Assembly: GCF_030733385.1 (NCBI RefSeq)
Contig: NZ_JASHJC010000015.1
Span: forward strand, 1-64,000
DNA length: 64,000 nucleotides
From: Roseovarius sp. MMSF_3359
GTDB taxonomy: Bacteria; Pseudomonadota; Alphaproteobacteria; Rhodobacterales; Rhodobacteraceae
Direction: 5' to 3'
The number at the start of each line of letters is the position of its first letter. The stretch's first letter is position 1. This document shows positions 1 to 64,000 of this stretch, piece after piece. A program made the translations under genes and the position numbers. Below the pieces are notes generated by a model, which worked only from the letters and a program-made list of their open reading frames with translations, ran no database searches and was not told where the DNA came from.

Positions 1-1425
1 CATGCGAACTTTGTCGACAACGTGGCCTTCGACGTCTTTGGTGCAGCCTTTGTTGCCGAAGATGGCGATGAAACCGGTATCTGGTGGCGGAACGTGGCGA
101 TCAAGACCGAAGGTATCGGATATGGTCACGCCCAAACGAAGTCGGGCGAAGACGTCAACCGCGACGATGTCGGCCGCACCGGCGATGGGTTCTTCTTCAG
201 TGGCCGAATGGTCGAAGCCAGCGAGAATATCGCTGCGAACACGACCCATGGGTTTGTCTGGATGACCCGAACGGCGACGAAGAATCCGGTTGCCGATCAC
301 ACGGATCAGCCCGGCGCCTTCTATGGCTCCGAGACCGCACGAAGCAACGACCAGGTGCCGATCCAAGGTTTCAGCGACAATGAGGCCTTCGGTACGCAAG
401 TCGGGCTCATCGTTGTCAAGCGTCAGATCCAGCAGAATCACGATGTGCGCACCGTGATGGACGGCTTCGTGAACTGGGAAACGACCGAAGGTGTGCAGTT
501 GACCTATACATCCCACTACACGCTGAAGAATTTCGACCTGATCGGCACAGACAGCGATCAGTTGATTTCCAAGGCGGGAACCGGGTTCGAATTTGGTCCG
601 CACGTGTTTGACCTCGTGCTCAACGGCCTCAGGGTGACGAACTTCGAAACGGGCCTTGATCTGGATCAGCGCGTCAAGAACGCATGGACCGGTGACGATA
701 TCGATCACGTTCTGATCGACGTCGATGCCAGCGGCAATGACACCGAAATCGAAGGTTTCAACAAGAACTGGCATACGATCCTGTCGTCTGACGATCTGGT
801 TGAGGGCCGGCTGCAGTTCCAGATGACCGGCGACACCACGATCAGCCTCAACGAAGGTGTAACTTTCGATGGCACCAAGACGGACTCGATTGGCAGCCGG
901 GATCGGCAGTTCGAATCCGATGTTCAGGATATCAGCTTCACCAAGAACATCCTGACGATCCTTCTGGCAGACGGGTATTATGAAACCGAAGATGGTCGGA
1001 ACATCATGCTGCTCGAAGACCTGATCGCTGATCGCGCAACCGGTGAATTGCTCAAGATCGCGCATGTCATCACCCTCGACATTTCGGATGACCGGTTGCA
1101 ACGTCTAGGCGTGAGTTCGAACGGGCTGATTGACCTGGACAGTCTCGCACCCGATGCCGAGGACGATCATGTGTCAGTCAACAACGAATCGAGCATCATG
1201 ATCGACGTGCTGGCCAATGACGCCGACCCCGATGGCGATGTTCTGTCGATCGACGGGTTCACCAATCCGTATAAAGGTGATCTTGTGTTCCAGGACGACG
1301 GGACCTTCATCTACACGCCATTTGACGGCTACGAGGGTACCGACACGTTCGATTACTGGACAACGGATGGCAACGGCCACTTCACCCGTGCCACGGTTTC
1401 GGTCGACGTGTTCGACATGGTCTGA
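1..1425 (+). CDS. C-terminal part of a secreted G8/beta-helix (CEMIP-like) protein with a terminal Ig-like domain, cut by the window edge
   Basis: The reading frame is open from base 1, so the start lies outside the window; about 474 residues are visible. The first ~90 residues show the pattern of bacterial G8-domain/CEMIP-like right-handed beta-helix proteins: repeated short strands, a FVAEDGDETG turn and a following FVWMTR strand. The last ~90 residues look like a cadherin/Ig-type repeat (motifs VLANDADPDGD, GTFIYTPFDGYEGTDTF), common at the end of large surface or type I secreted proteins of marine bacteria. No RTX nonapeptide repeats are seen in the visible part. A strong terminator follows 31 bases after the stop. 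A role in binding or cutting extracellular polysaccharide is an inference from the family. Whether this gene belongs to the genomic island ending at 8902 cannot be told from here. Confidence 0.75.
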   Translation, partial: HANFVDNVAFDVFGAAFVAEDGDETGIWWRNVAIKTEGIGYGHAQTKSGEDVNRDDVGRTGDGFFFSGRMVEASENIAANTTHGFVWMTRTATKNPVADHTDQPGAFYGSETARSNDQVPIQGFSDNEAFGTQVGLIVVKRQIQQNHDVRTVMDGFVNWETTEGVQLTYTSHYTLKNFDLIGTDSDQLISKAGTGFEFGPHVFDLVLNGLRVTNFETGLDLDQRVKNAWTGDDIDHVLIDVDASGNDTEIEGFNKNWHTILSSDDLVEGRLQFQMTGDTTISLNEGVTFDGTKTDSIGSRDRQFESDVQDISFTKNILTILLADGYYETEDGRNIMLLEDLIADRATGELLKIAHVITLDISDDRLQRLGVSSNGLIDLDSLAPDAEDDHVSVNNESSIMIDVLANDADPDGDVLSIDGFTNPYKGDLVFQDDGTFIYTPFDGYEGTDTFDYWTTDGNGHFTRATVSVDVFDMV

Positions 1426-1456
1426 TCTTCCAGGTAGATCTTGAAAGAGAACCAAG

Positions 1457-1490
1457 CGCCGCCCCGATTGGGGCGGCGTTTTGCATTTTG
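1457..1490 (+). terminator. Rho-independent terminator after the G8 protein gene
   Basis: A perfect 9-bp GC stem (1457-1465 with 1470-1478) closes a GATT loop and is followed by a T-rich tail (TTTTGCATTTT). It lies 31 bases after the stop codon at 1425. Confidence 0.9.
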
Positions 1491-1861
1491 GGGGCCAAGA
1501 CTTGGACTGAGCTTCAAAGGACTGCTATCGGACAAGCGCTTATGTATGGGTCAGGCAAATAGTGGCGCAGTTCTAAGGGACTCAAACAGGGCGAGATCAA
1601 ACAAACCCAGACCAAACCTTGTGAGTTTTCCGGGTGTATTTTGGGTTACGGCAGTCAATCGGGTGCTGAAGCATCTTTCCTAAACAGTTTGAGCGGAGAG
1701 CAACGCAATATGTGTGGTAAACCAAGCAGACGACGGAAAGCAGCCTAAACTCAGAGAAGCACAACTACCTCCAATAGAGCTCGTTGGATAAAAGTAAAAA
1801 TAATACAGAACTAGAACAAATTTTTCACGTTTTTGCCTGAATGTGTAGCTGTACAAACAGC
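1491..1861. other. Intergenic region upstream of luxI, no gene seen
   Basis: About 370 bases become clearly AT-rich towards the right end. I see no credible coding frame, no tRNA and no clear lux-box-like dyad. The luxI promoter presumably lies in the last 100 bases, but I cannot assign -35 and -10 boxes with confidence. Confidence 0.5.
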
Positions 1862-1866
1862 AGGAG
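1862..1866 (+). promoter_or_regulatory. Ribosome binding site fixing the luxI start at a TTG codon
   Basis: AGGAG lies 8 bases before the TTG at 1875. The frame could be opened further upstream at another TTG (1833), but that one has no ribosome binding site. Starting at 1875 also puts the invariant LuxI residues at their usual numbers (R24, F28, W34). Confidence 0.8.
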
Positions 1867-1874
1867 ATACAACC

Positions 1875-2534
1875 TTGATTAGGTTTCTTAGTGGCGAGCA
1901 GCTTTCATGGTACCCCAATTTGAAGAGAGCCATGCATATTGACAGAGCAACACAGTTCTCAGTGCGTCTTCGCTGGGACGTAACTGTTGATCGAAACGGC
2001 GAAGAACACGATGAATATGACTCTCTGGATCCACTCTATGTAATAATAGAAAACTACGAAGGAAAACACGAAGGGTCTTTGAGGTTGCTTCCGACAACGG
2101 GAAGAACCATGGTGAACGAGCACTTTCTTGAACTGACAAATGGAGTCAAAATCAGTAGTCCTCACATCTGGGAATGCACAAGATTTTGTATTTCACCAAC
2201 CGCGGATCGACGAACAGCAGCACGGTTGCTAGCGTCTGGAGCTTTTCTGATGAAGGAATGCTGTATCGATCATTTTGTTGGTGTTTTTGACGACAAGATG
2301 GAGCGGGTTTATCGCGCACTTGGAAGCTCGCCCACTGTATTGGGGAGGCGTCAAACAAAAAATGGAAAAATCGGAGTCGGGTTATGGGAATTTAACGAGC
2401 CCGAGTATCAGAAAATGCTACAAAGCGCAAAAGTGAGTGAGCCCGAACTGGCCTTTAGTTTCGAGAACAACGGTCTCGTGACGCATAACGTCGCTTTACC
2501 AGATACACAACCTCCTGCCGTTGCCAGACTTTAA
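1875..2534 (+). CDS. luxI: Acyl-homoserine-lactone synthase (LuxI family)
   Basis: This enzyme makes N-acyl-homoserine lactone quorum-sensing signals from S-adenosylmethionine and an acyl-acyl carrier protein in the cytoplasm. With the TTG start it is 219 aa, the normal length. All family landmarks are present and correctly spaced: R24, F28, W34, D46, D49, the SLRLLPTTG block with R70, F84, and IWECTRF with E100 and R103. I therefore expect an active enzyme. No luxR-type receptor lies next to it or elsewhere in the window, so it is an orphan (solo) synthase here. It sits in AT-richer accessory DNA with IS remnants, which suggests acquisition by transfer. The acyl chain made cannot be read from the sequence. 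Confidence 0.95.
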   Translation: MIRFLSGEQLSWYPNLKRAMHIDRATQFSVRLRWDVTVDRNGEEHDEYDSLDPLYVIIENYEGKHEGSLRLLPTTGRTMVNEHFLELTNGVKISSPHIWECTRFCISPTADRRTAARLLASGAFLMKECCIDHFVGVFDDKMERVYRALGSSPTVLGRRQTKNGKIGVGLWEFNEPEYQKMLQSAKVSEPELAFSFENNGLVTHNVALPDTQPPAVARL

Positions 2535-2584
2535 CAAGTAGCGATCGCCTTGACCTCGCTTCTTGATGTAGAAGGTTCCGGAAT

Positions 2585-2603
2585 AGAATCCGTCGGGGAT
2601 TCT
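2585..2603 (+). terminator. Weak hairpin downstream of luxI, possible terminator
   Basis: A 7-bp perfect stem (AGAATCC with GGATTCT) closes a 5-base loop and is followed by TTCTG. It lies 50 bases after luxI. The U-run is poor, so terminator function is uncertain. Confidence 0.35.
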
Positions 2604-2657
2604 TTCTGCATGTAGTTAATCGCTCAAAGTCAAGGCGGCGTTCAAGAGTTCGCGCTG

Positions 2658-2841
2658 TTAAGCTATGACTTGGCTGAGTCCGTACCTGCGGCAAACCTAC
2701 GCCGTTGGCATCCCGGCTTCCTGTTCATTGATCAATCCGATGATCTGCGCTTCCGTGAAACGGCTCTTTCGCATCTGTTTGCTCCTTCATCAGGTTGAGC
2801 AAACTCTACATCAGAACGGGGGAAGTTTAGGGGGCAGGTCA
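2658..2841 (-). mobile_element. Remnant of the left end of an IS3-family element with truncated orfA
   Basis: Read on the minus strand, the fragment begins with TGACCTGCCCCC, typical of the terminal repeat of this IS3 subgroup, at 2841. About 65 bases on, an orfA start follows (ATG at 2774) coding MRKSRFTEAQIIGLINEQEA, a highly recognisable IS3 OrfA N-terminus. An in-frame stop interrupts the frame at 2700-2698, similarity is lost after the VCRRYGLSQ segment, and a second stop lies at 2660-2658. The rest of the element is missing to the left. It is a decayed, immobile fragment. Confidence 0.85.
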
Positions 2842-3314
2842 AAGCCTTTGAACTCCCTTCGACTAATTGGCAATTTGATTGGTGCCAGGCCAGCGCGGCT
2901 GACATGGGGTCGGCTGGGGTTGCAAATAGCGCGCCATGCCCCAATCATACGAAGAGCATGGCGCAGATCGGGCGCAAATGCTCGTTCCGGCATTCCTCGC
3001 GAATGCGCCAACTGACTCTCGACGAATGCACTCTTCATTCACTTTTCCAGCGCTAAACAATCTGATCCGACGCTTTTGTGGCGACACCATCTCAAAATGT
3101 CATAAAAAACGAAATCGGATACGTTATCGCCAACAACACTTTCTAACTCTGTTGCGAAAACCCTGGGCCTTCGCACCCTCGGTACTTACTTTGACAATCA
3201 AATCCGGCCTCATCGTGCCCTCAACATGCTCCCGCCGGTTCCTGAAACCTTATTAGAGAAACCCCAAATTAGTGGTATTGAAACTGGGGGCTAGACAATG
3301 TCAAAAAAACCACT
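2842..3314. other. Intergenic region without a recognisable gene
   Basis: About 470 bases lie between the IS3 end and the small minus-strand gene at 3315. Several short frames are open on both strands, but none has a convincing ribosome binding site, protein-like composition or known motif. I see nothing else to name. Confidence 0.5.
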
Positions 3315-3740
3315 TTACACGAAATTCTCCTTACTCTGAAATTCATCAATTGTCTTATACGGCAACTCTAAAGCGTCCAGCGCATCCTTTTCCTTCTCGT
3401 ATAGCTCAACGCTAATCCCATCATCGAGCTCTGCAAGTTGCTGATACATATGCCCTAAGCCGAATATGAAATCATTTGGACAATAAACCACTGTTCTAGT
3501 ATTCACATTAGCCTGAGGGGATTGAGAATTAACACTTCTTAGCAGAAACCTCATTTCGTGAAAATCCAGATCGAAATCTAACATACCAGATGTGTCGATC
3601 AATTCAGGCCGACCAGGGCGGTAGTGACCACACCCAATGTATGCATGAAAGACCTCAAGGTACTCCGGTACAGTAATCTGGCCGAGCCATTTAGCGTAAA
3701 GCAAATCTCGTTCGAGGCATATCTTGAAGGAAATTGGCAT
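3315..3740 (-). CDS. Hypothetical protein of 141 aa, possibly of a STAS/SpoIIAA-like fold
   Basis: The ATG at 3740 is preferred over an upstream TTG (3770) because the protein then begins MPISFKICLERD, like other small alphaproteobacterial proteins of this layout. The pattern is beta-strand (ISFKICLERDLLYAKW), glycine turn, helix (PEYLEVFHAYIG), then RPGRPELIDTSGM and a later strand RTVVYCPND. This recalls the small single-domain SpoIIAA/STAS-like proteins common in this group, but I do not see a specific family signature. There is no signal peptide or membrane segment. It stands alone between IS remnants and may be island cargo. Function unknown. Confidence 0.55.
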   Translation of the reverse strand: MPISFKICLERDLLYAKWLGQITVPEYLEVFHAYIGCGHYRPGRPELIDTSGMLDFDLDFHEMRFLLRSVNSQSPQANVNTRTVVYCPNDFIFGLGHMYQQLAELDDGISVELYEKEKDALDALELPYKTIDEFQSKENFV

Positions 3741-4169
3741 GAAAATCTCAGTTTTGGCAGGCAGACACAAATTCTTTCTGGATGTGCTACCAAACTATAC
3801 CCGACGAGCGATTTAATCAGCAAGAAGAATACTTTGCGAGGTTTTTCCGTTTTCGGATGGCTTACGGCAATTCGGTTCGGTCTGTAGCACGTATCGATGT
3901 CAGTCACAGTATAATCTATGTTGCGCTTTGTGCATACATTGAGAGGCATTCGTTTTCCGTCGTCATAGATTTTGGGCCGAGAACTCATTGGATTGAAAGA
4001 GGCTCTGGCTGATCTGGCTTGATTGGCCTTGCAAAGCGTTTTCGGTTATCGCCCTCTGGCACCGGAAACCATCATCCCGACGGAACACAGGCCGATCATG
4101 CACTAACAATCACATTGGCCCCCTCAGATGGGGCCACTCTGTTTTGTATTGTTCTTGCCTCTGGAAAAG
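3741..4169. other. Intergenic region, no gene seen
   Basis: About 430 bases lie upstream of the small hypothetical gene (minus strand) and before an IS3 orfB fragment. No coding frame can be supported. Confidence 0.45.
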
Positions 4170-4320
4170 GAACTGGACCTGTCACGCTTTTGTGCCGCCC
4201 CAAGTGCTCGTTTAAGCCACTTTCCGTTCAAAGGCGACCGGGCTTTTCCAGCCCAGTGCTGAGCGCCGTCGGCACGGATTGTAGAAGCCGTAGATGCATT
4301 GACCGAACTCCAAACATCTC
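4170..4320 (-). mobile_element. Remnant of the right end of an IS3-family element (end of orfB transposase)
   Basis: On the minus strand the frame ending at 4212 reads IYGFYNPCRRRSALGWKSP followed by VAFERKVA and a stop, the hallmark C-terminus of IS3-family OrfB transposases. Further upstream in the element the frame is shifted by one base near 4311. The element end is a degenerate TGGACCTG sequence near 4170. The fragment cannot belong to the same copy as the left end at 2658-2841, because the order on the strand is wrong. At least two elements of this type have therefore decayed here. Confidence 0.8.
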
Positions 4321-4332
4321 TATCAGGACATC

Positions 4333-4518
4333 TTACTGATCCAGGTAGATTTGGGATACCCTTTGCGACTTCCTTACAGAAGGAAACTCATTGCCCAAGT
4401 CTTTCGCCAAAGCCAATCTCGCTTTTGCTATGAGGTTTTCTGCCTCCGCAAGTTCGTAATTGTCTGCGAATTCTTCGAGGTCATTCAACAACACAAGCGC
4501 GTCTTTGTAACTCGTCAT
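4333..4518 (-). CDS. Small hypothetical protein, 61 aa, copy 1 of a three-member paralog family
   Basis: The protein begins MTSYKDALVLLNDLEEFAD and continues with a second helix AEAENLIAKARLALAKDL, then a basic tail. It is 61 aa, exactly like its paralogs at 6123-6308 and 7322-7507. About 40 of 61 positions match the copy at 7322 by eye, and the AGGGATGC ribosome-binding region is also shared, so this is a true duplication and not a chance frame. It looks all-helical, acidic in the first half and basic at the end, with no membrane segment. Its stop lies just beside an IS3 fragment. I do not recognise the family; a small protein-protein or DNA-binding partner is possible but unproven. Confidence 0.75.
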   Translation of the reverse strand: MTSYKDALVLLNDLEEFADNYELAEAENLIAKARLALAKDLGNEFPSVRKSQRVSQIYLDQ

Positions 4519-4633
4519 ACTCTAGCATCCCTTGGAGTTTTGGTCTGTGACGTCCACCACAGACACAGCTTTAGGGACAATTGTTAACAAAACCTGAACG
4601 CGCACTTTAACAACATTGAAAAGGGTGAGCCTG
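4519..4633. other. Upstream region of the 61-aa gene copy 1
   Basis: About 115 bases carry the ribosome binding region of the minus-strand gene (AAGGGATGC before ATG 4518), which resembles that before the 7322 copy. Nothing else is recognised. Confidence 0.4.
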
Positions 4634-4720
4634 TCAGAGTATTCGTTGCGCGCGTTTGCGCGTGGCGCGCTTGATGTCCTTGACGATCTTCTCGCCAGGG
4701 CTCTTCGTTGTCTTTCTCAT
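4634..4720 (-). mobile_element. Remnant of a second type of IS3-family orfA
   Basis: The minus-strand frame starts at ATG 4720 after a CAGGAGTGG ribosome binding site and reads MRKTTKSPGEKIVKDIKRAT, the well-known N-terminus of a different IS3-group OrfA. It stops after 28 residues at 4634, where similarity is lost. It is a truncated, inactive fragment and the third IS remnant in this 2.1-kb stretch. Confidence 0.8.
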
Positions 4721-5120
4721 CGTCCACTCCTGAGTGGCTACGATGAGCAACAAACCCTCTCTTAGCAAATCGCCCTATTTGGACCCATAAGCGCTGACGT
4801 CAGACAGTTCTTACCAGCAGTTGTAGAGTATCCAAAATTCACTCCTAATTTTCCTAATTCTCTAATGAGCGACGGAATTACATTCTTAATGAAGTGCTAA
4901 TGATTTCTTAACACGACCCCCAAACCGGATTAACTAGGCGTTATCCCGCCTAAACCAAGCAAGCCGTTGGCTGCCTTGTCGGACTTTTGAGTTGCTGGCT
5001 AAAGTCCCATGAAACGGAATTGTCAGCCTCTGGAAAAACCAGGATGTTTCAGTCCTCTTAGTGAACTATTAACCTTAAGTGACCTATTGCTAGCCCTTTA
5101 GGCAAGTCTGGCGAGGCGTC
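4721..5120. other. Intergenic region upstream of small gene 5121, with a 13-bp motif shared with the 7015 gene
   Basis: About 400 bases hold no gene. At 4937-4949 the sequence GGCGTTATCCCGC occurs. The same 13 bases occur in inverted orientation at 6903-6915, upstream of the paralogous gene at 7015. This could be a shared control site or a chance match. Confidence 0.4.
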
Positions 5121-5327
5121 ATGGAAAAATATGAACTTCTTATTAGAACAATGCATGCAGCAGGGACTGCTCGTGACAAAGGATTGGAGAACATCGCAGA
5201 AGCACTTGATATTTGGGTCAAAAGGATATCGGCAATGATCGACGAAGAGATACGATCAAACCACAAAACTTCCCGCGACGGTGTGGCAAGAAGGCTTCCC
5301 CGTCGTCTAAGTAAAAGAAAGTGCTAG
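5121..5327 (+). CDS. Small hypothetical protein, 68 aa, copy 1 of a two-member paralog family
   Basis: The N-terminal 40 residues (MEKYELLIRTMHAAGTARD, then GLENIAEALDIWVKRI) match the protein at 7015-7203 in a conserved pattern: ELL-RTM-AA--AR--G--N-A-ALD--V. The C-termini differ; this copy ends in a very basic RRLPRRLSKRKC tail. It looks like two amphipathic helices with a charged tail. Each member of this family lies upstream of a member of the 61-aa family (5121 before 6123; 7015 before 7322), which suggests a functional pair. I do not recognise the family. A frame on the opposite strand (5218-5472) overlaps the 3' end but has no support. Confidence 0.65.
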   Translation: MEKYELLIRTMHAAGTARDKGLENIAEALDIWVKRISAMIDEEIRSNHKTSRDGVARRLPRRLSKRKC

Positions 5328-6109
5328 TTTGCACGTCTTCTGCGGTTCCGAGAACTCTACTTCCAAGTTTGATTTTTGCCTCGTTTTCGCCCACATGCAG
5401 GTCAAGTTTTCTCATCGCACCAAATGCACTTAGAAAGCAGCTCACTGGGCCATGGTTCCTGACCGGAACCATTGGGCGCAGGCACAGGGGGTGAATAAAA
5501 CTGATTGGGACGCCCTTACCTCAGCATGCAGCTTTCTGCTCCTAACGCTAGCTCACTGCTAATTTGACCGCTCGCACCGGAACGTCAGCCTTAGCGCAAA
5601 CGACCTTTTCATCTGTTGAGGTTTCAAGCCAGACCATCACGTAAAAACGAGAGAGGATCAAACGAAAAACCATCTAAACGGGACGCCTGCTTCACCGAAA
5701 ATCCGCCGCAGATGACATGAACCAGATAAGCCAGACCCTCTCTTAACTCACGCCGCCATCTTACCCAAAACCACCGGCGACGGACTAGCTCTAGAACTGC
5801 CTACTCAAATTCTTGCAGAGTTTCGGGACAATCAAGTGAAACTTCGTTCCAGCATTCAAGCTCTACAGGTCTGAAAGCCGAATTGCTGCTGCGCTGGTTC
5901 AAATGTAAAATTCGGGCATTCTTAGATTTGGACCTAATCGAAAACCATCGTTTGAATAGTTGCCACTTAGTAAAGCCGTAATACCTCCCCGGCTACTCGA
6001 GAGGTCTCGCATCCTTAATGTAACCATGGCAAAATATATGACGCGGGGTCACTGCAATTCCCCTATAGATTGTGCTCAAGATCAGCTAGTTGGTACGGGA
6101 GATTTCGTG
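5328..6109. other. Long intergenic region without a supported gene
   Basis: About 780 bases lie between two small genes. I see one 8-bp inverted repeat (5452-5472) and scattered short frames. A stretch near 5650-5770 (minus strand) vaguely recalls the non-coding end of a transposon, but not strongly enough to call. Confidence 0.45.
5452..5472. repeat. Perfect 8-bp inverted repeat (hairpin)
   Basis: ATGGTTCC at 5452-5459 pairs with GGAACCAT at 5465-5472 around a 5-base loop. No U-run follows on either strand, so a terminator is unlikely. It could be an operator or the end of a small element. Confidence 0.4.
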
Positions 6110-6122
6110 GGGAGCAATTCTG

Positions 6123-6308
6123 ATGACCGATCACAAATGGATGATTGATGTACTGGAAGACCTGGAGACGTATGCTGCAAACAATGAGTTAGATTCATTA
6201 AAGTGCTTGTTAGGCGAGGCGCGTTTAAAAGCCGAAATCGAATTCAGAGTGTTCAACAGCACGAAAAGACAAGTGCGAAGCTCTTCAACTGCTGCAAAGC
6301 TAAATTGA
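6123..6308 (+). CDS. Small hypothetical protein, 61 aa, divergent copy 2 of the three-member family
   Basis: The ATG at 6123 is chosen because GGGGAG lies 8 bases upstream and because the product is then exactly 61 aa, as in the other two copies. It starts MTDHKWMIDVLEDLETYAA and keeps the family frame MT--K------DLE--A, a second helix with L--AR, and a Ser/Arg-rich basic tail. It is much more divergent from the 4333 and 7322 copies than they are from each other. No known domain is seen. It probably pairs with the 68-aa gene at 5121, although the gap between them is wide. Confidence 0.65.
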   Translation: MTDHKWMIDVLEDLETYAANNELDSLKCLLGEARLKAEIEFRVFNSTKRQVRSSSTAAKLN

Positions 6309-6334
6309 GGCTCAGATCGTGAATTGAAAGCGTA

Positions 6335-6577
6335 TCAGGAACGCCTATCGAGCGGATCTATCTGTGCCAGGACCTCGCGGCCCAATAGGGTGACTATTAC
6401 TTTTGGACCGCCTTTCATCCCTTCAATTAGTCGAAGCGACAACAAAGAGCGGAAAGCGTCGGTGAACTCTTCAGGAGCGATCACGTTCTCACGTCCTAAG
6501 AACGTAAGAAGGTACACTTCGTCACCTGTCAGGCCTTTTGCAATGATATCTGCTGCTCTCTGAGTACTCACGTGCAA
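6335..6577 (-). CDS. Small hypothetical protein (~80 aa), possibly winged-helix-like
   Basis: The frame is convergent with the 61-aa gene ending at 6308. The composition is protein-like: a helix with LTGDEVYLLTFLGRE, a second helix EEFTDAFRSLLSLRLIE, then a beta-hairpin GGPKVIVTLLGREVLAQ. Helix, helix and wing in this order resemble the core of a small winged-helix protein. The start is a TTG at 6577 or a GTG at 6571; the ribosome binding site is weak (AAGAA). No catalytic motif or membrane segment is seen. A regulatory role is a guess from shape only. Confidence 0.5.
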   Translation of the reverse strand: MHVSTQRAADIIAKGLTGDEVYLLTFLGRENVIAPEEFTDAFRSLLSLRLIEGMKGGPKVIVTLLGREVLAQIDPLDRRS

Positions 6578-7014
6578 ATTCTTCGTCGAGAACCTGTTGG
6601 CGTAAATACGTGTGATTACCTAGGCTCGGTACGCAAGTGCGCCTAGCGCTCTTAAGCGCGGTTCCTTACATCAGATGACCGCCTTGAGTCGGAGGTCGAC
6701 AAGATCAGTTGTCAAAACAAGCTAGCTATTAACAGCGCAAAACTTCGAAGCAGCATAGCGACGGACATTATTACAGCACTCAAAACCGCTAACCTCGGCT
6801 AGCTTTTCAAGAGTGGAAGGTTTGCGATAGTCGTTTGTAGGAAACAAAGTTAACCCTCGTTAGCGATTTCAAGGAAGTTCCGGCCGGCTTAACAAAATTT
6901 GAGCGGGATAACGCCGAGTTTATCTATCGTGGTTCTAGGTCAACGGTTCATTAGCATTCTATTAATAATGTTGACTCATTAAAGTTAAAGAAATTGCAAA
7001 AGCAGGAGTAAAAC
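6578..7014. other. Intergenic region upstream of small gene 7015
   Basis: About 440 AT-rich bases without a supported gene. The inverted 13-bp match to the region upstream of the 5121 gene lies at 6903-6915. The start at 7015 is preceded by AGCAGGAGTAAAAC, a good ribosome binding site. Confidence 0.45.
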
Positions 7015-7203
7015 ATGGACACGAATGAGCTGCTCGTACGAACCATGAATGCCGCCAAAGAGGCCCGCGAAAGAGGTTTTGACAATACTGCCAGTGCTCT
7101 TGATGAAATAGTGGAAAGCTTGCTGGAATTATTGAATTCAAGAACCCAATCAGTGGGTGAAAAGCGAGCAAACATCGGTCTGGGCTTCCTCCATCTTCAC
7201 TAA
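7015..7203 (+). CDS. Small hypothetical protein, 62 aa, copy 2 of the two-member paralog family
   Basis: The ATG follows GGAG with 7 bases between. The product begins MDTNELLVRTMNAAKEARE and continues GFDNTASALDEIVESLLELL, matching the 68-aa protein at 5121 over the first 40 residues; its C-terminus is unrelated to that copy. It is predicted helical and acidic, without a signal peptide. It lies 118 bases upstream of, and in the same direction as, the 61-aa family member at 7322, so the two may be co-transcribed. Function unknown; the repeated pairing of the two families is the main clue. Confidence 0.7.
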   Translation: MDTNELLVRTMNAAKEARERGFDNTASALDEIVESLLELLNSRTQSVGEKRANIGLGFLHLH

Positions 7204-7321
7204 GAGCGGTTTTGGATGTTCTCTATCGCGAAGCGGAAATTTATCTCCTGTTAATCATAATCCCCAAGGTTGTGTTGTGCGGTGGGAATCACTCATGAAC
7301 ACGCCTTAGGGATGCAAAAGA

Positions 7322-7507
7322 ATGACGAACTACAAAGATGCACTTGTTCTGATGAACGACCTCGAAGAATTCGCCGAAACTCACAGATTCCCCGAAGCCG
7401 AAAACCTGATTGCAAAGGCCAGGATGGCTTTGGAGAAAGACATAGGCGGCATGTTCCCTCCTGTTCGAAAATCACCTAGGACATCGCGGATTTATTTAAT
7501 CCAGTAA
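7322..7507 (+). CDS. Small hypothetical protein, 61 aa, copy 3 of the three-member family
   Basis: The product begins MTNYKDALVLMNDLEEFAE and shares most residues with the 4333-4518 protein, including the second helix EAENLIAKAR and the tail pattern VRKSPRTSRIYL. The leader TTAGGGATGC before the start is also conserved with that copy. An overlapping frame in another phase (7270-7479) has no family support and is rejected. The gene lies between its putative partner (7015) and the integrase, just inside the island end. No known domain is recognised. Confidence 0.75.
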   Translation: MTNYKDALVLMNDLEEFAETHRFPEAENLIAKARMALEKDIGGMFPPVRKSPRTSRIYLIQ

Positions 7508-7536
7508 AGCAAAGAAAGCATTCCAGCCGAAACCTG

Positions 7537-8709
7537 TTACTCCTTCGACATCTTCCGAGCCATTACTTCCGCCGCTTCGCGCAGTGGATCATCTGCCAGA
7601 TGGGCATATCGTTGCGTGGTTGATGGGTTTGTATGTCCGAGCAGTCGACCGACAATGGGAAGACTCAATCCGCTTGAGACCAAATGAGACGCATGAGTGT
7701 GGCGGTTGTCATGAATACGGTAGTCCGCAAGCTCTGCTGTTTTTGTAACCGAGCGCCAAAACGCCTTCAGGTCTCTGTAGGGCTGATCTGGAGAACGTCC
7801 AGGAAATAGAAATCTGCTGTACGAGAACGACTCTGCGTGCATCCTTGTGAGCAACTCAATTGAAGCACGTGACAATGGCAGATGTTCGGTGCGCTTCTGC
7901 TTTGTGTGATGCGACGGTTTTATCCAGACTCCACGATCGAGAGCAAAATCTTCCCAAGTGGAAGATAGAACTTCTCCGATCCGCGCCCCTGTCAGCAACT
8001 GCAATCGAATCGCATTTGCAGCAATCTGGTTTGGGTGATCTGACAAGGCCTTCATCAGCCTGTTCAGTTCGTCATCGGACAGCCAACGTTGACGCTTTTC
8101 TTCTGCAAATTTCTCCACTCCCCGGGCCGGGTTGTCTTTGCGCATACCCCATCGAATCGAGAGCTCAAATGTTTTGGACAGTAAAGCCAGCGTTCGGTTA
8201 GCCTGGTATGGAGTTTGAGCCATTCTGTTGTGCAATCGCTGAACATCTTTGTAGGTAACCTCGAAAACACGGAGGTGCCCCAAATGCGGAATGACATAAC
8301 GATCCAACATTGAGCGATCGTTTCGAACGCTCGCAGGACGCTTCTTAGGAACGGCATGTTCTGCCAAGTACTGCTCCGCTAGGTCCGCTACAGACGGAGA
8401 CTGGCGAAGGAACTGAGCATCCGCAACCGGGTCACCGCCTCGCACAACATCAGCAAGCATTCCGCGCGCAATTTCCCGAGCATCGTTGAGCGACATGGTT
8501 GGTCCATATTGACCAATCGTCTTGCGCTTAGATCGTCCAGTCTGTCGATTGCGGTACTGCACGACGAAGCTTTTCACTCCGGTTGATTTAACCCGCAACC
8601 CAAATCTCGGCAAACCCCGATCCCAATAGATCACATCTCGGTTTCCGGGCTGAGTTCGATCTATTCTGGTTTTCGTGAGCTGCGTTTTGGGCATGATCAA
8701 ATTATGCAT
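7537..8709 (-). CDS. int: Site-specific tyrosine recombinase (integrase) of a genomic island
   Basis: This enzyme cuts and joins DNA at attachment sites to insert or excise the island. The 390-aa protein has the layout of P4/DUF4102-type island integrases: an N-terminal arm-binding domain (~10-95), a core-binding SAM-like domain (~105-190) and the catalytic domain (~205-380). All catalytic residues are visible: R243 in LTGARIGEVL, H333 and R336 in IHDNRHTHAS, H359 in LLGHTNPST, and Y368 in TTQRYAHL. It should be active. A second ATG at 8694 (MPKTQ) is an equally possible start. The gene faces away from a tRNA-Arg 3' fragment 150 bases upstream, the standard arrangement at one end of an island. 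Confidence 0.95.
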   Translation of the reverse strand: MHNLIMPKTQLTKTRIDRTQPGNRDVIYWDRGLPRFGLRVKSTGVKSFVVQYRNRQTGRSKRKTIGQYGPTMSLNDAREIARGMLADVVRGGDPVADAQFLRQSPSVADLAEQYLAEHAVPKKRPASVRNDRSMLDRYVIPHLGHLRVFEVTYKDVQRLHNRMAQTPYQANRTLALLSKTFELSIRWGMRKDNPARGVEKFAEEKRQRWLSDDELNRLMKALSDHPNQIAANAIRLQLLTGARIGEVLSSTWEDFALDRGVWIKPSHHTKQKRTEHLPLSRASIELLTRMHAESFSYSRFLFPGRSPDQPYRDLKAFWRSVTKTAELADYRIHDNRHTHASHLVSSGLSLPIVGRLLGHTNPSTTQRYAHLADDPLREAAEVMARKMSKE

Positions 8710-8855
8710 CTATCGACTAGGTAAGCAATAAGTAAGCAAATTTTGGAGAGCTTACACGAAATTTATCGAAGCAAAAGAAGCATCAAACAATTAAATTATA
8801 TATTATATAAGAAGAAAATAGAGGTACGCTGCAGTACAAAGAAGTAACACTGTAA

Positions 8856-8902
8856 GACTTCTAATCAGCAGGCTGAGGGTTCGAGTCCTTCCGGGATCGC
8901 CA
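8856..8902 (+). other. 3' fragment of tRNA-Arg(TCT), attachment site (att) at the island end
   Basis: From 8856 the sequence matches the 3' part of a tRNA: anticodon loop CTTCTAA (8858-8864, anticodon TCT), 3' anticodon strand TCAGC, T-arm GAGGG-TTCGAGT-CCTTC (8875-8891), acceptor strand CGGGATC, discriminator G and encoded CCA (8900-8902). Upstream there is no D-arm and no 5' acceptor strand. The bases before the anticodon loop (GTAAGA) do not pair with TCAGC, so this is not a complete gene. Such fragments arise when an integrase uses the 3' half of a tRNA gene as its target. The orientation puts the island to the left, with the intact tRNA expected beyond base 1. Confidence 0.85.
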
Positions 8903-8920
8903 ACAAATACAACGCTTTGC

Positions 8921-9487
8921 CTAGTCGGAATGCGCGTCAATATCCTTGGCTTGTTGATAGTTTCCGGATCGCAAGCGGAAGGTGTCTTCGATGATCGAGG
9001 CGAGAGCGGCAACGCTGACGAGGAAGCCCGAGATCGGCACGATCGCGATAGCGTATTTCTTGGGCATGTAGTTCGGCTTGAAGACAAGACCGCCATCCTC
9101 CCACGCGAAGTACCACATCTCCCAGTATTTGCCGCCCATGGTGGCCACTGCCTCCAGGCCATAGACAATCATCACGATGCCGAGGCCGAAAATGACCAGC
9201 GACCAGAATTGCTGGATCGCAAAAGCAGCCTTCAGTGGCAGCCAGGAATAGATCAGGTCAAGCGCGATGTGATCGCGGTCGCGCACCGTCAGGGCAAGGG
9301 CGAAGAAGACCAGCCAGATATTGCTCAGCACGGTCAGGAGGTCGCCCCAAACCGGCGGATTCTCAAAGACGTAACGCATCACAACCGAATAGACCGTGAA
9401 GGCCACCATCAGCAGGAGCAGCACGGCGCAGAACGCAGTCAGGGTGCGCTTGACCATGCGGTCGATGAAGATGACAGCGCCGCGCAT
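8921..9487 (-). CDS. dctQ: TRAP transporter small membrane subunit (DctQ type)
   Basis: It is the 4-TM membrane component that works with the large DctM subunit and the periplasmic binding protein in sodium-driven uptake of organic acids or related solutes. It is 188 aa; hydrophobic segments lie at about 15-35, 50-70, 85-110 and 140-165, with the typical RYVFENPPVWGDLL motif between the first two. Its start overlaps the dctM stop by one base (TGATG), so the two are translationally coupled. It is the last gene of the operon, an uncommon order because dctQ usually precedes dctM. The island attachment site lies 18 bases beyond its stop, so the island was inserted directly against this operon. 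Confidence 0.9.
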   Translation of the reverse strand: MRGAVIFIDRMVKRTLTAFCAVLLLLMVAFTVYSVVMRYVFENPPVWGDLLTVLSNIWLVFFALALTVRDRDHIALDLIYSWLPLKAAFAIQQFWSLVIFGLGIVMIVYGLEAVATMGGKYWEMWYFAWEDGGLVFKPNYMPKKYAIAIVPISGFLVSVAALASIIEDTFRLRSGNYQQAKDIDAHSD

Positions 9488-10776
9488 CAGTTCGAAAACC
9501 CGAAGGCGCGCGGCAGGAACATGGTGATGTCCGGCACCACGATCAGAACGAAAAGCAGGGCAAAGAGGGCCAGCAGATAGGGCAGCATGGCAAGGGCGAC
9601 CTTTTCAAGCCGCACCTCGGCAATCGCCCCGGCGGTAAAGAAGGCGACGCCCACCGGCGGGGTGACCGACCCGATCAGGAAGCCCACGACCACGACAAGG
9701 GCTGCCTGCACATCCGGGTATCCGGCCTTGACCATCACGTCCACGAGGACCGGCCCGACAACGATGATGTTTGCAGCGGAGTCCATCACCATGCCGAGCA
9801 GGCAGATGAAAAGGACAAGCACGAGGGCGAAAACAAGCGGGCTGTAGGTATAGCTGAGCAACCAGGTCTCGAGTTGGCTGATCGCCCCGAGCGAGGTCAA
9901 AAGCCAGCTAAACGGCCCCGACGCCGCGATGATGATGAACACCATGGCCGAGTTGCGGAAGGCCCGCACAAAGGCGCTTTTGCAGTTGGTCCAGGTGATC
10001 GTGCGGTAGATGAAAAGCCCCACGAAAAGCGCGATGGTGGCAGTGAGCGCGCCCGCCTCGACAACGCCCGCGATGCCAAAGACCACGGAACCGACCAGCA
10101 CGATGGGAATGAGGAGCGCGAAGGAGGATTTATAGCCGACAATGGCGATGGCCTTGAGGCTGAACGGTTCCTCGCTGCGTTCGAAATTGTTCCGCCGCGC
10201 GATGATATAGTTGATGATCATGAGCAGCACGCCGATCATGATCCCCGGCACGATGCCACCGGCGAAGAGCGCCCCGACCGAAATGCCCCCGGCATTAGCC
10301 AGCACGATCATCATGATCGAGGGTGGTATGATGCCGCCGATAGTCGAGCTTACGGCAGTGATCGCCGCCGCGAAGGCCGCGGGGTATCCTGACCGTTTCA
10401 TCGCCGGAACCAGAAGCGAGCCAACCGTTGCCGTATCGGCCACGACCGAGCCGTTCATGCCCGCGAAGAACATGCTGACCAGGACATTGGCCTGCGCCAT
10501 GGAACCCCGCATCCGCCCGATCAGGCGCTGGCTCAACTCGACGAGGCGGTCGGTGATGGTGGCACTGGTCATCAATTCGCCGGTGAGCATGAAGAAGGGG
10601 ATCGCCGTCAGGGGAACCGAGTCGATCGCGCTGAACATCTGGCTCGGGATCAGGATCATCGGCGCGGCATCGGTTATCAGGATATAGGCCACCGGGATCA
10701 GGATCATGGTGAACCCGACCGGTGCGCCCAGCATGATCAGCACCACCAGAATGACCAGAAGCAAAACGCTTTCCAT
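9487..10776 (-). CDS. dctM: TRAP transporter large membrane subunit (DctM type)
   Basis: This 429-aa protein has about 12-13 membrane segments and the glycine-rich loops typical of the ion-transporter superfamily (GGIIPPSIMMIVLANAGG and GFLIGSVTPPVG). It forms the translocation channel and uses the sodium gradient. It follows dctP with a 110-base gap containing a strong hairpin and overlaps dctQ by one base. The substrate is not predictable from the membrane subunits. Confidence 0.93.
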   Translation of the reverse strand: MESVLLLVILVVLIMLGAPVGFTMILIPVAYILITDAAPMILIPSQMFSAIDSVPLTAIPFFMLTGELMTSATITDRLVELSQRLIGRMRGSMAQANVLVSMFFAGMNGSVVADTATVGSLLVPAMKRSGYPAAFAAAITAVSSTIGGIIPPSIMMIVLANAGGISVGALFAGGIVPGIMIGVLLMIINYIIARRNNFERSEEPFSLKAIAIVGYKSSFALLIPIVLVGSVVFGIAGVVEAGALTATIALFVGLFIYRTITWTNCKSAFVRAFRNSAMVFIIIAASGPFSWLLTSLGAISQLETWLLSYTYSPLVFALVLVLFICLLGMVMDSAANIIVVGPVLVDVMVKAGYPDVQAALVVVVGFLIGSVTPPVGVAFFTAGAIAEVRLEKVALAMLPYLLALFALLFVLIVVPDITMFLPRAFGFSN

Positions 10777-10829
10777 AAGGGGTTCGTCCTATTCGTCTTT
10801 CAGGCGGGCCGCTTCGTTTCCGATATGGC

Positions 10830-10858
10830 AGGTGGCGCAGCAGGACCCCGCGCCACCT
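10830..10858 (-). terminator. Intercistronic hairpin between dctP and dctM
   Basis: A perfect 9-bp stem (AGGTGGCGC with GCGCCACCT) closes an 11-base loop and has no U-run. In TRAP operons such hairpins usually protect or attenuate the transcript so that more binding protein than membrane protein is made. The second TRAP operon in the window has one in the equivalent position (17853-17876). Confidence 0.6.
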
Positions 10859-10886
10859 CTGTTAAATTCAAGAATATCGCCAGGCT

Positions 10887-11927
10887 TCAGAGCGCGCCAG
10901 CTTCCTCAAGCTGCGCGATGAAACCGGTCATGCCCTGTTCCTCAAGCACGCGGCGGGCGGTGTCGGGATCATAGGTGCCTTTGGCGTTCAACCAGGCATC
11001 AATTGCCCCTGCGCGCCACTGCACCAGCTCTTCCTCGGTCGGCACATACCATTCCTCGATCTCGGCCTTGATCGCGGTTTCGCCGGCCTCGACCCAGGCG
11101 CGGTCAAGTTCCTGAACCTTTTGGCCGAATGCCTGCGCGGCGGTGTGCAGCCATTCCTTCTCCTGATCGGTCAGGGCGTCATATTGGCGCTTGTCCATCG
11201 AAAGCTGATTGCCGGACCACGATCCGCCGATTTCGGTGAAGTACTTCGCCACCTCGTGCAGCTTGGCGACATGCTGCCAGGGCGTGGCCACGTACTGGCC
11301 CGACACGACACCTGTTTGCAGCCCCTGGTAAAGCTGCGACCAGTCATAGGGCACTGGGACCGCGCCCCAGTTCTTGACCAGCGTGTATTCAATCGGGCTC
11401 TTGGTCACGCGCCATTTGATGCCCTCCATGTCCGACGGCACATGCACGGGGCCATGGGCGTTGCCCAGTTGACGGAAACCGCCGCTGGAATAGACGGTCA
11501 GGCAGACATGTCCGGCCTCTTCCGCGGCAATGTCACACTGTTTCTTGGCCAGCCATTCCGACGAGATGCGGTCCGCATCCTCGATACTCTTGAAGATGTA
11601 AGGCAGGTCGAAAATGGCGAGGGACGTGCCGAAATTGCCGAAATTTGCGGTCGAACTGGTCCAGAGCGCGATCAGGCCCTGATTGGCCTGCTCGCCACAA
11701 GATTGCTCGCTGCAGAGCGACTTGCGGTAATGCGGCTCGATCGTGAGTTGACCGCCCGACACTTCCTCAAGGGTCGGGATCAGGGCCTGGTCAATGGCAT
11801 CGCCGATCGGCATGCCCAGAAAGCCTACCGTCCCGAGTTTGAGCACCTTTTCGGCCGCGGCGGGGTGCGCGAAAAGCGCCGTCGCCGATGCGATACAAAG
11901 AGCCGTGCATATGGATTTCATCCTCAT
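10887..11927 (-). CDS. dctP: TRAP transporter periplasmic substrate-binding protein (DctP type)
   Basis: It is exported by a Sec signal peptide (positively charged start, hydrophobic core ALCIASATALF, cleavage near HPAAA-EK), and binds the solute in the periplasm. The start at ATG 11927 gives the best spacing to GGGAG; two other in-frame ATGs lie within 15 bases. The family block YSSGGFRQLGN with the SPIEYTLVKNWGAVPVPY region contains the usual arginine that binds a carboxylate. The mature protein has two cysteine pairs (SLCSEQSCGE and KKQCDI...GHVC), rather unusual for DctP. A MocR-type regulator is divergent from it, which suggests an amino-acid-related or taurine-like ligand; this is inference only. 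Confidence 0.92.
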   Translation of the reverse strand: MRMKSICTALCIASATALFAHPAAAEKVLKLGTVGFLGMPIGDAIDQALIPTLEEVSGGQLTIEPHYRKSLCSEQSCGEQANQGLIALWTSSTANFGNFGTSLAIFDLPYIFKSIEDADRISSEWLAKKQCDIAAEEAGHVCLTVYSSGGFRQLGNAHGPVHVPSDMEGIKWRVTKSPIEYTLVKNWGAVPVPYDWSQLYQGLQTGVVSGQYVATPWQHVAKLHEVAKYFTEIGGSWSGNQLSMDKRQYDALTDQEKEWLHTAAQAFGQKVQELDRAWVEAGETAIKAEIEEWYVPTEEELVQWRAGAIDAWLNAKGTYDPDTARRVLEEQGMTGFIAQLEEAGAL

Positions 11928-12101
11928 TGATCTCATCTCCCGTTTATTATGTTTTGCTTGGCATCATCTTTCACCGCGCCCTGTGCCGATGAAAGTGACA
12001 GATGACTCGAAAGAAGGGGACAGATAGGGTTGCATCTGACACCCCGTACCGGAACGCGGTAGGCTGGCAAGGAGATGAGCCGTGCCCCGAGGAGGCTTCT
12101 G

Positions 12102-13565
12102 TTGAGTTCGACCACGCCGCGATTCCTGGCACTGCCCGAAAGCTCCAACCTCAGCTTGCGCGATCAGATCTGTGAAGTGGTGAGCGCCGCGATCATGTCC
12201 CAATCGCTCGCCTATGACCGGCCGCTGCCATCGTGCCGGGACTTGGCAGAACAGTTCGGCGTGTCGCGCAACACGGTCTTTGCGGCCTATAACCGGCTGA
12301 TAGATCTTGATTTTCTGGTCTCACGCGACCGGTCCGGCTATTTCGTCAACCCGCAGATGGCGCAGGTGCAGAAACCGCCGAAGGACAAAGATCTGGCAGC
12401 CCGAGACGCGATCCCCTGCCCCGTCAGTTTTCCGCAAAATGACCTGATGCCCGTGGTCAATCCGCTGGACTGGAACGCCTATCCCTATCCCTTCATCTAT
12501 AATCAGATCGACCCTGACCTCTTTCCCGTCGACGGTTGGCGCGAATGCACCCGGCAGGCGCTCGGACGCAAGAAAATGCCCGCCTGGGCTAGCGACTCCG
12601 TCGAGAGCGATAGCCCGCACCTCGTGCAGCAACTGCGCCAACGGCTGCTGAACACCCGCGGCATTTATGCCGAAGACGACGAAATCCTGATAACGTTGGG
12701 GTCGCAAAACGCGCTCTTTATCCTTGGTACGATCTTTGCCCCGTCCCGAAGGCCCATCGCGCTTGAAGACCCCGGTTTTTTCGGCGCCCGCAACGCCTTT
12801 CGCATGGCCGGGTCCGAGCTGGTCGGTGTACCGATTGACGACAATGGCATCATCCCCTCGGCGATCCCGACCGCGTGCCAGCTGGTTTTCACAACGCCCA
12901 GCCATCAATTTCCGACCATGGTGACCATGAGCCCGCAACGCCGGGAGGAGTTGCTCGAGACCGCTGTGAAAAACGATTTCCTGATCATCGAGGACGATTA
13001 CGAGGCCGAGATGAACTACGTCGCCAAATCGTCGCCGTCGATGATGTCGATGGATCGGACCGGTCGTGTGATCTATGTCGGCAGCCTGTCAAAGACCGTA
13101 TCGCCAGGTATTCGCCTGGGCTTCATCGTCGCGCATCGCGACATCATCCGCGAGGCGCGCATCGCCAGGGGTGTGATGATGCGCCACCCGCCGACCATCG
13201 TACAGGAAATCGTCGCACTTTTCTTTCAACTCGGACATTACGACGCGCATCTGCGCAACATCGAGCGGCGGTATCAGAAACGCTGGCATGCCATGGACGA
13301 GGCGCTGTCGAAACATCTGGGAATGCTGCAACGCACCCGGTCGGTGGGGGGCACGTCATTCTGGCTGACCGGTCCGGAGGGTTTCGATGCATCGGACCTG
13401 AAGGAGAAGTTGAGGCCCAAGGGGGTGCTGATTGATCGGGGGCAGGATTATTACCTGAACTATAATGACAAACGCAGTTTCCGGCTCGGCTTCGCCTATG
13501 TCCCCGTCTCCAAACTTGAAAAAGGGGTCAAGGTGATCGCCGAAGAAGTTCGTTCATTGCTGTAG
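12102..13565 (+). CDS. MocR-family (GntR-aminotransferase) transcriptional regulator
   Basis: The protein joins an N-terminal GntR winged helix (about 10-75, with LAEQFGVSRNTVFAAYNRL) to a class I aminotransferase-like domain (~110-485) that binds pyridoxal phosphate. The PLP lysine is in VGSLSKTVSPGIRLGF. I place the start at TTG 12102, six bases after a strong GAGGAGG; an ATG at 12075 is possible but has AGGAG directly against it. The gene is divergent from the TRAP operon 11927-8921 and most likely regulates it. MocR proteins usually respond to PLP, GABA, taurine, beta-alanine or ectoine derivatives. The effector here is unknown. Confidence 0.88.
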   Translation: MSSTTPRFLALPESSNLSLRDQICEVVSAAIMSQSLAYDRPLPSCRDLAEQFGVSRNTVFAAYNRLIDLDFLVSRDRSGYFVNPQMAQVQKPPKDKDLAARDAIPCPVSFPQNDLMPVVNPLDWNAYPYPFIYNQIDPDLFPVDGWRECTRQALGRKKMPAWASDSVESDSPHLVQQLRQRLLNTRGIYAEDDEILITLGSQNALFILGTIFAPSRRPIALEDPGFFGARNAFRMAGSELVGVPIDDNGIIPSAIPTACQLVFTTPSHQFPTMVTMSPQRREELLETAVKNDFLIIEDDYEAEMNYVAKSSPSMMSMDRTGRVIYVGSLSKTVSPGIRLGFIVAHRDIIREARIARGVMMRHPPTIVQEIVALFFQLGHYDAHLRNIERRYQKRWHAMDEALSKHLGMLQRTRSVGGTSFWLTGPEGFDASDLKEKLRPKGVLIDRGQDYYLNYNDKRSFRLGFAYVPVSKLEKGVKVIAEEVRSLL

Positions 13566-13603
13566 GTTGCAACTTCGCGGACGAACCGGACATCCAATAA
13601 CGA

Positions 13604-13767
13604 GCCGCGCGATGGCCAGACCGCGGGGTGGCGATCAACCGTTTTCAGATGCACTTTATCTTTGCCAAGTCCGAAAGACCCCAATTCGGTGCGCAACCCC
13701 TCCAAATCGCCAGCCCGTGCGGACGGTCTGGCGATCGCGCGGCGGCCTCCGGCCTTGATTCCGTGCG
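13604..13767 (+). repeat. Palindromic interspersed repeat, copy A
   Basis: GCCGCGCGATGGCCAGACCG at 13604-13623 is the inverted partner (one mismatch) of CGGTCTGGCGATCGCGCGGC at 13724-13743, giving a 140-base unit. Outside its right end, CCTTGATTCCG is shared with the other copies. When the minus strand of the copy at 37520-37659 is aligned, the first ~31 and last ~40 bases and an inner TGCACTTTAT are nearly identical, while the rest has diverged. Confidence 0.75.
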
Positions 13768-14159
13768 GGGTTTGAATTCGAACGTCCGCTTTGGGCTCAA
13801 AGCGGTCATCTGACGCAAATAGTTGGTCAATTTCGCACTAAATGGCGGCTAAGCGGACAAAGCAGTCTTTCGGCCATCAATGAAACAGAGGGCATCGCCC
13901 GACTGCGGGTGGGCGCACCCAGGTGGTTCATCGCACTTTATGGTGACGTATACCTCCCACAATCGTTCGGATTGAAACGGCGACGAAGCGCCCGCCCATG
14001 GGGCGGTCGGGCGCTGCCCGGCGGTGCTGCGCACCTCGATTCCGAGCTGGAGCAATGTCCGCTTTGAGCTCGAAGCGAACTTAGACCGTTCTGCGAACAA
14101 ATTTGAACCTATAGTGGACATAGCCGTCACTCTTAAATTGAAAATATGCCGAGCATTGA

Positions 14160-14310
14160 CGACGCGCGCGGTGGCGATCCGACGTTTGTAGCCGGCTCTT
14201 TATCCCTGCCGCACCGAAAACCATCAAAGTATTGCAAAGACCTAACCCAATCGCCGCCGCGTGGAGGCGCGTCGTCGATGCGCGGCGGGCTTCGCCCTTG
14301 ATTCCGCGCC
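14160..14310 (+). repeat. Palindromic interspersed repeat, degenerate copy C
   Basis: The segment begins CGCGCGCGGTGGCGATCCGACG, similar to the left part of copy A. It ends with AATCGCC, a diverged right arm, then CGGCGGGCTTCGCCCTTGATTCCG, similar to the right part. The inverted arms no longer pair well, so it looks like an older copy. Confidence 0.5.
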
Positions 14311-14490
14311 TGGTTCAAACTCGAACGTCCGCATTGGGGCTGATTCAGGCATCCATAGGCCAGTTCAATTTCCATCTGTCCTTTCGAAATGCCACGCCTG
14401 TCTCTCGTGATCCCGTCTTAATTGCAGTTATCTGAACGCCGAGACAACCCGCACCGCGACGTCCAGCATCAAACTCAGGGAACCGGCCAT

Positions 14491-15663
14491 TTGAAGGACC
14501 GTATCGACACCAACCCGAATGTGACGCCGTTCAGTGTCCACATCACCGATGACGAGCTGGACCGGATCCTGAGCCGGGTCGCCGACTATCCCTGGCACGA
14601 GATGCCCGATGATGGTGGTTGGGACTACGGGACCAACATGGCCTATATGAAAGAACTTTGCGCCTACTGGGTCGATGGCTTTGACTGGCGCGCGCAGGAA
14701 GCCCGGATAAATGCGTTCTCGCATTTCAAGGCGCCTGTGCAGGGCATTGACATGCACTTCATCCATGAAGAAGGCAGCGGCCCAAACCCGATGCCGCTGA
14801 TGATCAGCCACGGTTGGCCCGGGTCGGTTGCCGAGTTTTTTGACCTCATCGAACCCCTGGCCCATCCCGAACGCTTTGGCGGCGACGCAAATGACGCCTT
14901 CACGGTCATCGCCCCCTCCCTGCCCGGTTTCGGATTTTCCGGGCGGCCGCCGCGCCCCTATGGGCCGCGAAAAATGGCGTCGGTCATTAACTCCCTGATG
15001 ACCGACGCCCTGGGCTTTAACGGCTACCTGGCGCAGGGCGGGGATTGGGGCGGCGCGATCTGCTCATGGCTGGGTTTCGATCACGCCCCTCACTGCGCGG
15101 CCATCCACATCAATGTGCTGACCATGCGCCACCCGGACGGCCCGCAGACACCCGATGAGGTGGCCTGGGCGGCCCAATTCGACCGCGATCAGATCATGCA
15201 GAACGGCTATCGCACGCAGCAGGCAACCCGCCCCCAGACCTTGAGCTATGCGATGATGGACAGCCCCGTCGGCATCGCCGCCTGGCTGATCGAGAAGTTC
15301 CATGATTGGTCGGATGTCCCGGTGGGCGGCATCGAAGAGGCGCATTCCAAGGATGATCTTCTGACCAACATCATGATCTACATTACCACGCGGACCTTCA
15401 ACACCGCCTCGTGGATCTACTATGGCCGCCGCGAGGAAGGCGGGCGCATCCTGTCGCCCGAGGGCCGCCGCGTCGAAGTGCCGACCGGTTGCGCGGTCTT
15501 TCCGGCAGAAATGCTGAACTGGCCGCCGCGGAGTTACGCGGAGCGGATCTACAACGTCCAGCAGTGGACGGAGATGCCGCGGGGCGGCCATTTCGCGGCG
15601 ATGGAAGAACCCGAGATGCTGCTTGACGACATCCGCCGCTTTGCCCGAATGCTGCGGTCCTGA
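14491..15663 (+). CDS. Epoxide hydrolase (alpha/beta hydrolase with EHN domain)
   Basis: The protein opens with the epoxide hydrolase N-terminal domain (TPFSVHITDDELDRIL...), which folds over the alpha/beta hydrolase core. The oxyanion motif HGWPGS lies near residue 107, and the nucleophile is the Asp of GGDWGG near 185. A late GGHFAAME motif supplies the catalytic histidine. It should hydrolyse an epoxide to a diol in the cytoplasm; the true substrate is unknown. The frame is open from TTG 14422, but I prefer TTG 14491 (AGGGA 9 bases upstream); the usual ATG is absent, so the start is uncertain. It is convergent with the LysR gene at 15722. Confidence 0.85.
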   Translation: MKDRIDTNPNVTPFSVHITDDELDRILSRVADYPWHEMPDDGGWDYGTNMAYMKELCAYWVDGFDWRAQEARINAFSHFKAPVQGIDMHFIHEEGSGPNPMPLMISHGWPGSVAEFFDLIEPLAHPERFGGDANDAFTVIAPSLPGFGFSGRPPRPYGPRKMASVINSLMTDALGFNGYLAQGGDWGGAICSWLGFDHAPHCAAIHINVLTMRHPDGPQTPDEVAWAAQFDRDQIMQNGYRTQQATRPQTLSYAMMDSPVGIAAWLIEKFHDWSDVPVGGIEEAHSKDDLLTNIMIYITTRTFNTASWIYYGRREEGGRILSPEGRRVEVPTGCAVFPAEMLNWPPRSYAERIYNVQQWTEMPRGGHFAAMEEPEMLLDDIRRFARMLRS

Positions 15664-15721
15664 TCTCCGAAAACGAATGGCCGGATGGCTTCACCGGCGA
15701 CCAACTCCGGCGCTGGCATGC

Positions 15722-16669
15722 CTATGCCGGCATCGGTTCCGCGCCGAAGTTTTGCGCATGGGCCGAGACGAGACAGTCCAGAAAGGTCTTCAGGCGCCGG
15801 CCGGAAGAGGCGCTTTTACGCACGATCGCCGACATGGTGGGCGCGTAATTGGCGACGTCATTCGTCAACTCCCGGATCAATCCCTTTTCGACGAAGGGCC
15901 ATGCCGTATGTGTCGGCAGGAACCCCAGGTAGCGGCCTGAAAGAATGAGCAGGGTCAGTGCCTCTTCGTTTTGCACGAAGGCACTTTTGCGCAGGCGCAG
16001 CTTCTGGTGGACCGCCATGTTCGGGGAATTGAAACTCAACCCGACGTAGTTGAACTGCCGAAGCTCACGCAGATCATGGGGGTCGGCTGCGTTTTCGAAA
16101 AGCTCATGCTCTCGACCGCAATAAAGCCGCATGTCCTCCTTGTAGAGATCGCTGTAGGACAACATCGGCGACTTGCGGTGCAGCGGCACGATCCCGAGGT
16201 TGAATTTGCCGTTGATAACCCCCTCTTCGATGACGTTGGGCGGCTCCATCGAAATATCCAGCGTGACACCCGGTGCGGTATCATGAAAAAGGCGAACGGC
16301 TTCGAAAACACGGGCCTCGGGGTTGGTCGATGAATGGTCCAGGCAGGCGATCCTGAGCTTCCCGGTCAGGTCGGAATGCGCCTCGTCCAGCTTCTCCTGG
16401 AACTGATCCAGTGAAAAGAAAAGCTCGTCCGCTGCATTGAGGACATGTTCGCCATCCGATGTCAGCGAAAACCCGGCGGGACCGCGGTGACAGAGCTTCA
16501 GTCCGATTCGCGTTTCAAGGTCGGAGATATGCTTGCTGATCGTCGAGCGACCGATGTTCAATTCGAATTCAGCGGCCGTAAATCCACCACAGGCCACCAC
16601 CGTCTTGAAGATATCCAGCAGCCTTATATCAACGTCGGACACGCGGTTTATCGCGGTTTTCTTCGCCAT
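15722..16669 (-). CDS. LysR-type transcriptional regulator divergent from the second TRAP operon
   Basis: The N-terminal winged helix-turn-helix (about 10-70, GGFTAAEFELNIGRSTISKHISDLETRIG) is followed by a substrate-binding domain (~95-300). The ATG at 16669 (MAKKT) is chosen over an upstream TTG because GGAAA lies 7 bases before it. The gene is divergent from dctP at 16824, the classical position for a LysR regulator of that operon. It ends 59 bases from the convergent epoxide hydrolase. The effector is unknown but is probably the TRAP solute or a product of it. Confidence 0.9.
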   Translation of the reverse strand: MAKKTAINRVSDVDIRLLDIFKTVVACGGFTAAEFELNIGRSTISKHISDLETRIGLKLCHRGPAGFSLTSDGEHVLNAADELFFSLDQFQEKLDEAHSDLTGKLRIACLDHSSTNPEARVFEAVRLFHDTAPGVTLDISMEPPNVIEEGVINGKFNLGIVPLHRKSPMLSYSDLYKEDMRLYCGREHELFENAADPHDLRELRQFNYVGLSFNSPNMAVHQKLRLRKSAFVQNEEALTLLILSGRYLGFLPTHTAWPFVEKGLIRELTNDVANYAPTMSAIVRKSASSGRRLKTFLDCLVSAHAQNFGAEPMPA

Positions 16670-16823
16670 CAAATGTTTCCAATTTGTCAAACCTTACGTC
16701 GATAACTTTGTATTACCTGCACGTATTTTGCAATCTATAACCCGCCCATTGGCACATGGGGCTATGACATAGAAAACTTTGCCCTATGCTTGACCGACAT
16801 GTCTGACAACGGGAGAAAACCTC

Positions 16824-17840
16824 ATGACATATTTGAAGTCGTTCACAACCCTTGCGGCAGCTGCGTCACTCGCAGCGCTGTCATTTGCCGCTCCGGCAAT
16901 GGCGAAAAATTTCAAGATCGCGGTCGGCGACAGTGGTGGATCGAGCCAGGAAGCGACCGGTCTGGGCTTCGTCAAAGCCCTTGAAGAGTTGTCGGGCGGC
17001 AAGCACACCGCGACGCTCTTTTTGAACGGCCAGTTGGGCTCGGAGCAGGATACCGTCAACGACGCGGCCATCGGCACGCTGGACATGTCGCTGCTGGCGA
17101 TCAACAACATCACACCATTCTCGCCGACGGTTGGCGTTTTCACCCTGCCTTACGTGATCCTGAGCCTTGAAGACGCGGAAACGCTGACCCAGGGCCCCAT
17201 CGGTCAGGAGCTGACCGAGAACACCATCAACGACGCGGGCGTTCGCATCATCGCCTGGACCTATACCGGTTTCCGCCGTCTGACCAACTCCAAGAAGCCC
17301 GTCACGTCGGTTGCCGATCTTGAAGGTCTCGTGATCCGCGTTCCCAAGAACGAGATCATGATCGACACCTACAAGGCCTGGGGCATCAGCCCGACACCGA
17401 TGGCCTGGTCCGAGACCTTTGCCGGTCTGCAAACCAAGGTTGTGGACGGTCAGGACAACCCCTACACCACGATCAACGCGATGAAGTTCTACGAGGTGCA
17501 GAAATACGTCACCAACATCCGTTACATCTTCTCGATTGAGCCGCTGATCATCTCGGAGCAGGTGTTCCAGGAGCTGTCGGAAGAGGATCAGAACATCGTG
17601 CTTGAAGCCGGTAAGGCCGCAACCCAGGCATCGGCCCAGTTCCTGCGCGACAAGGAAGCCGAGATCAAGCAGATCCTGCTCGACAAAGGCATGGAGATCA
17701 TGGACCCCGAGAACAACGAACAGGAGTTCATCGACCTGGCAACCGCAGCCGTCTGGCCGAAATTCTATGACAGCATTGGCGGCGTTGAAAAGCTGAACGA
17801 AGTGCTGGCGGCCATCGGTCGCGACCCAGTCTCGGAATAA
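16824..17840 (+). CDS. dctP: TRAP transporter periplasmic substrate-binding protein (second system)
   Basis: A Sec signal peptide (hydrophobic LAAAASLAALSFAAPAMA-KN) leads a 338-aa binding protein. GGGAG lies 9 bases before the ATG. Typical DctP features are YTGFRRLTNSKKPVTSVADL, RVPKNEIMIDTYKAWGISPTP and GLQTKVVDGQDNP, including the arginine that holds a carboxylate. It differs from the first DctP in having no cysteine pairs. A hairpin separates it from dctQ. The genes downstream suggest uptake of a substrate linked to the biosynthetic cluster that follows, but a terminator after uspA separates the two transcripts. Confidence 0.94.
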   Translation: MTYLKSFTTLAAAASLAALSFAAPAMAKNFKIAVGDSGGSSQEATGLGFVKALEELSGGKHTATLFLNGQLGSEQDTVNDAAIGTLDMSLLAINNITPFSPTVGVFTLPYVILSLEDAETLTQGPIGQELTENTINDAGVRIIAWTYTGFRRLTNSKKPVTSVADLEGLVIRVPKNEIMIDTYKAWGISPTPMAWSETFAGLQTKVVDGQDNPYTTINAMKFYEVQKYVTNIRYIFSIEPLIISEQVFQELSEEDQNIVLEAGKAATQASAQFLRDKEAEIKQILLDKGMEIMDPENNEQEFIDLATAAVWPKFYDSIGGVEKLNEVLAAIGRDPVSE

Positions 17841-17852
17841 TCAAAAATAACG

Positions 17853-17876
17853 AAAGGCGCCCCCCGGGGCGCCTTT
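17853..17876 (+). terminator. Hairpin between dctP and dctQ (attenuator)
   Basis: AAAGGCGCCCC pairs perfectly with GGGGCGCCTTT around two bases and is followed by TTGC. It should stop or slow part of the transcription, giving excess binding protein over membrane subunits. Confidence 0.75.
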
Positions 17877-17914
17877 TGCAAAAATAGGCTTCTGCATAAG
17901 ACAGAGAGGGGCAA

Positions 17915-18517
17915 ATGACAAAATTCTGGGGAATACTCAACAACATAGAAAGCTACATATGCCGCACGTTACTTGCGGTATTTGTGTGCCTGCTTTTCCT
18001 GCAGGTGGTCGTGCGGACACTCTTCAACTTCTCGTTTTCCTGGGTCGAAGAGGCGTCTGTCTACATGTTCGTCTGGTTCGTGTTCTTCGGGGCGAGCTAT
18101 GCCGCCAAGATGGGTGCGCATAACCGGGTGACGTTCCAGTTCAAGTTCCTGCCGCCCCGGGCGATCAAGTTCATCGAGGCGTTTGCCGATCTCTTCTGGG
18201 TGTTCTTCAACGTCTACTTCGTCTACCTGGCGATCGACTTCATCTTCAACAAGATGAACCGGTTCCAGTCTTCGCAGACAATGGGCTTCCACCTGAGCTG
18301 GGTCTATATCGTCCTGCCGATTGCCTTCACGCTGATGACCATTCGCGTGCTTCAGGTGAACTACAGGAAGATCATCCTCGACGAAGACATGCGCGACCCG
18401 GACGCGATCGACCTGGATGAAGTCCGGGCCGAGACCGAGGCGGCAGAAGCCATCCACCAGGAAGAAATCAGAGCCGAAATTGAAACGGCCACCAAAGACG
18501 AGCAGGGGGACAAGTAA
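17915..18517 (+). CDS. dctQ: TRAP transporter small membrane subunit (second system)
   Basis: GAGGGG lies 5 bases before the ATG. The 200-aa protein has four membrane segments and the typical family stretch RTLFNFSFSWVEEASVYMFVW. The C-terminal ~35 residues are a highly charged Glu/Arg/Thr tail (EVRAETEAAEAIHQEEIRAE) predicted to be cytoplasmic and possibly coiled coil, longer than in many DctQ proteins. It overlaps dctM by one base (TAATG). Confidence 0.92.
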   Translation: MTKFWGILNNIESYICRTLLAVFVCLLFLQVVVRTLFNFSFSWVEEASVYMFVWFVFFGASYAAKMGAHNRVTFQFKFLPPRAIKFIEAFADLFWVFFNVYFVYLAIDFIFNKMNRFQSSQTMGFHLSWVYIVLPIAFTLMTIRVLQVNYRKIILDEDMRDPDAIDLDEVRAETEAAEAIHQEEIRAEIETATKDEQGDK

Positions 18518-19857
18518 TGGAATCCGAAATCATTCTCATCCTGTTCGGCGGCTTCCTTCTGCTGCTGTTCATCGGGGCGCCGATCACGGTGGCCCTGGGC
18601 GTCTCGACGCTGATCTCGTTCATCTATCTGGACGAAAACCCGATCAAATTCGTGCAGATCGCCTTCACCTCCGTGGGCTCCTTCCCGCTGATGGCCCTGC
18701 CCGCCTTCATCCTTGCGGGGGCCTTGATGGAGGCCTCGGGGCTTTCCCGAAGGCTTATCAACGTCGCCGAAAGTTTTGCCGGTCCGTTTACCGGCGGGAT
18801 GTCGGCGGCGACGGTCTTTGCCTGTCTGTTCTTTGGCGCGATCTCGGGCTCCGGCCCGGCCACGACGGCTGCCGTCGGCATGCTGATGATCCCGGCGATG
18901 ATCGACCGCGGCTATAGCCGTAACTTCTCCTCGGCCATCACAGCCTCCTCGGGCGGGCTGGGCATCGTCATTCCGCCCTCGATCCCGCTCATCATCTTCG
19001 GCATCGCCGCCCTTGGCATGCCGCCCCCCCCGGAGGCCGTGGAACAGCATGGCGTCTTCCAGACCGTGTCGATCCCGAAACTGTTTATCGCGGGCTTCAT
19101 GCCGGCCTTCCTGATCGCGGGCAGCCTGCTCATCATGAACTACATCCTGGCCAAGAAAAACGGCTACAAGGGCAGCGCCGAGGGCTGGTCCGCCCGCCAT
19201 ATCTGGTGCGAGATGTATCGCGGTTTCTGGGCGCTGATGGCACCGGTCGTGATCCTGGGTGGCATCTATTCGGGCTTCTTCACGCCGACCGAGGCCGCCA
19301 TCGTCGCGATCTTCTACACGCTGGTCGTGGGCGCGTTCATCTACCGCGAACTGACATGGGAAAAGCTCTTTACCTCGCTTGAGACCACCACATGGCTCAC
19401 CGGTCGGGTGCTTCTCATCATGTTCACGGCGACGGTGTTCGGCAGGCTTCTGGTCGAAAACCAGATCCCGGCGATCATCGCGGACGGGATGCTGTCGGTC
19501 ACCGACAACATCTATGTGATCTGGACGCTGGTCATCTTCTTCCTGCTCTTCGTGGGCATGTTCATGGAGACGCTGGCCACCATCCTGATCCTGGTGCCGG
19601 TGATGCTGCCCGTAGCCTATTCCGTGGGGATCGACCCGATCCACTTCGGTGTCGTCATGGTCTGTTGTCTCGGTATCGGGTTCCAGACGCCGCCATTGGG
19701 CGAGAACCTCTTTATCGCTTCAGGTATCTCGAACATCTCGATCGAGTCGATATCGCTGGCGGCCCTGCCGTTCGCCTTCATCAACACGATTGCGATCTTC
19801 ATCATCGCCTTCGTGCCGGAGATATCCCTGTGGCTTCCACGGTTCTTCGGCTACTAG
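18517..19857 (+). CDS. dctM: TRAP transporter large membrane subunit (second system)
   Basis: This 446-aa protein has about 12 hydrophobic segments and the two conserved loops GGLGIVIPPSIPLIIFG and CCLGIGFQTPPLGENLF. It forms the transport path and is energised by sodium. It is coupled to dctQ by a one-base overlap and followed after 25 bases by a UspA protein, as in the ectoine transporter operon teaABCD, where TeaD is a UspA-type regulator. Confidence 0.94.
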   Translation: MESEIILILFGGFLLLLFIGAPITVALGVSTLISFIYLDENPIKFVQIAFTSVGSFPLMALPAFILAGALMEASGLSRRLINVAESFAGPFTGGMSAATVFACLFFGAISGSGPATTAAVGMLMIPAMIDRGYSRNFSSAITASSGGLGIVIPPSIPLIIFGIAALGMPPPPEAVEQHGVFQTVSIPKLFIAGFMPAFLIAGSLLIMNYILAKKNGYKGSAEGWSARHIWCEMYRGFWALMAPVVILGGIYSGFFTPTEAAIVAIFYTLVVGAFIYRELTWEKLFTSLETTTWLTGRVLLIMFTATVFGRLLVENQIPAIIADGMLSVTDNIYVIWTLVIFFLLFVGMFMETLATILILVPVMLPVAYSVGIDPIHFGVVMVCCLGIGFQTPPLGENLFIASGISNISIESISLAALPFAFINTIAIFIIAFVPEISLWLPRFFGY

Positions 19858-19882
19858 GACGCGAACAGAAAGGATCTGAAAT

Positions 19883-20371
19883 ATGTTACCTGTACTCAAA
19901 GACATCCTGTTCGCGACCGACCTGTCGGCCAATGCCGACAACGCGCTGCGCCATGCCCTCGGGCTGGCCAAGCAGACGGGGGCCAAGGTGCATGTCCTGC
20001 ATGTGACCGAACCCCTGTCGCAGGACGCGATCGTCACCCTGCGCATGTTCATGCAGGATGACGCCTCCCGCGAGAAGGCGATCAAGGATCGCCATGCCTC
20101 GGTCAAGGAGCTTCTGAAGGCCAATCAACAGGCGTTCGTGAAGACCCTTTCCGGGGACGACAAGGCGGCCTATGAACTCGTGACTTCCGTCGAACTGGTC
20201 GATGGGCATGCGGCCGAAACCATCCTCAAACGCGCAAAAGAGCTCGACTGCGGTCTGATCGTCATGGGCACCCATGAACAGGGCACAGGGCACACGTTCA
20301 TCGGGACCGTGGTGAAACGTGTGCTGCGGCGCTCAAGCATTCCGACGATGGTTGTGCCACATCTGGCATAG
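19883..20371 (+). CDS. Universal stress protein (UspA family) linked to the TRAP operon
   Basis: The single Usp domain (162 aa) begins with KDILFATDLSANADNALRHAL and ends with the nucleotide-binding block MGTHEQGTGHTFIGTVVKRVLRRSSIPTMVV, close to G-2x-G-9x-G(S/T), so ATP binding is likely. An insert at about 60-95 is longer than in UspA of enterics. Its place behind dctM recalls TeaD of Halomonas, a UspA protein that regulates its TRAP transporter. A regulatory role here is inference. The transcript ends at the terminator 20394-20421. Confidence 0.9.
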   Translation: MLPVLKDILFATDLSANADNALRHALGLAKQTGAKVHVLHVTEPLSQDAIVTLRMFMQDDASREKAIKDRHASVKELLKANQQAFVKTLSGDDKAAYELVTSVELVDGHAAETILKRAKELDCGLIVMGTHEQGTGHTFIGTVVKRVLRRSSIPTMVVPHLA

Positions 20372-20393
20372 ATGCCCGTTTCTCCCTGACCTC

Positions 20394-20421
20394 AAGGGCG
20401 GCCTTCGGGCCGCCCTTTTTT
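20394..20421 (+). terminator. Rho-independent terminator after uspA
   Basis: A perfect 10-bp stem (AAGGGCGGCC with GGCCGCCCTT) closes a stable TTCG tetraloop and runs into a T tract. It separates the TRAP-uspA operon from the biosynthetic cluster. Confidence 0.95.
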
Positions 20422-20863
20422 ATGCCGATTGCCGTGCTTTCCGGCAGAGGGCGATGCCCGGACACGCCGATCATTCACGCCCAGTTGATTTCCGCCCCTA
20501 AGCTGACGATCAACTTTTCGGGACCACGGGGCCGTTTTCAGGCCTCTTTTGCCCCCTGATCGTCATCAAAACATCGCAAAACGAGCGGATTGTTTCCTCA
20601 ACCTGCCGACTTGTGCGGAAAGCCGCTCAATGTTGACAGAGGGACCGTTGCTCCATTAACTTGTGCTTTGTTATTGCTCTACTCTTTTAGCGATCAGAGC
20701 GACCAAGCCATTTAGAAACGAACACAAGGCCAAACGAATTTACCAGGCCAGAGGTTAGCTACTGACGACTTAGCGACAACAACGAACGACGTAACGATTA
20801 TCTTAACAAATGCCCGGAGCAGCCCCGCTCCAATCTTCACGTGGAAAGACAGGTGGACGTAAA
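20422..20863. other. Control region of the biosynthetic cluster
   Basis: About 440 bases hold no gene. A 9-bp inverted repeat, TGACGATCA (20504-20512) and TGATCGTCA (20557-20565), lies upstream of a likely sigma-70 promoter (20633-20661). The repeat could be an operator. The long leader from about 20668 to 20864 is unexplained. Confidence 0.5.
20633..20661 (+). promoter_or_regulatory. Probable sigma-70 promoter of the CDPS-like/NRPS operon
   Basis: TTGACA at 20633-20638, 17 bases, then TTAACT at 20656-20661. The -35 box is perfect and the -10 box moderate. It would leave a ~195-base leader before the first start at 20864. Confidence 0.5.
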
Positions 20864-21658
20864 ATGTACAGTGCAAGAATGGTAAATTCCCTCGCCGAAC
20901 CCGTCACGAATGTGGCCTCCCTCGCTGGCATCAGCGTCAGTGAAATGCTCCCCGCGCAGGAATGCATCCTGCCCGGTATTGGCGGCGTCCTGACAAACCG
21001 AACCGGCGATTTCGACCTCAAGGGGCGTGATGCCTGGATCTTCATCAGCATCAAGAACCGGGGGTTCAACCGCCCGTATATCGACCGTTTCATCGACATG
21101 TGTGACAGGCTCGAGTTGAATGGCCATGTCTGCGCGGTGGATGATCCCTATCGCTACAACAGCATGGCAGAACTCAAGCGCGATGACCTTCCCGAGGAAG
21201 AAGCCGCCAAGATCGAACGCCTGTCGACCGACATCACCCGCATGGTGCAGAAGGCGATCAACGGCAAACGGACAAGCCGCGTGGACATCGTGAAATGGAG
21301 CGATCTCGAAAGCGCCACGCCCGCGATCTACCGCGAGGAACTGACCCGCGCGTTCCATGGCGGCGGGCAGATCCGCGATATCCTTTATGACCACGTAAGC
21401 TCGGTCAAACCGATCGAGACCGAGCGCGATTTCGAACGCTTTGCCGAGTTTTTCCTGTGCGAGGTGCCGGTGTTGATCAACGCCTATTACAGCAACGGCC
21501 CGACCATCGACATCTATCCGGGGCCGCAACCGAAGTTCTTCTGGCAGATCGAGATGGGGCTTTTCGCCGATGAACTCCCTGAACTGACGGCACTCACGCA
21601 GGCGGGGCGTTCGATGCTCTACCTGGACACCCATGACCGGAGCAAAACCAAGAAATGA
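20864..21658 (+). CDS. Divergent cyclodipeptide-synthase-like protein
   Basis: I place the start at ATG 20864 (AGGTGG 8 bases upstream), giving 264 aa. By eye it follows the tRNA-dependent cyclodipeptide synthase (CDPS) pattern. A strand ends in WIFISIKNRGFNRPYIDRFI (S62 at the catalytic serine, N65 as in the NYH type). The helical region carries DDPYRYNSMAEL, then SDLESATPAIYREELTRAF, then FAEFFLCEVPVLI with E200 at the catalytic glutamate. CDPS enzymes use two aminoacyl-tRNAs to make a diketopiperazine. Here the tyrosine four residues before the glutamate is F196, and the Tyr-His/Pro pair is probably W227-Q228, so activity or substrates may differ. It heads an overlapping operon with a GNAT, a racemase and an A-T-TE enzyme. 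The family call is motif-based. Confidence 0.6.
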   Translation: MYSARMVNSLAEPVTNVASLAGISVSEMLPAQECILPGIGGVLTNRTGDFDLKGRDAWIFISIKNRGFNRPYIDRFIDMCDRLELNGHVCAVDDPYRYNSMAELKRDDLPEEEAAKIERLSTDITRMVQKAINGKRTSRVDIVKWSDLESATPAIYREELTRAFHGGGQIRDILYDHVSSVKPIETERDFERFAEFFLCEVPVLINAYYSNGPTIDIYPGPQPKFFWQIEMGLFADELPELTALTQAGRSMLYLDTHDRSKTKK

Positions 21659-22470
21659 CACTTGTAGCGGAACGGACCGACAACGTGTCCGAGATCTCGG
21701 CCGAGGAGGTTCTGGCCAGCCATTTCACGTTGGTGGCCAAACCCGGTGCGATTGATCCGATCCTCCTGGACGGGGCCGACGGCTGGACATCGCCCAACCC
21801 GCACCCGGCACTCAGCCTCATGCGCTGGACCACCACGGATCGCGATGCCGCCGCGGCGGCCCTTGATGAGGTGGTGGAGCGGTTCCGCAGCGAAGGCCGC
21901 GGGTTTGACTGGATGACCGGCCCGCGCTGCGCCGAGGCTGGCCTCGTTTCGCTGCTCGAAGAACGCGGGTTCATCCCGCCGCCTCTGCAGGTCGCCGCAA
22001 TGGTCAAGCGGATCGAGCCGGGCCACCCCCCGCAAGACCCCGATGGTGTGGACATTCGCAAGGTCGAAGACCTCACCGATGCACGTATCTGGGGCGTCAT
22101 GGCGACAGGGTTCGATATCCCCGCCGATGTGGCGGGCATTTTCCATGATGCCTACGCGATGCCATCGGACCTGCAACGGACCGACATCTATGCGGCCACT
22201 GTCGATGGCGGCGATGCGCCGGTTGCGGTCGGTTACCTGTCCTATATCGGCGATGGTCCCACGGTGCTGCTGCGCGTGTCTTGCACGTTGGAAGGCAACC
22301 GCGGGCGCGGCATCTACACCGGCGTGGTGAACCGGCGCCTGCATGACGCGGCCCGGCAGGGACGCACGCAGTGTTTCGTGCACGCCTACTCCGAAGAATC
22401 GCGCCGCTGCCTGGAACATCTGGGCTTCCACAGTGTCGGTACGCTTCAGCTTCATCGGTGGCGGCCATGA
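21655..22470 (+). CDS. GNAT-family N-acyltransferase
   Basis: The C-terminal half of this 271-aa protein is a GNAT fold: a strand PVAVGYLSYIGDGPTVLLRVSCT, then the acyl-CoA loop GNRGRGIYTGVVNRRLHDAA, then HAYSEESRRCLEHLGFHSVG, the usual motif B end. The N-terminal ~110 residues look like a degenerate second GNAT-like domain. It should transfer an acetyl or acyl group to an amine. It overlaps the CDPS-like gene and the racemase gene by 4 bases each (ATGA), so the three are coupled. The likely target is an amine in the product of the cluster, which is inference. Confidence 0.8.
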   Translation: MTLVAERTDNVSEISAEEVLASHFTLVAKPGAIDPILLDGADGWTSPNPHPALSLMRWTTTDRDAAAAALDEVVERFRSEGRGFDWMTGPRCAEAGLVSLLEERGFIPPPLQVAAMVKRIEPGHPPQDPDGVDIRKVEDLTDARIWGVMATGFDIPADVAGIFHDAYAMPSDLQRTDIYAATVDGGDAPVAVGYLSYIGDGPTVLLRVSCTLEGNRGRGIYTGVVNRRLHDAARQGRTQCFVHAYSEESRRCLEHLGFHSVGTLQLHRWRP

Positions 22471-23228
22471 GTGTGCACGTCCGGGTCATCACCCCGATCA
22501 TCTCCACCGGTCTGGTGCAGGCCTCCGATTTCGAGGGCATTCTCGACCCCGACGACACGCTTGATTTCACCGAGCTTGACGAAGGTCCGGCCTCGGTCGA
22601 AAGCGGGTATGACGCGGCGCTTGCCGTCCCCGATACGATCGCCAAGATCCGCGCTGCCGAGGCCGAGGGTGTCGATGCCGTCGTGATCGACTGCATGGGC
22701 GATCCCGGGCTTGTACCCGGACGCGAATGCGTCAAGATCCCCGTCCTTGGCCCCTGCCAGATGGCGATGAGCATCGCGTCGACCCTTGGCCACCGCTATA
22801 GCGTCCTGTCGATCTCGCGGGCGACCCATGCGTCGTTCCTGCGGCGGGCGCGGGAATATGGCGTTGCAGACAAGTATGCGTCGACCCGGTCCATCGATAT
22901 CCGGGTGGCAAACCTGCGCGCGCAATCCGACCTCAGACGCGAACGCCTTCTTGTCGCAGCCAAGGCCGCCATCGAAGAGGACGGCGCGGATACGCTCATC
23001 ATCGGCTGTACGCAGATGTTCGGCGCCGCCCGGCAGTTGGAGCAGGACCTGGCGGCCGAAGGGCTCGACATCCCGGTTATCGACCCGGTGCCGCTGACCG
23101 TGAAACTGGCGAAAACGTTCGTCGAGATTGGCCTCAGCCATTCCAAATACGCCTTTGCCACCCCTGCCCGGCTTCGCGCCGAAGAACGTCCGGCACCGCC
23201 ATTGACGGCGGTCGGGTCCAACGGCTGA
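22467..23228 (+). CDS. Asp/Glu/hydantoin racemase family protein
   Basis: The 253-aa protein has the two-domain layout of cofactor-independent racemases with one catalytic cysteine per half: C in VIDCMGDPGL and C in IIGCTQMFGAA. The opening VRVITPIIS and later VPVIDPVPLTVKLA fit the HyuE/Asp-Glu racemase branch. It would invert the alpha-carbon of an amino acid or hydantoin, or act as a maleate/arylmalonate-type enzyme of the same superfamily. In this operon it could supply a D-amino acid or epimerise a diketopiperazine-like ring; neither is proven. The start overlaps the preceding stop (ATGA). Confidence 0.85.
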   Translation: MSVHVRVITPIISTGLVQASDFEGILDPDDTLDFTELDEGPASVESGYDAALAVPDTIAKIRAAEAEGVDAVVIDCMGDPGLVPGRECVKIPVLGPCQMAMSIASTLGHRYSVLSISRATHASFLRRAREYGVADKYASTRSIDIRVANLRAQSDLRRERLLVAAKAAIEEDGADTLIIGCTQMFGAARQLEQDLAAEGLDIPVIDPVPLTVKLAKTFVEIGLSHSKYAFATPARLRAEERPAPPLTAVGSNG

Positions 23229-23256
23229 ACACCCGTGTGGCTGGTGGAGCGCACAG

Positions 23257-25776
23257 ATGTATGACGTGCAGGAAAACGTGGCTATGAACCTGCCTGATGC
23301 GGAAGTTGTCGAGGCAAGGCCGCGGAAATTCGATTTCGGCGCCATGGTTCTCGACGCGCTGGAAAACGATCCCGATCGCTGTGCTTACCGGTTCGACGGA
23401 AGTGAACTGACCCGCGGGCAGTTGCGCGACGCGGCCTTGGCGCTTGCGGAGCAGTTGCGGGATGCAGGCTTGCAACCAGGGGCGCCGGTTGCGGTCGAAA
23501 TCGAACACTCGCTGGAGCTGGCCATTGCGCTCTGCGGCCTCATGGCCGCCGGTGCCTGTATCGTGCCAATTGACCCCGCTGTCGGGACCGAGCGCCGCGA
23601 TGCGATCCTCGCCGATATCCGCCCGGCTTTCGTCCTGACGCGGTCCATGTCGCCCGACGACAGCCACGGGATCAACATCGACCGCCCCGCTGGCGCGGGC
23701 GACCAAGTTGACTGCGATCCGGACCTCGCCTTCATCGTCTATACCTCCGGGACCAGCGGCGGCCCGAAAGGCGTGATGATCACCCACGAAAACTATGTGC
23801 GCCGCATGCAGCATATCGTGCCAAGCGTGACCACCAAGGAAGATGACCTCGACCTCGCCTGGACGCCGTCGAGCTTCATTACCATGGTGGATGAGCTGTT
23901 TCTGCCGCTTCTATGCGGCGTGCCGAGCGTGATCGCCAAACCCGAAATCCGCACTGATCCCCGCGCCTTCAAGGCTTTGGTGCAGCGCGAAGGCGTGACG
24001 ACGTTCCGCATCACGCCGAGCCTCCTGAACGTGGTCTTGCGGTCAGGCGGCGCAGGCGAAGCCCTGGCCAAGATACGCACGTTGATCTGTAGCGGAGAGG
24101 CAATGCCCGCCGACCTGCAGCGGTCGGTTCATCGGCAGCTTTCGGCCAATGTCCTTGGGTTTTACGGCGCAACTGAGGCGCCAGCCGCCGCCAAGACGGT
24201 TTTTGATCAAGACACAAAGCCGGTCGACACCACGATCTGCAGCCGCCAGCCCTTTGTGTTGCTGCGTGTCGTGGACCCGGACGGCACCGAGGTTGCGGTC
24301 GGCGAGACCGGCGAAATATGGGTCGGGGGCTGTGCCGTTGCGCGGGGGTATTATCGCCGGCCCGAATTGACGGCCGAGAAGTTCGTGACGCGCGACGGGG
24401 AGAACTGGTATCGGACCGGCGATCTTGCGCGCCGCCTGGAAGACAATCAGGTAGAAATCCTGGGGCGCTCCGATCTCAGCGAAGTCAACATTCACGGGGT
24501 CCGCGTGAGCCTGCCCGAAATTGCAGACACCTTGCGCGGCCTCGAAAGTATCAGCGAGGCCTGGGTAAGCGTGGTCGCCCCCGGCACCGGACGCGATCCG
24601 GTTCTGGTCGGCCATTGCGTGCCCTCAAGCGGCCTCTCCTTTGATGCGGAGGCCACCCGCGCGGAGATCACTACCAAGCTGCCGACGCTCGCTGTGCCCC
24701 GCGCGCTGCTGGCGCATGATGACTTCCCGCTGACCGCCAACGGCAAGCTCGATGTGCAAAAACTCCTGCGACACGCCACGGATCATGTCGAGGCGCAGGC
24801 CACCCGGAATGCCGAACCCCAGCAGGTCAAGGGATCGGCCACAGAAATCGCCGTCCTCAACTGTTTCGAGCAGGCTTTGGGCCGGCGGCAATTGTCGATC
24901 AACGAGAGCTTTTTTGATGCGGGCGGCACATCGCTCGAGGCCGTGACCCTCGCGGGTTTCCTGTCGGATCATTTCAACACCGATATCGGCTTTGAGGAAA
25001 TCTGGCTGAACCCGTCGATCCGGGAGCTGTCGGATTTCATCGAAAGCCGCGGTGGACAAAGCCCGGCGCGCACGTTTTTCCATGTTGAGGGGGTGAGCGG
25101 GCCAAACCTCATCGCCATCGGTTTCGGCATCGGGCATCTCGCCGGTCTGTGGCCGCGGCACCGGCTCTTCATCAGCCCCGGCATCGCCGGTGATCCGCGT
25201 ATCTCGCTGCGCAAGCGGCTGGATGATTACGTGGCCGAATATATCGAGGGCCTGCGCCGGATCCAGCCGACCGGGCCTTATCAACTCATCGGTTTTTCGT
25301 TTCACGGGCTGCTCGCCTATGAAATCGCCCGCAGGCTACATGCCGACGGCGAGGAGGTCACCGGGATCGCGCTGATTGAACCTGTGACGCCGAAAGCAGG
25401 CGGGCGCAGGCGGTCCTATGTCGCGGCGGCAGCCAAGGTCACGTTGCGCAATATCGCCGCCCGCCACCTTGGCGTCACGCGCAACATGCTGCGCCTGGCG
25501 CGGGACAGCATTGTCAAGGCCCGGGTACGTCCCCGGTCGGGGCAACGTAATGCCTATGGGCATGTGGTCGTGGCCGCCGAACGGCTTGAGCCGCTCGACC
25601 TGCCTGTTGACCTGATCTATTGCGACAGCTTTGAGACCGAGGCGCTGGACGCCTGGAAAGAAGTCGCCGGCGAAAACCTGCGCTTGCGTTGGGTGTCGGC
25701 AGAGAACCATCAAAGCCTGATCCAGCCGGACGCCATTGCCCAGTGGAAAGATGTGATCGACACGTGGCGTCATTGA
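23257..25776 (+). CDS. Single-module NRPS-like enzyme: adenylation-thiolation-thioesterase, no condensation domain
   Basis: The 839-aa protein has an adenylation domain (~27-505) with core motifs YTSGTSGGPKG (from Y162), GFYGATEAP, YRTGDLA, GRSDLSEVNIHGVRV and the A10 lysine K497 (NGKLD). A carrier domain follows (~530-595; S559 of DAGGTSLE takes phosphopantetheine), then a type I thioesterase (~605-839) with S681 in GFSFHG and H818. It should activate a carboxylic acid as AMP ester, load it and release, hydrolyse, cyclise or dimerise it. In the binding pocket the usual Asp235 seems replaced (segment SFITMVDELF), as seen when the substrate lacks a free alpha-amino group. A-T-TE enzymes such as RalA act on aryl-pyruvates, so that is one option. 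GGTGGAG precedes the start. Confidence 0.88.
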   Translation: MYDVQENVAMNLPDAEVVEARPRKFDFGAMVLDALENDPDRCAYRFDGSELTRGQLRDAALALAEQLRDAGLQPGAPVAVEIEHSLELAIALCGLMAAGACIVPIDPAVGTERRDAILADIRPAFVLTRSMSPDDSHGINIDRPAGAGDQVDCDPDLAFIVYTSGTSGGPKGVMITHENYVRRMQHIVPSVTTKEDDLDLAWTPSSFITMVDELFLPLLCGVPSVIAKPEIRTDPRAFKALVQREGVTTFRITPSLLNVVLRSGGAGEALAKIRTLICSGEAMPADLQRSVHRQLSANVLGFYGATEAPAAAKTVFDQDTKPVDTTICSRQPFVLLRVVDPDGTEVAVGETGEIWVGGCAVARGYYRRPELTAEKFVTRDGENWYRTGDLARRLEDNQVEILGRSDLSEVNIHGVRVSLPEIADTLRGLESISEAWVSVVAPGTGRDPVLVGHCVPSSGLSFDAEATRAEITTKLPTLAVPRALLAHDDFPLTANGKLDVQKLLRHATDHVEAQATRNAEPQQVKGSATEIAVLNCFEQALGRRQLSINESFFDAGGTSLEAVTLAGFLSDHFNTDIGFEEIWLNPSIRELSDFIESRGGQSPARTFFHVEGVSGPNLIAIGFGIGHLAGLWPRHRLFISPGIAGDPRISLRKRLDDYVAEYIEGLRRIQPTGPYQLIGFSFHGLLAYEIARRLHADGEEVTGIALIEPVTPKAGGRRRSYVAAAAKVTLRNIAARHLGVTRNMLRLARDSIVKARVRPRSGQRNAYGHVVVAAERLEPLDLPVDLIYCDSFETEALDAWKEVAGENLRLRWVSAENHQSLIQPDAIAQWKDVIDTWRH

Positions 25777-25778
25777 AC

Positions 25779-25820
25779 GGCGCACCGCGCGGTGTGCCCC
25801 AGCAAAACCCCGGGGATTTT
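25779..25820. terminator. Probable bidirectional terminator between the NRPS-like gene and the SDR
   Basis: Two hairpins lie in the 61-base gap of convergent genes: GGCGCACC/GGTGTGCC with a GCGC loop (25779-25798), and AAAACCCC/GGGGATTTT (25804-25820), which gives T-rich flanks on both strands. Confidence 0.6.
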
Positions 25821-25837
25821 GTTTGCGGACCGATGCG

Positions 25838-26545
25838 TCAGATCGAGCGGGTGATGCCGCCGTCCACGCGGATGTTCTGGCCGGTGATATAGGCTGCACC
25901 CGGTGAGGCAAGGAAAGCAACGACCGATGCGACCTCTTCGTAGGAGTTCCCATACCGGCCGAGAGGAACCCGTGCCCGGAACTCCTCTTTTTCCGGAAGG
26001 CTGTCGATAAAACCCGGCAGCACGTTGTTGATCCGCACGTTATCGGCGGCATAGGCATCCGCGACGAGCTTGGCGTAGGCCGCAAGCCCGGCGCGCATGA
26101 CACCTGATGTGGGAAAGACCGGATCGGGTTCGAAGGCGGCAAAGGTCGAAATGTTGATGATACTACCCGATTTCTGCGAGACCATGATCGGCGCCACCAG
26201 CCGGGTTGGCCGCACCGCGTTCAGAAAATAGATATCCAAGCCTTTGTGCCAGTCTTCATCGGTCAGCTCGAGTACCGGCGCGCGCGGGCCATGACCCGCA
26301 CTGTTGACCAGCACATCCACCCTGCCCCATTCGTCCATCGCGGCGTCTACGAGCCGCTTGAGATCATCGTTGGACTGGTTCGATCCGGTGACCCCGATAC
26401 CACCCAGATCCTTTGCAAGCGCCTCGCCCTTGCCCGAAGAGGACAGGATCGCAACCTTGTACCCATCGGCGGCCAGACGACGCGCCGCATCTGCACCCAT
26501 GCCGCTGCCGCCAGCAGTCACGATTGCAACTTTTTCCTGTGCCAT
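25838..26545 (-). CDS. Short-chain dehydrogenase/reductase
   Basis: This 235-aa SDR has the nucleotide-binding TAGGSGMGADAARRL near the start, a central NSAGHG, and a C-terminal ITGQNIRVDGGIT. The usual catalytic Tyr-x-x-x-Lys reads YAKLVADAYAADN; the strict YxxxK is met in MRAGLAAYAKLVAD as Y-A-K-L, so the lysine is shifted (YAK rather than YxxxK) and activity may be altered. NAD(H) or NADP(H) choice is unclear. It is divergent from the GcvA-like LysR gene at 26668, which probably controls it. It is convergent with the NRPS-like gene and need not belong to that cluster. Confidence 0.85.
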   Translation of the reverse strand: MAQEKVAIVTAGGSGMGADAARRLAADGYKVAILSSSGKGEALAKDLGGIGVTGSNQSNDDLKRLVDAAMDEWGRVDVLVNSAGHGPRAPVLELTDEDWHKGLDIYFLNAVRPTRLVAPIMVSQKSGSIINISTFAAFEPDPVFPTSGVMRAGLAAYAKLVADAYAADNVRINNVLPGFIDSLPEKEEFRARVPLGRYGNSYEEVASVVAFLASPGAAYITGQNIRVDGGITRSI

Positions 26546-26667
26546 GGTGTATCTCCTTGCAGGTCGAATGACATCTGTATCCAGACTGCCCCAAGGACAC
26601 GAAGTTGACTAATCAGGAATGCTGCTTCAATCATGTAGAAATTCTACTGTATAAAGGCGGTGAAAAT

Positions 26668-27546
26668 TTGCGCCAGCTCCCCCCACTAAACGCATTGCGA
26701 GCCTTTGAAGCGGCGGGACGACACCTGAACTTCCGATTGGCCGCCGAGGAGCTTTCAGTCACCCAAGGTGCAGTAGCCCAGCATGTTCGCGCCCTCGAAG
26801 CATTGCTAGGCGTAAAGCTCTTTCATCGCCTGGCGCGTGGCCTATCCCTGACCAATGAGGGGCGAAGTTACCTACCGCCAATCCGCCGGGCTTTTGATAT
26901 GATGTCCGAGGCCACCGACACCCTAACGCCCGGCGACGCGGTTGCGACGATAAGCACAACGCCCACATTCGCCACCCGCTGGATCGTCCCTCGATTGGGC
27001 GATTTCGCCGAAGCTCACCCCGACATCCGCATCCGGCTTGACGCTTCGAATACGCTGGCCAACTTCCAGAACGACGGCATCGACATCGCAATTCGGCAAG
27101 GTCGCGCACCTTTCGGTCCTGGCCTTGCGGCCGACCTCCTGTTTTCATCCGAGTTGATCGTGGCTTGTCATCCCGATCTGGCGTCGGGCAAAAATGCGAT
27201 CAGGCATCCCCGCGATCTGCACCGCCATGTTCTCCTCGAAGACACCCATGGGCAATGGCCGCTTTTTCTTGAGGAGACCACTGGAGGCCGGCAACAACCG
27301 TCCGGGAAAGCAATGCGGTTCAGCCTGACATCCATGGCCATAGATGCAGCCATTGCGGGACAAGGTGTGGTCCTCACTAACCGGATTTTTATCGAAGACG
27401 ACCTGCGGGAAAACCGTCTCTGCCAGCCTTTCGCGCAGACCTTGGAAGACGGCACCGGTTTCTACATCGTTGCACCACGCAACCAGCGCAACCCAAGGCT
27501 TGTTGACCGGTTGCGGGGATGGCTGATCGAACAGGCGCAGGGGTAA
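26668..27546 (+). CDS. LysR-type regulator of the GcvA branch
   Basis: The start at TTG 26668 is chosen because the protein then begins M-RQLPPLNALRAFEAAGRH, the standard N-terminus of GcvA-like regulators; the frame extends upstream to 26605 without a comparable match. The helix-turn-helix lies at about 18-38 (FRLAAEELSVTQGAVAQHVRAL), and the effector domain includes the GcvA-typical TFATRWIVPRLGDF and DGIDIAIRQG. It is divergent from the SDR at 25838-26545 and likely regulates it. Confidence 0.88.
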   Translation: MRQLPPLNALRAFEAAGRHLNFRLAAEELSVTQGAVAQHVRALEALLGVKLFHRLARGLSLTNEGRSYLPPIRRAFDMMSEATDTLTPGDAVATISTTPTFATRWIVPRLGDFAEAHPDIRIRLDASNTLANFQNDGIDIAIRQGRAPFGPGLAADLLFSSELIVACHPDLASGKNAIRHPRDLHRHVLLEDTHGQWPLFLEETTGGRQQPSGKAMRFSLTSMAIDAAIAGQGVVLTNRIFIEDDLRENRLCQPFAQTLEDGTGFYIVAPRNQRNPRLVDRLRGWLIEQAQG

Positions 27547-27587
27547 GGCAGACAGAAGTTATCTTACTGTGTCGGACATTGCCCAAA

Positions 27588-28310
27588 TCACGACATGAGC
27601 GACAGGAACCATCTTTTCGGCAGAAAGCGTCCCGCTCTGAAAAACCAGGAAAACATCGTCGGAAACGATGTTTGGAACCGATCTTTGCGCATGGCCGCAA
27701 TTGTCAGGCTGGCGGCTTTGTCCGGGGTCACGATGAAGGGCATATTGAAGTCGTTCTTCTCGGTCAGCCGGGTCTTGATGAAGCCCGGATTGACCAGTTG
27801 CACCTTCACATTGGTCTTGCGCAGGTCCGCGTAGAGATTTTCGCCCGCATGCATCAATGCCGCCTTGCTGGACCCATAGCCCGTGGCCCCCGGCAACCCC
27901 GTGAACCCGGCGAGCGAGCCAATCAGAACCAGGTGCCCATAATCGCGGCGGGCGAATTCCGGGGCCAGATGACCCAGGACCCGCATCGCGCCCATGTAAT
28001 TTGTCTCGCAAATACGCTCGATCGTCTCGGGTTCCCACTCTTGCGCGGCAAGTGGTTCATAGGCGCCGACCGAATAGATCATGCCATCGACCGGTCCCGC
28101 CTCGGCCACTGCGCGCGCCACGTCCGTGCGGTCGGTGACATCCATCGGCACAACCTTGGCATCGCGCAACCCCGCCGCGAGATCCGTAAGGCGGCTTTCG
28201 GTACGCGCGGACAAGACCAGGCGCGCGTTCAACCCATCCAACTGCTCCGCCAGGGCCCGGCCCAACCCTTCGCTGGCGCCGACGATCCAGTATGTCTTGC
28301 CTTCGAACAT
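27588..28310 (-). CDS. Short-chain dehydrogenase, last gene of the RpoE-controlled operon
   Basis: This 240-aa SDR carries VGASEGLGRALAEQL at the N-terminus, the catalytic serine in IGSLAGFTGLPG, and Y-G-S-S-K in GATGYGSSKAALMH, a complete YxxxK pair. A C-terminal PTMFSWFFRAGRFLPKRW segment may associate with the membrane. It starts one base after the stop of the DUF3833 gene. In Rhodobacter sphaeroides an SDR holds the same place in the operon next to rpoE-chrR. A redox step on a lipid precursor is plausible but unproven. Confidence 0.88.
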   Translation of the reverse strand: MFEGKTYWIVGASEGLGRALAEQLDGLNARLVLSARTESRLTDLAAGLRDAKVVPMDVTDRTDVARAVAEAGPVDGMIYSVGAYEPLAAQEWEPETIERICETNYMGAMRVLGHLAPEFARRDYGHLVLIGSLAGFTGLPGATGYGSSKAALMHAGENLYADLRKTNVKVQLVNPGFIKTRLTEKNDFNMPFIVTPDKAASLTIAAMRKDRFQTSFPTMFSWFFRAGRFLPKRWFLSLMS

Positions 28311-28311
28311 C

Positions 28312-28860
28312 TCACGCTCCCTTCGGGCGGATCGAGGCGATGAGTTCGGCCACTTTCACGCCGAATTTGCGCATCTCGGAGCGGTTGAGAATACTGCCGT
28401 TCTCCATCAGGTACATCCAATCGACCACATCAAGGACATGCCCGCCGCCCGCATCGCTCAGCTTGATGCGATAGGTCAAACGTACGGTCGCTCCGATCTG
28501 GACCCCCTGCCCTTCGCCGATGATATCGCTCGCCGTGGCGGTGAAATGGCCACCCTCACCCATGGTCAAAAACCATTTGCGTTGCTGGGTGGCGCCGGTG
28601 GCATAGGTGAAATCTTCGGCCAATGTGCCGCTCTCACCGTCCCACGCGCCACGGAAATCGGCGGTGAAGCGTGACACCACCTGCCCGCGGGGGCCATAGA
28701 TGATCCCTTCCGAAATCATGTCACCCGACAGGTGCTTTCGAATGTCGAACTGGGGGGCGGTGTCGGCATAAAACGCCGGTTTCTGGTGTCGAAAGGCAAA
28801 TCCGGGCCGCCAGACAAAGAGAACCAGCAGCGCAAGCAGAATGAGACACAGGGCCGTCAT
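28312..28860 (-). CDS. DUF3833 family protein
   Basis: The 182-aa protein has an N-terminal membrane segment (LCLILLALLVLFVWRPGF), then a soluble beta-rich domain with FDIRKHLSGDMISEGIIYGPRGQVVSRF and LDVVDWMYLMENGSILNRS, characteristic of DUF3833. It is probably anchored in the inner membrane and faces the periplasm. The fold suggests a lipid- or hydrophobe-binding barrel (inference). It overlaps the upstream transporter gene by four bases (ATGA). Confidence 0.85.
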   Translation of the reverse strand: MTALCLILLALLVLFVWRPGFAFRHQKPAFYADTAPQFDIRKHLSGDMISEGIIYGPRGQVVSRFTADFRGAWDGESGTLAEDFTYATGATQQRKWFLTMGEGGHFTATASDIIGEGQGVQIGATVRLTYRIKLSDAGGGHVLDVVDWMYLMENGSILNRSEMRKFGVKVAELIASIRPKGA

Positions 28861-30083
28861 GGTGTCACCTCCTCCCGTGGCAGTTTCAGCACCATGCCAA
28901 TCGCCAGGAGTTTGAGCAGGCAGGGCAGGATCGCATAGGCGAATGTCAGCGTAGTCAGCGCCTGGGCGGAATTGTCGCCGCCCGGGGTAAATCCGCTCAG
29001 TTCAAGGGCTGGCAGAAGCAGCAGGGCGGCCAGTGCCAGCGATGATTTCGCAGCAAAGGACCAGACGCCGAATGCCTGCCCCGCCTGCAGGCCCGCCTGC
29101 GCGAGCCGCGTGGCAAAGAGCGCCGGCAGAATGACCATATCCGCGCCAAGGGCGGCTCCCGACGCAAGGCAGATCGCCGCGAACCCCCAGGCCGCACCCG
29201 CCGGCAGAAGCGATGCGCCGATGAAAGCGATGATCGCCAGGATCATCGCAGGCGCCAGGACCTGCCGCGCGCCATGGGCTGTCACCAGCCGCGACCAGAA
29301 CGGCACCGACAGGCCAGCCGCTAGAAAGAACAGGATCAGAAATGGCCCCGACAGGTCAGGGAGCATCAGCGCATCCTCGACAAAGAACAGGAAGAGCGTC
29401 GAGGTGATGGCCACCGGCAGGCTGTTGACGAAGGCCAGGAGCAAAAGTTGCATCCCGCCGGAACTCTTGAGAGCGTCGAAAGTCAGGGGCGCCTCGGGGC
29501 GGGCGGCCTGCCGCCAGAGACCGCGGGTCTGGAACGCGACGAACACCGCCCCCAGGGCCAGGACATACCCAAAGGCCACGTATCCCGATCCCCCGGTGAG
29601 GCTGCCCAGGGCCACCGGCGCAATCGCGGCCAGGATGATGCCGGTTATCATCCCCGCCTCCCGGAAGGTCGCAAGACGGTACATGTCGCGCGATGCTCCG
29701 CTTCCGGCGATGGCGGCGCTTTGGCCGTAAAACAGGATGCTGCCCAGGCTGTAGGCGGAAAAGACCAGGACGAGGGAGAGGACAAGCCAGATTTCGGTCG
29801 ACACCAGTGGTGGAATGGAAAAGAGCATGACAAAGCCCCCCGCCATCCCCAATGCCGAAGCCCAGGCAAATGCCGGTCCGGCCTCTCTCCAGCGGTCAAT
29901 TGCTCGGCCAATCAGGGGGTCTTGCAGGAAATCCAGCAGGCGGATGCCGATCAGGATCACGCCCACAGTCGACAGGCTCAGGCCCAGTTCGGTCGTCGCA
30001 AAACGCGGCAGGTGGATATAGAGCGGCAACCCGGCCGCGGCGAGAAGCATCGCAAAGAGACTGACATTCAGGTACCGCATCAT
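28857..30083 (-). CDS. MFS/GPH-family transporter (MelB-like)
   Basis: With the start at ATG 30083, which overlaps the upstream stop, the protein has 408 aa and about 12 membrane segments. The early block LGVGVILIGIRLLDFLQDPLIGRAID matches the glycoside-pentoside-hexuronide:cation symporter pattern (D-P-x-x-G). It sits inside the RpoE-regulated operon, so a lipid-related solute or lipid flipping is as likely as sugar uptake. The frame is open well upstream, but that part is antisense-like overlap with the chalcone-isomerase-like gene. Confidence 0.86.
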   Translation of the reverse strand: MMRYLNVSLFAMLLAAAGLPLYIHLPRFATTELGLSLSTVGVILIGIRLLDFLQDPLIGRAIDRWREAGPAFAWASALGMAGGFVMLFSIPPLVSTEIWLVLSLVLVFSAYSLGSILFYGQSAAIAGSGASRDMYRLATFREAGMITGIILAAIAPVALGSLTGGSGYVAFGYVLALGAVFVAFQTRGLWRQAARPEAPLTFDALKSSGGMQLLLLAFVNSLPVAITSTLFLFFVEDALMLPDLSGPFLILFFLAAGLSVPFWSRLVTAHGARQVLAPAMILAIIAFIGASLLPAGAAWGFAAICLASGAALGADMVILPALFATRLAQAGLQAGQAFGVWSFAAKSSLALAALLLLPALELSGFTPGGDNSAQALTTLTFAYAILPCLLKLLAIGMVLKLPREEVTP

Positions 30084-30598
30084 CCGCCCCTGAGTTGGCG
30101 CGAAAGTGCCGGAGAGCGGCTGTTGTCCGAAAGCCAGATATTCAGGAACCGCTCGCCCAGGTTCTCGTGGCTGACCCGGCAGGTTCTGGCACCGTTGAAA
30201 AAGAGCTGCACCTCGTCGGCGGAGGTGGTCGTCGCAACAAATTGATCCCCCTCGGCGACATCGCGGAAACATGGCACGAGCTTTTGCCCGATCACGCCAT
30301 GATCGGCACGCGACCCTTCGAGGCGTTCAAGCTCTGACACGGTCGCATCCACGAGGCTCTGACGTGAGATGTTGCGCGCATAGACCAATTCCAGCCCGAC
30401 CGGATTGGCCCAGGACAGCGCCCCGCCGCCGGGCGTAAAGAGCCGTGCGGTGTAAAGCGGCAAGCCAAGCCACCTGAACGTCGCCTCACCGCGCAGTTGC
30501 GCGCCGCCAAAGACCTTGTCAACCACCGCCGCCCCGTCCAGCGCGCGCAGCGGTGTCGCGGCCAGAAGCAAAACAGCGATGAGGGCCAGTTTACGCAT
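30080..30598 (-). CDS. Chalcone-isomerase-like secreted protein
   Basis: The 172-aa product has a Sec signal peptide (MRKLALIAVLLLAATPLRALDG). The mature part, with FRWLGLPLYTARLFTPGGGALSWANPVGLELVYARNISRQ, fits bacterial chalcone-isomerase-like proteins, which bind hydrophobic or fatty-acid-like ligands and rarely have true isomerase activity. The start at 30598 overlaps the end of the methyltransferase gene by 8 bases. It is probably a periplasmic partner in lipid remodelling or protection. Confidence 0.82.
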   Translation of the reverse strand: MRKLALIAVLLLAATPLRALDGAAVVDKVFGGAQLRGEATFRWLGLPLYTARLFTPGGGALSWANPVGLELVYARNISRQSLVDATVSELERLEGSRADHGVIGQKLVPCFRDVAEGDQFVATTTSADEVQLFFNGARTCRVSHENLGERFLNIWLSDNSRSPALSRQLRGG

Positions 30599-31748
30599 GG
30601 GCAAGCTCCACCTGGACGACGTTCGATTGTCCGGTGGCGAAGGCCGCCGCGCAGATGCCGAGGTAGTAGCGCCAGGTGCGCAGGAAACCGTCGTCGAACC
30701 CCAGGGCATTGATCCGGCTCTGCCGCTCGTCAAGACGTCCGGCCCAGGCCCGACAGGTCCGGGCATAATCCTGTCCAAACGCGAAATTGTCGCGCACTTT
30801 CAACCCGGCTTCGCGGGCATGCCAGGTGATGATGGCATCGGACAAAAGCATGCCACCGGGGAAGGTATATTGTCGGATGAAATCCGAGCAGTTGCGGTAG
30901 ATGTCGAAGTTTGCATCCGGCACGGTGATGGCCTGCACCACCGCGCGCCCGCCCTCGGCCAGCCGCGATTTCAGCGTCGCGAAATAGGTGGGCCAATAGC
31001 GTTCGCCAACGGCTTCTATCATTTCGATCGACACGATGCTGTCGTAGGTCCCGGTCGCCCGGCGGTAGTCCTGCAATTGAATGTCCGCGCGCCCGTCGAG
31101 CCGTGCATCGGCATAGCCCTTCTGGCTGGGTGAGATGGTCAGACCGGTGACATGACGGCCCTGATCGGCGGCGCGCTCAGCAAACCCGCCCCAACCGCAA
31201 CCGATCTCAAGAATGCGCTCCCCCTTGTCCAACCGGTTGAGAATACGGTCATATTTCCGATCCTGCGCACGACCCAGATCATCGTCACCCTCGGCATAGA
31301 GCGCCGAGGAATACGTCATGCCCGGATCGAGCCAGAGCTGATAGAACTCGTTGCCAACATCGTAATGCGCCCGGATGTTGCGCGATGAGCCCCGCAGCGA
31401 ATTGGCCCGCATGATCCGGTCGATCATGCGAAACTTCAGGTTGCTCCAGAAATTCGGGAAGGCGTAGGATTGCAGGTGATCCATGTTGCGGATCGCCACG
31501 GTCGTGAATGTCTCGATGCAGGGCGTGTCCCAGAGACCCGCCACATAGGTTTCGCCCAGCCCGATATCGCCGCGCGCGGCAACGGTTGAAACCACCGACC
31601 AGTCATGAATTTCCATCTCGGCATGGGGTTCGCCCGTGCCGAATTCATGCACCTCACCTTCGGGCGTTCGGATTGTTACGCGGCCTTGGCGGATACCGGC
31701 GCAGCTCTCCAGAAAATCGTGTTTCAGGCGTTTGGTGAGTGAGAACAT
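30591..31748 (-). CDS. Cyclopropane-fatty-acid-synthase-type SAM-dependent methyltransferase
   Basis: The 385-aa protein (start ATG 31748, TAATG overlap with the upstream gene) has the CFA N-terminal region and a Rossmann methyltransferase core with the SAM motif LEIGCGWGGFAE, the SYDVGNEFYQLWLD-like HYDVGNEFYQLW, and IEAVGERYW. Enzymes of this family methylate the double bond of phospholipid acyl chains. Its setting next to an FAD oxidoreductase under RpoE control matches the genes for methylated and furan fatty acids in Rhodobacter (ufaM-like). The exact product, cyclopropane or methyl-branched, cannot be read from sequence. Confidence 0.9.
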   Translation of the reverse strand: MFSLTKRLKHDFLESCAGIRQGRVTIRTPEGEVHEFGTGEPHAEMEIHDWSVVSTVAARGDIGLGETYVAGLWDTPCIETFTTVAIRNMDHLQSYAFPNFWSNLKFRMIDRIMRANSLRGSSRNIRAHYDVGNEFYQLWLDPGMTYSSALYAEGDDDLGRAQDRKYDRILNRLDKGERILEIGCGWGGFAERAADQGRHVTGLTISPSQKGYADARLDGRADIQLQDYRRATGTYDSIVSIEMIEAVGERYWPTYFATLKSRLAEGGRAVVQAITVPDANFDIYRNCSDFIRQYTFPGGMLLSDAIITWHAREAGLKVRDNFAFGQDYARTCRAWAGRLDERQSRINALGFDDGFLRTWRYYLGICAAAFATGQSNVVQVELAHA

Positions 31749-32497
31749 TAACTTACCTCGTGTTCCGGGGGTGTTGGGCGGGAACGGTAATCGGCGCCCT
31801 TTAGTTTCAGGCGCAGCGCCTGCCAATGAATAAGCGTGATGGTCCGCAGCGCCCCGGTCGGGCGACGGATCAACGCGCCGAGGATGGAGCGGTTCGACAG
31901 CGGTTTACGTTTGCCGGTGAGGGTGGCGATCACCCCGTCGCTGCCGTTTTTGAAACCGATACGGATGGCGATTTTTTCGGGCGTGATATCGAAATTGAAC
32001 TGATAGTCACCGGCCACATCCTGAAATGGCGAGACATGCATGAGTTTCTTGGCGCTCATGCTGTCGCCACGGGCGATCGGCGCGAACTCCGGCAGGTGAC
32101 AGAGATAACTGTGACGGTCGCCCCAGGGGTTGTTGACCTCGGCAATCACCGCCCGCAGGTCGGCGCCATCGAAAGCCATCCAGAAACTGACCGGGTTGAA
32201 GATATAACCCGCGAAGGAGGGCTGCGTCAGCAACATCACACGGCACCGCGCGGGCAAACCGGCGCGATCAAAGACCTGCCGCGCCCAATCGAGGCCACGG
32301 CCCGCGCCGGTCGGGCCGCCATGGTTCCTGTCATGCACCGCCGTTAGGTTGAACCTGTTGCGCGAAAAAAGCATGGGGCCGGCATCTTCCTCGGGGTCGA
32401 TGAGCACGTAATCGACCCCGTAGGTGAACGCATTGCCGATGCCCCCACGCCGGGCGTGGGTGGTCGATCCGGCGATATGTTCCGGCCAGGACGTCAT
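31748..32497 (-). CDS. DUF1365 family protein
   Basis: This 249-aa soluble protein has the DUF1365 hallmarks: HARRGGIGNAFTYGVDYVLID near the N-terminus, FNPVSFWMAFDG in the middle and EVNNPWGDRHSYLCHL. Across many bacteria the gene lies between an FAD-dependent oxidoreductase and a CFA-type methyltransferase, exactly as here. The biochemical role is not known to me. Four-base and one-base overlaps couple it to both neighbours. Confidence 0.9.
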   Translation of the reverse strand: MTSWPEHIAGSTTHARRGGIGNAFTYGVDYVLIDPEEDAGPMLFSRNRFNLTAVHDRNHGGPTGAGRGLDWARQVFDRAGLPARCRVMLLTQPSFAGYIFNPVSFWMAFDGADLRAVIAEVNNPWGDRHSYLCHLPEFAPIARGDSMSAKKLMHVSPFQDVAGDYQFNFDITPEKIAIRIGFKNGSDGVIATLTGKRKPLSNRSILGALIRRPTGALRTITLIHWQALRLKLKGADYRSRPTPPEHEVS

Positions 32498-33774
32498 ACG
32501 AATTGGCGGTTGAGATGTTTGGCGATGCGCAGCGCGCTGGCAAAGCCGTCTTCGTGGAACCCGTTGCGCAGGTAGGCACCCGCGAACCAGGTGCGGTTCT
32601 GCCCCTGGATCAGCTTCAGCCTCTCCTGCGCACGCAGCGCCGCGGTGTCAAATACCGGGTGGCGGAAGGTCTTGGCGTCATACACAAATTCGTCGCGAAT
32701 GGGCTCCAGCGGGTTGAGCGTGACGAAAAGCGGGTCATCCTCGGGGATGTTCTGCAGCTTGTTCATCCAATAGCTCACACTCACCGGCGAGGTCAGCGGA
32801 TCACCCGATGCGCGGCACACCCAACTGGCCCAGCAAGCGCGGCGGCGGGGCATCTGCGCCGGATCGTGGTGCAGCACCATCTCGTTGTCCTGATAGGTCA
32901 TGTCCGACAGGATCGCATCCTCGTGCCGCGTGGGGTCGGACAAAAGGCGCAGCGCCTGATCGGAATGGCAGGCCATGATCACATGGTCGAAATGCTCTGT
33001 TGCGTGTTTTTCCGTCTGGATCCGGATGCCGGTGTCGACGCGGTCAACGGATCGGACGGGTGTTCCGGGGCGCAGATCGCATCCCTGCTCCGCAAGGTGC
33101 CTGGTCAGACGTGAGACATACTCCACGCTGCCGCCCTTGACGGTCCACCACTGGTGCTGCCCCCAGACACCCAGAAGCGCGTGGTTGCGGAAGAAACGCA
33201 GCAACGACTTGGCCGGAAAGTTCTGAATTTGCTCGGGCGGCGTGGACCAGATCGCACCGCAGAACGGCATGAGGTAAAACCGCTGGAACCAATTGCCGAG
33301 GTCCAGTTCACGTACAAGCTCGCCAATCGTCGTGCTGTCATCCTGCGCCAGCGCCTCGGCATTGGCGTTAAAGCGCAGAATGTCGCGCACCATCCGCAGG
33401 AAGGCAGGGTTTGCGAGATTGAGCGGTTGCGCCAGAAGCGCCTTGAGGCTGGTCAGCGCGTATTCCACGCGGCCCCCGTCAACGCTGACGCCGAAACTCA
33501 TGTTCGAATGCTCCACTGGCACGTCGAGGTCATGGAACATCCGGGTCAGGTTGGGATAGGTCACATGGTTGAAAACGATGAAGCCCGTATCGACGGGTTG
33601 ATCCCCGTTTCGACCGGCAATCACGGTTCGGGCATGCCCGCCCAGGCGCGGCTCGGCCTCGAAAAGGGTTACTTTATGGTGCGGCGATAACAGGTAGGCA
33701 GCGGCCAGACCGGAAATCCCCCCACCAACTATTGCAATCTTCTGGCCATCGGTCCGCAGGGCATCAAACGACAT
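32494..33774 (-). CDS. FAD-dependent oxidoreductase/desaturase-like protein, first gene of the RpoE operon
   Basis: The 426-aa protein begins with an FAD dinucleotide fold (KIAIVGGGISGLAAAYLL, then VTLFEAEPRLGGHARTV) and has the amine-oxidase-like layout, ending with WFAGAYLRNGFHEDGFASAL. It is the lead gene of a seven-gene overlapping operon. The ATG at 33774 is set by GAGGAA upstream and by a promoter whose -10 box lies 24 bases away. Related proteins of the RpoE regulon act on membrane fatty acids (UfaD-type desaturase), and a similar role on unsaturated acyl chains is likely here. It would be induced by singlet oxygen. Confidence 0.9.
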   Translation of the reverse strand: MSFDALRTDGQKIAIVGGGISGLAAAYLLSPHHKVTLFEAEPRLGGHARTVIAGRNGDQPVDTGFIVFNHVTYPNLTRMFHDLDVPVEHSNMSFGVSVDGGRVEYALTSLKALLAQPLNLANPAFLRMVRDILRFNANAEALAQDDSTTIGELVRELDLGNWFQRFYLMPFCGAIWSTPPEQIQNFPAKSLLRFFRNHALLGVWGQHQWWTVKGGSVEYVSRLTRHLAEQGCDLRPGTPVRSVDRVDTGIRIQTEKHATEHFDHVIMACHSDQALRLLSDPTRHEDAILSDMTYQDNEMVLHHDPAQMPRRRACWASWVCRASGDPLTSPVSVSYWMNKLQNIPEDDPLFVTLNPLEPIRDEFVYDAKTFRHPVFDTAALRAQERLKLIQGQNRTWFAGAYLRNGFHEDGFASALRIAKHLNRQFV

Positions 33775-33797
33775 ACTGTTCCTCACGTATTTACAGT

Positions 33798-33827
33798 CGT
33801 TTACGCCCTGCCTCTGAAGCTGGATCA
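33798..33827 (-). promoter_or_regulatory. RpoE-type promoter of the lipid operon
   Basis: On the minus strand TGATCC (33827-33822), 18 bases, then TAAACG (33803-33798). This matches the RpoE promoter of Rhodobacter (TGATCC, ~18, TAA). It gives a leader of roughly 17 bases before ATG 33774. Confidence 0.8.
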
Positions 33828-33834
33828 AAAATAA

Positions 33835-33864
33835 TGATCCACTGCCCGACAGGCTGCGTAACCC
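33835..33864 (+). promoter_or_regulatory. RpoE-type promoter of rpoE-chrR (autoregulation)
   Basis: TGATCC (33835-33840), 18 bases, then TAACCC (33859-33864). The spacing is identical to the divergent promoter, and the two -35 boxes are only 7 bases apart. Transcription would begin near 33871. Confidence 0.8.
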
Positions 33865-33868
33865 CCAC

Positions 33869-34531
33869 ATGTCGAACGTGATGCAACAGAATATCGTGGA
33901 ACCCCGGACACCCGCCGGTTATCATGCTCTTGTGGCATCATCCAAAGATGTAGTTGGGCGAAACTTGAGCGAAATACCTTCTCAGACGTTGTCTGATCAG
34001 ACAGTTTGGATGCTGGCCGTGCGCGATGAGCGCGACAGGCAGGCTTTCGCACAATTGTTTGACTTTTTCGCGCCCCGCCTCAAGGGGTTCATCATGCGCT
34101 CCGGGGTGACCTCGGCCGAGGCCGAGGACATCGTGCAGGATGTCATGCTGTCCGTTTGGCGCAAGGCGTCTTCGTTCGATCCGCATCGGGCGCAGGTTTC
34201 AAGCTGGGTTTACCAGATTGCCCGAAACCGCCAGGTGGACGTCCTGCGCAAGACGCGCCGGCCCGTCCCCGAGGAATTGAAACAGGAGACGACGACGGAT
34301 GTTGATTCCGTCCAGATCATCGCCCTGGAGCAGGAAGCCTCCAAACTGCGTGACGCGCTGGCAACGCTCAGCGACGATCAGCGCGAGATGGTCGAAAAAG
34401 CATATCTGGGCGAGCTCAGCCACAGCGAAATTCAGGCTGAAACCGGGCTCCCCTTGGGAACAATCAAATCGCGCATCCGTCTTGGGTTAGAGCGGCTGCG
34501 TCACGAGCTAAAAGGTACAAGGCAATCATGA
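33869..34531 (+). CDS. rpoE: ECF sigma factor RpoE (singlet-oxygen response)
   Basis: This group 4 sigma factor has region 2 (FAQLFDFFAPRLKGFIMRSG, AEDIVQDVMLSVWRKA) and region 4 (LSHSEIQAETGLPLGTIKSR) and directs RNA polymerase to TGATCC-N18-TAA promoters. The frame is open from ATG 33869, but the predicted transcription start is about 33871, so translation probably begins later; TTG 33965 is one candidate and would keep the whole of region 2. It overlaps chrR by 4 bases, the rule for sigma/anti-sigma pairs. It is held inactive by ChrR until singlet oxygen or certain oxidants appear. Confidence 0.92.
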   Translation: MSNVMQQNIVEPRTPAGYHALVASSKDVVGRNLSEIPSQTLSDQTVWMLAVRDERDRQAFAQLFDFFAPRLKGFIMRSGVTSAEAEDIVQDVMLSVWRKASSFDPHRAQVSSWVYQIARNRQVDVLRKTRRPVPEELKQETTTDVDSVQIIALEQEASKLRDALATLSDDQREMVEKAYLGELSHSEIQAETGLPLGTIKSRIRLGLERLRHELKGTRQS

Positions 34532-35163
34532 CGGATATTGTCCATCATATACCCGACCACTTGTTGTTGAGCTACGCATCGGGATCGCTCCCGCAGCCCT
34601 TTGCCCTGGTTGTCGCGGCGCATGTGTCGATGTGCGACGAATGCCGCGCGCGGCTGGAGGCGCATGAAAGCGTCGGCGGTATGGTCCTGGAAGATAGCGA
34701 CCAGATCATCGTTTCCGACGATGCCAAATCGCGTCTGATGGCGCGGCTTGACGATGCGATGGAGACACAGCCGATCTATGATCGCTCGGGCATCTTCCCC
34801 GCGCCCGTCATGCAGGCGTTGAACGGGTTGCCGCCCAAGTGGAAATCACTCGGCATGGGCGCGCGGCAATCCATCCTCGACGAAAGCGCCGAAGGCAGTG
34901 TCCGGCTTTTGTATATCCCGCCGGGACAGGCCGTGCCGGACCACGGCCATAACGGGCTTGAGTTGACGATGGTCCTGCAGGGAGCGTTCAGCGACGAAAC
35001 CGGGCGTTATGGTGCCGGGGATGTCGAGGTAGCCGATGCGGATCTGGAACACACGCCGATGGCCGAAGAGGGCGAGCCGTGCATCTGCCTTGCGGCGACG
35101 GATGCGTCTTTGCGGTTCAACGCGTGGGTGCCACGCATGTTGCAGCCCTTCTTCCGCATCTGA
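34528..35163 (+). CDS. chrR: Zinc-binding anti-sigma factor ChrR
   Basis: ChrR binds RpoE and blocks it. The N-terminal anti-sigma domain has the zinc ligands H7, H32, C36 and C39 (AAHVSMCDECRARL); the C-terminal cupin-like domain has the HGHNGLE and LEHTP metal motifs needed to sense singlet oxygen. At 211 aa it is the expected size. Coupled to rpoE by an ATGA overlap. All features expected for a functional sensor are present. Confidence 0.93.
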   Translation: MTDIVHHIPDHLLLSYASGSLPQPFALVVAAHVSMCDECRARLEAHESVGGMVLEDSDQIIVSDDAKSRLMARLDDAMETQPIYDRSGIFPAPVMQALNGLPPKWKSLGMGARQSILDESAEGSVRLLYIPPGQAVPDHGHNGLELTMVLQGAFSDETGRYGAGDVEVADADLEHTPMAEEGEPCICLAATDASLRFNAWVPRMLQPFFRI

Positions 35164-35183
35164 CGCAGAACCGGGTTCGGCGC

Positions 35184-36419
35184 TCAGCCCCGCGTCGCGT
35201 TGAGATACCATTTGATGACCGCCCGGCGCTCGTCCTCTTCCATGAAAGAGACGTTGGCGGGCGGCATAGCGTCGCTCACCCCTGAGTGCAGGTAAATCAT
35301 CGGGGCGAAACGTGCGACATCCGCCTCTGTCTCCAAAAACACCATCTTGGGCGCCCGGTGGATACCATCGTAAAACGGCTCGCGCGCGTGACACATGGCG
35401 CAGCGACCTGGGATGATCCCGGCCACTTCTTCGAACCCATCGGCCTTGGCAAACCGTTCCTCGGCGGGGGTCAGGGCGCGTGCCTCGGACGCCTCGTAAC
35501 TTTCGTGTTTCAAGGGCGCCGTACTGAGCCACATCACCGCGATGAAAAGCAGAGTGGTCACAAGCCAGGTCCACCATTTCATGCCCCCGCCCGCATGCAT
35601 CGTGTTGAAGAAATGCCGGATGGTGACCCCCATCAGGAAAATCAGCGCAGCGATGATCCAGTTGTATTCCGTGGCAAAGGCCAGCGGGTAGTGGTTCGAG
35701 AGCATCAGGAAGATCACCGGCAGGGTGAGATAGTTGTTATGGGTCGAGCGTAACTTGGCGATCCGCCCGTATTTCGGGTCCGGTGTACGGCCTTCCTGTA
35801 AATCCTTCACCACGATGCGCTGGTTCGGCATGATGATGAAGAAAACGTTCGCGGTCATGATCGTGGCGGTGAACGCACCCAGATGCAGCATTGTCGCGCG
35901 CCCGGTGAAGATCTGGTTATAGCTCCAGCCCATCGCCACCAACAGTACGAAGAGCAGCACCATCAGCAGTGTCGGCTTTTCTCCGAGGCCCGATTTGCAG
36001 AGGACGTCATAGATCAGCCAGCCGATCGACAGGGACGCCGCCGAGATCACGATGCCCTGCCAGAGCGCCAGATCAGCCTTGCCCTTGTCGATCAGGTAAA
36101 GTTCTCCCCCCACCCAATAGACGATCATCAAAAGCGCCGCGCCGCTGAGCCAGGTCGCGTAGCTCTCCCATTTGAACCAGATCAGGTGGTCGGGCATGTT
36201 TTCCGGCGCCACCAGGTATTTCTGGATGTGGTAGAACCCGCCGCCATGGACCTGCCATTCTTCGCCATAGGCCCCCGCAGGCAGATGCGGCACCTTGCGC
36301 AAACCCAGATCAAGCGCCACGAAATAGAAGGACGACCCGATCCAGGCGATCGCGGTGATCACATGCAGCCACCGGACCGCAAATCCCATCCAATCCCACA
36401 TGATCGCAAAATCGTGCAT
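35184..36419 (-). CDS. puuD: Membrane-bound urate hydroxylase with C-terminal cytochrome c domain (PuuD)
   Basis: It oxidises urate to 5-hydroxyisourate at the inner membrane and passes electrons to the respiratory chain instead of making hydrogen peroxide. The 411-aa protein has 8-9 membrane segments, beginning MGFAVRWLHVITAIAWIGSS. The C-terminal ~90 residues form a cytochrome c domain with CAMCH (haem) and a later methionine-rich SDAMPPANVS that could give the sixth ligand. Many genomes use a cofactor-free or FAD-dependent enzyme instead. It is divergent from the LysR gene at 36530 and ends 20 bases from chrR, so the two stress and purine regions are tightly packed. Confidence 0.93.
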   Translation of the reverse strand: MHDFAIMWDWMGFAVRWLHVITAIAWIGSSFYFVALDLGLRKVPHLPAGAYGEEWQVHGGGFYHIQKYLVAPENMPDHLIWFKWESYATWLSGAALLMIVYWVGGELYLIDKGKADLALWQGIVISAASLSIGWLIYDVLCKSGLGEKPTLLMVLLFVLLVAMGWSYNQIFTGRATMLHLGAFTATIMTANVFFIIMPNQRIVVKDLQEGRTPDPKYGRIAKLRSTHNNYLTLPVIFLMLSNHYPLAFATEYNWIIAALIFLMGVTIRHFFNTMHAGGGMKWWTWLVTTLLFIAVMWLSTAPLKHESYEASEARALTPAEERFAKADGFEEVAGIIPGRCAMCHAREPFYDGIHRAPKMVFLETEADVARFAPMIYLHSGVSDAMPPANVSFMEEDERRAVIKWYLNATRG

Positions 36420-36529
36420 GTCCGCTCTCCGTCAAAAGCCATTCCCGAGGGGTATCGCATCTTTGCCCATTATTCTGAATTCGGGAAAAAAGCCTAGCTC
36501 CTTCAAGTCAAAACTAATAATAATCGGCC

Positions 36530-37441
36530 ATGGCCTATCTCGACAACGTAAAGACATTCGTACGGGTGTATGAACTTGGCAATATGTCAGCGGCCGCACG
36601 GGACCAACGGATCTCTGCAGCGGTCGCATCGGCTCGGATCGCCGCGTTGGAAGAGCACCTGAATGTCCGCCTGTTCCAGCGCACCACGCGGATGCTGAAC
36701 CCCACCGAACAGGGTGTCATGTTCTATCGCGGTGCCTGCAAGATCCTCGAAGCGGTGGACGAAGCCGAGGCCGAGATCACATCGGTCACCCAGACGCCGC
36801 GCGGGTCGCTGCATGTGGCGGCACCGCTTGGCATGGGGCAGCGCCTGATCGCGCCGGCGGTGCCGGAATTCAAGGCGCTCTATCCGCTCATCAACATCCG
36901 CCTGCGCCTGTCCGATCGCAAGCTGGACCTCGCCGGCGAAGGTCTCGATGCGGCGTTTTTCCTGGGCGTGCCCGAGGATTCGTCGCTTCGCATCCGCAAG
37001 ATCGCCGATTGCGAACGTGTGCTTTGTGCGGCGCCGGACTACATCGCCCGCAAGGGCACGCCCAACTCCAGCAATGACCTGAAAACCGACCTGCATGATT
37101 GCCTGAACCTGCGCTATGCGGGCGCGCCGGAGTTTCAATGGCCGTTGCAGTCACCCGACGGTGTCCGACGCGTGGCCGTGTCGGGGCCGTTCGAGTCCGA
37201 TCACGGCGATGTCCTCACCCAATGGGCGCTGGAGGGGCACGGGATCGTCCTGAAACCGCTCTTCGAGGTGGCCGAACACCTGAATGCAGGCCGGTTGGTC
37301 CGCGTGCTGGAAGAGGAACCGCCGGTGCCGATCCAGATGGCCTGCCTCTATGCCCATCGCCGCCGTCAGGACCCCAAAACGCGGCTGCTGATCGACTTCA
37401 TGGTAGAGCACATCAAGGCCTCCCTCCCGGCGGCGGGGTGA
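36530..37441 (+). CDS. LysR-type regulator of the purine region, copy 1 of a paralog pair
   Basis: The 303-aa protein begins MAYLDNVKTFVRVYELG and carries a LysR helix-turn-helix (NMSAAARDQRISAAVASARI). The effector domain contains CERVLCAAPDYIARKG, GVPEDSSLRIRK and DVLTQWALEGHGIVLKP. The same blocks occur in the LysR protein at 48155-49063, so the two are paralogs. It is divergent from puuD and next to uraH and puuE. It probably activates purine breakdown in response to an intermediate such as urate or xanthine; the ligand is inferred, not shown. Confidence 0.9.
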   Translation: MAYLDNVKTFVRVYELGNMSAAARDQRISAAVASARIAALEEHLNVRLFQRTTRMLNPTEQGVMFYRGACKILEAVDEAEAEITSVTQTPRGSLHVAAPLGMGQRLIAPAVPEFKALYPLINIRLRLSDRKLDLAGEGLDAAFFLGVPEDSSLRIRKIADCERVLCAAPDYIARKGTPNSSNDLKTDLHDCLNLRYAGAPEFQWPLQSPDGVRRVAVSGPFESDHGDVLTQWALEGHGIVLKPLFEVAEHLNAGRLVRVLEEEPPVPIQMACLYAHRRRQDPKTRLLIDFMVEHIKASLPAAG

Positions 37442-37493
37442 CCGACCCATAAAAGCCCCATGGAAACCTTTGCGGATGTGGCATCAGATTCCA

Positions 37494-37659
37494 CGCGCGG
37501 AATCAAGGCGCGCAGCGCCGCCGCGCGATCGCCAGACCGCCCGCAAGGGCTGGCGATTTTGCAGGCATGTCAACCAGTCCCAGCTGGGATGACTGGGCTA
37601 CCATAAAGTGCACCCCACCAGCGATTCGTCGCCATCCCGCGGTCTGGCGATCGCGCGGC
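37494..37659 (-). repeat. Palindromic interspersed repeat, copy B
   Basis: Between the convergent LysR and uraH genes, GCCGCGCGATCGCCAGACCG (37520-37539) and its exact inverse (37640-37659) bound a unit of 140 bases, the same length as copy A at 13604-13743. On the minus strand the arms, the inner TGCACTTTAT and the outer CCTTGATTCCG match copy A. The element is non-coding. Confidence 0.8.
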
Positions 37660-37693
37660 CTCTCATCGATTTGGGACTATCGGAGTCGTCAGT

Positions 37694-38047
37694 CTAACTG
37701 CCGCGATAAGTGCTGTAGCCGAAGGGTGAGAGCAGCAGGGGAACGTGGTAGTGGGCGGCTTCCGACATGCCGAACCGCAGCGGGACAACGTCGAGAAATC
37801 GCGGGGTCTCTTCCGCCACGCCGGTCGCGTCGAGGTAATCGCCCGCGTGAAAGACCAGCTCATAGATGCCGGTCTGAAACTCGGCCTCGGGCAGGATCTG
37901 CTCATCGGTCCGGCCATCATCGTTCGTCTGCAGGGTCCGCAGATGTTCGCGGCCATCGCCCGTGATCCGGTAGAGTTCGATCACCAGCCCCTCCGCCGGG
38001 CAACCCCGCGCGGTGTCCAGAACATGCGTCGTCAGATATCCAGCCAT
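37694..38047 (-). CDS. uraH: 5-hydroxyisourate hydrolase (transthyretin-like)
   Basis: The 117-aa protein hydrolyses 5-hydroxyisourate, the PuuD product, to OHCU. It has the family N-terminus [21 protein letters not shown] and the signature C-terminal tetrapeptide YRGS, with the active-site His and Arg expected. The ATG at 38047 is chosen because the family starts there; the frame continues open upstream into an unrelated sequence. It is divergent from puuE with 160 bases between. Confidence 0.95.
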
Positions 38048-38169
38048 GTCATGCCCTCTTGTTGAAGCGTCCAGGTGGGACCGTTTCTGCCGCGTCCGGC
38101 CCGCAAGGAACATCGGTTTCTTTCCAATAACTCTTTCAAGTAATTTTAGAAAGCCAATCGCATTGTTTT

Positions 38170-38179
38170 GTTCTAGAAC
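38170..38179. promoter_or_regulatory. Palindrome in the uraH-puuE divergent control region
   Basis: GTTCTAGAAC is a perfect 10-base palindrome extended to TTTGTTCTAGAACCAAA with near symmetry, 30 bases before the puuE start. It could be an operator for a purine regulator. No second copy was seen upstream of puuD or xdhA. Confidence 0.35.
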
Positions 38180-38208
38180 CAAATGGAACCGATACGCCGG
38201 AGGCCCCG

Positions 38209-39624
38209 ATGAACCGCTACCCCCGTGACATGCGCGGATATGGGCAGAACGCCCCCGACCCTCAATGGCCGGGCGGGGCCAGGATCGCCGTGCAATTCGT
38301 GCTGAACTACGAAGAGGGGGGTGAAAACTCCCTGCTCCACGGCGATGCGGCGTCCGAGGCGTTTCTGTCGGACATCCCCGGCGCGGCACCCAGGCCCGGT
38401 CGGCGGCACTGGAACATGGAATCCCTTTATGAATACGGCGCGCGTGCCGGGTTCTGGCGGCTGCATCGCCTGTTTACCGGGGCGGGCATTCCGTTGACGA
38501 TCTACGGCGTAGCCACGGCGCTCGCGCGCAGCCCGGAACAGGTGCAGGCGATGAAGGACGCGGGTTGGGAGATCGCCAGCCACGGGTTGAAATGGATCGA
38601 ACACAAGGACATGGCGGAGGCCGAAGAACGCGCCGCCATTGCCGAGGCCGTGCGGCTTCATACTGAGGTCGTGGGCGCGCGCCCGCGCGGGTGGTATACC
38701 GGTCGGTGCAGCGAAAATACCGTGCGGCTGGTGGCCGAGGAAGGCGGTTTCGACTACGTCTCCGACACCTATGACGACGATCTGCCCAGTTGGATCAAGG
38801 TGGGCGAGCGGGATCAGTTGACCATCCCCTACACGCTCGAAGCCAATGACATGCGGTTTGCGGGCAGCCCTGGCTGGGTCACCGGCGAGCATTTCTTTCA
38901 ATACCTGAAGGATGCTTTCGATACGCTCTATGCCGAGGGCGAAGCAGGGCATGCCAAGATGATGTCAGTCGGGCTGCATTGCCGCCTCATCGGGCGGCCC
39001 GGAAAGATCGCTGGGCTCATTCGATTTATCGATTATATTCAAGGCTTTGACGGTGTCTGGTGCCCGCGCCGCATTGATATCGCCGACCATTGGGCCGCGA
39101 CCCATCCCCCGGCCCGCTCTGCCCGGCCGAGCGGTATGGAGAGGGACGATTTCGTCGCCACCTTCGGCGGTATCTTCGAGCACTCGCCATGGATTGCCGA
39201 ACGGGCTTTCGACCTCGAACTTGGCCCCGCCCATGATTGCGCCGCCGGTGTGCATAACGCGCTCTGCCGGATGTTCCGCTCCGCCAGCCACGATGAACGC
39301 CTGGGCGTCCTGACCGCCCATCCGGACCTCGCTGGCAAGCTTGCCGCGGCGGGGAAACTGACGGCGGAAAGCACGTCGGAACAGGCCGGGGCCGGTCTTG
39401 ACCTCCTGACCGATGCGGAGCGTGAGACCTTCCAGAAGCTGAACAGCGACTATGTCGCCAAACACGGGTTCCCCTTTATCATCGCCGTGCGCGACCACGA
39501 CAAAGCCTCGATCCGCGCCGCATTCGAGCGGCGGATTGGCAACGACACAGAGGACGAGTTCGAAGAGGCCTGCAAGCAGGTTGAGCGCATCGCGCAGTTG
39601 CGCCTGCAGGACATGCTGCCATGA
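38209..39624 (+). CDS. puuE: Fused allantoinase (PuuE type) and OHCU decarboxylase
   Basis: The N-terminal ~305 residues are a polysaccharide-deacetylase-fold allantoinase ([47 protein letters not shown]). The C-terminal ~165 residues are a UraD-type OHCU decarboxylase ([38 protein letters not shown]). The decarboxylase gives S-allantoin and the N-terminal half opens it to allantoate, so two consecutive steps sit in one 471-aa chain with the later step first. This saves intermediates from racemising, which is an inference. The stop overlaps allA by four bases. Confidence 0.94.
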
Positions 39625-40115
39625 GCCGGTCATTGACCGCGGCACCCCTGGCTGCCGAAGCATTCGCACCCTATGGCGATGTGATCGAGGCGCGCGGCAC
39701 CCCCACCAAGATGATCAACCAAGGCATGTGCGGGCGGTATCACGACCTTGCCCAACTGGATTTTACCGATGGCCGCGCCGGGATCAGCCTGTTCGACGCC
39801 AAGGCCCGGCACCTGCCCCATGTGGTCGATATGGTCGAACGCCATCCGGCGGGGAGCCAGGCGTTCATGCCCATCTCGCAGGTCAGGTTCCTCGTCATCG
39901 TGGCCGATGATGAAGGCGGCATGCCGGTCAACCCCCAAGCCTTCGTGACCGCGCCGGGGCAATCCATCAATCTGCACCGCGGCGTGTGGCACGGTGTGCT
40001 GGCCCCGATCGGGAGCCCGGGGCAGTTTGTCGTGGTGGACCGGATCGGCGACGGGCCGAACCTGCAAGAACACTGGTTTGACGAACCTTACATCGTCGAG
40101 GCGATCACCATGTAG
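39621..40115 (+). CDS. allA: Ureidoglycolate lyase
   Basis: AllA splits (S)-ureidoglycolate into glyoxylate and urea, the last step of the route. The 164-aa protein has the family start LAAEAFAPYGDVIEARGTPTKMINQG and the cupin-like core LHRGVWHGVLAPIGSP with the catalytic/metal residues expected. It is translationally coupled to puuE (ATGA). The glyoxylate it makes is the direct substrate of the bhc operon at 49060-53424. Confidence 0.94.
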   Translation: MSRSLTAAPLAAEAFAPYGDVIEARGTPTKMINQGMCGRYHDLAQLDFTDGRAGISLFDAKARHLPHVVDMVERHPAGSQAFMPISQVRFLVIVADDEGGMPVNPQAFVTAPGQSINLHRGVWHGVLAPIGSPGQFVVVDRIGDGPNLQEHWFDEPYIVEAITM

Positions 40116-40167
40116 GCCATCCCTGCAGGCGCGCCGCCGATTTTCAACTATGGTGGAGGAGGAACCT

Positions 40168-41610
40168 ATGGCTGAACACTCAATCGGAACCCCGGCGCAA
40201 TTGCGCGATCCAGATTACTTTCCGGGGCTGGGCCGGGCCATACCGCTTGGCATCCAACATGTCCTGGCGATGTTCGTCTCGAACGTCACACCGGCGATCA
40301 TCGTGGCCGGGGCGGCCGGGTTCGGCTTTGGATCGAATTCGCCGGATTTCCCTGAACTGCTCTACCTGATCCAGATGTCGATGCTCTTTGCCGGTGTCGC
40401 GACCCTGCTGCAGACGGTTACGATGGGTCCTGTCGGGGCGTCGCTGCCCATCGTGCAGGGCACTTCTTTCGCCTTCATCCCGATCATGGTTCCGCTGGTG
40501 GCGGGCAAAGGTGTCGACGCGCTCTCGGCACTTTTCGCCGGGGTGATCATCGGCGGGGTATTTCACGCCGCCCTCGGCCTTGTCATTGGCCGGATCCGGT
40601 TCGCCCTGCCACCGCTGGTCACGGGCCTCGTGGTGACGATGATCGGGGTTTACCTCATCAAGGTCGGCATCCAATACGCCGCAGGTGGCGTGCCGGCAAA
40701 GCTCTCCGGAGCGGCGGAATACGGCTCCTTGCTGAACTGGTCGGCGGCACTGGTGGTGATCCTGGTCACGCTTGGGCTGAAATTCTATGCAAAGGGCATG
40801 TTGTCGGTCTCGGCGGTCCTGCTGGGCCTGATTGCCGGCTATGTCTATGCGCTTCTGGTTGGCATGCTCAGCTTTGATGCGATTGGCGCCTCCTGGGGTA
40901 ACGCCGCCGCCTTCGCCCTGCCCCAACCCTTCAAATACGGGTTCGAATTCTCGGCCGCCGCGATCATCGGGTTCTGCCTGATGTCTTTCGTCTCTGCCGT
41001 TGAAACGGTGGGGGACGTCTCGGGCATCACTAAGGGGGGCGCGGGCCGCGAGGCGACTGACACGGAAATCCAGGGCGCGACCTATGCCGACGGTCTGGGC
41101 TCCGCGCTGGCCGGATGTTTCGGCGCGTTTCCCAACACGTCCTTTAGCCAGAACGTCGGCTTGATTGCCATGACAGGCGTGATGAGCCGCCATGTCGTAA
41201 CCTGCGGGGCGATCTTCCTGATCGTCTGCGGTTTGATCCCGAAAGTTGGTGGCGTCATCCGCACCGTCCCCATCGAGGTTCTGGGCGGTGGCGTGATCGT
41301 CATGTTCGGAATGGTCGTGGCCGCCGGCATTTCCATGTTGTCCGATGTGGATTGGAACCGCCGCAACATGGTGATCTTCGCCATCTCGCTCAGCATCGGT
41401 CTGGGCCTGCAATTCGAGCCGGACGCGGTGCAGTACCTGCCCGAGACCTCGCGTATCCTGATGACCTCGGGGCTGTTGCCTGCCGCTTTCCTCGCGATCA
41501 CCCTCAACCTTATTCTGCCCGAAGAGCTTTCGGCAGAAGCCACCGAAGAGGTTTCCGGCGGCATGGCCGGGCACGGCAAGGGGTCGCTACCCAAACCCCA
41601 CGATGGCTAA
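40168..41610 (+). CDS. NCS2-family xanthine/urate permease
   Basis: The 480-aa protein starts at ATG 40168 with an excellent GGAGGAGGA site; an in-frame ATG at 40150 is less likely. It has about 14 membrane segments and the NCS2 signature FSQNVGLIAMTGVMSRHVV, with the substrate-site Glu in SAVETVGDVSGI. It imports a purine such as xanthine or urate by proton symport. It is the third plus-strand gene of the puuE-allA operon. Which purine it prefers cannot be read from the sequence. Confidence 0.9.
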   Translation: MAEHSIGTPAQLRDPDYFPGLGRAIPLGIQHVLAMFVSNVTPAIIVAGAAGFGFGSNSPDFPELLYLIQMSMLFAGVATLLQTVTMGPVGASLPIVQGTSFAFIPIMVPLVAGKGVDALSALFAGVIIGGVFHAALGLVIGRIRFALPPLVTGLVVTMIGVYLIKVGIQYAAGGVPAKLSGAAEYGSLLNWSAALVVILVTLGLKFYAKGMLSVSAVLLGLIAGYVYALLVGMLSFDAIGASWGNAAAFALPQPFKYGFEFSAAAIIGFCLMSFVSAVETVGDVSGITKGGAGREATDTEIQGATYADGLGSALAGCFGAFPNTSFSQNVGLIAMTGVMSRHVVTCGAIFLIVCGLIPKVGGVIRTVPIEVLGGGVIVMFGMVVAAGISMLSDVDWNRRNMVIFAISLSIGLGLQFEPDAVQYLPETSRILMTSGLLPAAFLAITLNLILPEELSAEATEEVSGGMAGHGKGSLPKPHDG

Positions 41611-41618
41611 ACAAAAGA

Positions 41619-41645
41619 ACCGGCGCCTTGCAGTAAGGCGCCGGT
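41619..41645 (+). terminator. Strong hairpin after the NCS2 permease gene
   Basis: ACCGGCGCCTT pairs with AAGGCGCCGGT over 11 bases around GCAGT. There is no U-run, so it may act as a pause or as the 3' end-protecting structure rather than a classic terminator. Confidence 0.55.
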
Positions 41646-41669
41646 CATCACGTCATCATCCATACCATC

Positions 41670-41695
41670 AAAAAAGGGCGGCTTGCGGGCCGCCC
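41670..41695 (-). terminator. Rho-independent terminator of the xdh/permease operon
   Basis: On the minus strand GGGCGGC-CCGCAA-GCCGCCC is followed by TTTTTT. It lies 14 bases after the stop of the permease gene at 41709. Confidence 0.9.
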
Positions 41696-41708
41696 CTCTT
41701 CTTGGTCT

Positions 41709-43292
41709 TCATGCCTCCCGCACCGGGGTGGGTTCTTCCATCGGCAGGTTCTTGTTCTCCAGTTCATCCTTGTGGAAGATCGGGTAGATGAACAGGAAGG
41801 CTGCCGCGATGAGGTATCCACCGCTGATTGCGCCGAGCTCCGGCCAATGCAGGCTCGCCCCGTGAATGATCCCAAACATAGCCATCACGGATGCCGCAAG
41901 GGCAAACCCACCGGCGTTGCGGAAATCCCCGTCGATGATGCTGGCCACGATCGCGCCCCAGATCAGCCCGGTCAGGATCGCACCCTGCGACAGGGCCAGA
42001 TGCCCGCTGTAATGCGCACCTTGTTGGAGCATCGCGGCGGTCAGTGCCGGATCACCCAGGGCAGGAATTCCTTCGACACCCGCGGCACCGAGGGCGCCCA
42101 TCAGAGAGCCCCATTTGACCATCAGGAAGGCCGAGACATGCGGCATCATGGCGATGGTCACCGCCGCCATATGGTCGGTCTTGACCGAATGGGCCGTGTT
42201 AGTGATGAGGCTCAGCGCCACGAAGACCAGCACTGGTGCCGCCGCTGCCACCGGGATCAAGTTGTTGAGGAAGGCCAGAAGCCCGAAGAAGGCCGCAAGC
42301 GGGATCACGATGCCGACCCCCACGACATAACCCGCATGCGCCCCCATGCGCTTGTAGGCCGGGTGGCCGATATAGGCGGTGGTCGGGAAGGGCGAGCCAA
42401 AGATCGCGCCGATCATCGTACCTGCGCCATCGGTTACCTGACACAAGGCGACCGGGTAGTGATCGCCCGCGGCCTCGGCGCTTTCGACATTGTTCATCGT
42501 TTCGATGAAGTTGTAGATCTGCACCGGCACCAGCACGAGGAAGAGTTCAGGGTTGGCAAACAGGTGCTGTATCCCCGCGATCAGGTCACCGACATAGGGC
42601 AAGGGCGGATAGAAGCCGACACCCTCGAAGCTGACCGAAGCCTGCCCGATCAGCAGGGCAACAATGGTGCCCACCCCAAGCGCCAGAAGGCCCGCCGGGA
42701 TGTTGTAGGGCAGCCGGAACCGACCCACGAGACCCCAGAGGATGATGATCATCGACGCGAACCCCACGAAGGGGTTTTCGAAAATCGTGGCCAGTGGGAC
42801 GGTGCCAATGAAGACAAGCGCAATCCCGCAAAGCGTGCCAAGCATGCCCGCCCGGGGCGTGACCCGCTTGAGGAACGGGCCGATAATGGCGCCGAGGCCC
42901 GCGACAATGCCGCCCATGAACCCCGCACCAATGCCCACCTGCCAGGCCAGCATCGCGTCCTGCGTCGACCAGTAGATCGGGCCGATAACGCCGAAAAGGT
43001 AAACGAACATCACCGGTGTCGAGATCCCGTAAGGCAGGGCCGTGACATCGCGCCCTTCCCGTTCGGCCACGCGCTTGGCAAGCAATGTATAGACGACGAC
43101 ACCGGCCAGGATGGCCACTGCCGCACCTGGCACGATCCGGCCGAAAACGATCTCGGCGGGCATCTGGAAAACGAACTGGCAAATGCCCGACAGGACGATC
43201 AGATTGATCAGGTTGTCGGTAAACAATGCCCAGAATGCGCTGAAGTCATTGCGCGCAAAAATTCTGTAGGAATAACTTCCTCCCTGCTGCAT
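41709..43292 (-). CDS. Purine permease of the NCS2/AzgA-like type
   Basis: The 527-aa protein starts at ATG 43292 (GGAGG, 7-base spacing). It has about 12-14 hydrophobic segments with the nucleobase-permease pattern: DNLINLIVLSGICQF, ALPYGISTPVMFVY, NFIETMNNVESAEAAGD and GSPFPTTAYIGHPAYKRMG. The latter resembles the N-x(3)-E and TTxYIENxxG blocks of hypoxanthine/adenine transporters (AzgA). It follows xdhC by 71 bases and ends at a terminator, so it is the last gene of the xdhABC transcript. Together with the plus-strand permease it gives two independent purine uptake routes. Confidence 0.85.
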   Translation of the reverse strand: MQQGGSYSYRIFARNDFSAFWALFTDNLINLIVLSGICQFVFQMPAEIVFGRIVPGAAVAILAGVVVYTLLAKRVAEREGRDVTALPYGISTPVMFVYLFGVIGPIYWSTQDAMLAWQVGIGAGFMGGIVAGLGAIIGPFLKRVTPRAGMLGTLCGIALVFIGTVPLATIFENPFVGFASMIIILWGLVGRFRLPYNIPAGLLALGVGTIVALLIGQASVSFEGVGFYPPLPYVGDLIAGIQHLFANPELFLVLVPVQIYNFIETMNNVESAEAAGDHYPVALCQVTDGAGTMIGAIFGSPFPTTAYIGHPAYKRMGAHAGYVVGVGIVIPLAAFFGLLAFLNNLIPVAAAAPVLVFVALSLITNTAHSVKTDHMAAVTIAMMPHVSAFLMVKWGSLMGALGAAGVEGIPALGDPALTAAMLQQGAHYSGHLALSQGAILTGLIWGAIVASIIDGDFRNAGGFALAASVMAMFGIIHGASLHWPELGAISGGYLIAAAFLFIYPIFHKDELENKNLPMEEPTPVREA

Positions 43293-43363
43293 GGCAGGCC
43301 TCCTCTTTTGTATGTGGCCGGGCCCGGTGATCTCCTCTTCACCGGTCGGGTCCGGCCGGCTCC

Positions 43364-44200
43364 CTACCTTGCTGTGTGCAAGGTTTCCGCCGCCTCGGGG
43401 GCGGTATTCCTCCGTGTCTGCGTCAGTGCGGCCATGATTTCGGCCGCGACAAAGGCCGCGATAATCTCGGGCCGCTTGTCGGCGCTGCCACCGGCCCCGA
43501 TCGGACAGGTCAACGCATCGGTTTCCTGCCCGCCGCCATGATCGCGGCACCAGCTTTCGAACCTCGCGCGTTTGGTCGCCGACCCGATCATCCCGACATA
43601 GGCCGCATCACCGCGCGCCAAGGCCGCGGCGGTCAGCAGGAAATCAAGCGCGTGATCGTGGGTCAGCACGACAAATGCGCTGCCCGCGGGCGCAGATGTG
43701 ATCTCGGCCTCGGGCAGGGCCGTATGGCGTTTGTCGACGGGTGCCTTGCAGAGCGCCATCTCCTCGGCCCGCGTATCCACGAGCAGTGTGCGCACCGGCA
43801 TCTGAGCCAGAAGCCCGGCCAGTGCACGTCCGACATGACCTGCACCCATGACATAGACATGGGGCAAGGCGCGGGTTTCGGCCTCGGCCCGGGCCAGAGC
43901 ACCCTGCCGGTCCGCCGCGCTCATAAGGGCAATCTCGACCTCGACCCGTCCGCCGCAGCATTGGCCGATCTCCGGGCCAAGCGGCACATCCTTGACGGCA
44001 TGGGCGATCCCCTTCGCCAGCATCATCCGCGCCTCGTCGATCATCATGTATTCCAACTGTCCGCCGCCGATCGTCCCATAGGTTTCGCCAGGCGCCACGA
44101 ACATCTCGGTCCCGGCCTCACGGGGGGATGAGCCGCGCGCCTTGGTCAGCCTGACCGATGCCACCTCCGAATGACGGTCGACGAATGCCACAAGGGTCAT
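43364..44200 (-). CDS. xdhC: Xanthine dehydrogenase accessory protein XdhC
   Basis: XdhC binds the molybdenum cofactor, promotes its sulfuration and inserts it into XdhB. The 278-aa protein has the N-terminal GTIGGGQLEYMMID and CCGGRVEVEI motifs and a Rossmann segment HVYVMGAGHVGRALA. The ATG at 44200 overlaps the xdhB stop (ATGA). Upstream the frame is open but lies in xdhB on the same strand and is not used. Confidence 0.93.
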   Translation of the reverse strand: MTLVAFVDRHSEVASVRLTKARGSSPREAGTEMFVAPGETYGTIGGGQLEYMMIDEARMMLAKGIAHAVKDVPLGPEIGQCCGGRVEVEIALMSAADRQGALARAEAETRALPHVYVMGAGHVGRALAGLLAQMPVRTLLVDTRAEEMALCKAPVDKRHTALPEAEITSAPAGSAFVVLTHDHALDFLLTAAALARGDAAYVGMIGSATKRARFESWCRDHGGGQETDALTCPIGAGGSADKRPEIIAAFVAAEIMAALTQTRRNTAPEAAETLHTAR

Positions 44201-46518
44201 GCCGCCCTCCCCGCTTTCAACCGCTCCACCGCCATCAAGACCCGTTCGGGCGTGGCCGGTGCATCCAGTCGCGGACATTCGCGGTAATCGGCAACGCTGG
44301 CGACGGCCATCGACAGTGCCTCGAACACCGAAATACCGAGCATGAACGGCGGCTCCCCCACGGCCTTGGAGCGTTTGATCGTCATCTCGCGGTTTTCCGA
44401 CCAGTCGGCCAGATTGACGTTGAATTCGCGGGGCCGGTCCGAGGCCAGCGGGATCTTGTAAGTCGAAGGAGCGTGTGTCCGGAGGCGTCCGGCATCGTCC
44501 CACCAAAGCTCTTCGGTGGTAAGCCACCCCATGCCCTGAATGAACGCCCCTTCGACCTGACCCTTGTCCAGAACCGGGTTCAGTGAACGGCCCACGTCAT
44601 GCAGGATATCAGTGCGCAGCACCCGGTACTCGCCGGTCAGCGTGTCGATCTCGACCTCGGAACAGGCGGCGCCATAGGCGTAGTAATAGAACGGACGGCC
44701 CTTGCCGGTGGCGCGATCCCAATGGATCTTGGGCGTCTTGTAGAACCCCGCCGCCGACAGGTGGACGCGCGCCATGTAGGCCTCTTTGATGAAGGCGTCG
44801 AAACTGATGACCTCGTCCCGGATCTGTACGCGGTTGGGGCGAAACTGGACCTCCTCGGGTTCTGCCTGCCAGCGTTCCGTGGCGAAATCCACCAGCCGCG
44901 CCTTGATCTGCTCCGCCGCATCAAGCGCCGCCATCCCGTTCAGGTCCGAGCCCGAGGAGGCCGCCGTGGCCGAGGTGTTTGGCACCTTTTCGGTGGTTGT
45001 CCTGGTGATCTTGATCCGGTCCACATCGACCTGGAATGTCTCGGCCACGACCTGCGCGACCTTGGTGTTGAGGCCTTGCCCCATCTCGGTCCCGCCGTGG
45101 TTCAGGTGGATCGAGCCATCGTTATAGACATGCACCAGCGCGCCCGCCTGATTGTACCAGGTGGCGGTGAAAGAGATGCCGAACTTGACGGGCGTCAGGG
45201 CGATGCCGCGGCGGATGATGCCGCCCTTGGCATTATGCGCGAGCACCGCTTCGCGGCGCGATTGATAGTCGGCGCTCGCCTCAAGCTCCTCGACAATCCG
45301 GGGCATGATGTTGTCCTCGACCGTCTGGTGATAGGGCGTCACATCGCGCCCCTCTCCATAGAAATTGGCCTTCCGTATATCCAAAGTGTCCTTGCCCAGC
45401 GCATAGGCGATCTCTTCCACCATCCGTTCGGCGGCAATCACGCCCTGTGGCCCACCAAAGCCGCGAAAGGCAGTGTTGGACACGGTGTTGGTCTTCATCG
45501 GATGGCTTTCCAGCCGCACATGCGGGTAGAAATAGGCGTTGTCGGCGTGAAAGAGCGCCCGGTCAGTCACCGGCCCCGAGAGGTCCGAGGAATAGCCGCA
45601 GCGCGCGGCGAACTGACCATCAACGGCCTCGATCCGGCCCTCATCGTCAAAGCCCACATCATAGTCGATTACGAAGTCATGGCGCTTGCCGGTGGCGGTC
45701 ATATCCTGATCCCGGTCCGGGCGGATCTTGACGGCGCGGTTCCATTTCTTGGCGGCAATCGCAGCCACCGCGCAGAAAAGGTTCATCTGGCTTTCCTTGC
45801 CGCCAAACCCGCCGCCCATGCGCCGCACATTCACGGTGACCGCGTTGGACGGCACGCCCAGCACATGGGCCACCATATGCTGCGCCTCGCTTGGGTGCTG
45901 GGTCGAGCAATGCACGATCACATCATCATCCTCGCCGGGCACCGCAAAGGCGATATGGCCCTCTAGATACATGTGATCCTGCCCGCCCACGACCATCCGC
46001 CCGCCGATCCGGTGCTTGGCCTTTTCCAGTGCCGCAGAGGCATCGCCACGCGACAGGGTCAGCGGATCAGTAATATGCGGATACCCGGCCTCCTGTGCCG
46101 CCACGGGATCAAGCGCATGGGGCAGCGGGTCGTAATCGACCTTGGCCCGTTCCGCCGCGCGCCGCGCCGCGTCGCGGGTTTCGGCAATCACCGCAAAGAG
46201 CGGCTGGCCGTTGAACTCCACCTTGTCGGTCGGGAAAACCGGCTCGTCATTGCGACCGGTCGGGCTGATATCATTGTGGCCGGGAATATCCTCGGCAGTG
46301 AGCACGTCGATGACACCCGGCGCGTTGCGCACGGGATCGAGGTCGATTTTGCGAATGCGCGCATGGGTCTCGGTCGCAACGCCCAGATAGGCGTGCAACG
46401 TACCAACCGGCTCGGCGATATCGTCGGTATAGGTCGCCCGCCCGGTCACGTGTTTGAACGCGCTTTCATGTTGCAGGTCGGTGTGAACCGCGCCGTGGAT
46501 CGTGGCCTGATCTTTCAT
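44197..46518 (-). CDS. xdhB: Xanthine dehydrogenase molybdopterin-binding subunit
   Basis: This 773-aa subunit carries the molybdenum cofactor and the active site, oxidising hypoxanthine to xanthine and then urate. Visible family motifs: GGFGGKESQMNL, NTAFRGFGGPQGV, GTEMGQGLNTKVAQV and, near the end, KAVGEPPFMLGISV, the region with the catalytic glutamate. The ATG at 46518 has GGGAG just upstream; two GTG/ATG options before it are less likely. It starts 11 bases after xdhA, and its stop overlaps xdhC. Confidence 0.95.
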   Translation of the reverse strand: MKDQATIHGAVHTDLQHESAFKHVTGRATYTDDIAEPVGTLHAYLGVATETHARIRKIDLDPVRNAPGVIDVLTAEDIPGHNDISPTGRNDEPVFPTDKVEFNGQPLFAVIAETRDAARRAAERAKVDYDPLPHALDPVAAQEAGYPHITDPLTLSRGDASAALEKAKHRIGGRMVVGGQDHMYLEGHIAFAVPGEDDDVIVHCSTQHPSEAQHMVAHVLGVPSNAVTVNVRRMGGGFGGKESQMNLFCAVAAIAAKKWNRAVKIRPDRDQDMTATGKRHDFVIDYDVGFDDEGRIEAVDGQFAARCGYSSDLSGPVTDRALFHADNAYFYPHVRLESHPMKTNTVSNTAFRGFGGPQGVIAAERMVEEIAYALGKDTLDIRKANFYGEGRDVTPYHQTVEDNIMPRIVEELEASADYQSRREAVLAHNAKGGIIRRGIALTPVKFGISFTATWYNQAGALVHVYNDGSIHLNHGGTEMGQGLNTKVAQVVAETFQVDVDRIKITRTTTEKVPNTSATAASSGSDLNGMAALDAAEQIKARLVDFATERWQAEPEEVQFRPNRVQIRDEVISFDAFIKEAYMARVHLSAAGFYKTPKIHWDRATGKGRPFYYYAYGAACSEVEIDTLTGEYRVLRTDILHDVGRSLNPVLDKGQVEGAFIQGMGWLTTEELWWDDAGRLRTHAPSTYKIPLASDRPREFNVNLADWSENREMTIKRSKAVGEPPFMLGISVFEALSMAVASVADYRECPRLDAPATPERVLMAVERLKAGRAA

Positions 46519-46529
46519 CGCTCCCTCCC

Positions 46530-47990
46530 TCACGCGCTCAACCGGACCGGGGCATCTTCGCCCGCAGCCTGCTCAAGGTAAAACCGGCGCAACAGGTTCT
46601 GCGCCGTCCGCATGCGGTAATCCGATGACGCGCGCCAGTCGCTTAACGGTGAGAAATCACTGGCAAGCGCCCCGGCCGCCGCTTCAAATGCGGCCTCACC
46701 CCAGGGATGCCCCACCAACGCCGCCTCGGCCTGCGCCGCGCGTTTCGGGGTTGCAGCCATACCACCGAAGGCGATGATCGCGCGGGTGATCTGCTCCTGC
46801 TCGGTCACAACACTAATCCCCACCGCTACCGAAGAGATATCCTCGTCCCGGCGTTTCGAGATCTTGTAGGCCGCATCGCATTGTCCCGTCCTGGGGAGCG
46901 GAATGCGGATGGTTTCGACGAATTCACCGTCGGCACGGTCTTGCTTTCCATAATCCACGAAGAAGTCTTCCAGGGGCAATGTGCGGCGGGCATCCCCACG
47001 GCGCAGCGTCACCTCAGCCTCCATCGCGATCAGGACGGGCGGCGTGTCCCCGATGGGCGAGCCGTTGGCGATATTGCCGCCGATGGTCCCCATGTTGCGC
47101 ACCTGCCATCCGGCGATGCGGTCCCAGTATTCGGTCAGATGCGGAAAATGCGCGGCAATCAACGGAGCGAACTCGGAATAGGTCACACCAGCGCCGATGG
47201 TGATATCCGTTTCGGTCACGTCGATGGATTTCAGCCCGTCCAGATGACCGATAAAGATCGCAGGTCCGATGGGGCGCAGGAACTTGGTGACCCAAAGCCC
47301 CACATCGGTGGCCCCGGCCACGATCGTGGCGTCGGGATGGTCCAGGAGCGCCTGCGCAAAATCATCGACATCCGCGGGCAGGATCGCCTGGTCATCCGCG
47401 GGGCCGGTGATGACCCGTCGGCCATCCCGCAACGATTTCAAATGCTTGGTATTAGTTTCCCGCTCTCGCGACAGGTAATCCGCCGATGGTGTCCCGTGGC
47501 GGCCTACCGCCAGAGCGGCGGCAATGATCGGCTCATACCCTGTGCACCGGCAGAGATTGCCCTGAAGCGCCGTTTCGACCTGCGCGACCGTCGGCTCGGG
47601 CTGTGCCATCCAGAGCGCGTAGAGCGCCATGACAAAGCCCGGTGTGCAGAAGCCGCATTGGCTGCCGTGATGCTCGACCATCGCCCGCTGCACCGGATGC
47701 AAACGACCGTCAGGACCCGAAAGATGCTCGATGGTGACGACATGACAGCCATCCAGCGAGGCCAGGAACCGGATGCAGGCATTCACGATTTCATAGCGCA
47801 GCGCCCCGTCATGCAGCCGCCCCACCAGAACCGTGCAGGCGCCGCAATCACCCTCGGCGCAGCCCTCCTTTGTCCCGGTCAGGCGCTGCTCCAGCCGGAG
47901 AAAATCCAGCAAGGTCTGCGATGCGCCAACATCCGGCACGGCAACCTCCCGGTCATTGAGGACTAATCGGATCTCCCGGCGCGGTTCCAT
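46530..47990 (-). CDS. xdhA: Xanthine dehydrogenase small subunit (2Fe-2S and FAD)
   Basis: The 486-aa subunit has two 2Fe-2S clusters, with cysteines in EGCAEGDCGACTVL, GSQCGFCTPGF and GNLCRCTGYEPI, and an FAD domain with IVAGATDVGLWVTK and TIGGNIANGSPIGDTPP. It passes electrons from the molybdenum centre to NAD+. The ATG at 47990 has AGGAGGGG upstream. It is the first gene of xdhABC-permease and is divergent from the LysR gene at 48155. Confidence 0.95.
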   Translation of the reverse strand: MEPRREIRLVLNDREVAVPDVGASQTLLDFLRLEQRLTGTKEGCAEGDCGACTVLVGRLHDGALRYEIVNACIRFLASLDGCHVVTIEHLSGPDGRLHPVQRAMVEHHGSQCGFCTPGFVMALYALWMAQPEPTVAQVETALQGNLCRCTGYEPIIAAALAVGRHGTPSADYLSRERETNTKHLKSLRDGRRVITGPADDQAILPADVDDFAQALLDHPDATIVAGATDVGLWVTKFLRPIGPAIFIGHLDGLKSIDVTETDITIGAGVTYSEFAPLIAAHFPHLTEYWDRIAGWQVRNMGTIGGNIANGSPIGDTPPVLIAMEAEVTLRRGDARRTLPLEDFFVDYGKQDRADGEFVETIRIPLPRTGQCDAAYKISKRRDEDISSVAVGISVVTEQEQITRAIIAFGGMAATPKRAAQAEAALVGHPWGEAAFEAAAGALASDFSPLSDWRASSDYRMRTAQNLLRRFYLEQAAGEDAPVRLSA

Positions 47991-48154
47991 CCCGGCCCCT
48001 CCTGCGTGTGCGATACAGGAGACAGAATACCGCAATTAACTATCAATGAATACGCTTGGTGTCGGTAAATACTTTCTACGAAATGTTGAAAATAAGGCGT
48101 GATTTGTGCTTGAATACAAGCGAGGTCGAGAACAGGAGTTCAAGGGGGAGAAAC

Positions 48155-49063
48155 ATGGCCTATGTCGAAAGCCTCCGCGTGTTTACGCGCGTTCTGGAGC
48201 TGGGCAGTATCACCTCCGGCGGGCGGGACCTTCGGTTGACCCCCGCGGTGGCCAGCAAACGCATCAAGGAGTTGGAAAAACGCCTTGGGGTGCGGCTTTT
48301 CAACCGTACCACGCGATCCATCACGCCCACCGAAGTCGGCCGGGTTTTCTATGACGAAGCCAAGAAAGTGCTTGAGACGCTTGATGATGCGGAGGCGGCG
48401 GTTGCCAATTATTCCGACCGGCCCCGGGGGGTGATCCGCGTCACGGCCCCGCTCAGCGTTGGACGGCGCATCATCGCGCCCCTGGTGCCGCGCTTCGTCG
48501 AGGCTTTCCCCGACACGCAGGTGCAGATGCGCCTGTCGGACCGGGCGGTGGACCTTCTGAACGAGCGGTTGGACGTGGCGTTTTTCGTGGGCACGCCGAA
48601 GGATTCGAACCTCAAGCTCAGGAAATTCGTGGAATGTGACCGGGTTCTCTGCGCCGCGCCGGAATATCTCTCACGGGCCGGAGTGCCTGGGTCACCCGAT
48701 GACCTCTTGAGCCCGTCGCAGAACTGCCTGCTGCTACGCTACCCGCGCTCGCCCGAGTATTTCTGGGTGCTGAAAACCGCGGACGGTACGCGAAAACTGA
48801 ATGTCGCGGGCAGGTTTGACGCCGACGACTCGGATGTGCTGACCGAATGGGCGCTTGGGGGGCATGGCATCGTGAACAAGCCCCGGTTCGACGTGGCCCA
48901 CCACCTCCGCGCGGGTCGGTTGGTCGAAGTTCTGCCGGGGTCGCCACCGGTGCCGTCGATGTTCGGCTGCCTCTATCCGCACCGCAAACTGCAAGACCCC
49001 AAGATCCGCCATTTCGTCGATTTCATGGCCACGGAAAGCCGCAAATTGCTGGATACCGCCTAG
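48155..49063 (+). CDS. LysR-type regulator of xdh, copy 2 of a paralog pair
   Basis: The 302-aa protein begins MAYVESLRVFTRVLELGS, with ATG 48155 set by GGGGGAG 5 bases upstream. Its effector domain has CDRVLCAAPEYLSRAG, VGTPKDSNLKLRK and DVLTEWALGGHGIVNKP, each with a matching block in the LysR protein at 36530-37441. It is divergent from xdhA and is its likely regulator. It is convergent with bhcD, and the two stop codons overlap by three bases, so the purine and glyoxylate blocks have no gap between them. Confidence 0.92.
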   Translation: MAYVESLRVFTRVLELGSITSGGRDLRLTPAVASKRIKELEKRLGVRLFNRTTRSITPTEVGRVFYDEAKKVLETLDDAEAAVANYSDRPRGVIRVTAPLSVGRRIIAPLVPRFVEAFPDTQVQMRLSDRAVDLLNERLDVAFFVGTPKDSNLKLRKFVECDRVLCAAPEYLSRAGVPGSPDDLLSPSQNCLLLRYPRSPEYFWVLKTADGTRKLNVAGRFDADDSDVLTEWALGGHGIVNKPRFDVAHHLRAGRLVEVLPGSPPVPSMFGCLYPHRKLQDPKIRHFVDFMATESRKLLDTA

Positions 49064-50025
49064 AAATCGACCTCGATGGCGATCCCCTGCTCGACCGCGC
49101 GTTTCACAACCGCATCGGCCACGGCCAGGTCCTGCAAGCCCACGCCGGTGCCGTCAAAAAGCGTGATTTCATCGTCCGACCCGCGCCCCGGATGGGTGCC
49201 GTTGATCACCGCGCCGATCTCATTGATCTGGCCTTCGGATATCAATCCGGCGGCAATGGCGTGCTGGCATTCGCCGATGCTGATGGACTGCGCGACCTCG
49301 TCGGTGAAGACCGTCGCGCGCGCAACCAGCGCCGCCTCGACCTCCTGCTTGCCCTTGGTGTCGGTGCCCATGCAGGCGATATGCGTGCCACCTGTGACAT
49401 GCGCATCCATTAAGATCGGATCAAAGCTCGACGTGATCGAGATAATGACATCGGCTTCTGCGCCCAGCCGGTCCAATTCGACCCGCTCAAACGGCAATCC
49501 GGCCTCTGTTGCCACCTCTTCCAGACGGCTCAACATTTCGGGGTGGTAGTTCCAGCCGATCACCTTTTCGAAGTTGCGCTGCTCAAGCGCCGCGCGCAAT
49601 TGGAAGGCCGATTGATGGCCCGCGCCGATCATGCCGATCACCCGCGACGTTTGCGGCGCCAAATGCGCGATCGACACCGAAGACGCCGCCGCAGTCCTGA
49701 GCGCGGTCAGCAGGTTGCCGCCCACAACCGCCCGGCATTTGCCGGTATCGGCATCAAAAAGAAACACGGTGGACTGGTGATTGGTCAGGCTCTTGGCCTC
49801 ATTCCCGGGCCAGTAGCCGCCTGATTTCAAACCCAAATTCAGCGCATCGCGGTCAAACCCGGATTTGAACCCGTAAAGCGCCTCGGCATGGCCAATGGCC
49901 TCGCGGATCACCGGGAAGTTATAAGCCGAGCGTTTCGACATGGACGCAAAAACCTGCTCGACCGCATCGAAACTGTCCTTGCGTGTGACCAGATCGGCAA
50001 TGGCGCTTTCGGGGACGATATACAT
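49060..50025 (-). CDS. bhcD: Iminosuccinate reductase (ornithine cyclodeaminase family)
   Basis: BhcD reduces iminosuccinate to L-aspartate with NAD(P)H, closing the beta-hydroxyaspartate cycle. The 321-aa protein belongs to the ornithine cyclodeaminase/mu-crystallin family: KSGGYWPGN near residue 65, GGNLLTALRTAAASS, the Rossmann GMIGAGHQSAFQLRA and DGTGVGLQDLAVADAVV. ATG 50025 has AGAGGTG upstream. It is the last gene of the bhcABCD operon, 57 bases after bhcC. Confidence 0.94.
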   Translation of the reverse strand: MYIVPESAIADLVTRKDSFDAVEQVFASMSKRSAYNFPVIREAIGHAEALYGFKSGFDRDALNLGLKSGGYWPGNEAKSLTNHQSTVFLFDADTGKCRAVVGGNLLTALRTAAASSVSIAHLAPQTSRVIGMIGAGHQSAFQLRAALEQRNFEKVIGWNYHPEMLSRLEEVATEAGLPFERVELDRLGAEADVIISITSSFDPILMDAHVTGGTHIACMGTDTKGKQEVEAALVARATVFTDEVAQSISIGECQHAIAAGLISEGQINEIGAVINGTHPGRGSDDEITLFDGTGVGLQDLAVADAVVKRAVEQGIAIEVDF

Positions 50026-50082
50026 GTTCACCTCTATCGGGAAAAAAGCGGCGGGGCGCACCCCGCCAGTCTCAGGAAGAAA

Positions 50083-51246
50083 TCAATAGGCCTTGCCACG
50101 GGCCGAGATCGGCCAGAGGGTTTCGACCTTGCCGTCGCGCACGCCCACATACCAGTCATGCACGTTGCAGGTCGGGTCGCAGTGGCCGGGGACGAGGTGT
50201 AGCTTGTCATTGACCTTGAGCACGCCCGCGGGGTCCGCGACCACCCCATGTTCATCCGAGCATTTCAGGTATTCGACGTCGTCGCGGCCATGGATCGTGG
50301 GCAACCCGCTATCAACCGATTGCGCCTTGAGCCCGGCATCGACGATGGCCTTGTCGGCTTTCGAATGGCTCATCACCGTGGTCAGGATAAAGAGCGCGTT
50401 TTCCCATTCCCCCTCGTCGATCCGGTTGCCCTTCTCATCGAGAATACGGCCGTAATCGGCATCCATGAAAGCGTAAGAGCCACATTGAAGCTCGTTGTAA
50501 ACACCTGAATTTCCTTCGAAATAATAAGAACCAGTGCCACCGCCACCGACGATATCACACTCAAGCCTCCGCGCCTTGAGCGCATCCACAGCCGCGCGCA
50601 CCTGGGCGATGGCGATGTCGAGCTTGGCCTTGCGGTCCTCATAGCTGTCGAGATGTTGCATCGCGCCCTGGTAGGCCTGGATGCCTGCGAATTTGAGGCC
50701 TTCTGCCGCGTCGATCAGCCCCGCGATCTCAACGACCGCCTCCGTGGTCGTCACGCCGCAACGTCCCGCGCCGCAGTCGATTTCGACCAGGCATTCAATC
50801 TCGGTCCCGTGCTTTTGCGCGGCCGCCGACAGGTGGGCCACATTGGCCGGATCATCAACGCAGACAAGCGTCCGCGCGCCCAGCTTCGGCAACCGCGCCA
50901 GACGGTCGATCTTGAGCGGGTCGGTCACCTGGTTCGAGACCAGCACATCCTTGATGCCGCCCCGGGCAAACACCTCGGCCTCGGACACTTTCTGACAGCA
51001 GACGCCGCAGCTTCCGCCAAGCCGTTCCTGCAACAGGGCCACATCGACCGATTTATGCATCTTGCCATGCACCCTGTGGCGCATCCCATGCGCCTTGGCC
51101 CAATCGCCCATCTTCCGGATATTCCGCTCCAGCGCGTCAAGATCAAGGACCAGCGCCGGCGTCTGAATATCCGCGGCGTCCATGCCCGGCAGCGCGGGGA
51201 CATCAAAGCCCACCTCGAGTTTGGAGATATCGGTTTGTGCGTTCAT
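50083..51246 (-). CDS. bhcC: Beta-hydroxyaspartate aldolase (PLP-dependent, D-threonine aldolase fold)
   Basis: BhcC joins glycine and glyoxylate to (2R,3S)-beta-hydroxyaspartate. The 387-aa protein has the alanine-racemase-like barrel with the PLP lysine K62 in HRVHGKMHKSVDVA, and the C-terminal metal site HCDPTCNVHDW. GGAGG precedes the ATG. It lies 19 bases after bhcB. The family is shared with D-threonine aldolase, but the company of bhcA, bhcB and bhcD makes the specific assignment strong. Confidence 0.94.
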   Translation of the reverse strand: MNAQTDISKLEVGFDVPALPGMDAADIQTPALVLDLDALERNIRKMGDWAKAHGMRHRVHGKMHKSVDVALLQERLGGSCGVCCQKVSEAEVFARGGIKDVLVSNQVTDPLKIDRLARLPKLGARTLVCVDDPANVAHLSAAAQKHGTEIECLVEIDCGAGRCGVTTTEAVVEIAGLIDAAEGLKFAGIQAYQGAMQHLDSYEDRKAKLDIAIAQVRAAVDALKARRLECDIVGGGGTGSYYFEGNSGVYNELQCGSYAFMDADYGRILDEKGNRIDEGEWENALFILTTVMSHSKADKAIVDAGLKAQSVDSGLPTIHGRDDVEYLKCSDEHGVVADPAGVLKVNDKLHLVPGHCDPTCNVHDWYVGVRDGKVETLWPISARGKAY

Positions 51247-51265
51247 CTGTTTGTCCTCCTGCGGC

Positions 51266-52234
51266 TCAACTGTTCATCCATGGCAGCCGGTCGAGATCGA
51301 CATTGCCGCCGGTTATCACCACGCCCACGCGCTTGCCCGCGAACATGCCCTTGTTCTTGAGAATGGTCGCCAGCGGCACCGCCGATGACGGCTCCATCAC
51401 CACGCGCAGGTGTTTCCAGGTGAGTTTCATCGCCGCGATGATCTCGGGATCGGACGCGGTCAAGATGTCGTGCACGTGGCGCGACACGAAATGCCAGGTC
51501 AGGTCCTTCAACGGCACCAGAAGCCCGTCGGCGATGGTCTTCGGCGCGTCATCGGCGATGATGTGGCCCGCCCTGAAACTGCGATACGCATCATCGGCCT
51601 GCTCCGGCTCCGCCGCGATGATTTTGGTCTCCGGCGCGGCGTGGGAAAGGGTGAGGCAGGTGCCCGAAATCATGCCGCCGCCGCCAATGGGCGCGATGAC
51701 GTAATCCAACCCGTCCGCTTGCTCCATCAGTTCTTTCGCACAGGTCCCCTGACCCGCGATCACGCGCGGATCGTTATAGGGGTGTACGAAATTGCCACCG
51801 GTTTCCGCCTGCACCTGCGCGAATGTCTCCTCGCGGCTGGTGGTTGACGGCTCGCATTCGGTGATCGTCCCCCCATAACGGCGCACGGTGTCTTTCTTGG
51901 CCTGAGGGGCGGTGCGGGGCATCACCACGTTGCACGGGATGCCACGCAACATCGCCGCGTAGCTGAGGCAGGAGGCGTGATTGCCCGACGAATGCGTTGC
52001 CACGCCGTTGCGCGCCTGTGCATCGTCCAGCCCGAACACCGCGTTGGTCGCCCCGCGCACCTTGAAGGCGCCGGGTTCCTGAAAGTTCTCGCATTTGAAG
52101 AACAGCTCTGCGCCGGTCAGATCGTTGAGGTAATCCGAGGTCCGCACCGGTGTGTGCCGGATATGCGGCTTGATCCGCTCATGCGCGGCCAGCATGTCGT
52201 CATAGGTCGGGATATCCATCGGCATGTCCTTCAT
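51266..52234 (-). CDS. bhcB: Beta-hydroxyaspartate dehydratase (PLP-dependent, serine/threonine dehydratase fold)
   Basis: BhcB removes water from beta-hydroxyaspartate to give iminosuccinate. The 322-aa protein has the PLP lysine K58 in EPGAFKVRGA, the phosphate-binding THSSGNHASC, and a glycine-rich PIGGGGMISG. The ATG at 52234 shares its A with the bhcA stop (TGATG), giving translational coupling; a GTG one codon earlier is possible. Confidence 0.94.
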   Translation of the reverse strand: MKDMPMDIPTYDDMLAAHERIKPHIRHTPVRTSDYLNDLTGAELFFKCENFQEPGAFKVRGATNAVFGLDDAQARNGVATHSSGNHASCLSYAAMLRGIPCNVVMPRTAPQAKKDTVRRYGGTITECEPSTTSREETFAQVQAETGGNFVHPYNDPRVIAGQGTCAKELMEQADGLDYVIAPIGGGGMISGTCLTLSHAAPETKIIAAEPEQADDAYRSFRAGHIIADDAPKTIADGLLVPLKDLTWHFVSRHVHDILTASDPEIIAAMKLTWKHLRVVMEPSSAVPLATILKNKGMFAGKRVGVVITGGNVDLDRLPWMNS

Positions 52235-53424
52235 CACGCCGCCGCCTGCATCGCTTGGGTGGTCGTCTGCCGATAATGATCCTGCGCCGCTGCAACGCCT
52301 GAGCCCAGTTCGATCCCGAGCCCGAGATCCACCATAACCATCTCGGCCGTCGCGATCCCCGAAAGCGCCAGTACATCGGTCAACTGCCCCAGATGGCCGA
52401 TGCGGAACACCTTGCCCGCGACATCACCGAGGCCCACACCGAAGGCGGTGCCGTACTTCTGATCCGCGAGGGTCACGATATCGGTGGCGTTGAAGCCCTC
52501 CGGCGTGCGGATGGCACTGACCGTGTCGGAATACCATTCCGGGCGTTCGGCGCAGAGTTCAAGCCCCCAGGCGCGGGTTGCGGCACGTACCCCTTCAGCG
52601 ATGCGGACGTGACGGGCGAAGACATTATCCAGCCCCTCGTCCAGCAGCATTTCGGTTGCCAGTTTCAGCCCGTTCAGCAGGCCGACCGCGGGCGTGTAGG
52701 GATAGGCATTGGCGGCGTATCCCTTGGCCATGTCGCGAATGTCGAAAAACGTGCGCGGCAAGCCTGCCGTCTCAACCGCGGCCATTGCGCGGGGCGAAAA
52801 GGCCACGATGGCAAGGCCCGCGGGCAGCATGAACCCCTTCTGACTGCCGGTGACGGCAATATCAACACCCCATTCGTCCATGCGGAAATCCATCGAGGCG
52901 ATCGACGACACCCCATCGACAAAGAGAAGCGCGGGGTGGCCCGCCGCATCCATCGCGCGACGGATCGCGGCAATGTCGGATTTGACGCCGGTTGCGGTCT
53001 CGTTATGGGTGGCCAGAACAACCTTGATCTTGTGCTCCTTGTCCGCCGTCAGGATCTCTTCATAGCGATCCGCCGGAATACCCTGCCCCCAGGGTGTCTC
53101 GACCACCTCCACGTTCAGGCCGTGACGCTGGCACATGTCGATCCAGCGGTGCGAAAACATCCCGTTGCGGGCGGCGAGCACCGTTTCGCCTGCGCTCAGC
53201 GTATTGGTCAGCGCCGTCTCCCACCCGCCGGTGCCGGTGGACGGAAAGACGAAAATCTCAGCCGTTTTGCTTTTCAGGATCTTCTTCACGCCCGACAGCG
53301 CGGGGTGCAGGATCTCACCGAAAATCGGCGAGCGGTGATCGACCGTCGGCATATAGGTCGCCAGACGAAGTTCCTCGGGCATGTTGGTCGGGCCGGGGAT
53401 GAAAACAGGGTTTTGGAAGCTCAT
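52234..53424 (-). CDS. bhcA: Aspartate-glyoxylate aminotransferase (class V)
   Basis: BhcA transfers the amino group of L-aspartate to glyoxylate, yielding glycine and oxaloacetate, the entry and the net exit of the cycle. It is a 396-aa fold type I PLP enzyme with K196 in TGSQKGFMLPAG and a conserved N-terminus FIPGPTNMPEELR. It leads the bhcABCD operon, behind an AT-rich control region shared with bhcR. Confidence 0.95.
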   Translation of the reverse strand: MSFQNPVFIPGPTNMPEELRLATYMPTVDHRSPIFGEILHPALSGVKKILKSKTAEIFVFPSTGTGGWETALTNTLSAGETVLAARNGMFSHRWIDMCQRHGLNVEVVETPWGQGIPADRYEEILTADKEHKIKVVLATHNETATGVKSDIAAIRRAMDAAGHPALLFVDGVSSIASMDFRMDEWGVDIAVTGSQKGFMLPAGLAIVAFSPRAMAAVETAGLPRTFFDIRDMAKGYAANAYPYTPAVGLLNGLKLATEMLLDEGLDNVFARHVRIAEGVRAATRAWGLELCAERPEWYSDTVSAIRTPEGFNATDIVTLADQKYGTAFGVGLGDVAGKVFRIGHLGQLTDVLALSGIATAEMVMVDLGLGIELGSGVAAAQDHYRQTTTQAMQAAA

Positions 53425-53490
53425 TTCGATGCCCTCCTTTTGGCGCGTTTCCAGAACCTTACGGGCAGGAGAGCAAGAAGGAAATTTTTT

Positions 53491-53505
53491 TGAAAAGGTT
53501 TTTCA
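53491..53505. promoter_or_regulatory. Candidate BhcR operator
   Basis: TGAAAAGGTTTTTCA is a perfect 6-3-6 dyad in the AT-rich bhcA-bhcR gap. IclR-type regulators bind dyads of this size. It lies 67 bases before bhcA and 106 bases before bhcR. Confidence 0.4.
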
Positions 53506-53610
53506 TTTTTTGGAATTATTCATTTTATTATTATTATTCATGTGTTTATGTTTTTTCACTAGTCAAAATATATTTTCACAAATAGAAGAGAAGCGACGGG
53601 AGGACATCAA

Positions 53611-54435
53611 ATGGCGCAACAACCGAGAAAGAAGGGCCGCCCCAAGGCGTTCTATGCAAAGCCCGAACAATCGACGATCCAGTCGCTGGACCGGGCCATT
53701 GACGTGCTGGATCTTCTGGCGGCCCATGCCGGGCTGACCCTCACCGAGATTGCCAATGAGCTGGCGCAGTCACCGGCCACGATGCACCGGGTTCTCTCGA
53801 CGCTCGAGGCGCGCGACATGGTCGAGATGGATGGACAGAGCCAGACCTGGCATATCGGGGCGGCCGCCTATCGCATCGGGTCGGCCTTCCTGCACCGCAG
53901 TGGTGTCGTCGAGCGCAGCCGCCCCGCCATGCGCCGACTGATGGAACAGACCGGAGAGACCTCGAACCTCGGCATCGAGATGAATGGCAATGTCATGTTC
54001 ATCGGCCAGGTCGAGACCAACGAGACGATCCGCGCCTTCTTTCCGCCGGGAACGATTTCGCCCATGCATGCCTCGGGGATCGGCAAGGCGCTGCTGAGCC
54101 GCTACAGCGATGACCGGTTCGACCGGGTGGTCTCGGGCCGCGACCTGGAAGGCTTTACCGACAAGACGGTGACCGATCCCGAACGGCTCCGGGACGATCT
54201 GCGGCAAGCCCGCGATCGGGGCTGGGCCTTCGACGACGAGGAGAAGGCCACCGGGATGCGCTGCGTGGCAGCACCCATCCTCAACACCTATGGCGAGGCG
54301 ATTGCCGGGATCTCGGTCTCGGGGCCAACCAGCCGGATGCCGCAGGAGCGGATCGAAGAGATCGCCGCCCTGGTCGCCGCCGCCGCGCGCGAGGTATCAC
54401 GCGGTCTTGGCGCCCCGCAGGGCGACAGCGACTGA
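53611..54435 (+). CDS. bhcR: IclR-type regulator of the beta-hydroxyaspartate cycle
   Basis: The 274-aa protein has an N-terminal winged helix (about 20-75, LTEIANELAQSPATMHRVLSTL) and an IclR effector domain (~85-265, IEMNGNVMFIGQV, MHASGIGKALLS). GGGAGGA precedes ATG 53611. It is divergent from bhcABCD. In Paracoccus the BhcR protein represses the operon and is released by glyoxylate; the same role is expected here. Confidence 0.94.
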   Translation: MAQQPRKKGRPKAFYAKPEQSTIQSLDRAIDVLDLLAAHAGLTLTEIANELAQSPATMHRVLSTLEARDMVEMDGQSQTWHIGAAAYRIGSAFLHRSGVVERSRPAMRRLMEQTGETSNLGIEMNGNVMFIGQVETNETIRAFFPPGTISPMHASGIGKALLSRYSDDRFDRVVSGRDLEGFTDKTVTDPERLRDDLRQARDRGWAFDDEEKATGMRCVAAPILNTYGEAIAGISVSGPTSRMPQERIEEIAALVAAAAREVSRGLGAPQGDSD

Positions 54436-54512
54436 TCGCCGTTAGGCCAAAGGCGCCGGGGGCCTGAAGCGTTTCAACAAGATCTGAGGTCTCGCGGTTT
54501 TCCCGACGCCGT

Positions 54513-57500
54513 TCAGTGAAAATCCCGCGACTTCGGGATGATCCGTACATCGCGCGGATGCCGGTGGGTGCTGTGGGGGATTGGCTTGCGCACCTCATCG
54601 GCATGGGCAAGCGGCACCTGCATCTCGTCCCCCGAAAGCCGGTTCAGCGCATCGCTGCGGTCAGTCAGGTGGTTGACGACCACATGGATGACATCCGCAT
54701 CCCGCTGCACGATGCCCCGCACATCCAGCAGGCGCGCCTGCATGATCGGTTTGCGATAGGCGGTCATCACCTTGGACCAGATCACCAGGTTGGCAACACC
54801 GGTTTCATCTTCGAGCGTGATGAAACAGACGCCCTTGGCACTGCCCGGGCGCTGCCGGACCAGCACGAGCCCGGCAATGGAAATCGCCTGCCCATTGCGC
54901 ATCCCGTTCAGGTCACGGGCGGAACGATACCCTTGCCGGGCCATGCTGGCGCGCAGGAAAGACAGCGGATGCGCCTTGAGCGATAAACGCAGGGTCTGAT
55001 AATCGGCCACCACATGTTCGCACACGGGCATCTGCGGCAGGATGAAGGGGGTTTCAGCACCCTCCTCACGCGCCCCGGCAAAAAGCGGCAGGTCCGGGGC
55101 ATCGCGTAACGCGCGCGTGTCCCAGAGCGCCTGCCGCCGGTCGAGGCCGATCGAGCGGAACGCATCCGCCGCCGCCAGCTTGTGCATCGTGCCGGCATCC
55201 ACCCGTGCCCGCATCTTGAGGTCCTGCACATCGCTGAAAGGCGCCTCGCGCTGTTGCAAAAGCCGTGCGGCCACGGCCTCCGGCATGCCATCCACCTGCC
55301 GAAACCCCAGGCGAACGGCGAAATCCCCACGCCCCGTGGGCTCCAGCGTGTTGTCCCACTCGCTGTAATTGATATCGGGCGCGCGGATCTCGACCCCGTG
55401 TTCGCGGGCGTCACGGACGATCTGCGCGGGCGCGTAAAACCCCATGGGCTGCGCGTTGAGCAAGGCGGCACAGAATACATCCGGGTAATGGCATTTGATC
55501 CAGCTTGAGATATAGACCAGCAGCGCGAAACTGGCCGCATGGCTTTCCGGGAAGCCATAATCGCCGAACCCCTTGATCTGATTGAAACAACGCGCGGCAA
55601 ATTCCGGGTCGTACCCCCGGCCAATCATCCGGCTGACCATCTTGTCTTCCAATGCGCCGATGGTGCCACGGGACCGGAACGTGGCCATGGCCTTGCGCAG
55701 CTCATTGGCCTCCTGGGGCGAGAATTCCGCCGCGACCATGGCAATTTTCATCGCCTGTTCCTGAAAGATCGGCACGCCGTTGGTGCGTTGCAGGATATTC
55801 CTGAGCTCGTCCGGGTCATGGTCAGCCCCGGGTGAGGGGTATTCGACCGGCTCCGCCCCGCTGCGGCGGCGCAGGTAGGGATGCACCATGTCGCCCTGAA
55901 TGGGGCCGGGCCGCACAATGGCGACCTGTATGACCAGGTCATAGAATTCGCGCGGTTTCAGGCGGGGCAGCATGTTCATCTGCGCGCGGCTTTCGACCTG
56001 GAACGTGCCAAGGCTGTCGCCGGTGCAGAGCATGTCGTAAACCGCCGGGTCCTCTTTTGGTACGCTGGCCAGGTCGAACCGCTTGCCGTGATGCGCCGCG
56101 ATCAGGTCAAAGGCCTTGCGGATGCAGGTGAGCATGCCCAGGGCCAGCACATCCACCTTGAGGATGCGCAGCTCGTCAATATCGTCCTTGTCCCATTCGA
56201 TGAAACTGCGATCTGCCATCGCGGCATTGCCGATGGGAACCGTCCGCGTCAGCGGCGTTTCGGTCAGGATGAACCCGCCCACATGCTGGCTCAGGTGGCG
56301 TGGCATGCCGATCATCTGATCGGCCAGCTTGATCGTGCGCGCCATCAGCGGGTCTCGCAGGTCAATCCCGGCCTCCCTTGCCTCCCGCTCTCCCACCTCG
56401 CGGCCCCAACTGCCCCAGATTGTCTTGGCCAGCGCCGCGGTGATATCTTCGGACAGGCCCATCACCTTGCCCACTTCGCGGACCGCCATGCGGGGGCGGT
56501 AATGGACCACCGTCGCGCAAAGCCCCGCCCGGTCGCGGCCGTATTTGTCATAGATATGCTGAATCACCTCTTCGCGGCGTTCATGTTCGAAATCCACGTC
56601 GATATCGGGCGGTTCCTTGCGCTCCTCGGAAATGAAGCGTTCAAACAGAAGGTCGTTCTTGCCCGGATCGACAGCGGTAATGCCCAGCACGTAACAGACG
56701 GCGGAATTGGCTGCCGAGCCGCGCCCCTGGCACAATATCGGCGGGCTGGTCTGATGACGGGCGAAGCGGATGATGTCGTAGATGGTCAGGAAATACTGCG
56801 CGATCTCGAGCTTGCCGATCAGTGAAAGCTCCTTCCTGAGTGCGGTACGGACCTTGTCCGGCACCCCGTCGGGGTAATGCTCGGCCGCACCTTTCCAGGT
56901 CAGCTCACTCAGGTAGTCCTGCGGTGTGCGGCCTTCGGGGATGGTCTCCTGCGGGTATTCATAAGACAGCTCACGCAGATCAAAGCGACAGGCATCCGCC
57001 ACCTCCCGCGCGGCGCGGATCGCATGGGGCCACTCGGCAAAAAGGCGCATCATCTCTTCCGGCGATTTCAGGTGCCGTTCGCCATTCGCCGCCAGCAGGA
57101 AACCGGCCTTGGCGATGGTGGTCTTGTGCCGGATACAGGTCATCACATCCTGCAAGGGCCGCCGGTCGGGCGCGTGGTAGTGGACATCATTGGTGGCCAG
57201 GATCGACAAGCCATGCGATTTTGCCAACCGGTCCAGCGCATTGATCCGCGCCCGGTCGTCGCCGTGATAAAGATAGCTTGCCGCGATATGGCGCAGCCCC
57301 GGCAAGGCGCGCAGCAACCGGCGCAGCCCCGCGGCAAAGGCGGCCACTTCCGCCCCCGGGATCGCGATCAGGTGTACGCCTTCGCCATGTGCCGCCAGAT
57401 CGTCCAGCGTGATATGGCACATGCCCTTTTCCTGCCAGTTGCCGGCGGTGTCCCGCATCTTGCCCTTGGAGAGTAATTGGCAAAGCCGGCCATAGGCGGC

Positions 57501-57815
57501 GCGGTCCCGTGGATAGGCCAGGAATTCCTCGCCGCTGACCAATTGCAACCGGCAGCCGATGACGGGCCGCATCTGCGCTTTCAGCGCCTCGGCATGCAGG
57601 CGCACGACCCCGGCCATGGTGTTCAGGTCCGCCACGCCGATGGCATCATAACCCTGCGCCCAGGCGGTGGCGGAAAGATCCACCGCATCCGAGGCGCCGT
57701 GCAGGAACGAAAAACAGGTGGTGATGCCCAGTTCGACAAAATCCGCGCGAGCGTTCGGGGTAAATCCACCTTCCTCCAGGGTGCGCCTTGGGCGTTGATT
57801 GTCCATGTCAGGCAT
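54513..57815 (-). CDS. dnaE2: Error-prone DNA polymerase DnaE2
   Basis: DnaE2 (ImuC) is a C-family polymerase that copies damaged DNA with ImuA and ImuB in place of the Y-family DNA polymerase V. The 1100-aa protein begins with the PHP domain (ELGITTCFSFLHGASDAVDL) and has the catalytic region PPDIDVDFEHERREEVIQHIYDKYG, with a C-terminal OB-like segment AGLVLVRQRPGSAKGV. It is coupled to imuB with a 60-base gap and no terminator, and is likely co-transcribed under the SOS promoter at 60012. An ATG three codons in (57806) is an equally possible start. Confidence 0.95.
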   Translation of the reverse strand: MPDMDNQRPRRTLEEGGFTPNARADFVELGITTCFSFLHGASDAVDLSATAWAQGYDAIGVADLNTMAGVVRLHAEALKAQMRPVIGCRLQLVSGEEFLAYPRDRAAYGRLCQLLSKGKMRDTAGNWQEKGMCHITLDDLAAHGEGVHLIAIPGAEVAAFAAGLRRLLRALPGLRHIAASYLYHGDDRARINALDRLAKSHGLSILATNDVHYHAPDRRPLQDVMTCIRHKTTIAKAGFLLAANGERHLKSPEEMMRLFAEWPHAIRAAREVADACRFDLRELSYEYPQETIPEGRTPQDYLSELTWKGAAEHYPDGVPDKVRTALRKELSLIGKLEIAQYFLTIYDIIRFARHQTSPPILCQGRGSAANSAVCYVLGITAVDPGKNDLLFERFISEERKEPPDIDVDFEHERREEVIQHIYDKYGRDRAGLCATVVHYRPRMAVREVGKVMGLSEDITAALAKTIWGSWGREVGEREAREAGIDLRDPLMARTIKLADQMIGMPRHLSQHVGGFILTETPLTRTVPIGNAAMADRSFIEWDKDDIDELRILKVDVLALGMLTCIRKAFDLIAAHHGKRFDLASVPKEDPAVYDMLCTGDSLGTFQVESRAQMNMLPRLKPREFYDLVIQVAIVRPGPIQGDMVHPYLRRRSGAEPVEYPSPGADHDPDELRNILQRTNGVPIFQEQAMKIAMVAAEFSPQEANELRKAMATFRSRGTIGALEDKMVSRMIGRGYDPEFAARCFNQIKGFGDYGFPESHAASFALLVYISSWIKCHYPDVFCAALLNAQPMGFYAPAQIVRDAREHGVEIRAPDINYSEWDNTLEPTGRGDFAVRLGFRQVDGMPEAVAARLLQQREAPFSDVQDLKMRARVDAGTMHKLAAADAFRSIGLDRRQALWDTRALRDAPDLPLFAGAREEGAETPFILPQMPVCEHVVADYQTLRLSLKAHPLSFLRASMARQGYRSARDLNGMRNGQAISIAGLVLVRQRPGSAKGVCFITLEDETGVANLVIWSKVMTAYRKPIMQARLLDVRGIVQRDADVIHVVVNHLTDRSDALNRLSGDEMQVPLAHADEVRKPIPHSTHRHPRDVRIIPKSRDFH

Positions 57816-57875
57816 GGGCGCCTCCCCCTTGCCGCACCCGCCCGACCGTGACCGCTTCTGCCTTGCCCCGGACCA

Positions 57876-59408
57876 TCATGCGAACATCCCGTGCACGAAC
57901 CAGCGTGGATCCCCGCCGCGCCCGTCATCATGCAGTCCTTCGCGGTAGATCCACAGGCGTTTGCCACTTTGATCCTCGACCTTGAAATAGTCCCGCAGCC
58001 GCGTACCGGGGCGGTCACGCCACCATTCCGGTGCGATCCGTTCAGGCCCTGCGTAACGCGCCACGCGGTGGGTCTGCCTGCGCCAGATGAACTGCACCGG
58101 GGGGCCTTCGGGCACGGCATAGAGCACGCGCACCTCCTCCGGGGGATGCAGCAGCCGGACGGGCCGCTCCCGCGGGGTGGCCTCCGCCCCGGCCCCGTGC
58201 ATGTGTAGCGCCGGGATACGGATCTCGGCCCGTTCCGGGACATGGCTTGCGCGCAAGGCCGGGCTCTGGACCGCCTGCGCCCCGAAACGCGCGCTCAGCC
58301 GGTCAATCAGGCGAGGCAGATGCAGGTCCTCTTCGGCCTTGCCGTCAAGCCGTGTCTGGGTCAGCTCAAGCGCCTCCACAACACCGGCCTCAAGCGTGAT
58401 CAGGTCAAACCCGAAACCGGGATTGATCCGCTCCAGCTTGCCCTCGAAAAGGCGGTGCAGGTGATCCGCATCGCGCGTCGGCGCCGCGGTGGCCGCCTCG
58501 ATCCGGCTGATCTCGCCATCGGTGCGATAGACGGTCAGGTGAAGACGGCGGCAGCCAAGCCCCTGCCGGGCAAGCTGATGACACAGGTCGCGGCAAAGGT
58601 CGGGGACATAGGCGGTCGGATCCTGGATCGGTTCGGGCAAGCGCGTCCGCGCGATGATCCGCGGCGCCGCATCCCGGCTTGCCACCGGCTCGGCCAGATG
58701 CCCCATCGCCTGATCCAGCCGCATGAGCGGGTTGGCCGCCAGATCGGCGCGCGCAAACCGCCGGGTCAGGGACAGGCGCGGCACCTGCGCAATCGCGCCG
58801 ATGGTCTTGAGGCCCAGACGGCGCAGCAGCAAAAGCGTGTCTCCTTTCAACCGCAACCCGTCAACCGGCAAAGGCGCCAGCGCCGGGGCGATACCCTCTT
58901 CCGCACAGATCGCGCGGACCGGTCCGTGACGTGCCAGCGCCCAGGCCGCCCCCCATGTGGGGGCCACCGCCAGTTGCGCGCCAAGCCCCAGCCCGGACAG
59001 GCATGTCTCCATATCGGTCAGCATCGCCGCTTCCCCGCCGAACAGGTGATCCGCGCCGGTGGTTTCAAGGATAAGGCCATCGGCACCGTCCACCACGCTC
59101 CACGGGCACCAGCGCCGCGCCCAGAGCATCAGGCGCCTCAACGCCGCCGCATCCCCAGCCAGGTCGGCGTATTCAACCCGCAGATCAGCGCAGACCGCCC
59201 TGGCATCCACCACCCGCGCCCCGATCATGGCCCCGGCCAGCCGTGCAGCACGGTTGGCGGCATGGATCACCGGGCCATGGGGGCCTTCGGTCGTGAGGAT
59301 AACGGCCACATCATCGGGCGGCGCGTCGCCATTGCGCGCCATCACTTTCTGCCACCGCTCCATCGCGAATTGCGGCAGATAGATCGACACGATCCGCCGC
59401 CCGGTCAT
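57876..59408 (-). CDS. imuB: Y-family polymerase-like protein ImuB
   Basis: ImuB is a catalytically dead Y-family polymerase homologue that links DnaE2 to the beta clamp. The 510-aa protein starts at ATG 59408 (MTGRRIVSIYLPQFAMERW). The palm region has AVILTTEGPHGPVIHAANR and DGLILETTGADHLFGGEAAM; the acidic triad of active Y-family enzymes is not complete, as expected. Its start lies 98 bases inside the 3' end of imuA. Confidence 0.92.
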   Translation of the reverse strand: MTGRRIVSIYLPQFAMERWQKVMARNGDAPPDDVAVILTTEGPHGPVIHAANRAARLAGAMIGARVVDARAVCADLRVEYADLAGDAAALRRLMLWARRWCPWSVVDGADGLILETTGADHLFGGEAAMLTDMETCLSGLGLGAQLAVAPTWGAAWALARHGPVRAICAEEGIAPALAPLPVDGLRLKGDTLLLLRRLGLKTIGAIAQVPRLSLTRRFARADLAANPLMRLDQAMGHLAEPVASRDAAPRIIARTRLPEPIQDPTAYVPDLCRDLCHQLARQGLGCRRLHLTVYRTDGEISRIEAATAAPTRDADHLHRLFEGKLERINPGFGFDLITLEAGVVEALELTQTRLDGKAEEDLHLPRLIDRLSARFGAQAVQSPALRASHVPERAEIRIPALHMHGAGAEATPRERPVRLLHPPEEVRVLYAVPEGPPVQFIWRRQTHRVARYAGPERIAPEWWRDRPGTRLRDYFKVEDQSGKRLWIYREGLHDDGRGGDPRWFVHGMFA

Positions 59409-59994
59409 AGGTGGCAATCCATGTGCCGGGCGGCCGATGACGCGCCCGGAAAAGTTCGGCCTGCCAGCGCGGCGCGCCCGGTGCCCTGGCATCTTCGGGA
59501 TGGGGCAACGATGGCAGGGAGGTCACGCGCCAGCGATTGCGCGCAGCGCTCAGATCGGGAGAGGCCGCGCGCCGGATCAGCCAACAGGGCACCTGGTGAT
59601 GTTCCGCCCGCAAGGCCAACCGCTTGGTCGCCGTGAAATCCAGAACCGGCGGATCGCCCCAAATCTCCCCGACCACAGCGGCCAGAGCGGTGCAGCGCAA
59701 CCCCTCCTCCATCGCCAGGAGCACATCCACGGGCCGGCTCAGGTCGACCTGGATCACCTGCCGCGTCGTCATCCCCGGCAGATAGGGCCTCCCGGCCTCC
59801 TTCTGCGAAAGCCAGTCCTGCACCCACAGGACCGGCGCGCGCTGCCGGGGCAGGCTCGACAGCACAAAGCCCACCGCGCCCGCGTCCGTTGGCGTGGCCG
59901 GGAAGGCTTCCGACAACGTGCAGAATTGGCTTTGCGAACCCGCAAACCACCGCTTTTGGCGATATCCAGAGGTGAGAGCCGTCTTGCACTGCAC
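59311..59994 (-). CDS. imuA: ImuA-like protein of the SOS mutasome
   Basis: ImuA is a RecA-like partner of ImuB and DnaE2. The core has FVLSSLPRQRAPVLWVQDWLS, VIQVDLSRPVDVLLAMEEGLR and AAVVGEIWGDPPVLDFTATKRLALRAE. The frame is open to an ATG-like position at 60090, but a perfect LexA box lies at 60012-60026 inside that longer version, so the true start must be downstream. GTG 59994 (MQCKTALTSG) is the first good candidate; TTG 60006 is another. The stop overlaps imuB by 98 bases. Confidence 0.85.
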   Translation of the reverse strand: MQCKTALTSGYRQKRWFAGSQSQFCTLSEAFPATPTDAGAVGFVLSSLPRQRAPVLWVQDWLSQKEAGRPYLPGMTTRQVIQVDLSRPVDVLLAMEEGLRCTALAAVVGEIWGDPPVLDFTATKRLALRAEHHQVPCWLIRRAASPDLSAARNRWRVTSLPSLPHPEDARAPGAPRWQAELFRARHRPPGTWIATYDRAADRVDLSAAIRDGAVAESDGAQWRRAAR

Positions 59995-60011
59995 AAGTGA
60001 TTCCAATAAAT

Positions 60012-60026
60012 GTTCACTATATGTTC
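60012..60026 (-). promoter_or_regulatory. LexA (SOS) box of imuA-imuB-dnaE2
   Basis: GTTC-ACTATAT-GTTC matches the alphaproteobacterial SOS box GTTC-N7-GTTC exactly. It lies 18 bases before the proposed imuA start and shows that the cassette is induced by DNA damage. Confidence 0.9.
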
Positions 60027-60195
60027 TATAAATTTGAGCAGCTTTTGACAACACTAATCCCGGCACAAATTGGATGTCCGCGCGGGTCAATGCGCGCCAT
60101 TCAACGTAGATTGAGATGCTTCAAATCTGCATTTAAGGGGCAATAATACCCGCGCAAAACCATGCGGTGATACTCGCAGGCCGCTCTGTGACAGA

Positions 60196-61020
60196 TTACC
60201 GGTTCAGCGCCATGTGCCGGTTCACATCCTTGTAGAGCAGATAGCGGAACGGCCCCGGGCCGCCCGCGTAACAGGCCTGCGGGCAGAAGGCGCGCAGCCA
60301 CATGTAATCGCCCGCCTCGACCTCGACCCAATCCTGGTTGAGCCGATAGACCGCCTTGCCCTCCAGCACGTAGAGCCCGTGTTCCATCACATGGGTCTCA
60401 GCAAAGGGGATCACGCCACCGGGCTGGAACGTCACGATGGTCACATGCATGTCATGGCGCAGGTCGGTCGGATCGACAAACCGTGTCGTGGCCCAGACAC
60501 CATTTGTATCCGGCATGGGCGTCGGCGCGATATCCTGCTCATTGGTAAAAAGCGCGTCGGGGGCATCGAGCCCCTCAACCCGTTGATAGGCTTTGCGAAT
60601 CCAGTGAAACCGTGCGACCGCGTCGCCGGTGTTTCGTACCTGCCAGTCGGCATCCGGCGGAAGGTAGGCATAGCCGCCGGTTTTCAGGCGATGCGCCTCA
60701 CCGCCAAGGGTCAGGGTCACCGCCCCCTCGACCACGAAGATCACCGCTTCGACACCAGCCTCGGTTTCGGGCCGGTCACTGCCCCCGCCGGGCTGCACCT
60801 CGGCGATATATTGCGAAAAGGTCTCTGCAAAACCCGACAGGGGCCGTGACAGCACCCAGAACCGCGCTCCCTCCCAAAACGGCAGAAAGCTCGTCACGAT
60901 ATCGCTGAACGTGCCTTTCGGGATGACCGCATAGGCATCGGTGAAAACTGCCCGATCCGTCAGGAGTTGGGTCTGCGGCGGCAGGCCGCCCTTGGGGGCG
61001 TAATAGGTCGCGTTACTCAT
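60196..61020 (-). CDS. allE: (S)-ureidoglycine aminohydrolase (bicupin)
   Basis: AllE takes ammonia from (S)-ureidoglycine to give (S)-ureidoglycolate, the substrate of AllA. The 274-aa protein has two cupin domains (VEAVIFVVEGAVTLTLGGEAHRLKTGGYAYLPP and VMEHGLYVLEGKAVYRLNQDWVEVEAGDYMWL). The C-terminal FCPQACYAGGPGPFRYLLYKDVNRH is typical of the family, where the second cupin binds Mn2+. The ATG at 61020 (MSNATYYAPKGG) fits the family start. It is separated from the other purine genes by the bhc operon and the mutagenesis cassette. Confidence 0.94.
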   Translation of the reverse strand: MSNATYYAPKGGLPPQTQLLTDRAVFTDAYAVIPKGTFSDIVTSFLPFWEGARFWVLSRPLSGFAETFSQYIAEVQPGGGSDRPETEAGVEAVIFVVEGAVTLTLGGEAHRLKTGGYAYLPPDADWQVRNTGDAVARFHWIRKAYQRVEGLDAPDALFTNEQDIAPTPMPDTNGVWATTRFVDPTDLRHDMHVTIVTFQPGGVIPFAETHVMEHGLYVLEGKAVYRLNQDWVEVEAGDYMWLRAFCPQACYAGGPGPFRYLLYKDVNRHMALNR

Positions 61021-61160
61021 GTCAGGGACCGTTCGGTTGGCTGCGTCACCCGCCATCAAAGACCAGACCGGAAAACGATCCAACAAGATTCGTACCTTGC
61101 AATTGCTGAAGGTTTCTAAGGAAATTTTTGAAAAGACTGACAGATTTCGGTGTGGAGACC

Positions 61161-62123
61161 TTATCCGGCCCGGCGCAGGCCCGAAGGCGTCACGCCGTAT
61201 TCGCGCCGTATCGCCCGGGTCAGCGCCGCGGGAGAATCGTATCCGCAGCGCACGGCGATCTCGGCCACGCCCAGATGCGTCCCCTCCAGCAATTTACGGG
61301 CCGAGGCCAGCCGCAGATGCCGATAAACCGTTCCCGGCGGCGCCCCCAACCGCGCCCGAAACCGCCGGTCAAGCGTTCTCGGCTGACACGAAAGGCGCCG
61401 CGCCAGCACCTCCAGTGGCAAGGGACGTTCGAGATTGCCCCGCATCAGGCTCAAGGCCCGGCTGACCATTGGGTCGCGCACCGCGTTCTGATCCCGATCG
61501 GCCCCGACGGGCGGGTCCTTGTGGATAAAGAGCGCCTCGACATCCAGCCGCGCCGCGATCCCAAGATGATCGCTGATCAGGCCCAACGTCAGATCAAGCG
61601 CCGACATGGCCCCGGCACAGGTCATCATCGGGCCATCCCGGATCACGCGGGCCTGTTCTGCTTCAACCTCAAGAAATTGCTCGGTAAATCCGTCCAAGAG
61701 ATCCCAGTGAACGGTACAGCGCCGCCTGTCGAGCAACCCGGCGGACGCCATCAGCCACGGCCCCGCGTCAAGACCCACGGTCACCCCGGCCCGCTGCGAT
61801 GCCCACTGCAGAGCGCGGCGATTGGGCGGCGTATCATGCCGAAGGTGGTCATAGCTGGCAGTGACAAAGAGATAATCGCATACCGCAAGCTCACCAAGCG
61901 GCGCATGCGGCACCACCTGCATGCCGCTTGACGACAAGACCGGCCCGCCATCTGGTGTGAATATCCGCCAGTCAAACGCATGGGTCGATGTCTGCGTATT
62001 GGCCGCACGCAACGGCTCAAGGCAATTGGCCAGACACAGGTTCGAAAACTGATCGTAGATCAGAAAGGCGATCCGCACTGGCGCGGCAGATGCTTTTGTC
62101 CATTCAGGCATGATTTTTGTCAT
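61161..62123 (-). CDS. GlxA-type AraC-family regulator, probably of carnitine degradation (CdhR-like)
   Basis: The 320-aa protein has an N-terminal DJ-1/PfpI-like domain (~15-190, IAFLIYDQFSNLCLANCLEPLRAANT) and a C-terminal AraC DNA-binding domain with two helix-turn-helices (~220-315, LASARKLLEGTHLGVAEIAVRCGYDSPAALTRAIRREYGVTP). The architecture is that of CdhR and GbdR, which respond to carnitine or betaine. It is divergent from the cleavage enzyme at 62191, with L-carnitine dehydrogenase just beyond. Two ATG starts (62123, 62111) are equally possible. Confidence 0.88.
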   Translation of the reverse strand: MTKIMPEWTKASAAPVRIAFLIYDQFSNLCLANCLEPLRAANTQTSTHAFDWRIFTPDGGPVLSSSGMQVVPHAPLGELAVCDYLFVTASYDHLRHDTPPNRRALQWASQRAGVTVGLDAGPWLMASAGLLDRRRCTVHWDLLDGFTEQFLEVEAEQARVIRDGPMMTCAGAMSALDLTLGLISDHLGIAARLDVEALFIHKDPPVGADRDQNAVRDPMVSRALSLMRGNLERPLPLEVLARRLSCQPRTLDRRFRARLGAPPGTVYRHLRLASARKLLEGTHLGVAEIAVRCGYDSPAALTRAIRREYGVTPSGLRRAG

Positions 62124-62190
62124 TTACTGCAAACTGTCTTTCCCTATCACGGCAGTAGGATTTTTCAAACGTCCATTCAGGGAGACTCAG

Positions 62191-63102
62191 ATGCCGCTTG
62201 CCATGAACCGAGAGGTTTTCATCACCTGCGCCGTGACCGGCTCGGGCTCGACCCAGGATCGCAGCCCCCATGTGCCGCGCTCACCGCAACAGATCGCCGA
62301 AAGCGCCATCGCGGCGGCCAAGGCCGGGGCGGCAGTGGTGCATTGCCATGTGCGCGACCCGGAAACCGGCGTGCCATCGCGCGACCCGAAACTCTACCGC
62401 GAACTGACCGACCGGGTGCGTGACGCGGATGTCGACGTGGTGCTGAACCTCACCGCGGGCATGGGCGGCGACATGGTTTTTGGAGGCGTCGAAAGCCCCC
62501 TGCCCGTGGCCGACGGCACCGACATGGTGGGCGCCACAGAGCGGATGGAACATATCGCTGAATGCCTGCCCGAGATCTGCACGCTCGACTGCGGCACGAT
62601 GAACTTTGCCGAGGCCGATTACGTGATGACCAACACGCCCGGCATGTTGACCGCCATGGGCAAGATGATGACCGATCTGGGTGTGAAGCCCGAGATCGAG
62701 GCGTTTGACACCGGTCATCTCTGGTACGCCAAGCAACTCGTGGCCGATGGTGTGCTGGAAACCGATGCGCTGGTGCAGCTTTGCATGGGGGTGCCGTGGG
62801 GCGCGCCGAATGACCTCAACACCTTCATGGCCATGGTCAACAACGTGCCTGCGGAGTGGAACTGGTCGGCCTTCTCGCTGGGCCGCGATCAGATGGCTTA
62901 TGTCGCCGCCTCGGTGCTGGCCGGTGGCAATGTGCGCGTCGGGCTGGAAGACAACCTGATGCTCGATCGTGGCGTCCAGGCCGAGAACTGGCAGTTGGTC
63001 GAACGCGCCCGCGAAATCATCGAACGGCTTGGCGCAAAGGTGATCGGCCCGGAAGAAGTACGCAAGAAACTGCGCCTGACCAAGCGGGCACCACGGGGAT
63101 GA
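62191..63102 (+). CDS. Beta-keto acid cleavage enzyme (BKACE), probably for 3-dehydrocarnitine
   Basis: The 303-aa zinc enzyme (formerly DUF849) cleaves a beta-keto acid with acetyl-CoA. It begins MPLAMNREVFITCAVTGSGST, with ATG 62191 set by GGGAG upstream. The zinc motif HCHVRDPETG and the glutamate-rich ENWQLVERAREIIERLG fit the family. Its neighbours, L-carnitine dehydrogenase and a CdhR-like regulator, point to dehydrocarnitine as substrate, giving betaine and acetoacetyl-CoA. It overlaps the SDR by four bases. Confidence 0.92.
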   Translation: MPLAMNREVFITCAVTGSGSTQDRSPHVPRSPQQIAESAIAAAKAGAAVVHCHVRDPETGVPSRDPKLYRELTDRVRDADVDVVLNLTAGMGGDMVFGGVESPLPVADGTDMVGATERMEHIAECLPEICTLDCGTMNFAEADYVMTNTPGMLTAMGKMMTDLGVKPEIEAFDTGHLWYAKQLVADGVLETDALVQLCMGVPWGAPNDLNTFMAMVNNVPAEWNWSAFSLGRDQMAYVAASVLAGGNVRVGLEDNLMLDRGVQAENWQLVERAREIIERLGAKVIGPEEVRKKLRLTKRAPRG

Positions 63103-63863
63103 GCGGTCGCCGCGTCCTGATTACCGCGGGCGCATCGGGCATTGGCCTGGGCTTGGCACGGCGCTTTGCCGAAGCCGGAGACCGCGTCGCGATCTGCGAT
63201 GCGGACGCGGACGCATTGGACAAGGTCAAGGCGGAATTCCCCGATTTCATCGCCGCCCGGGCCGACGTGACCGATGAGGCGCAGATGGACGCATTTCTGC
63301 AAGCGGTGGAGGCCGAATGGGGCGGTGTTGACGTTGTTTGCGCCAATGCCGGCACGGGCGGCCCGGCCGGGCGGATCGAAGATCTGGATTATGCCGCATG
63401 GCGCGATTGCGTTGGCGTGAACCTTTTCGGCGCGTTTCTCACCTGCCGATGGGCGGCACGTGTGATGCGGGCGCAAGGGTCTGGCCTGATCGTGCTCACC
63501 TCCTCCACGGCGGGGCTTTTCGGCTATCCGCTGCGCTCGCCCTATGCGGCGGCGAAATGGGGCATCGTGGGCCTGACCAAGACGCTGGCCATGGAGCTTG
63601 GCCCGGCGGGCGTGCGGGTCAACTGCATCTGCCCCGGCGCGGTCGAAGGCGACCGGATGGAGCGGGTGCTGGCCAATGAAAGCGCGGCAACCGGCACGCC
63701 CATCGAAGAGCTGCGCGCGAATTATGTGGCCTGCACCTCCCTCAAAAGCTGGGTAAGCGCGGACGATCTGGCGGACATGGTGCAGTTCCTCGCATCCCCC
63801 GCCGCAAGCAAAATCACCGGTCAGATCCTGGCCGTGGACGGACATACGGAGAGCATCAACTGA
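63099..63863 (+). CDS. Short-chain dehydrogenase in the carnitine cluster
   Basis: The 254-aa SDR begins MSGRRVLITAGASGIGLGLARR and has the catalytic serine in LTSSTAGLFGYP and YxxxK in YPLRSPYAAAKWG. The C-terminus LAVDGHTESIN is typical. ATGA overlap with the cleavage enzyme and a one-base overlap with the dehydrogenase after it show a single transcript. It may oxidise an alcohol intermediate of the route; the substrate is not known. Confidence 0.9.
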   Translation: MSGRRVLITAGASGIGLGLARRFAEAGDRVAICDADADALDKVKAEFPDFIAARADVTDEAQMDAFLQAVEAEWGGVDVVCANAGTGGPAGRIEDLDYAAWRDCVGVNLFGAFLTCRWAARVMRAQGSGLIVLTSSTAGLFGYPLRSPYAAAKWGIVGLTKTLAMELGPAGVRVNCICPGAVEGDRMERVLANESAATGTPIEELRANYVACTSLKSWVSADDLADMVQFLASPAASKITGQILAVDGHTESIN

Positions 63864-64000
63864 TGGCGAAAACAGCGTGTATCGTGGGCGGGGGCGTGAT
63901 CGGCGGCGGATGGGCCGCGCGGTTCCTGCTCAATGGGTGGAATGTGCGGGTCTATGACCCGGACCCCGAGGCCGAGCGCAAGATAAGCGAAGTGATGGGC
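63863..64000 (+). CDS. lcdH: L-carnitine dehydrogenase, N-terminal part, cut by the window edge
   Basis: 46 residues are visible: MAKTACIVGGGVIGGGWAAR and then FLLNGWNVRVYDPDPEAER, the NAD-binding Rossmann start of 3-hydroxyacyl-CoA dehydrogenase relatives. Its company (CdhR-like regulator and BKACE) and this exact N-terminus suit L-carnitine dehydrogenase, which oxidises carnitine to 3-dehydrocarnitine. The rest lies beyond base 64000. Confidence 0.8.
   Translation, partial: MAKTACIVGGGVIGGGWAARFLLNGWNVRVYDPDPEAERKISEVMG

Follow-up and report, generated by a model that had tools for sequence, protein, structure and literature searches.

A probable remote relative of XYP cyclodipeptide synthases, with phenylalanine at the Tyr178 site, in a conserved four-gene cassette of Alphaproteobacteria

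A tyrosine at the position of Tyr178 of AlbC is described as conserved throughout the family of cyclodipeptide synthases (CDPSs) in a passage on the enzyme ParcuCDPS (PMC7613923). A 264-residue protein encoded in the DNA analysed here, a stretch of 64,000 nucleotides from Roseovarius sp. MMSF_3359 (hereafter the window), has phenylalanine at this position. The locus raises the question whether this protein is related to the CDPSs, whether it could still work as one, and what it might make together with the genes that accompany it (Table 1).

Table 1. Features of the cassette and of the CDPS-like protein, in window coordinates
Feature	Position	Strand	Basis
Terminator-like hairpin after the upstream Usp gene	20394..20417	+	Consensus scan only: 10-pair stem, then T run
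CDPS-like enzyme gene, 264 aa	20864..21658	+	Uninterrupted frame (ORF reading of the window); profile, profile-profile, conservation
Active-site loop S62-I-K-N65 (AlbC S37/N40); F60, two residues before S62, where AlbC has Gly35	21047..21058	+	Alignments
D93, opposite ParcuCDPS D58	21140..21142	+	Alignment column
F196-F-L-C-E200, with Phe opposite AlbC Y178 and Glu opposite E182	21449..21463	+	Profile-profile alignment, conservation
Y218-P219, proposed to match the XYP pair Y202-P203	21515..21520	+	Alignments, spacing
GNAT-type acyltransferase, 271 aa; 4-base overlap (ATGA) with the CDPS-like gene	21655..22470	+	Orthology
Hydantoin/allantoin-type Asp/Glu racemase, 253 aa, Cys pair C76/C181; 4-base overlap with the GNAT gene	22467..23228	+	PF01177, profile
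NRPS, A-PCP-TE without condensation domain, 839 aa; I208 for expected Asp	23257..25776	+	Pfam domains, alignment

The frame of the CDPS-like gene holds a second in-frame ATG upstream, at 20810. Conservation sets in at the motif M-Y-S-x-R in all four sequences, i.e. the window protein and three homologues, and 20864 is therefore the likelier start. The homologues are 74-80% identical to the window copy and were found in Litoreibacter meonggei (locus L002; 80% identity), in a Marinicaulis MAG (L003; 76%) and in genome G992 (74%), which belongs to the window's own family and to a different genus. The species-genome search covered 84,980 genomes and required exact short peptides, so that distant members could escape it. 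At E 0.001, the window's own genome was the sole one to match in sets of 146 relatives, 385 class members and 398 genomes from the phylum; in the phylum set, 32 others gave short-stretch matches at E 0.008-0.77 only, which were judged to be chance. The family set of 394 genomes held two carriers, the window's genome and one more, and the copy of the Marinicaulis MAG was the sole one among the 62 genomes of its family; all these genome sets overlap in part. The gene is rare in the genomes sampled. No relatives were found in 72,556 plasmid records or, behind an exact-peptide prefilter, in viral contigs, and PADLOC, consulted for an anti-phage role, matched neither the CDPS-like protein nor the GNAT. 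Purifying selection acts on the CDPS-like gene, with a dN of 0.14-0.19 among pairs, the lowest of the cassette genes, and dN/dS values near 0.05 and 0.08 for the two pairs with computable dS (dS >2, near saturation); the third pair was saturated.

Several features of the surroundings were recorded alongside. In the Marinicaulis MAG, a tRNA-Val gene (L003 9620-9695) lies downstream of lon, and the CDPS-like gene begins about 300 bases further on; DNA is commonly inserted at tRNA genes. In the window, two separate TRAP transporter operons lie upstream of the cassette, at 8921-11936 (-) and 16824-19854 (+), and the predicted hairpin may separate the cassette from the TRAP and Usp genes. Further upstream, a stretch at about 1000-9000 has a GC content of 0.44-0.51, compared with about 0.6 in much of the rest, and few long ORFs; a tyrosine recombinase gene (7537-8709 (-), PF00589) lies near its end, and the stretch looks like a mobile or decaying island. 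Two pairs of look-alike ORFs of about 60 aa were noticed there by eye, 4333-4518 (-) with 7322-7507 (+) and 5121-5327 (+) with 7015-7203 (+), sharing the motifs 'YKDALVL.NDLEEFA' and 'ELL.RTM.AA..AR..G', and these may be duplicated small genes. Rfam at gathering score gave no family in window positions 1-12000. A LuxI-like autoinducer synthase gene (1833-2534 (+), PF00765 E 5.3e-19) is situated about 18 kb upstream of the cassette.

The kinship of the protein with CDPSs is remote. No Pfam family matched any of the four members at E 1, and the sole NCBIfam match was TIGR04539 (tRNA-dependent cyclodipeptide synthase; E 0.0023), at 17.5 bits against a cut-off of 45; two of the three members scanned matched this profile at E 1. 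A scan of genomes with TIGR04539 gave 0/299 in the phylum, 0/14 in controls and also 0/1 for the window's own genome, which carries the target, and is therefore uninformative on absence. Searched as a single sequence with phmmer against the PDB, the protein had a pyruvyl transferase as top match (E 0.18), ahead of 9gun (E 0.35), whose title calls it a putative CDPS. The weakness of these single-sequence searches, with 9gun placed behind an unrelated protein, is what speaks for a chance resemblance of a protein unrelated to CDPSs. Against this stand the comparisons made with profiles. With a three-sequence profile (hmmsearch), 9gun came first in the PDB at E 5.9e-4, followed by a ParcuCDPS mutant (0.2) and by ion channels at E 0.29 or above. 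Profile-profile alignment with hhalign, which took in three of the four family members, the fourth being found later, gave E 4.3e-5 and a score of 39.0 against eight CDPSs of the Tyr-His type, and E 8.2e-6 and a score of 42.5 against the XYP pair of 9gun and ParcuCDPS. The eight comparators comprise AlbC and seven sequences fetched from 22 plasmid records with a CDPS; all eight have Tyr-His, and position 40 is Asn in seven of them and Thr in L041. For each reference set, all 150 column-shuffled controls scored lower, with maxima of 23.4 (Tyr-His type) and 20.0 (XYP pair), and the reversed-profile controls (24.6 and 13.9) were likewise under the real scores. As a yardstick, the XYP pair aligned to the eight Tyr-His-type enzymes at E 3.2e-11, and the window protein is therefore further out than that pair.

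Predicted structures, both of low confidence, lean the same way. The full-length AlphaFold model (pLDDT 43.5) had a CDPS at Foldseek rank 1, but at a non-significant E of 1.5. A model without the N-terminal 43 residues (pLDDT 44.8), whose alignment held no CDPS, gave CDPSs at ranks 1-4 (9gun E 3.4e-4, AlbC 5.8e-3, two at 0.02-0.05), with TyrRS fifth; of the 902 matches up to E 10, only 9gun was below E 0.001. The TM is about 0.3. Since Foldseek scoring also draws on sequence and the TM is this low, we use the structure match as supporting evidence only. The checks proposed with the original prediction, which had named the protein as CDPS-like, are divided: the Pfam profile search gave no match, while the best Foldseek match is a CDPS, on weak models. 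Neither a structure prediction lacking the CDPS fold nor a match to an unrelated family turned up, again with the models being weak. With profile-profile scores beyond those of every shuffle in both reference sets, CDPSs as best structural matches and catalytic residues in register, we consider chance resemblance very improbable. The homology to CDPSs exceeds chance, and we place the protein as a remote CDPS homologue under the curated cut-offs.

The residues that would form the active site are largely those of a CDPS. S62, N65, D93, F196, E200, Y218 and P219 are invariant in all four sequences, and S62, N65 and E200 align with S37, N40 and E182 of AlbC, as had been read from the window sequence beforehand. 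Ser37 and Glu182, expected of a CDPS, are thereby matched in 4/4, and D93 stands where ParcuCDPS has D58, the partner of the catalytic Ser that is needed for activity, a change of this Asp costing over 90% of the activity (PMC7613923). The third expected residue, Tyr178, is replaced by F196 in 4/4. We do not file the protein as a plain member of the family because of this replacement and because of its score under the curated cut-off.

The position of the cyclising Tyr is the point on which our alignments depart from the original prediction, which had taken W227-Q228 for the Tyr-His or Tyr-Pro pair. Three aligners (hmmsearch, hhalign and MAFFT) place Y218-P219 on the 'IYPG' of 9gun, and E200 and Y218 are 18 residues apart, as are their counterparts in 9gun, compared with 20 for ParcuCDPS (Y191-P192) and for 8/8 Tyr-His-type enzymes. 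The assignment is alignment-based, and 9gun is the sole comparator with a spacing of 18. W227-Q228 would require a spacing of 27-28, compared with 18-20 in 10/10 comparators (one 18, nine 20), and is also rejected on the three aligners, all via 9gun. In the MAFFT alignment, ParcuCDPS contributes Y189-V190 at the position of the pair. The catalytic Tyr of ParcuCDPS is given as Y191 in one passage of PMC7613923 and as Y189 in its introduction; taking Y191, the alignment may be shifted by two residues here. The earlier reading is probably wrong, most likely through misalignment, and Y218, with P219 after it, is the most likely cyclising Tyr. With Y218-P219 taken as the Tyr-Pro pair, the putative signature N-Y-P (N65, Y218, P219) fits XYP, where X is any residue. 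By alignment, the Pro after the catalytic Tyr that defines the XYP subfamily is present in 4/4, with N65 at X40, and stands in place of the His that defines the NYH subfamily.

The Phe four residues before the Glu, which had been singled out from the window sequence, is indeed opposite Y178 of AlbC in all four sequences. It differs from 11/11 comparators (the eight of the Tyr-His type, 9gun, ParcuCDPS and FoCDPS), which we count against the CDPS reading, and no description of a natural Phe at this site was found in the literature searched. Sequence divergence, together with Phe at both AlbC positions 35 and 178 and the acidic character of the protein (pI 5.2), would be in keeping with a fold that has lost tRNA use and now ligates or hydrolyses some other substrate. 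Previous work on mutants indicates that the replacement need not be so costly. ParcuCDPS with Tyr changed to Phe (Y167F) still makes product in lower yield, its authors argue that the Tyr ring matters and the hydroxyl does not, and three other XYP enzymes are cited as active after mutation of the equivalent Tyr (passages of PMC7613923). The equivalent Tyr of Nbra-CDPS stacks against A76 in the RNA (PMC13062777), and by analogy Phe can retain this stacking. F196 does not imply loss of function, since the XYP Tyr-to-Phe mutant keeps reduced activity; we predict an active enzyme because Phe is tolerated in ParcuCDPS, stacking can persist and the gene is under purifying selection. The remaining catalytic residues are kept, as is a basic stretch at residues 117-145 (pI 10.9). 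The suggestion that tRNA use was lost altogether is, on this pattern, not supported: Ser, Glu, Tyr and Asp are all retained under purifying selection, and the ParcuCDPS mutant makes product. We regard such a loss as unlikely.

A second Phe, F60, occupies AlbC position 35 in 4/4 sequences. In CDPS 87, Phe at this second residue of the P1 pocket goes with cyclo(Gly-Glu) and is thought to exclude any side chain (PMC5816076, in part). By analogy to this one published enzyme, the lead is that P1 of the window protein perhaps takes glycine.

The genes that follow suggest a biosynthetic setting. The cassette is present at 4/4 loci and complete at three. In the window and in G992 the order is CDPS-like gene, GNAT, racemase, NRPS; the Litoreibacter locus has the same cassette with the racemase first, and the Marinicaulis contig, which ends inside the racemase gene, is consistent as far as it reaches. 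In a comparison across the cassette, identity to the window proteins falls from 75-80% for the CDPS-like protein to 62-65% for the GNAT, 55-56% for the racemase and 40-42% for the NRPS; the CDPS-like gene changes less than its three neighbours. That the family may define a new subgroup, as the original prediction suggested, is reasonable, with Phe at both positions in 4/4 and the complete cassette at 3/4 loci. No description of this combination of genes was found in the literature searched.

Each of the three neighbours was assigned on different grounds. The GNAT of the window has no Pfam match, nor has its L003 orthologue; PF00583 matched the orthologues at L002 (E 4.5e-6, above cut-off) and L043 (E 0.005, below), RGxG is kept in 4/4, and a GNAT profile, consulted for a Fem-like (aminoacyl-tRNA-using) kinship, found no relative of any kind in the PDB at E 0.01. 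Its putative identity is assigned by orthology. The racemase has both the profile match and the two catalytic Cys of the Asp/Glu racemase family: PF01177 matched at E 5.8e-34 with 118 bits against a cut-off of 31 (in the longer ORF from 22371), and C76 and C181 are invariant in 3/3, with a spacing of 105 that equals that of the pair 79/184 in KpAllR. Its profile matched 3qvj ('putative hydantoin racemase', E 2.7e-38), 5lfd (allantoin racemase, 1.7e-26) and 9qbx (OpaE, a fungal epimerase, 7.9e-12). Two homologues of this family are described as acting on related products: NozR isomerises a CDPS-made diketopiperazine (PMC10156859) and OpaE epimerises an oxepinamide (PMC12661438). The NRPS has PF00501, PF00550 and PF00975 and, by Pfam, no condensation domain at the 3/3 loci long enough to show them. 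In its A domain, I208 stands opposite the Asp of both LgrA A domains (by eye, in the printed alignment), and I208 and R251 are invariant in 3/3. This Asp normally binds the alpha-amino group of the substrate, and an Arg in the region of R251 could face a carboxylate. Since the NRPS is without the usual amino-group-binding Asp, the acid used in the A-PCP-TE step may be one that has no free alpha-amino group. The nucleophile motif of the TE is GFSFHG in the window copy, which keeps Ser; at L002 (11598-14192) and L043 (10472-13066) Cys replaces the nucleophilic Ser.

The presence of a condensation-free A-PCP-TE at 3/3 loci long enough to show it also brings in a mixed tRNA and thiotemplate route, in which one aminoacyl group (or the acceptor) would come from the PCP, or a dipeptide bound to Ser62 would be passed to it, so that the product is not a free cyclodipeptide. 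The use of acyl-CoA thioesters (aminoacyl-CoA) was proposed in 2010, from gene context, for CDPSs beside acyl-CoA ligases (PMC2922099, in part). In AlbC, Y178F lowers efficiency, and in simulations the ester flips away from Y202 (PMC5935735, in part); Phe at this site might by extension slow cyclisation and leave time for transfer. This route is disfavoured by the conservation of the proposed cyclising Y218 in 4/4 and by the missing Asp in the A domain, which makes a plain aminoacyl-PCP less likely; moreover, NRPS genes are frequent near ordinary CDPSs, whose clusters often hold N-acetyltransferases and thiotemplate genes (PMC5767969, in part). We consider it rather unlikely. A narrower form, in which a clade with Phe at the Tyr178 site hands a tRNA-derived dipeptide to the carrier protein of a condensation-free A-PCP-TE enzyme, is a speculative idea to which we give little credence; if true, it would amount to a tRNA-fed replacement for an NRPS condensation module.

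We therefore propose, as the likely reading, a divergent cyclodipeptide synthase of XYP-like character that acts first among the enzymes of a four-gene biosynthetic cassette. The backing consists of homology, conserved residues, a conserved cassette and purifying selection; the score below the TIGR04539 cut-off, the lack of a Pfam match, the low pLDDT of both models, the low TM and the reduced efficiency of AlbC Y178F count against it. Judged by its sequence, the protein is homologous to CDPSs and probably works like an XYP enzyme. Ser62 would take the aminoacyl group from a tRNA, perhaps a glycyl group, with F60 possibly filling the P1 pocket, and a second aminoacyl-tRNA would be added with the help of E200. 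The ring of F196 may hold the terminal adenosine, as Tyr does elsewhere, and closure to the diketopiperazine could run through a proton relayed by Y218. Next, a stereocentre of the ring would be inverted by the hydantoin-type racemase, and the GNAT would acylate a free group. The A-PCP-TE enzyme may activate a carboxylate without a free alpha-amino group, e.g. an acidic cyclodipeptide side chain or an acyl partner, and its TE would release or join the activated product.

N-acetyltransferase and thiotemplate genes near CDPSs (PMC5767969) and a racemase-family enzyme in a CDPS pathway (PMC10156859) are already known. The present family extends the relatives of CDPSs beyond the curated profiles tried, and its natural Phe makes the role of the Tyr hydroxyl testable in a wild-type enzyme. 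The cassette unites an enzyme of tRNA-dependent type, a racemase from a group acting on diketopiperazines and an NRPS with a non-canonical adenylation domain, and predicts an undescribed metabolite, which may be a small peptide product, in Alphaproteobacteria (two named carriers, in Roseobacteraceae and Parvularculaceae). The sequence can also serve as a starting point in searches for clusters that escape the family profiles.

Among known systems, the XYP CDPSs 9gun (P. gingivalis) and ParcuCDPS (7QB8) are closest, as they share the Ser, Asp (D58), Glu and Tyr-Pro in register and are the best profile and structural match, 9gun also having the same Glu-to-Tyr spacing of 18; identity to the window protein is 26% and 22%, respectively, in the MAFFT alignment. 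Unlike them, the window protein has Phe for Tyr178 and Phe for the Gly/Ala at AlbC position 35; counted from the N-terminus, its Ser comes 25 residues later than that of AlbC, and it scores under the family cut-offs. The NYH enzymes AlbC and YvmC are homologous by hhalign (E 4e-5) and share Asn at position 40, but the window protein has Pro rather than His after the catalytic Tyr and a spacing of 18 rather than 20. CDPS 87, a cyclo(Gly-Glu) synthase likened here by its description only, has the same Phe at the second P1 position (PMC5816076). The nocardioazine pathway differs in that its CDPS, NozA, has a separate locus and produces cyclo(Trp-Trp), and in that a prenyltransferase and a methyltransferase are the partners named in the excerpts of PMC10156859, in place of an A-PCP-TE enzyme or a GNAT. 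What the cassette resembles in it is the pairing of a CDPS with NozR, a cofactor-free enzyme of the racemase family with a Cys pair, which isomerises the cyclodipeptide (PMC10156859).
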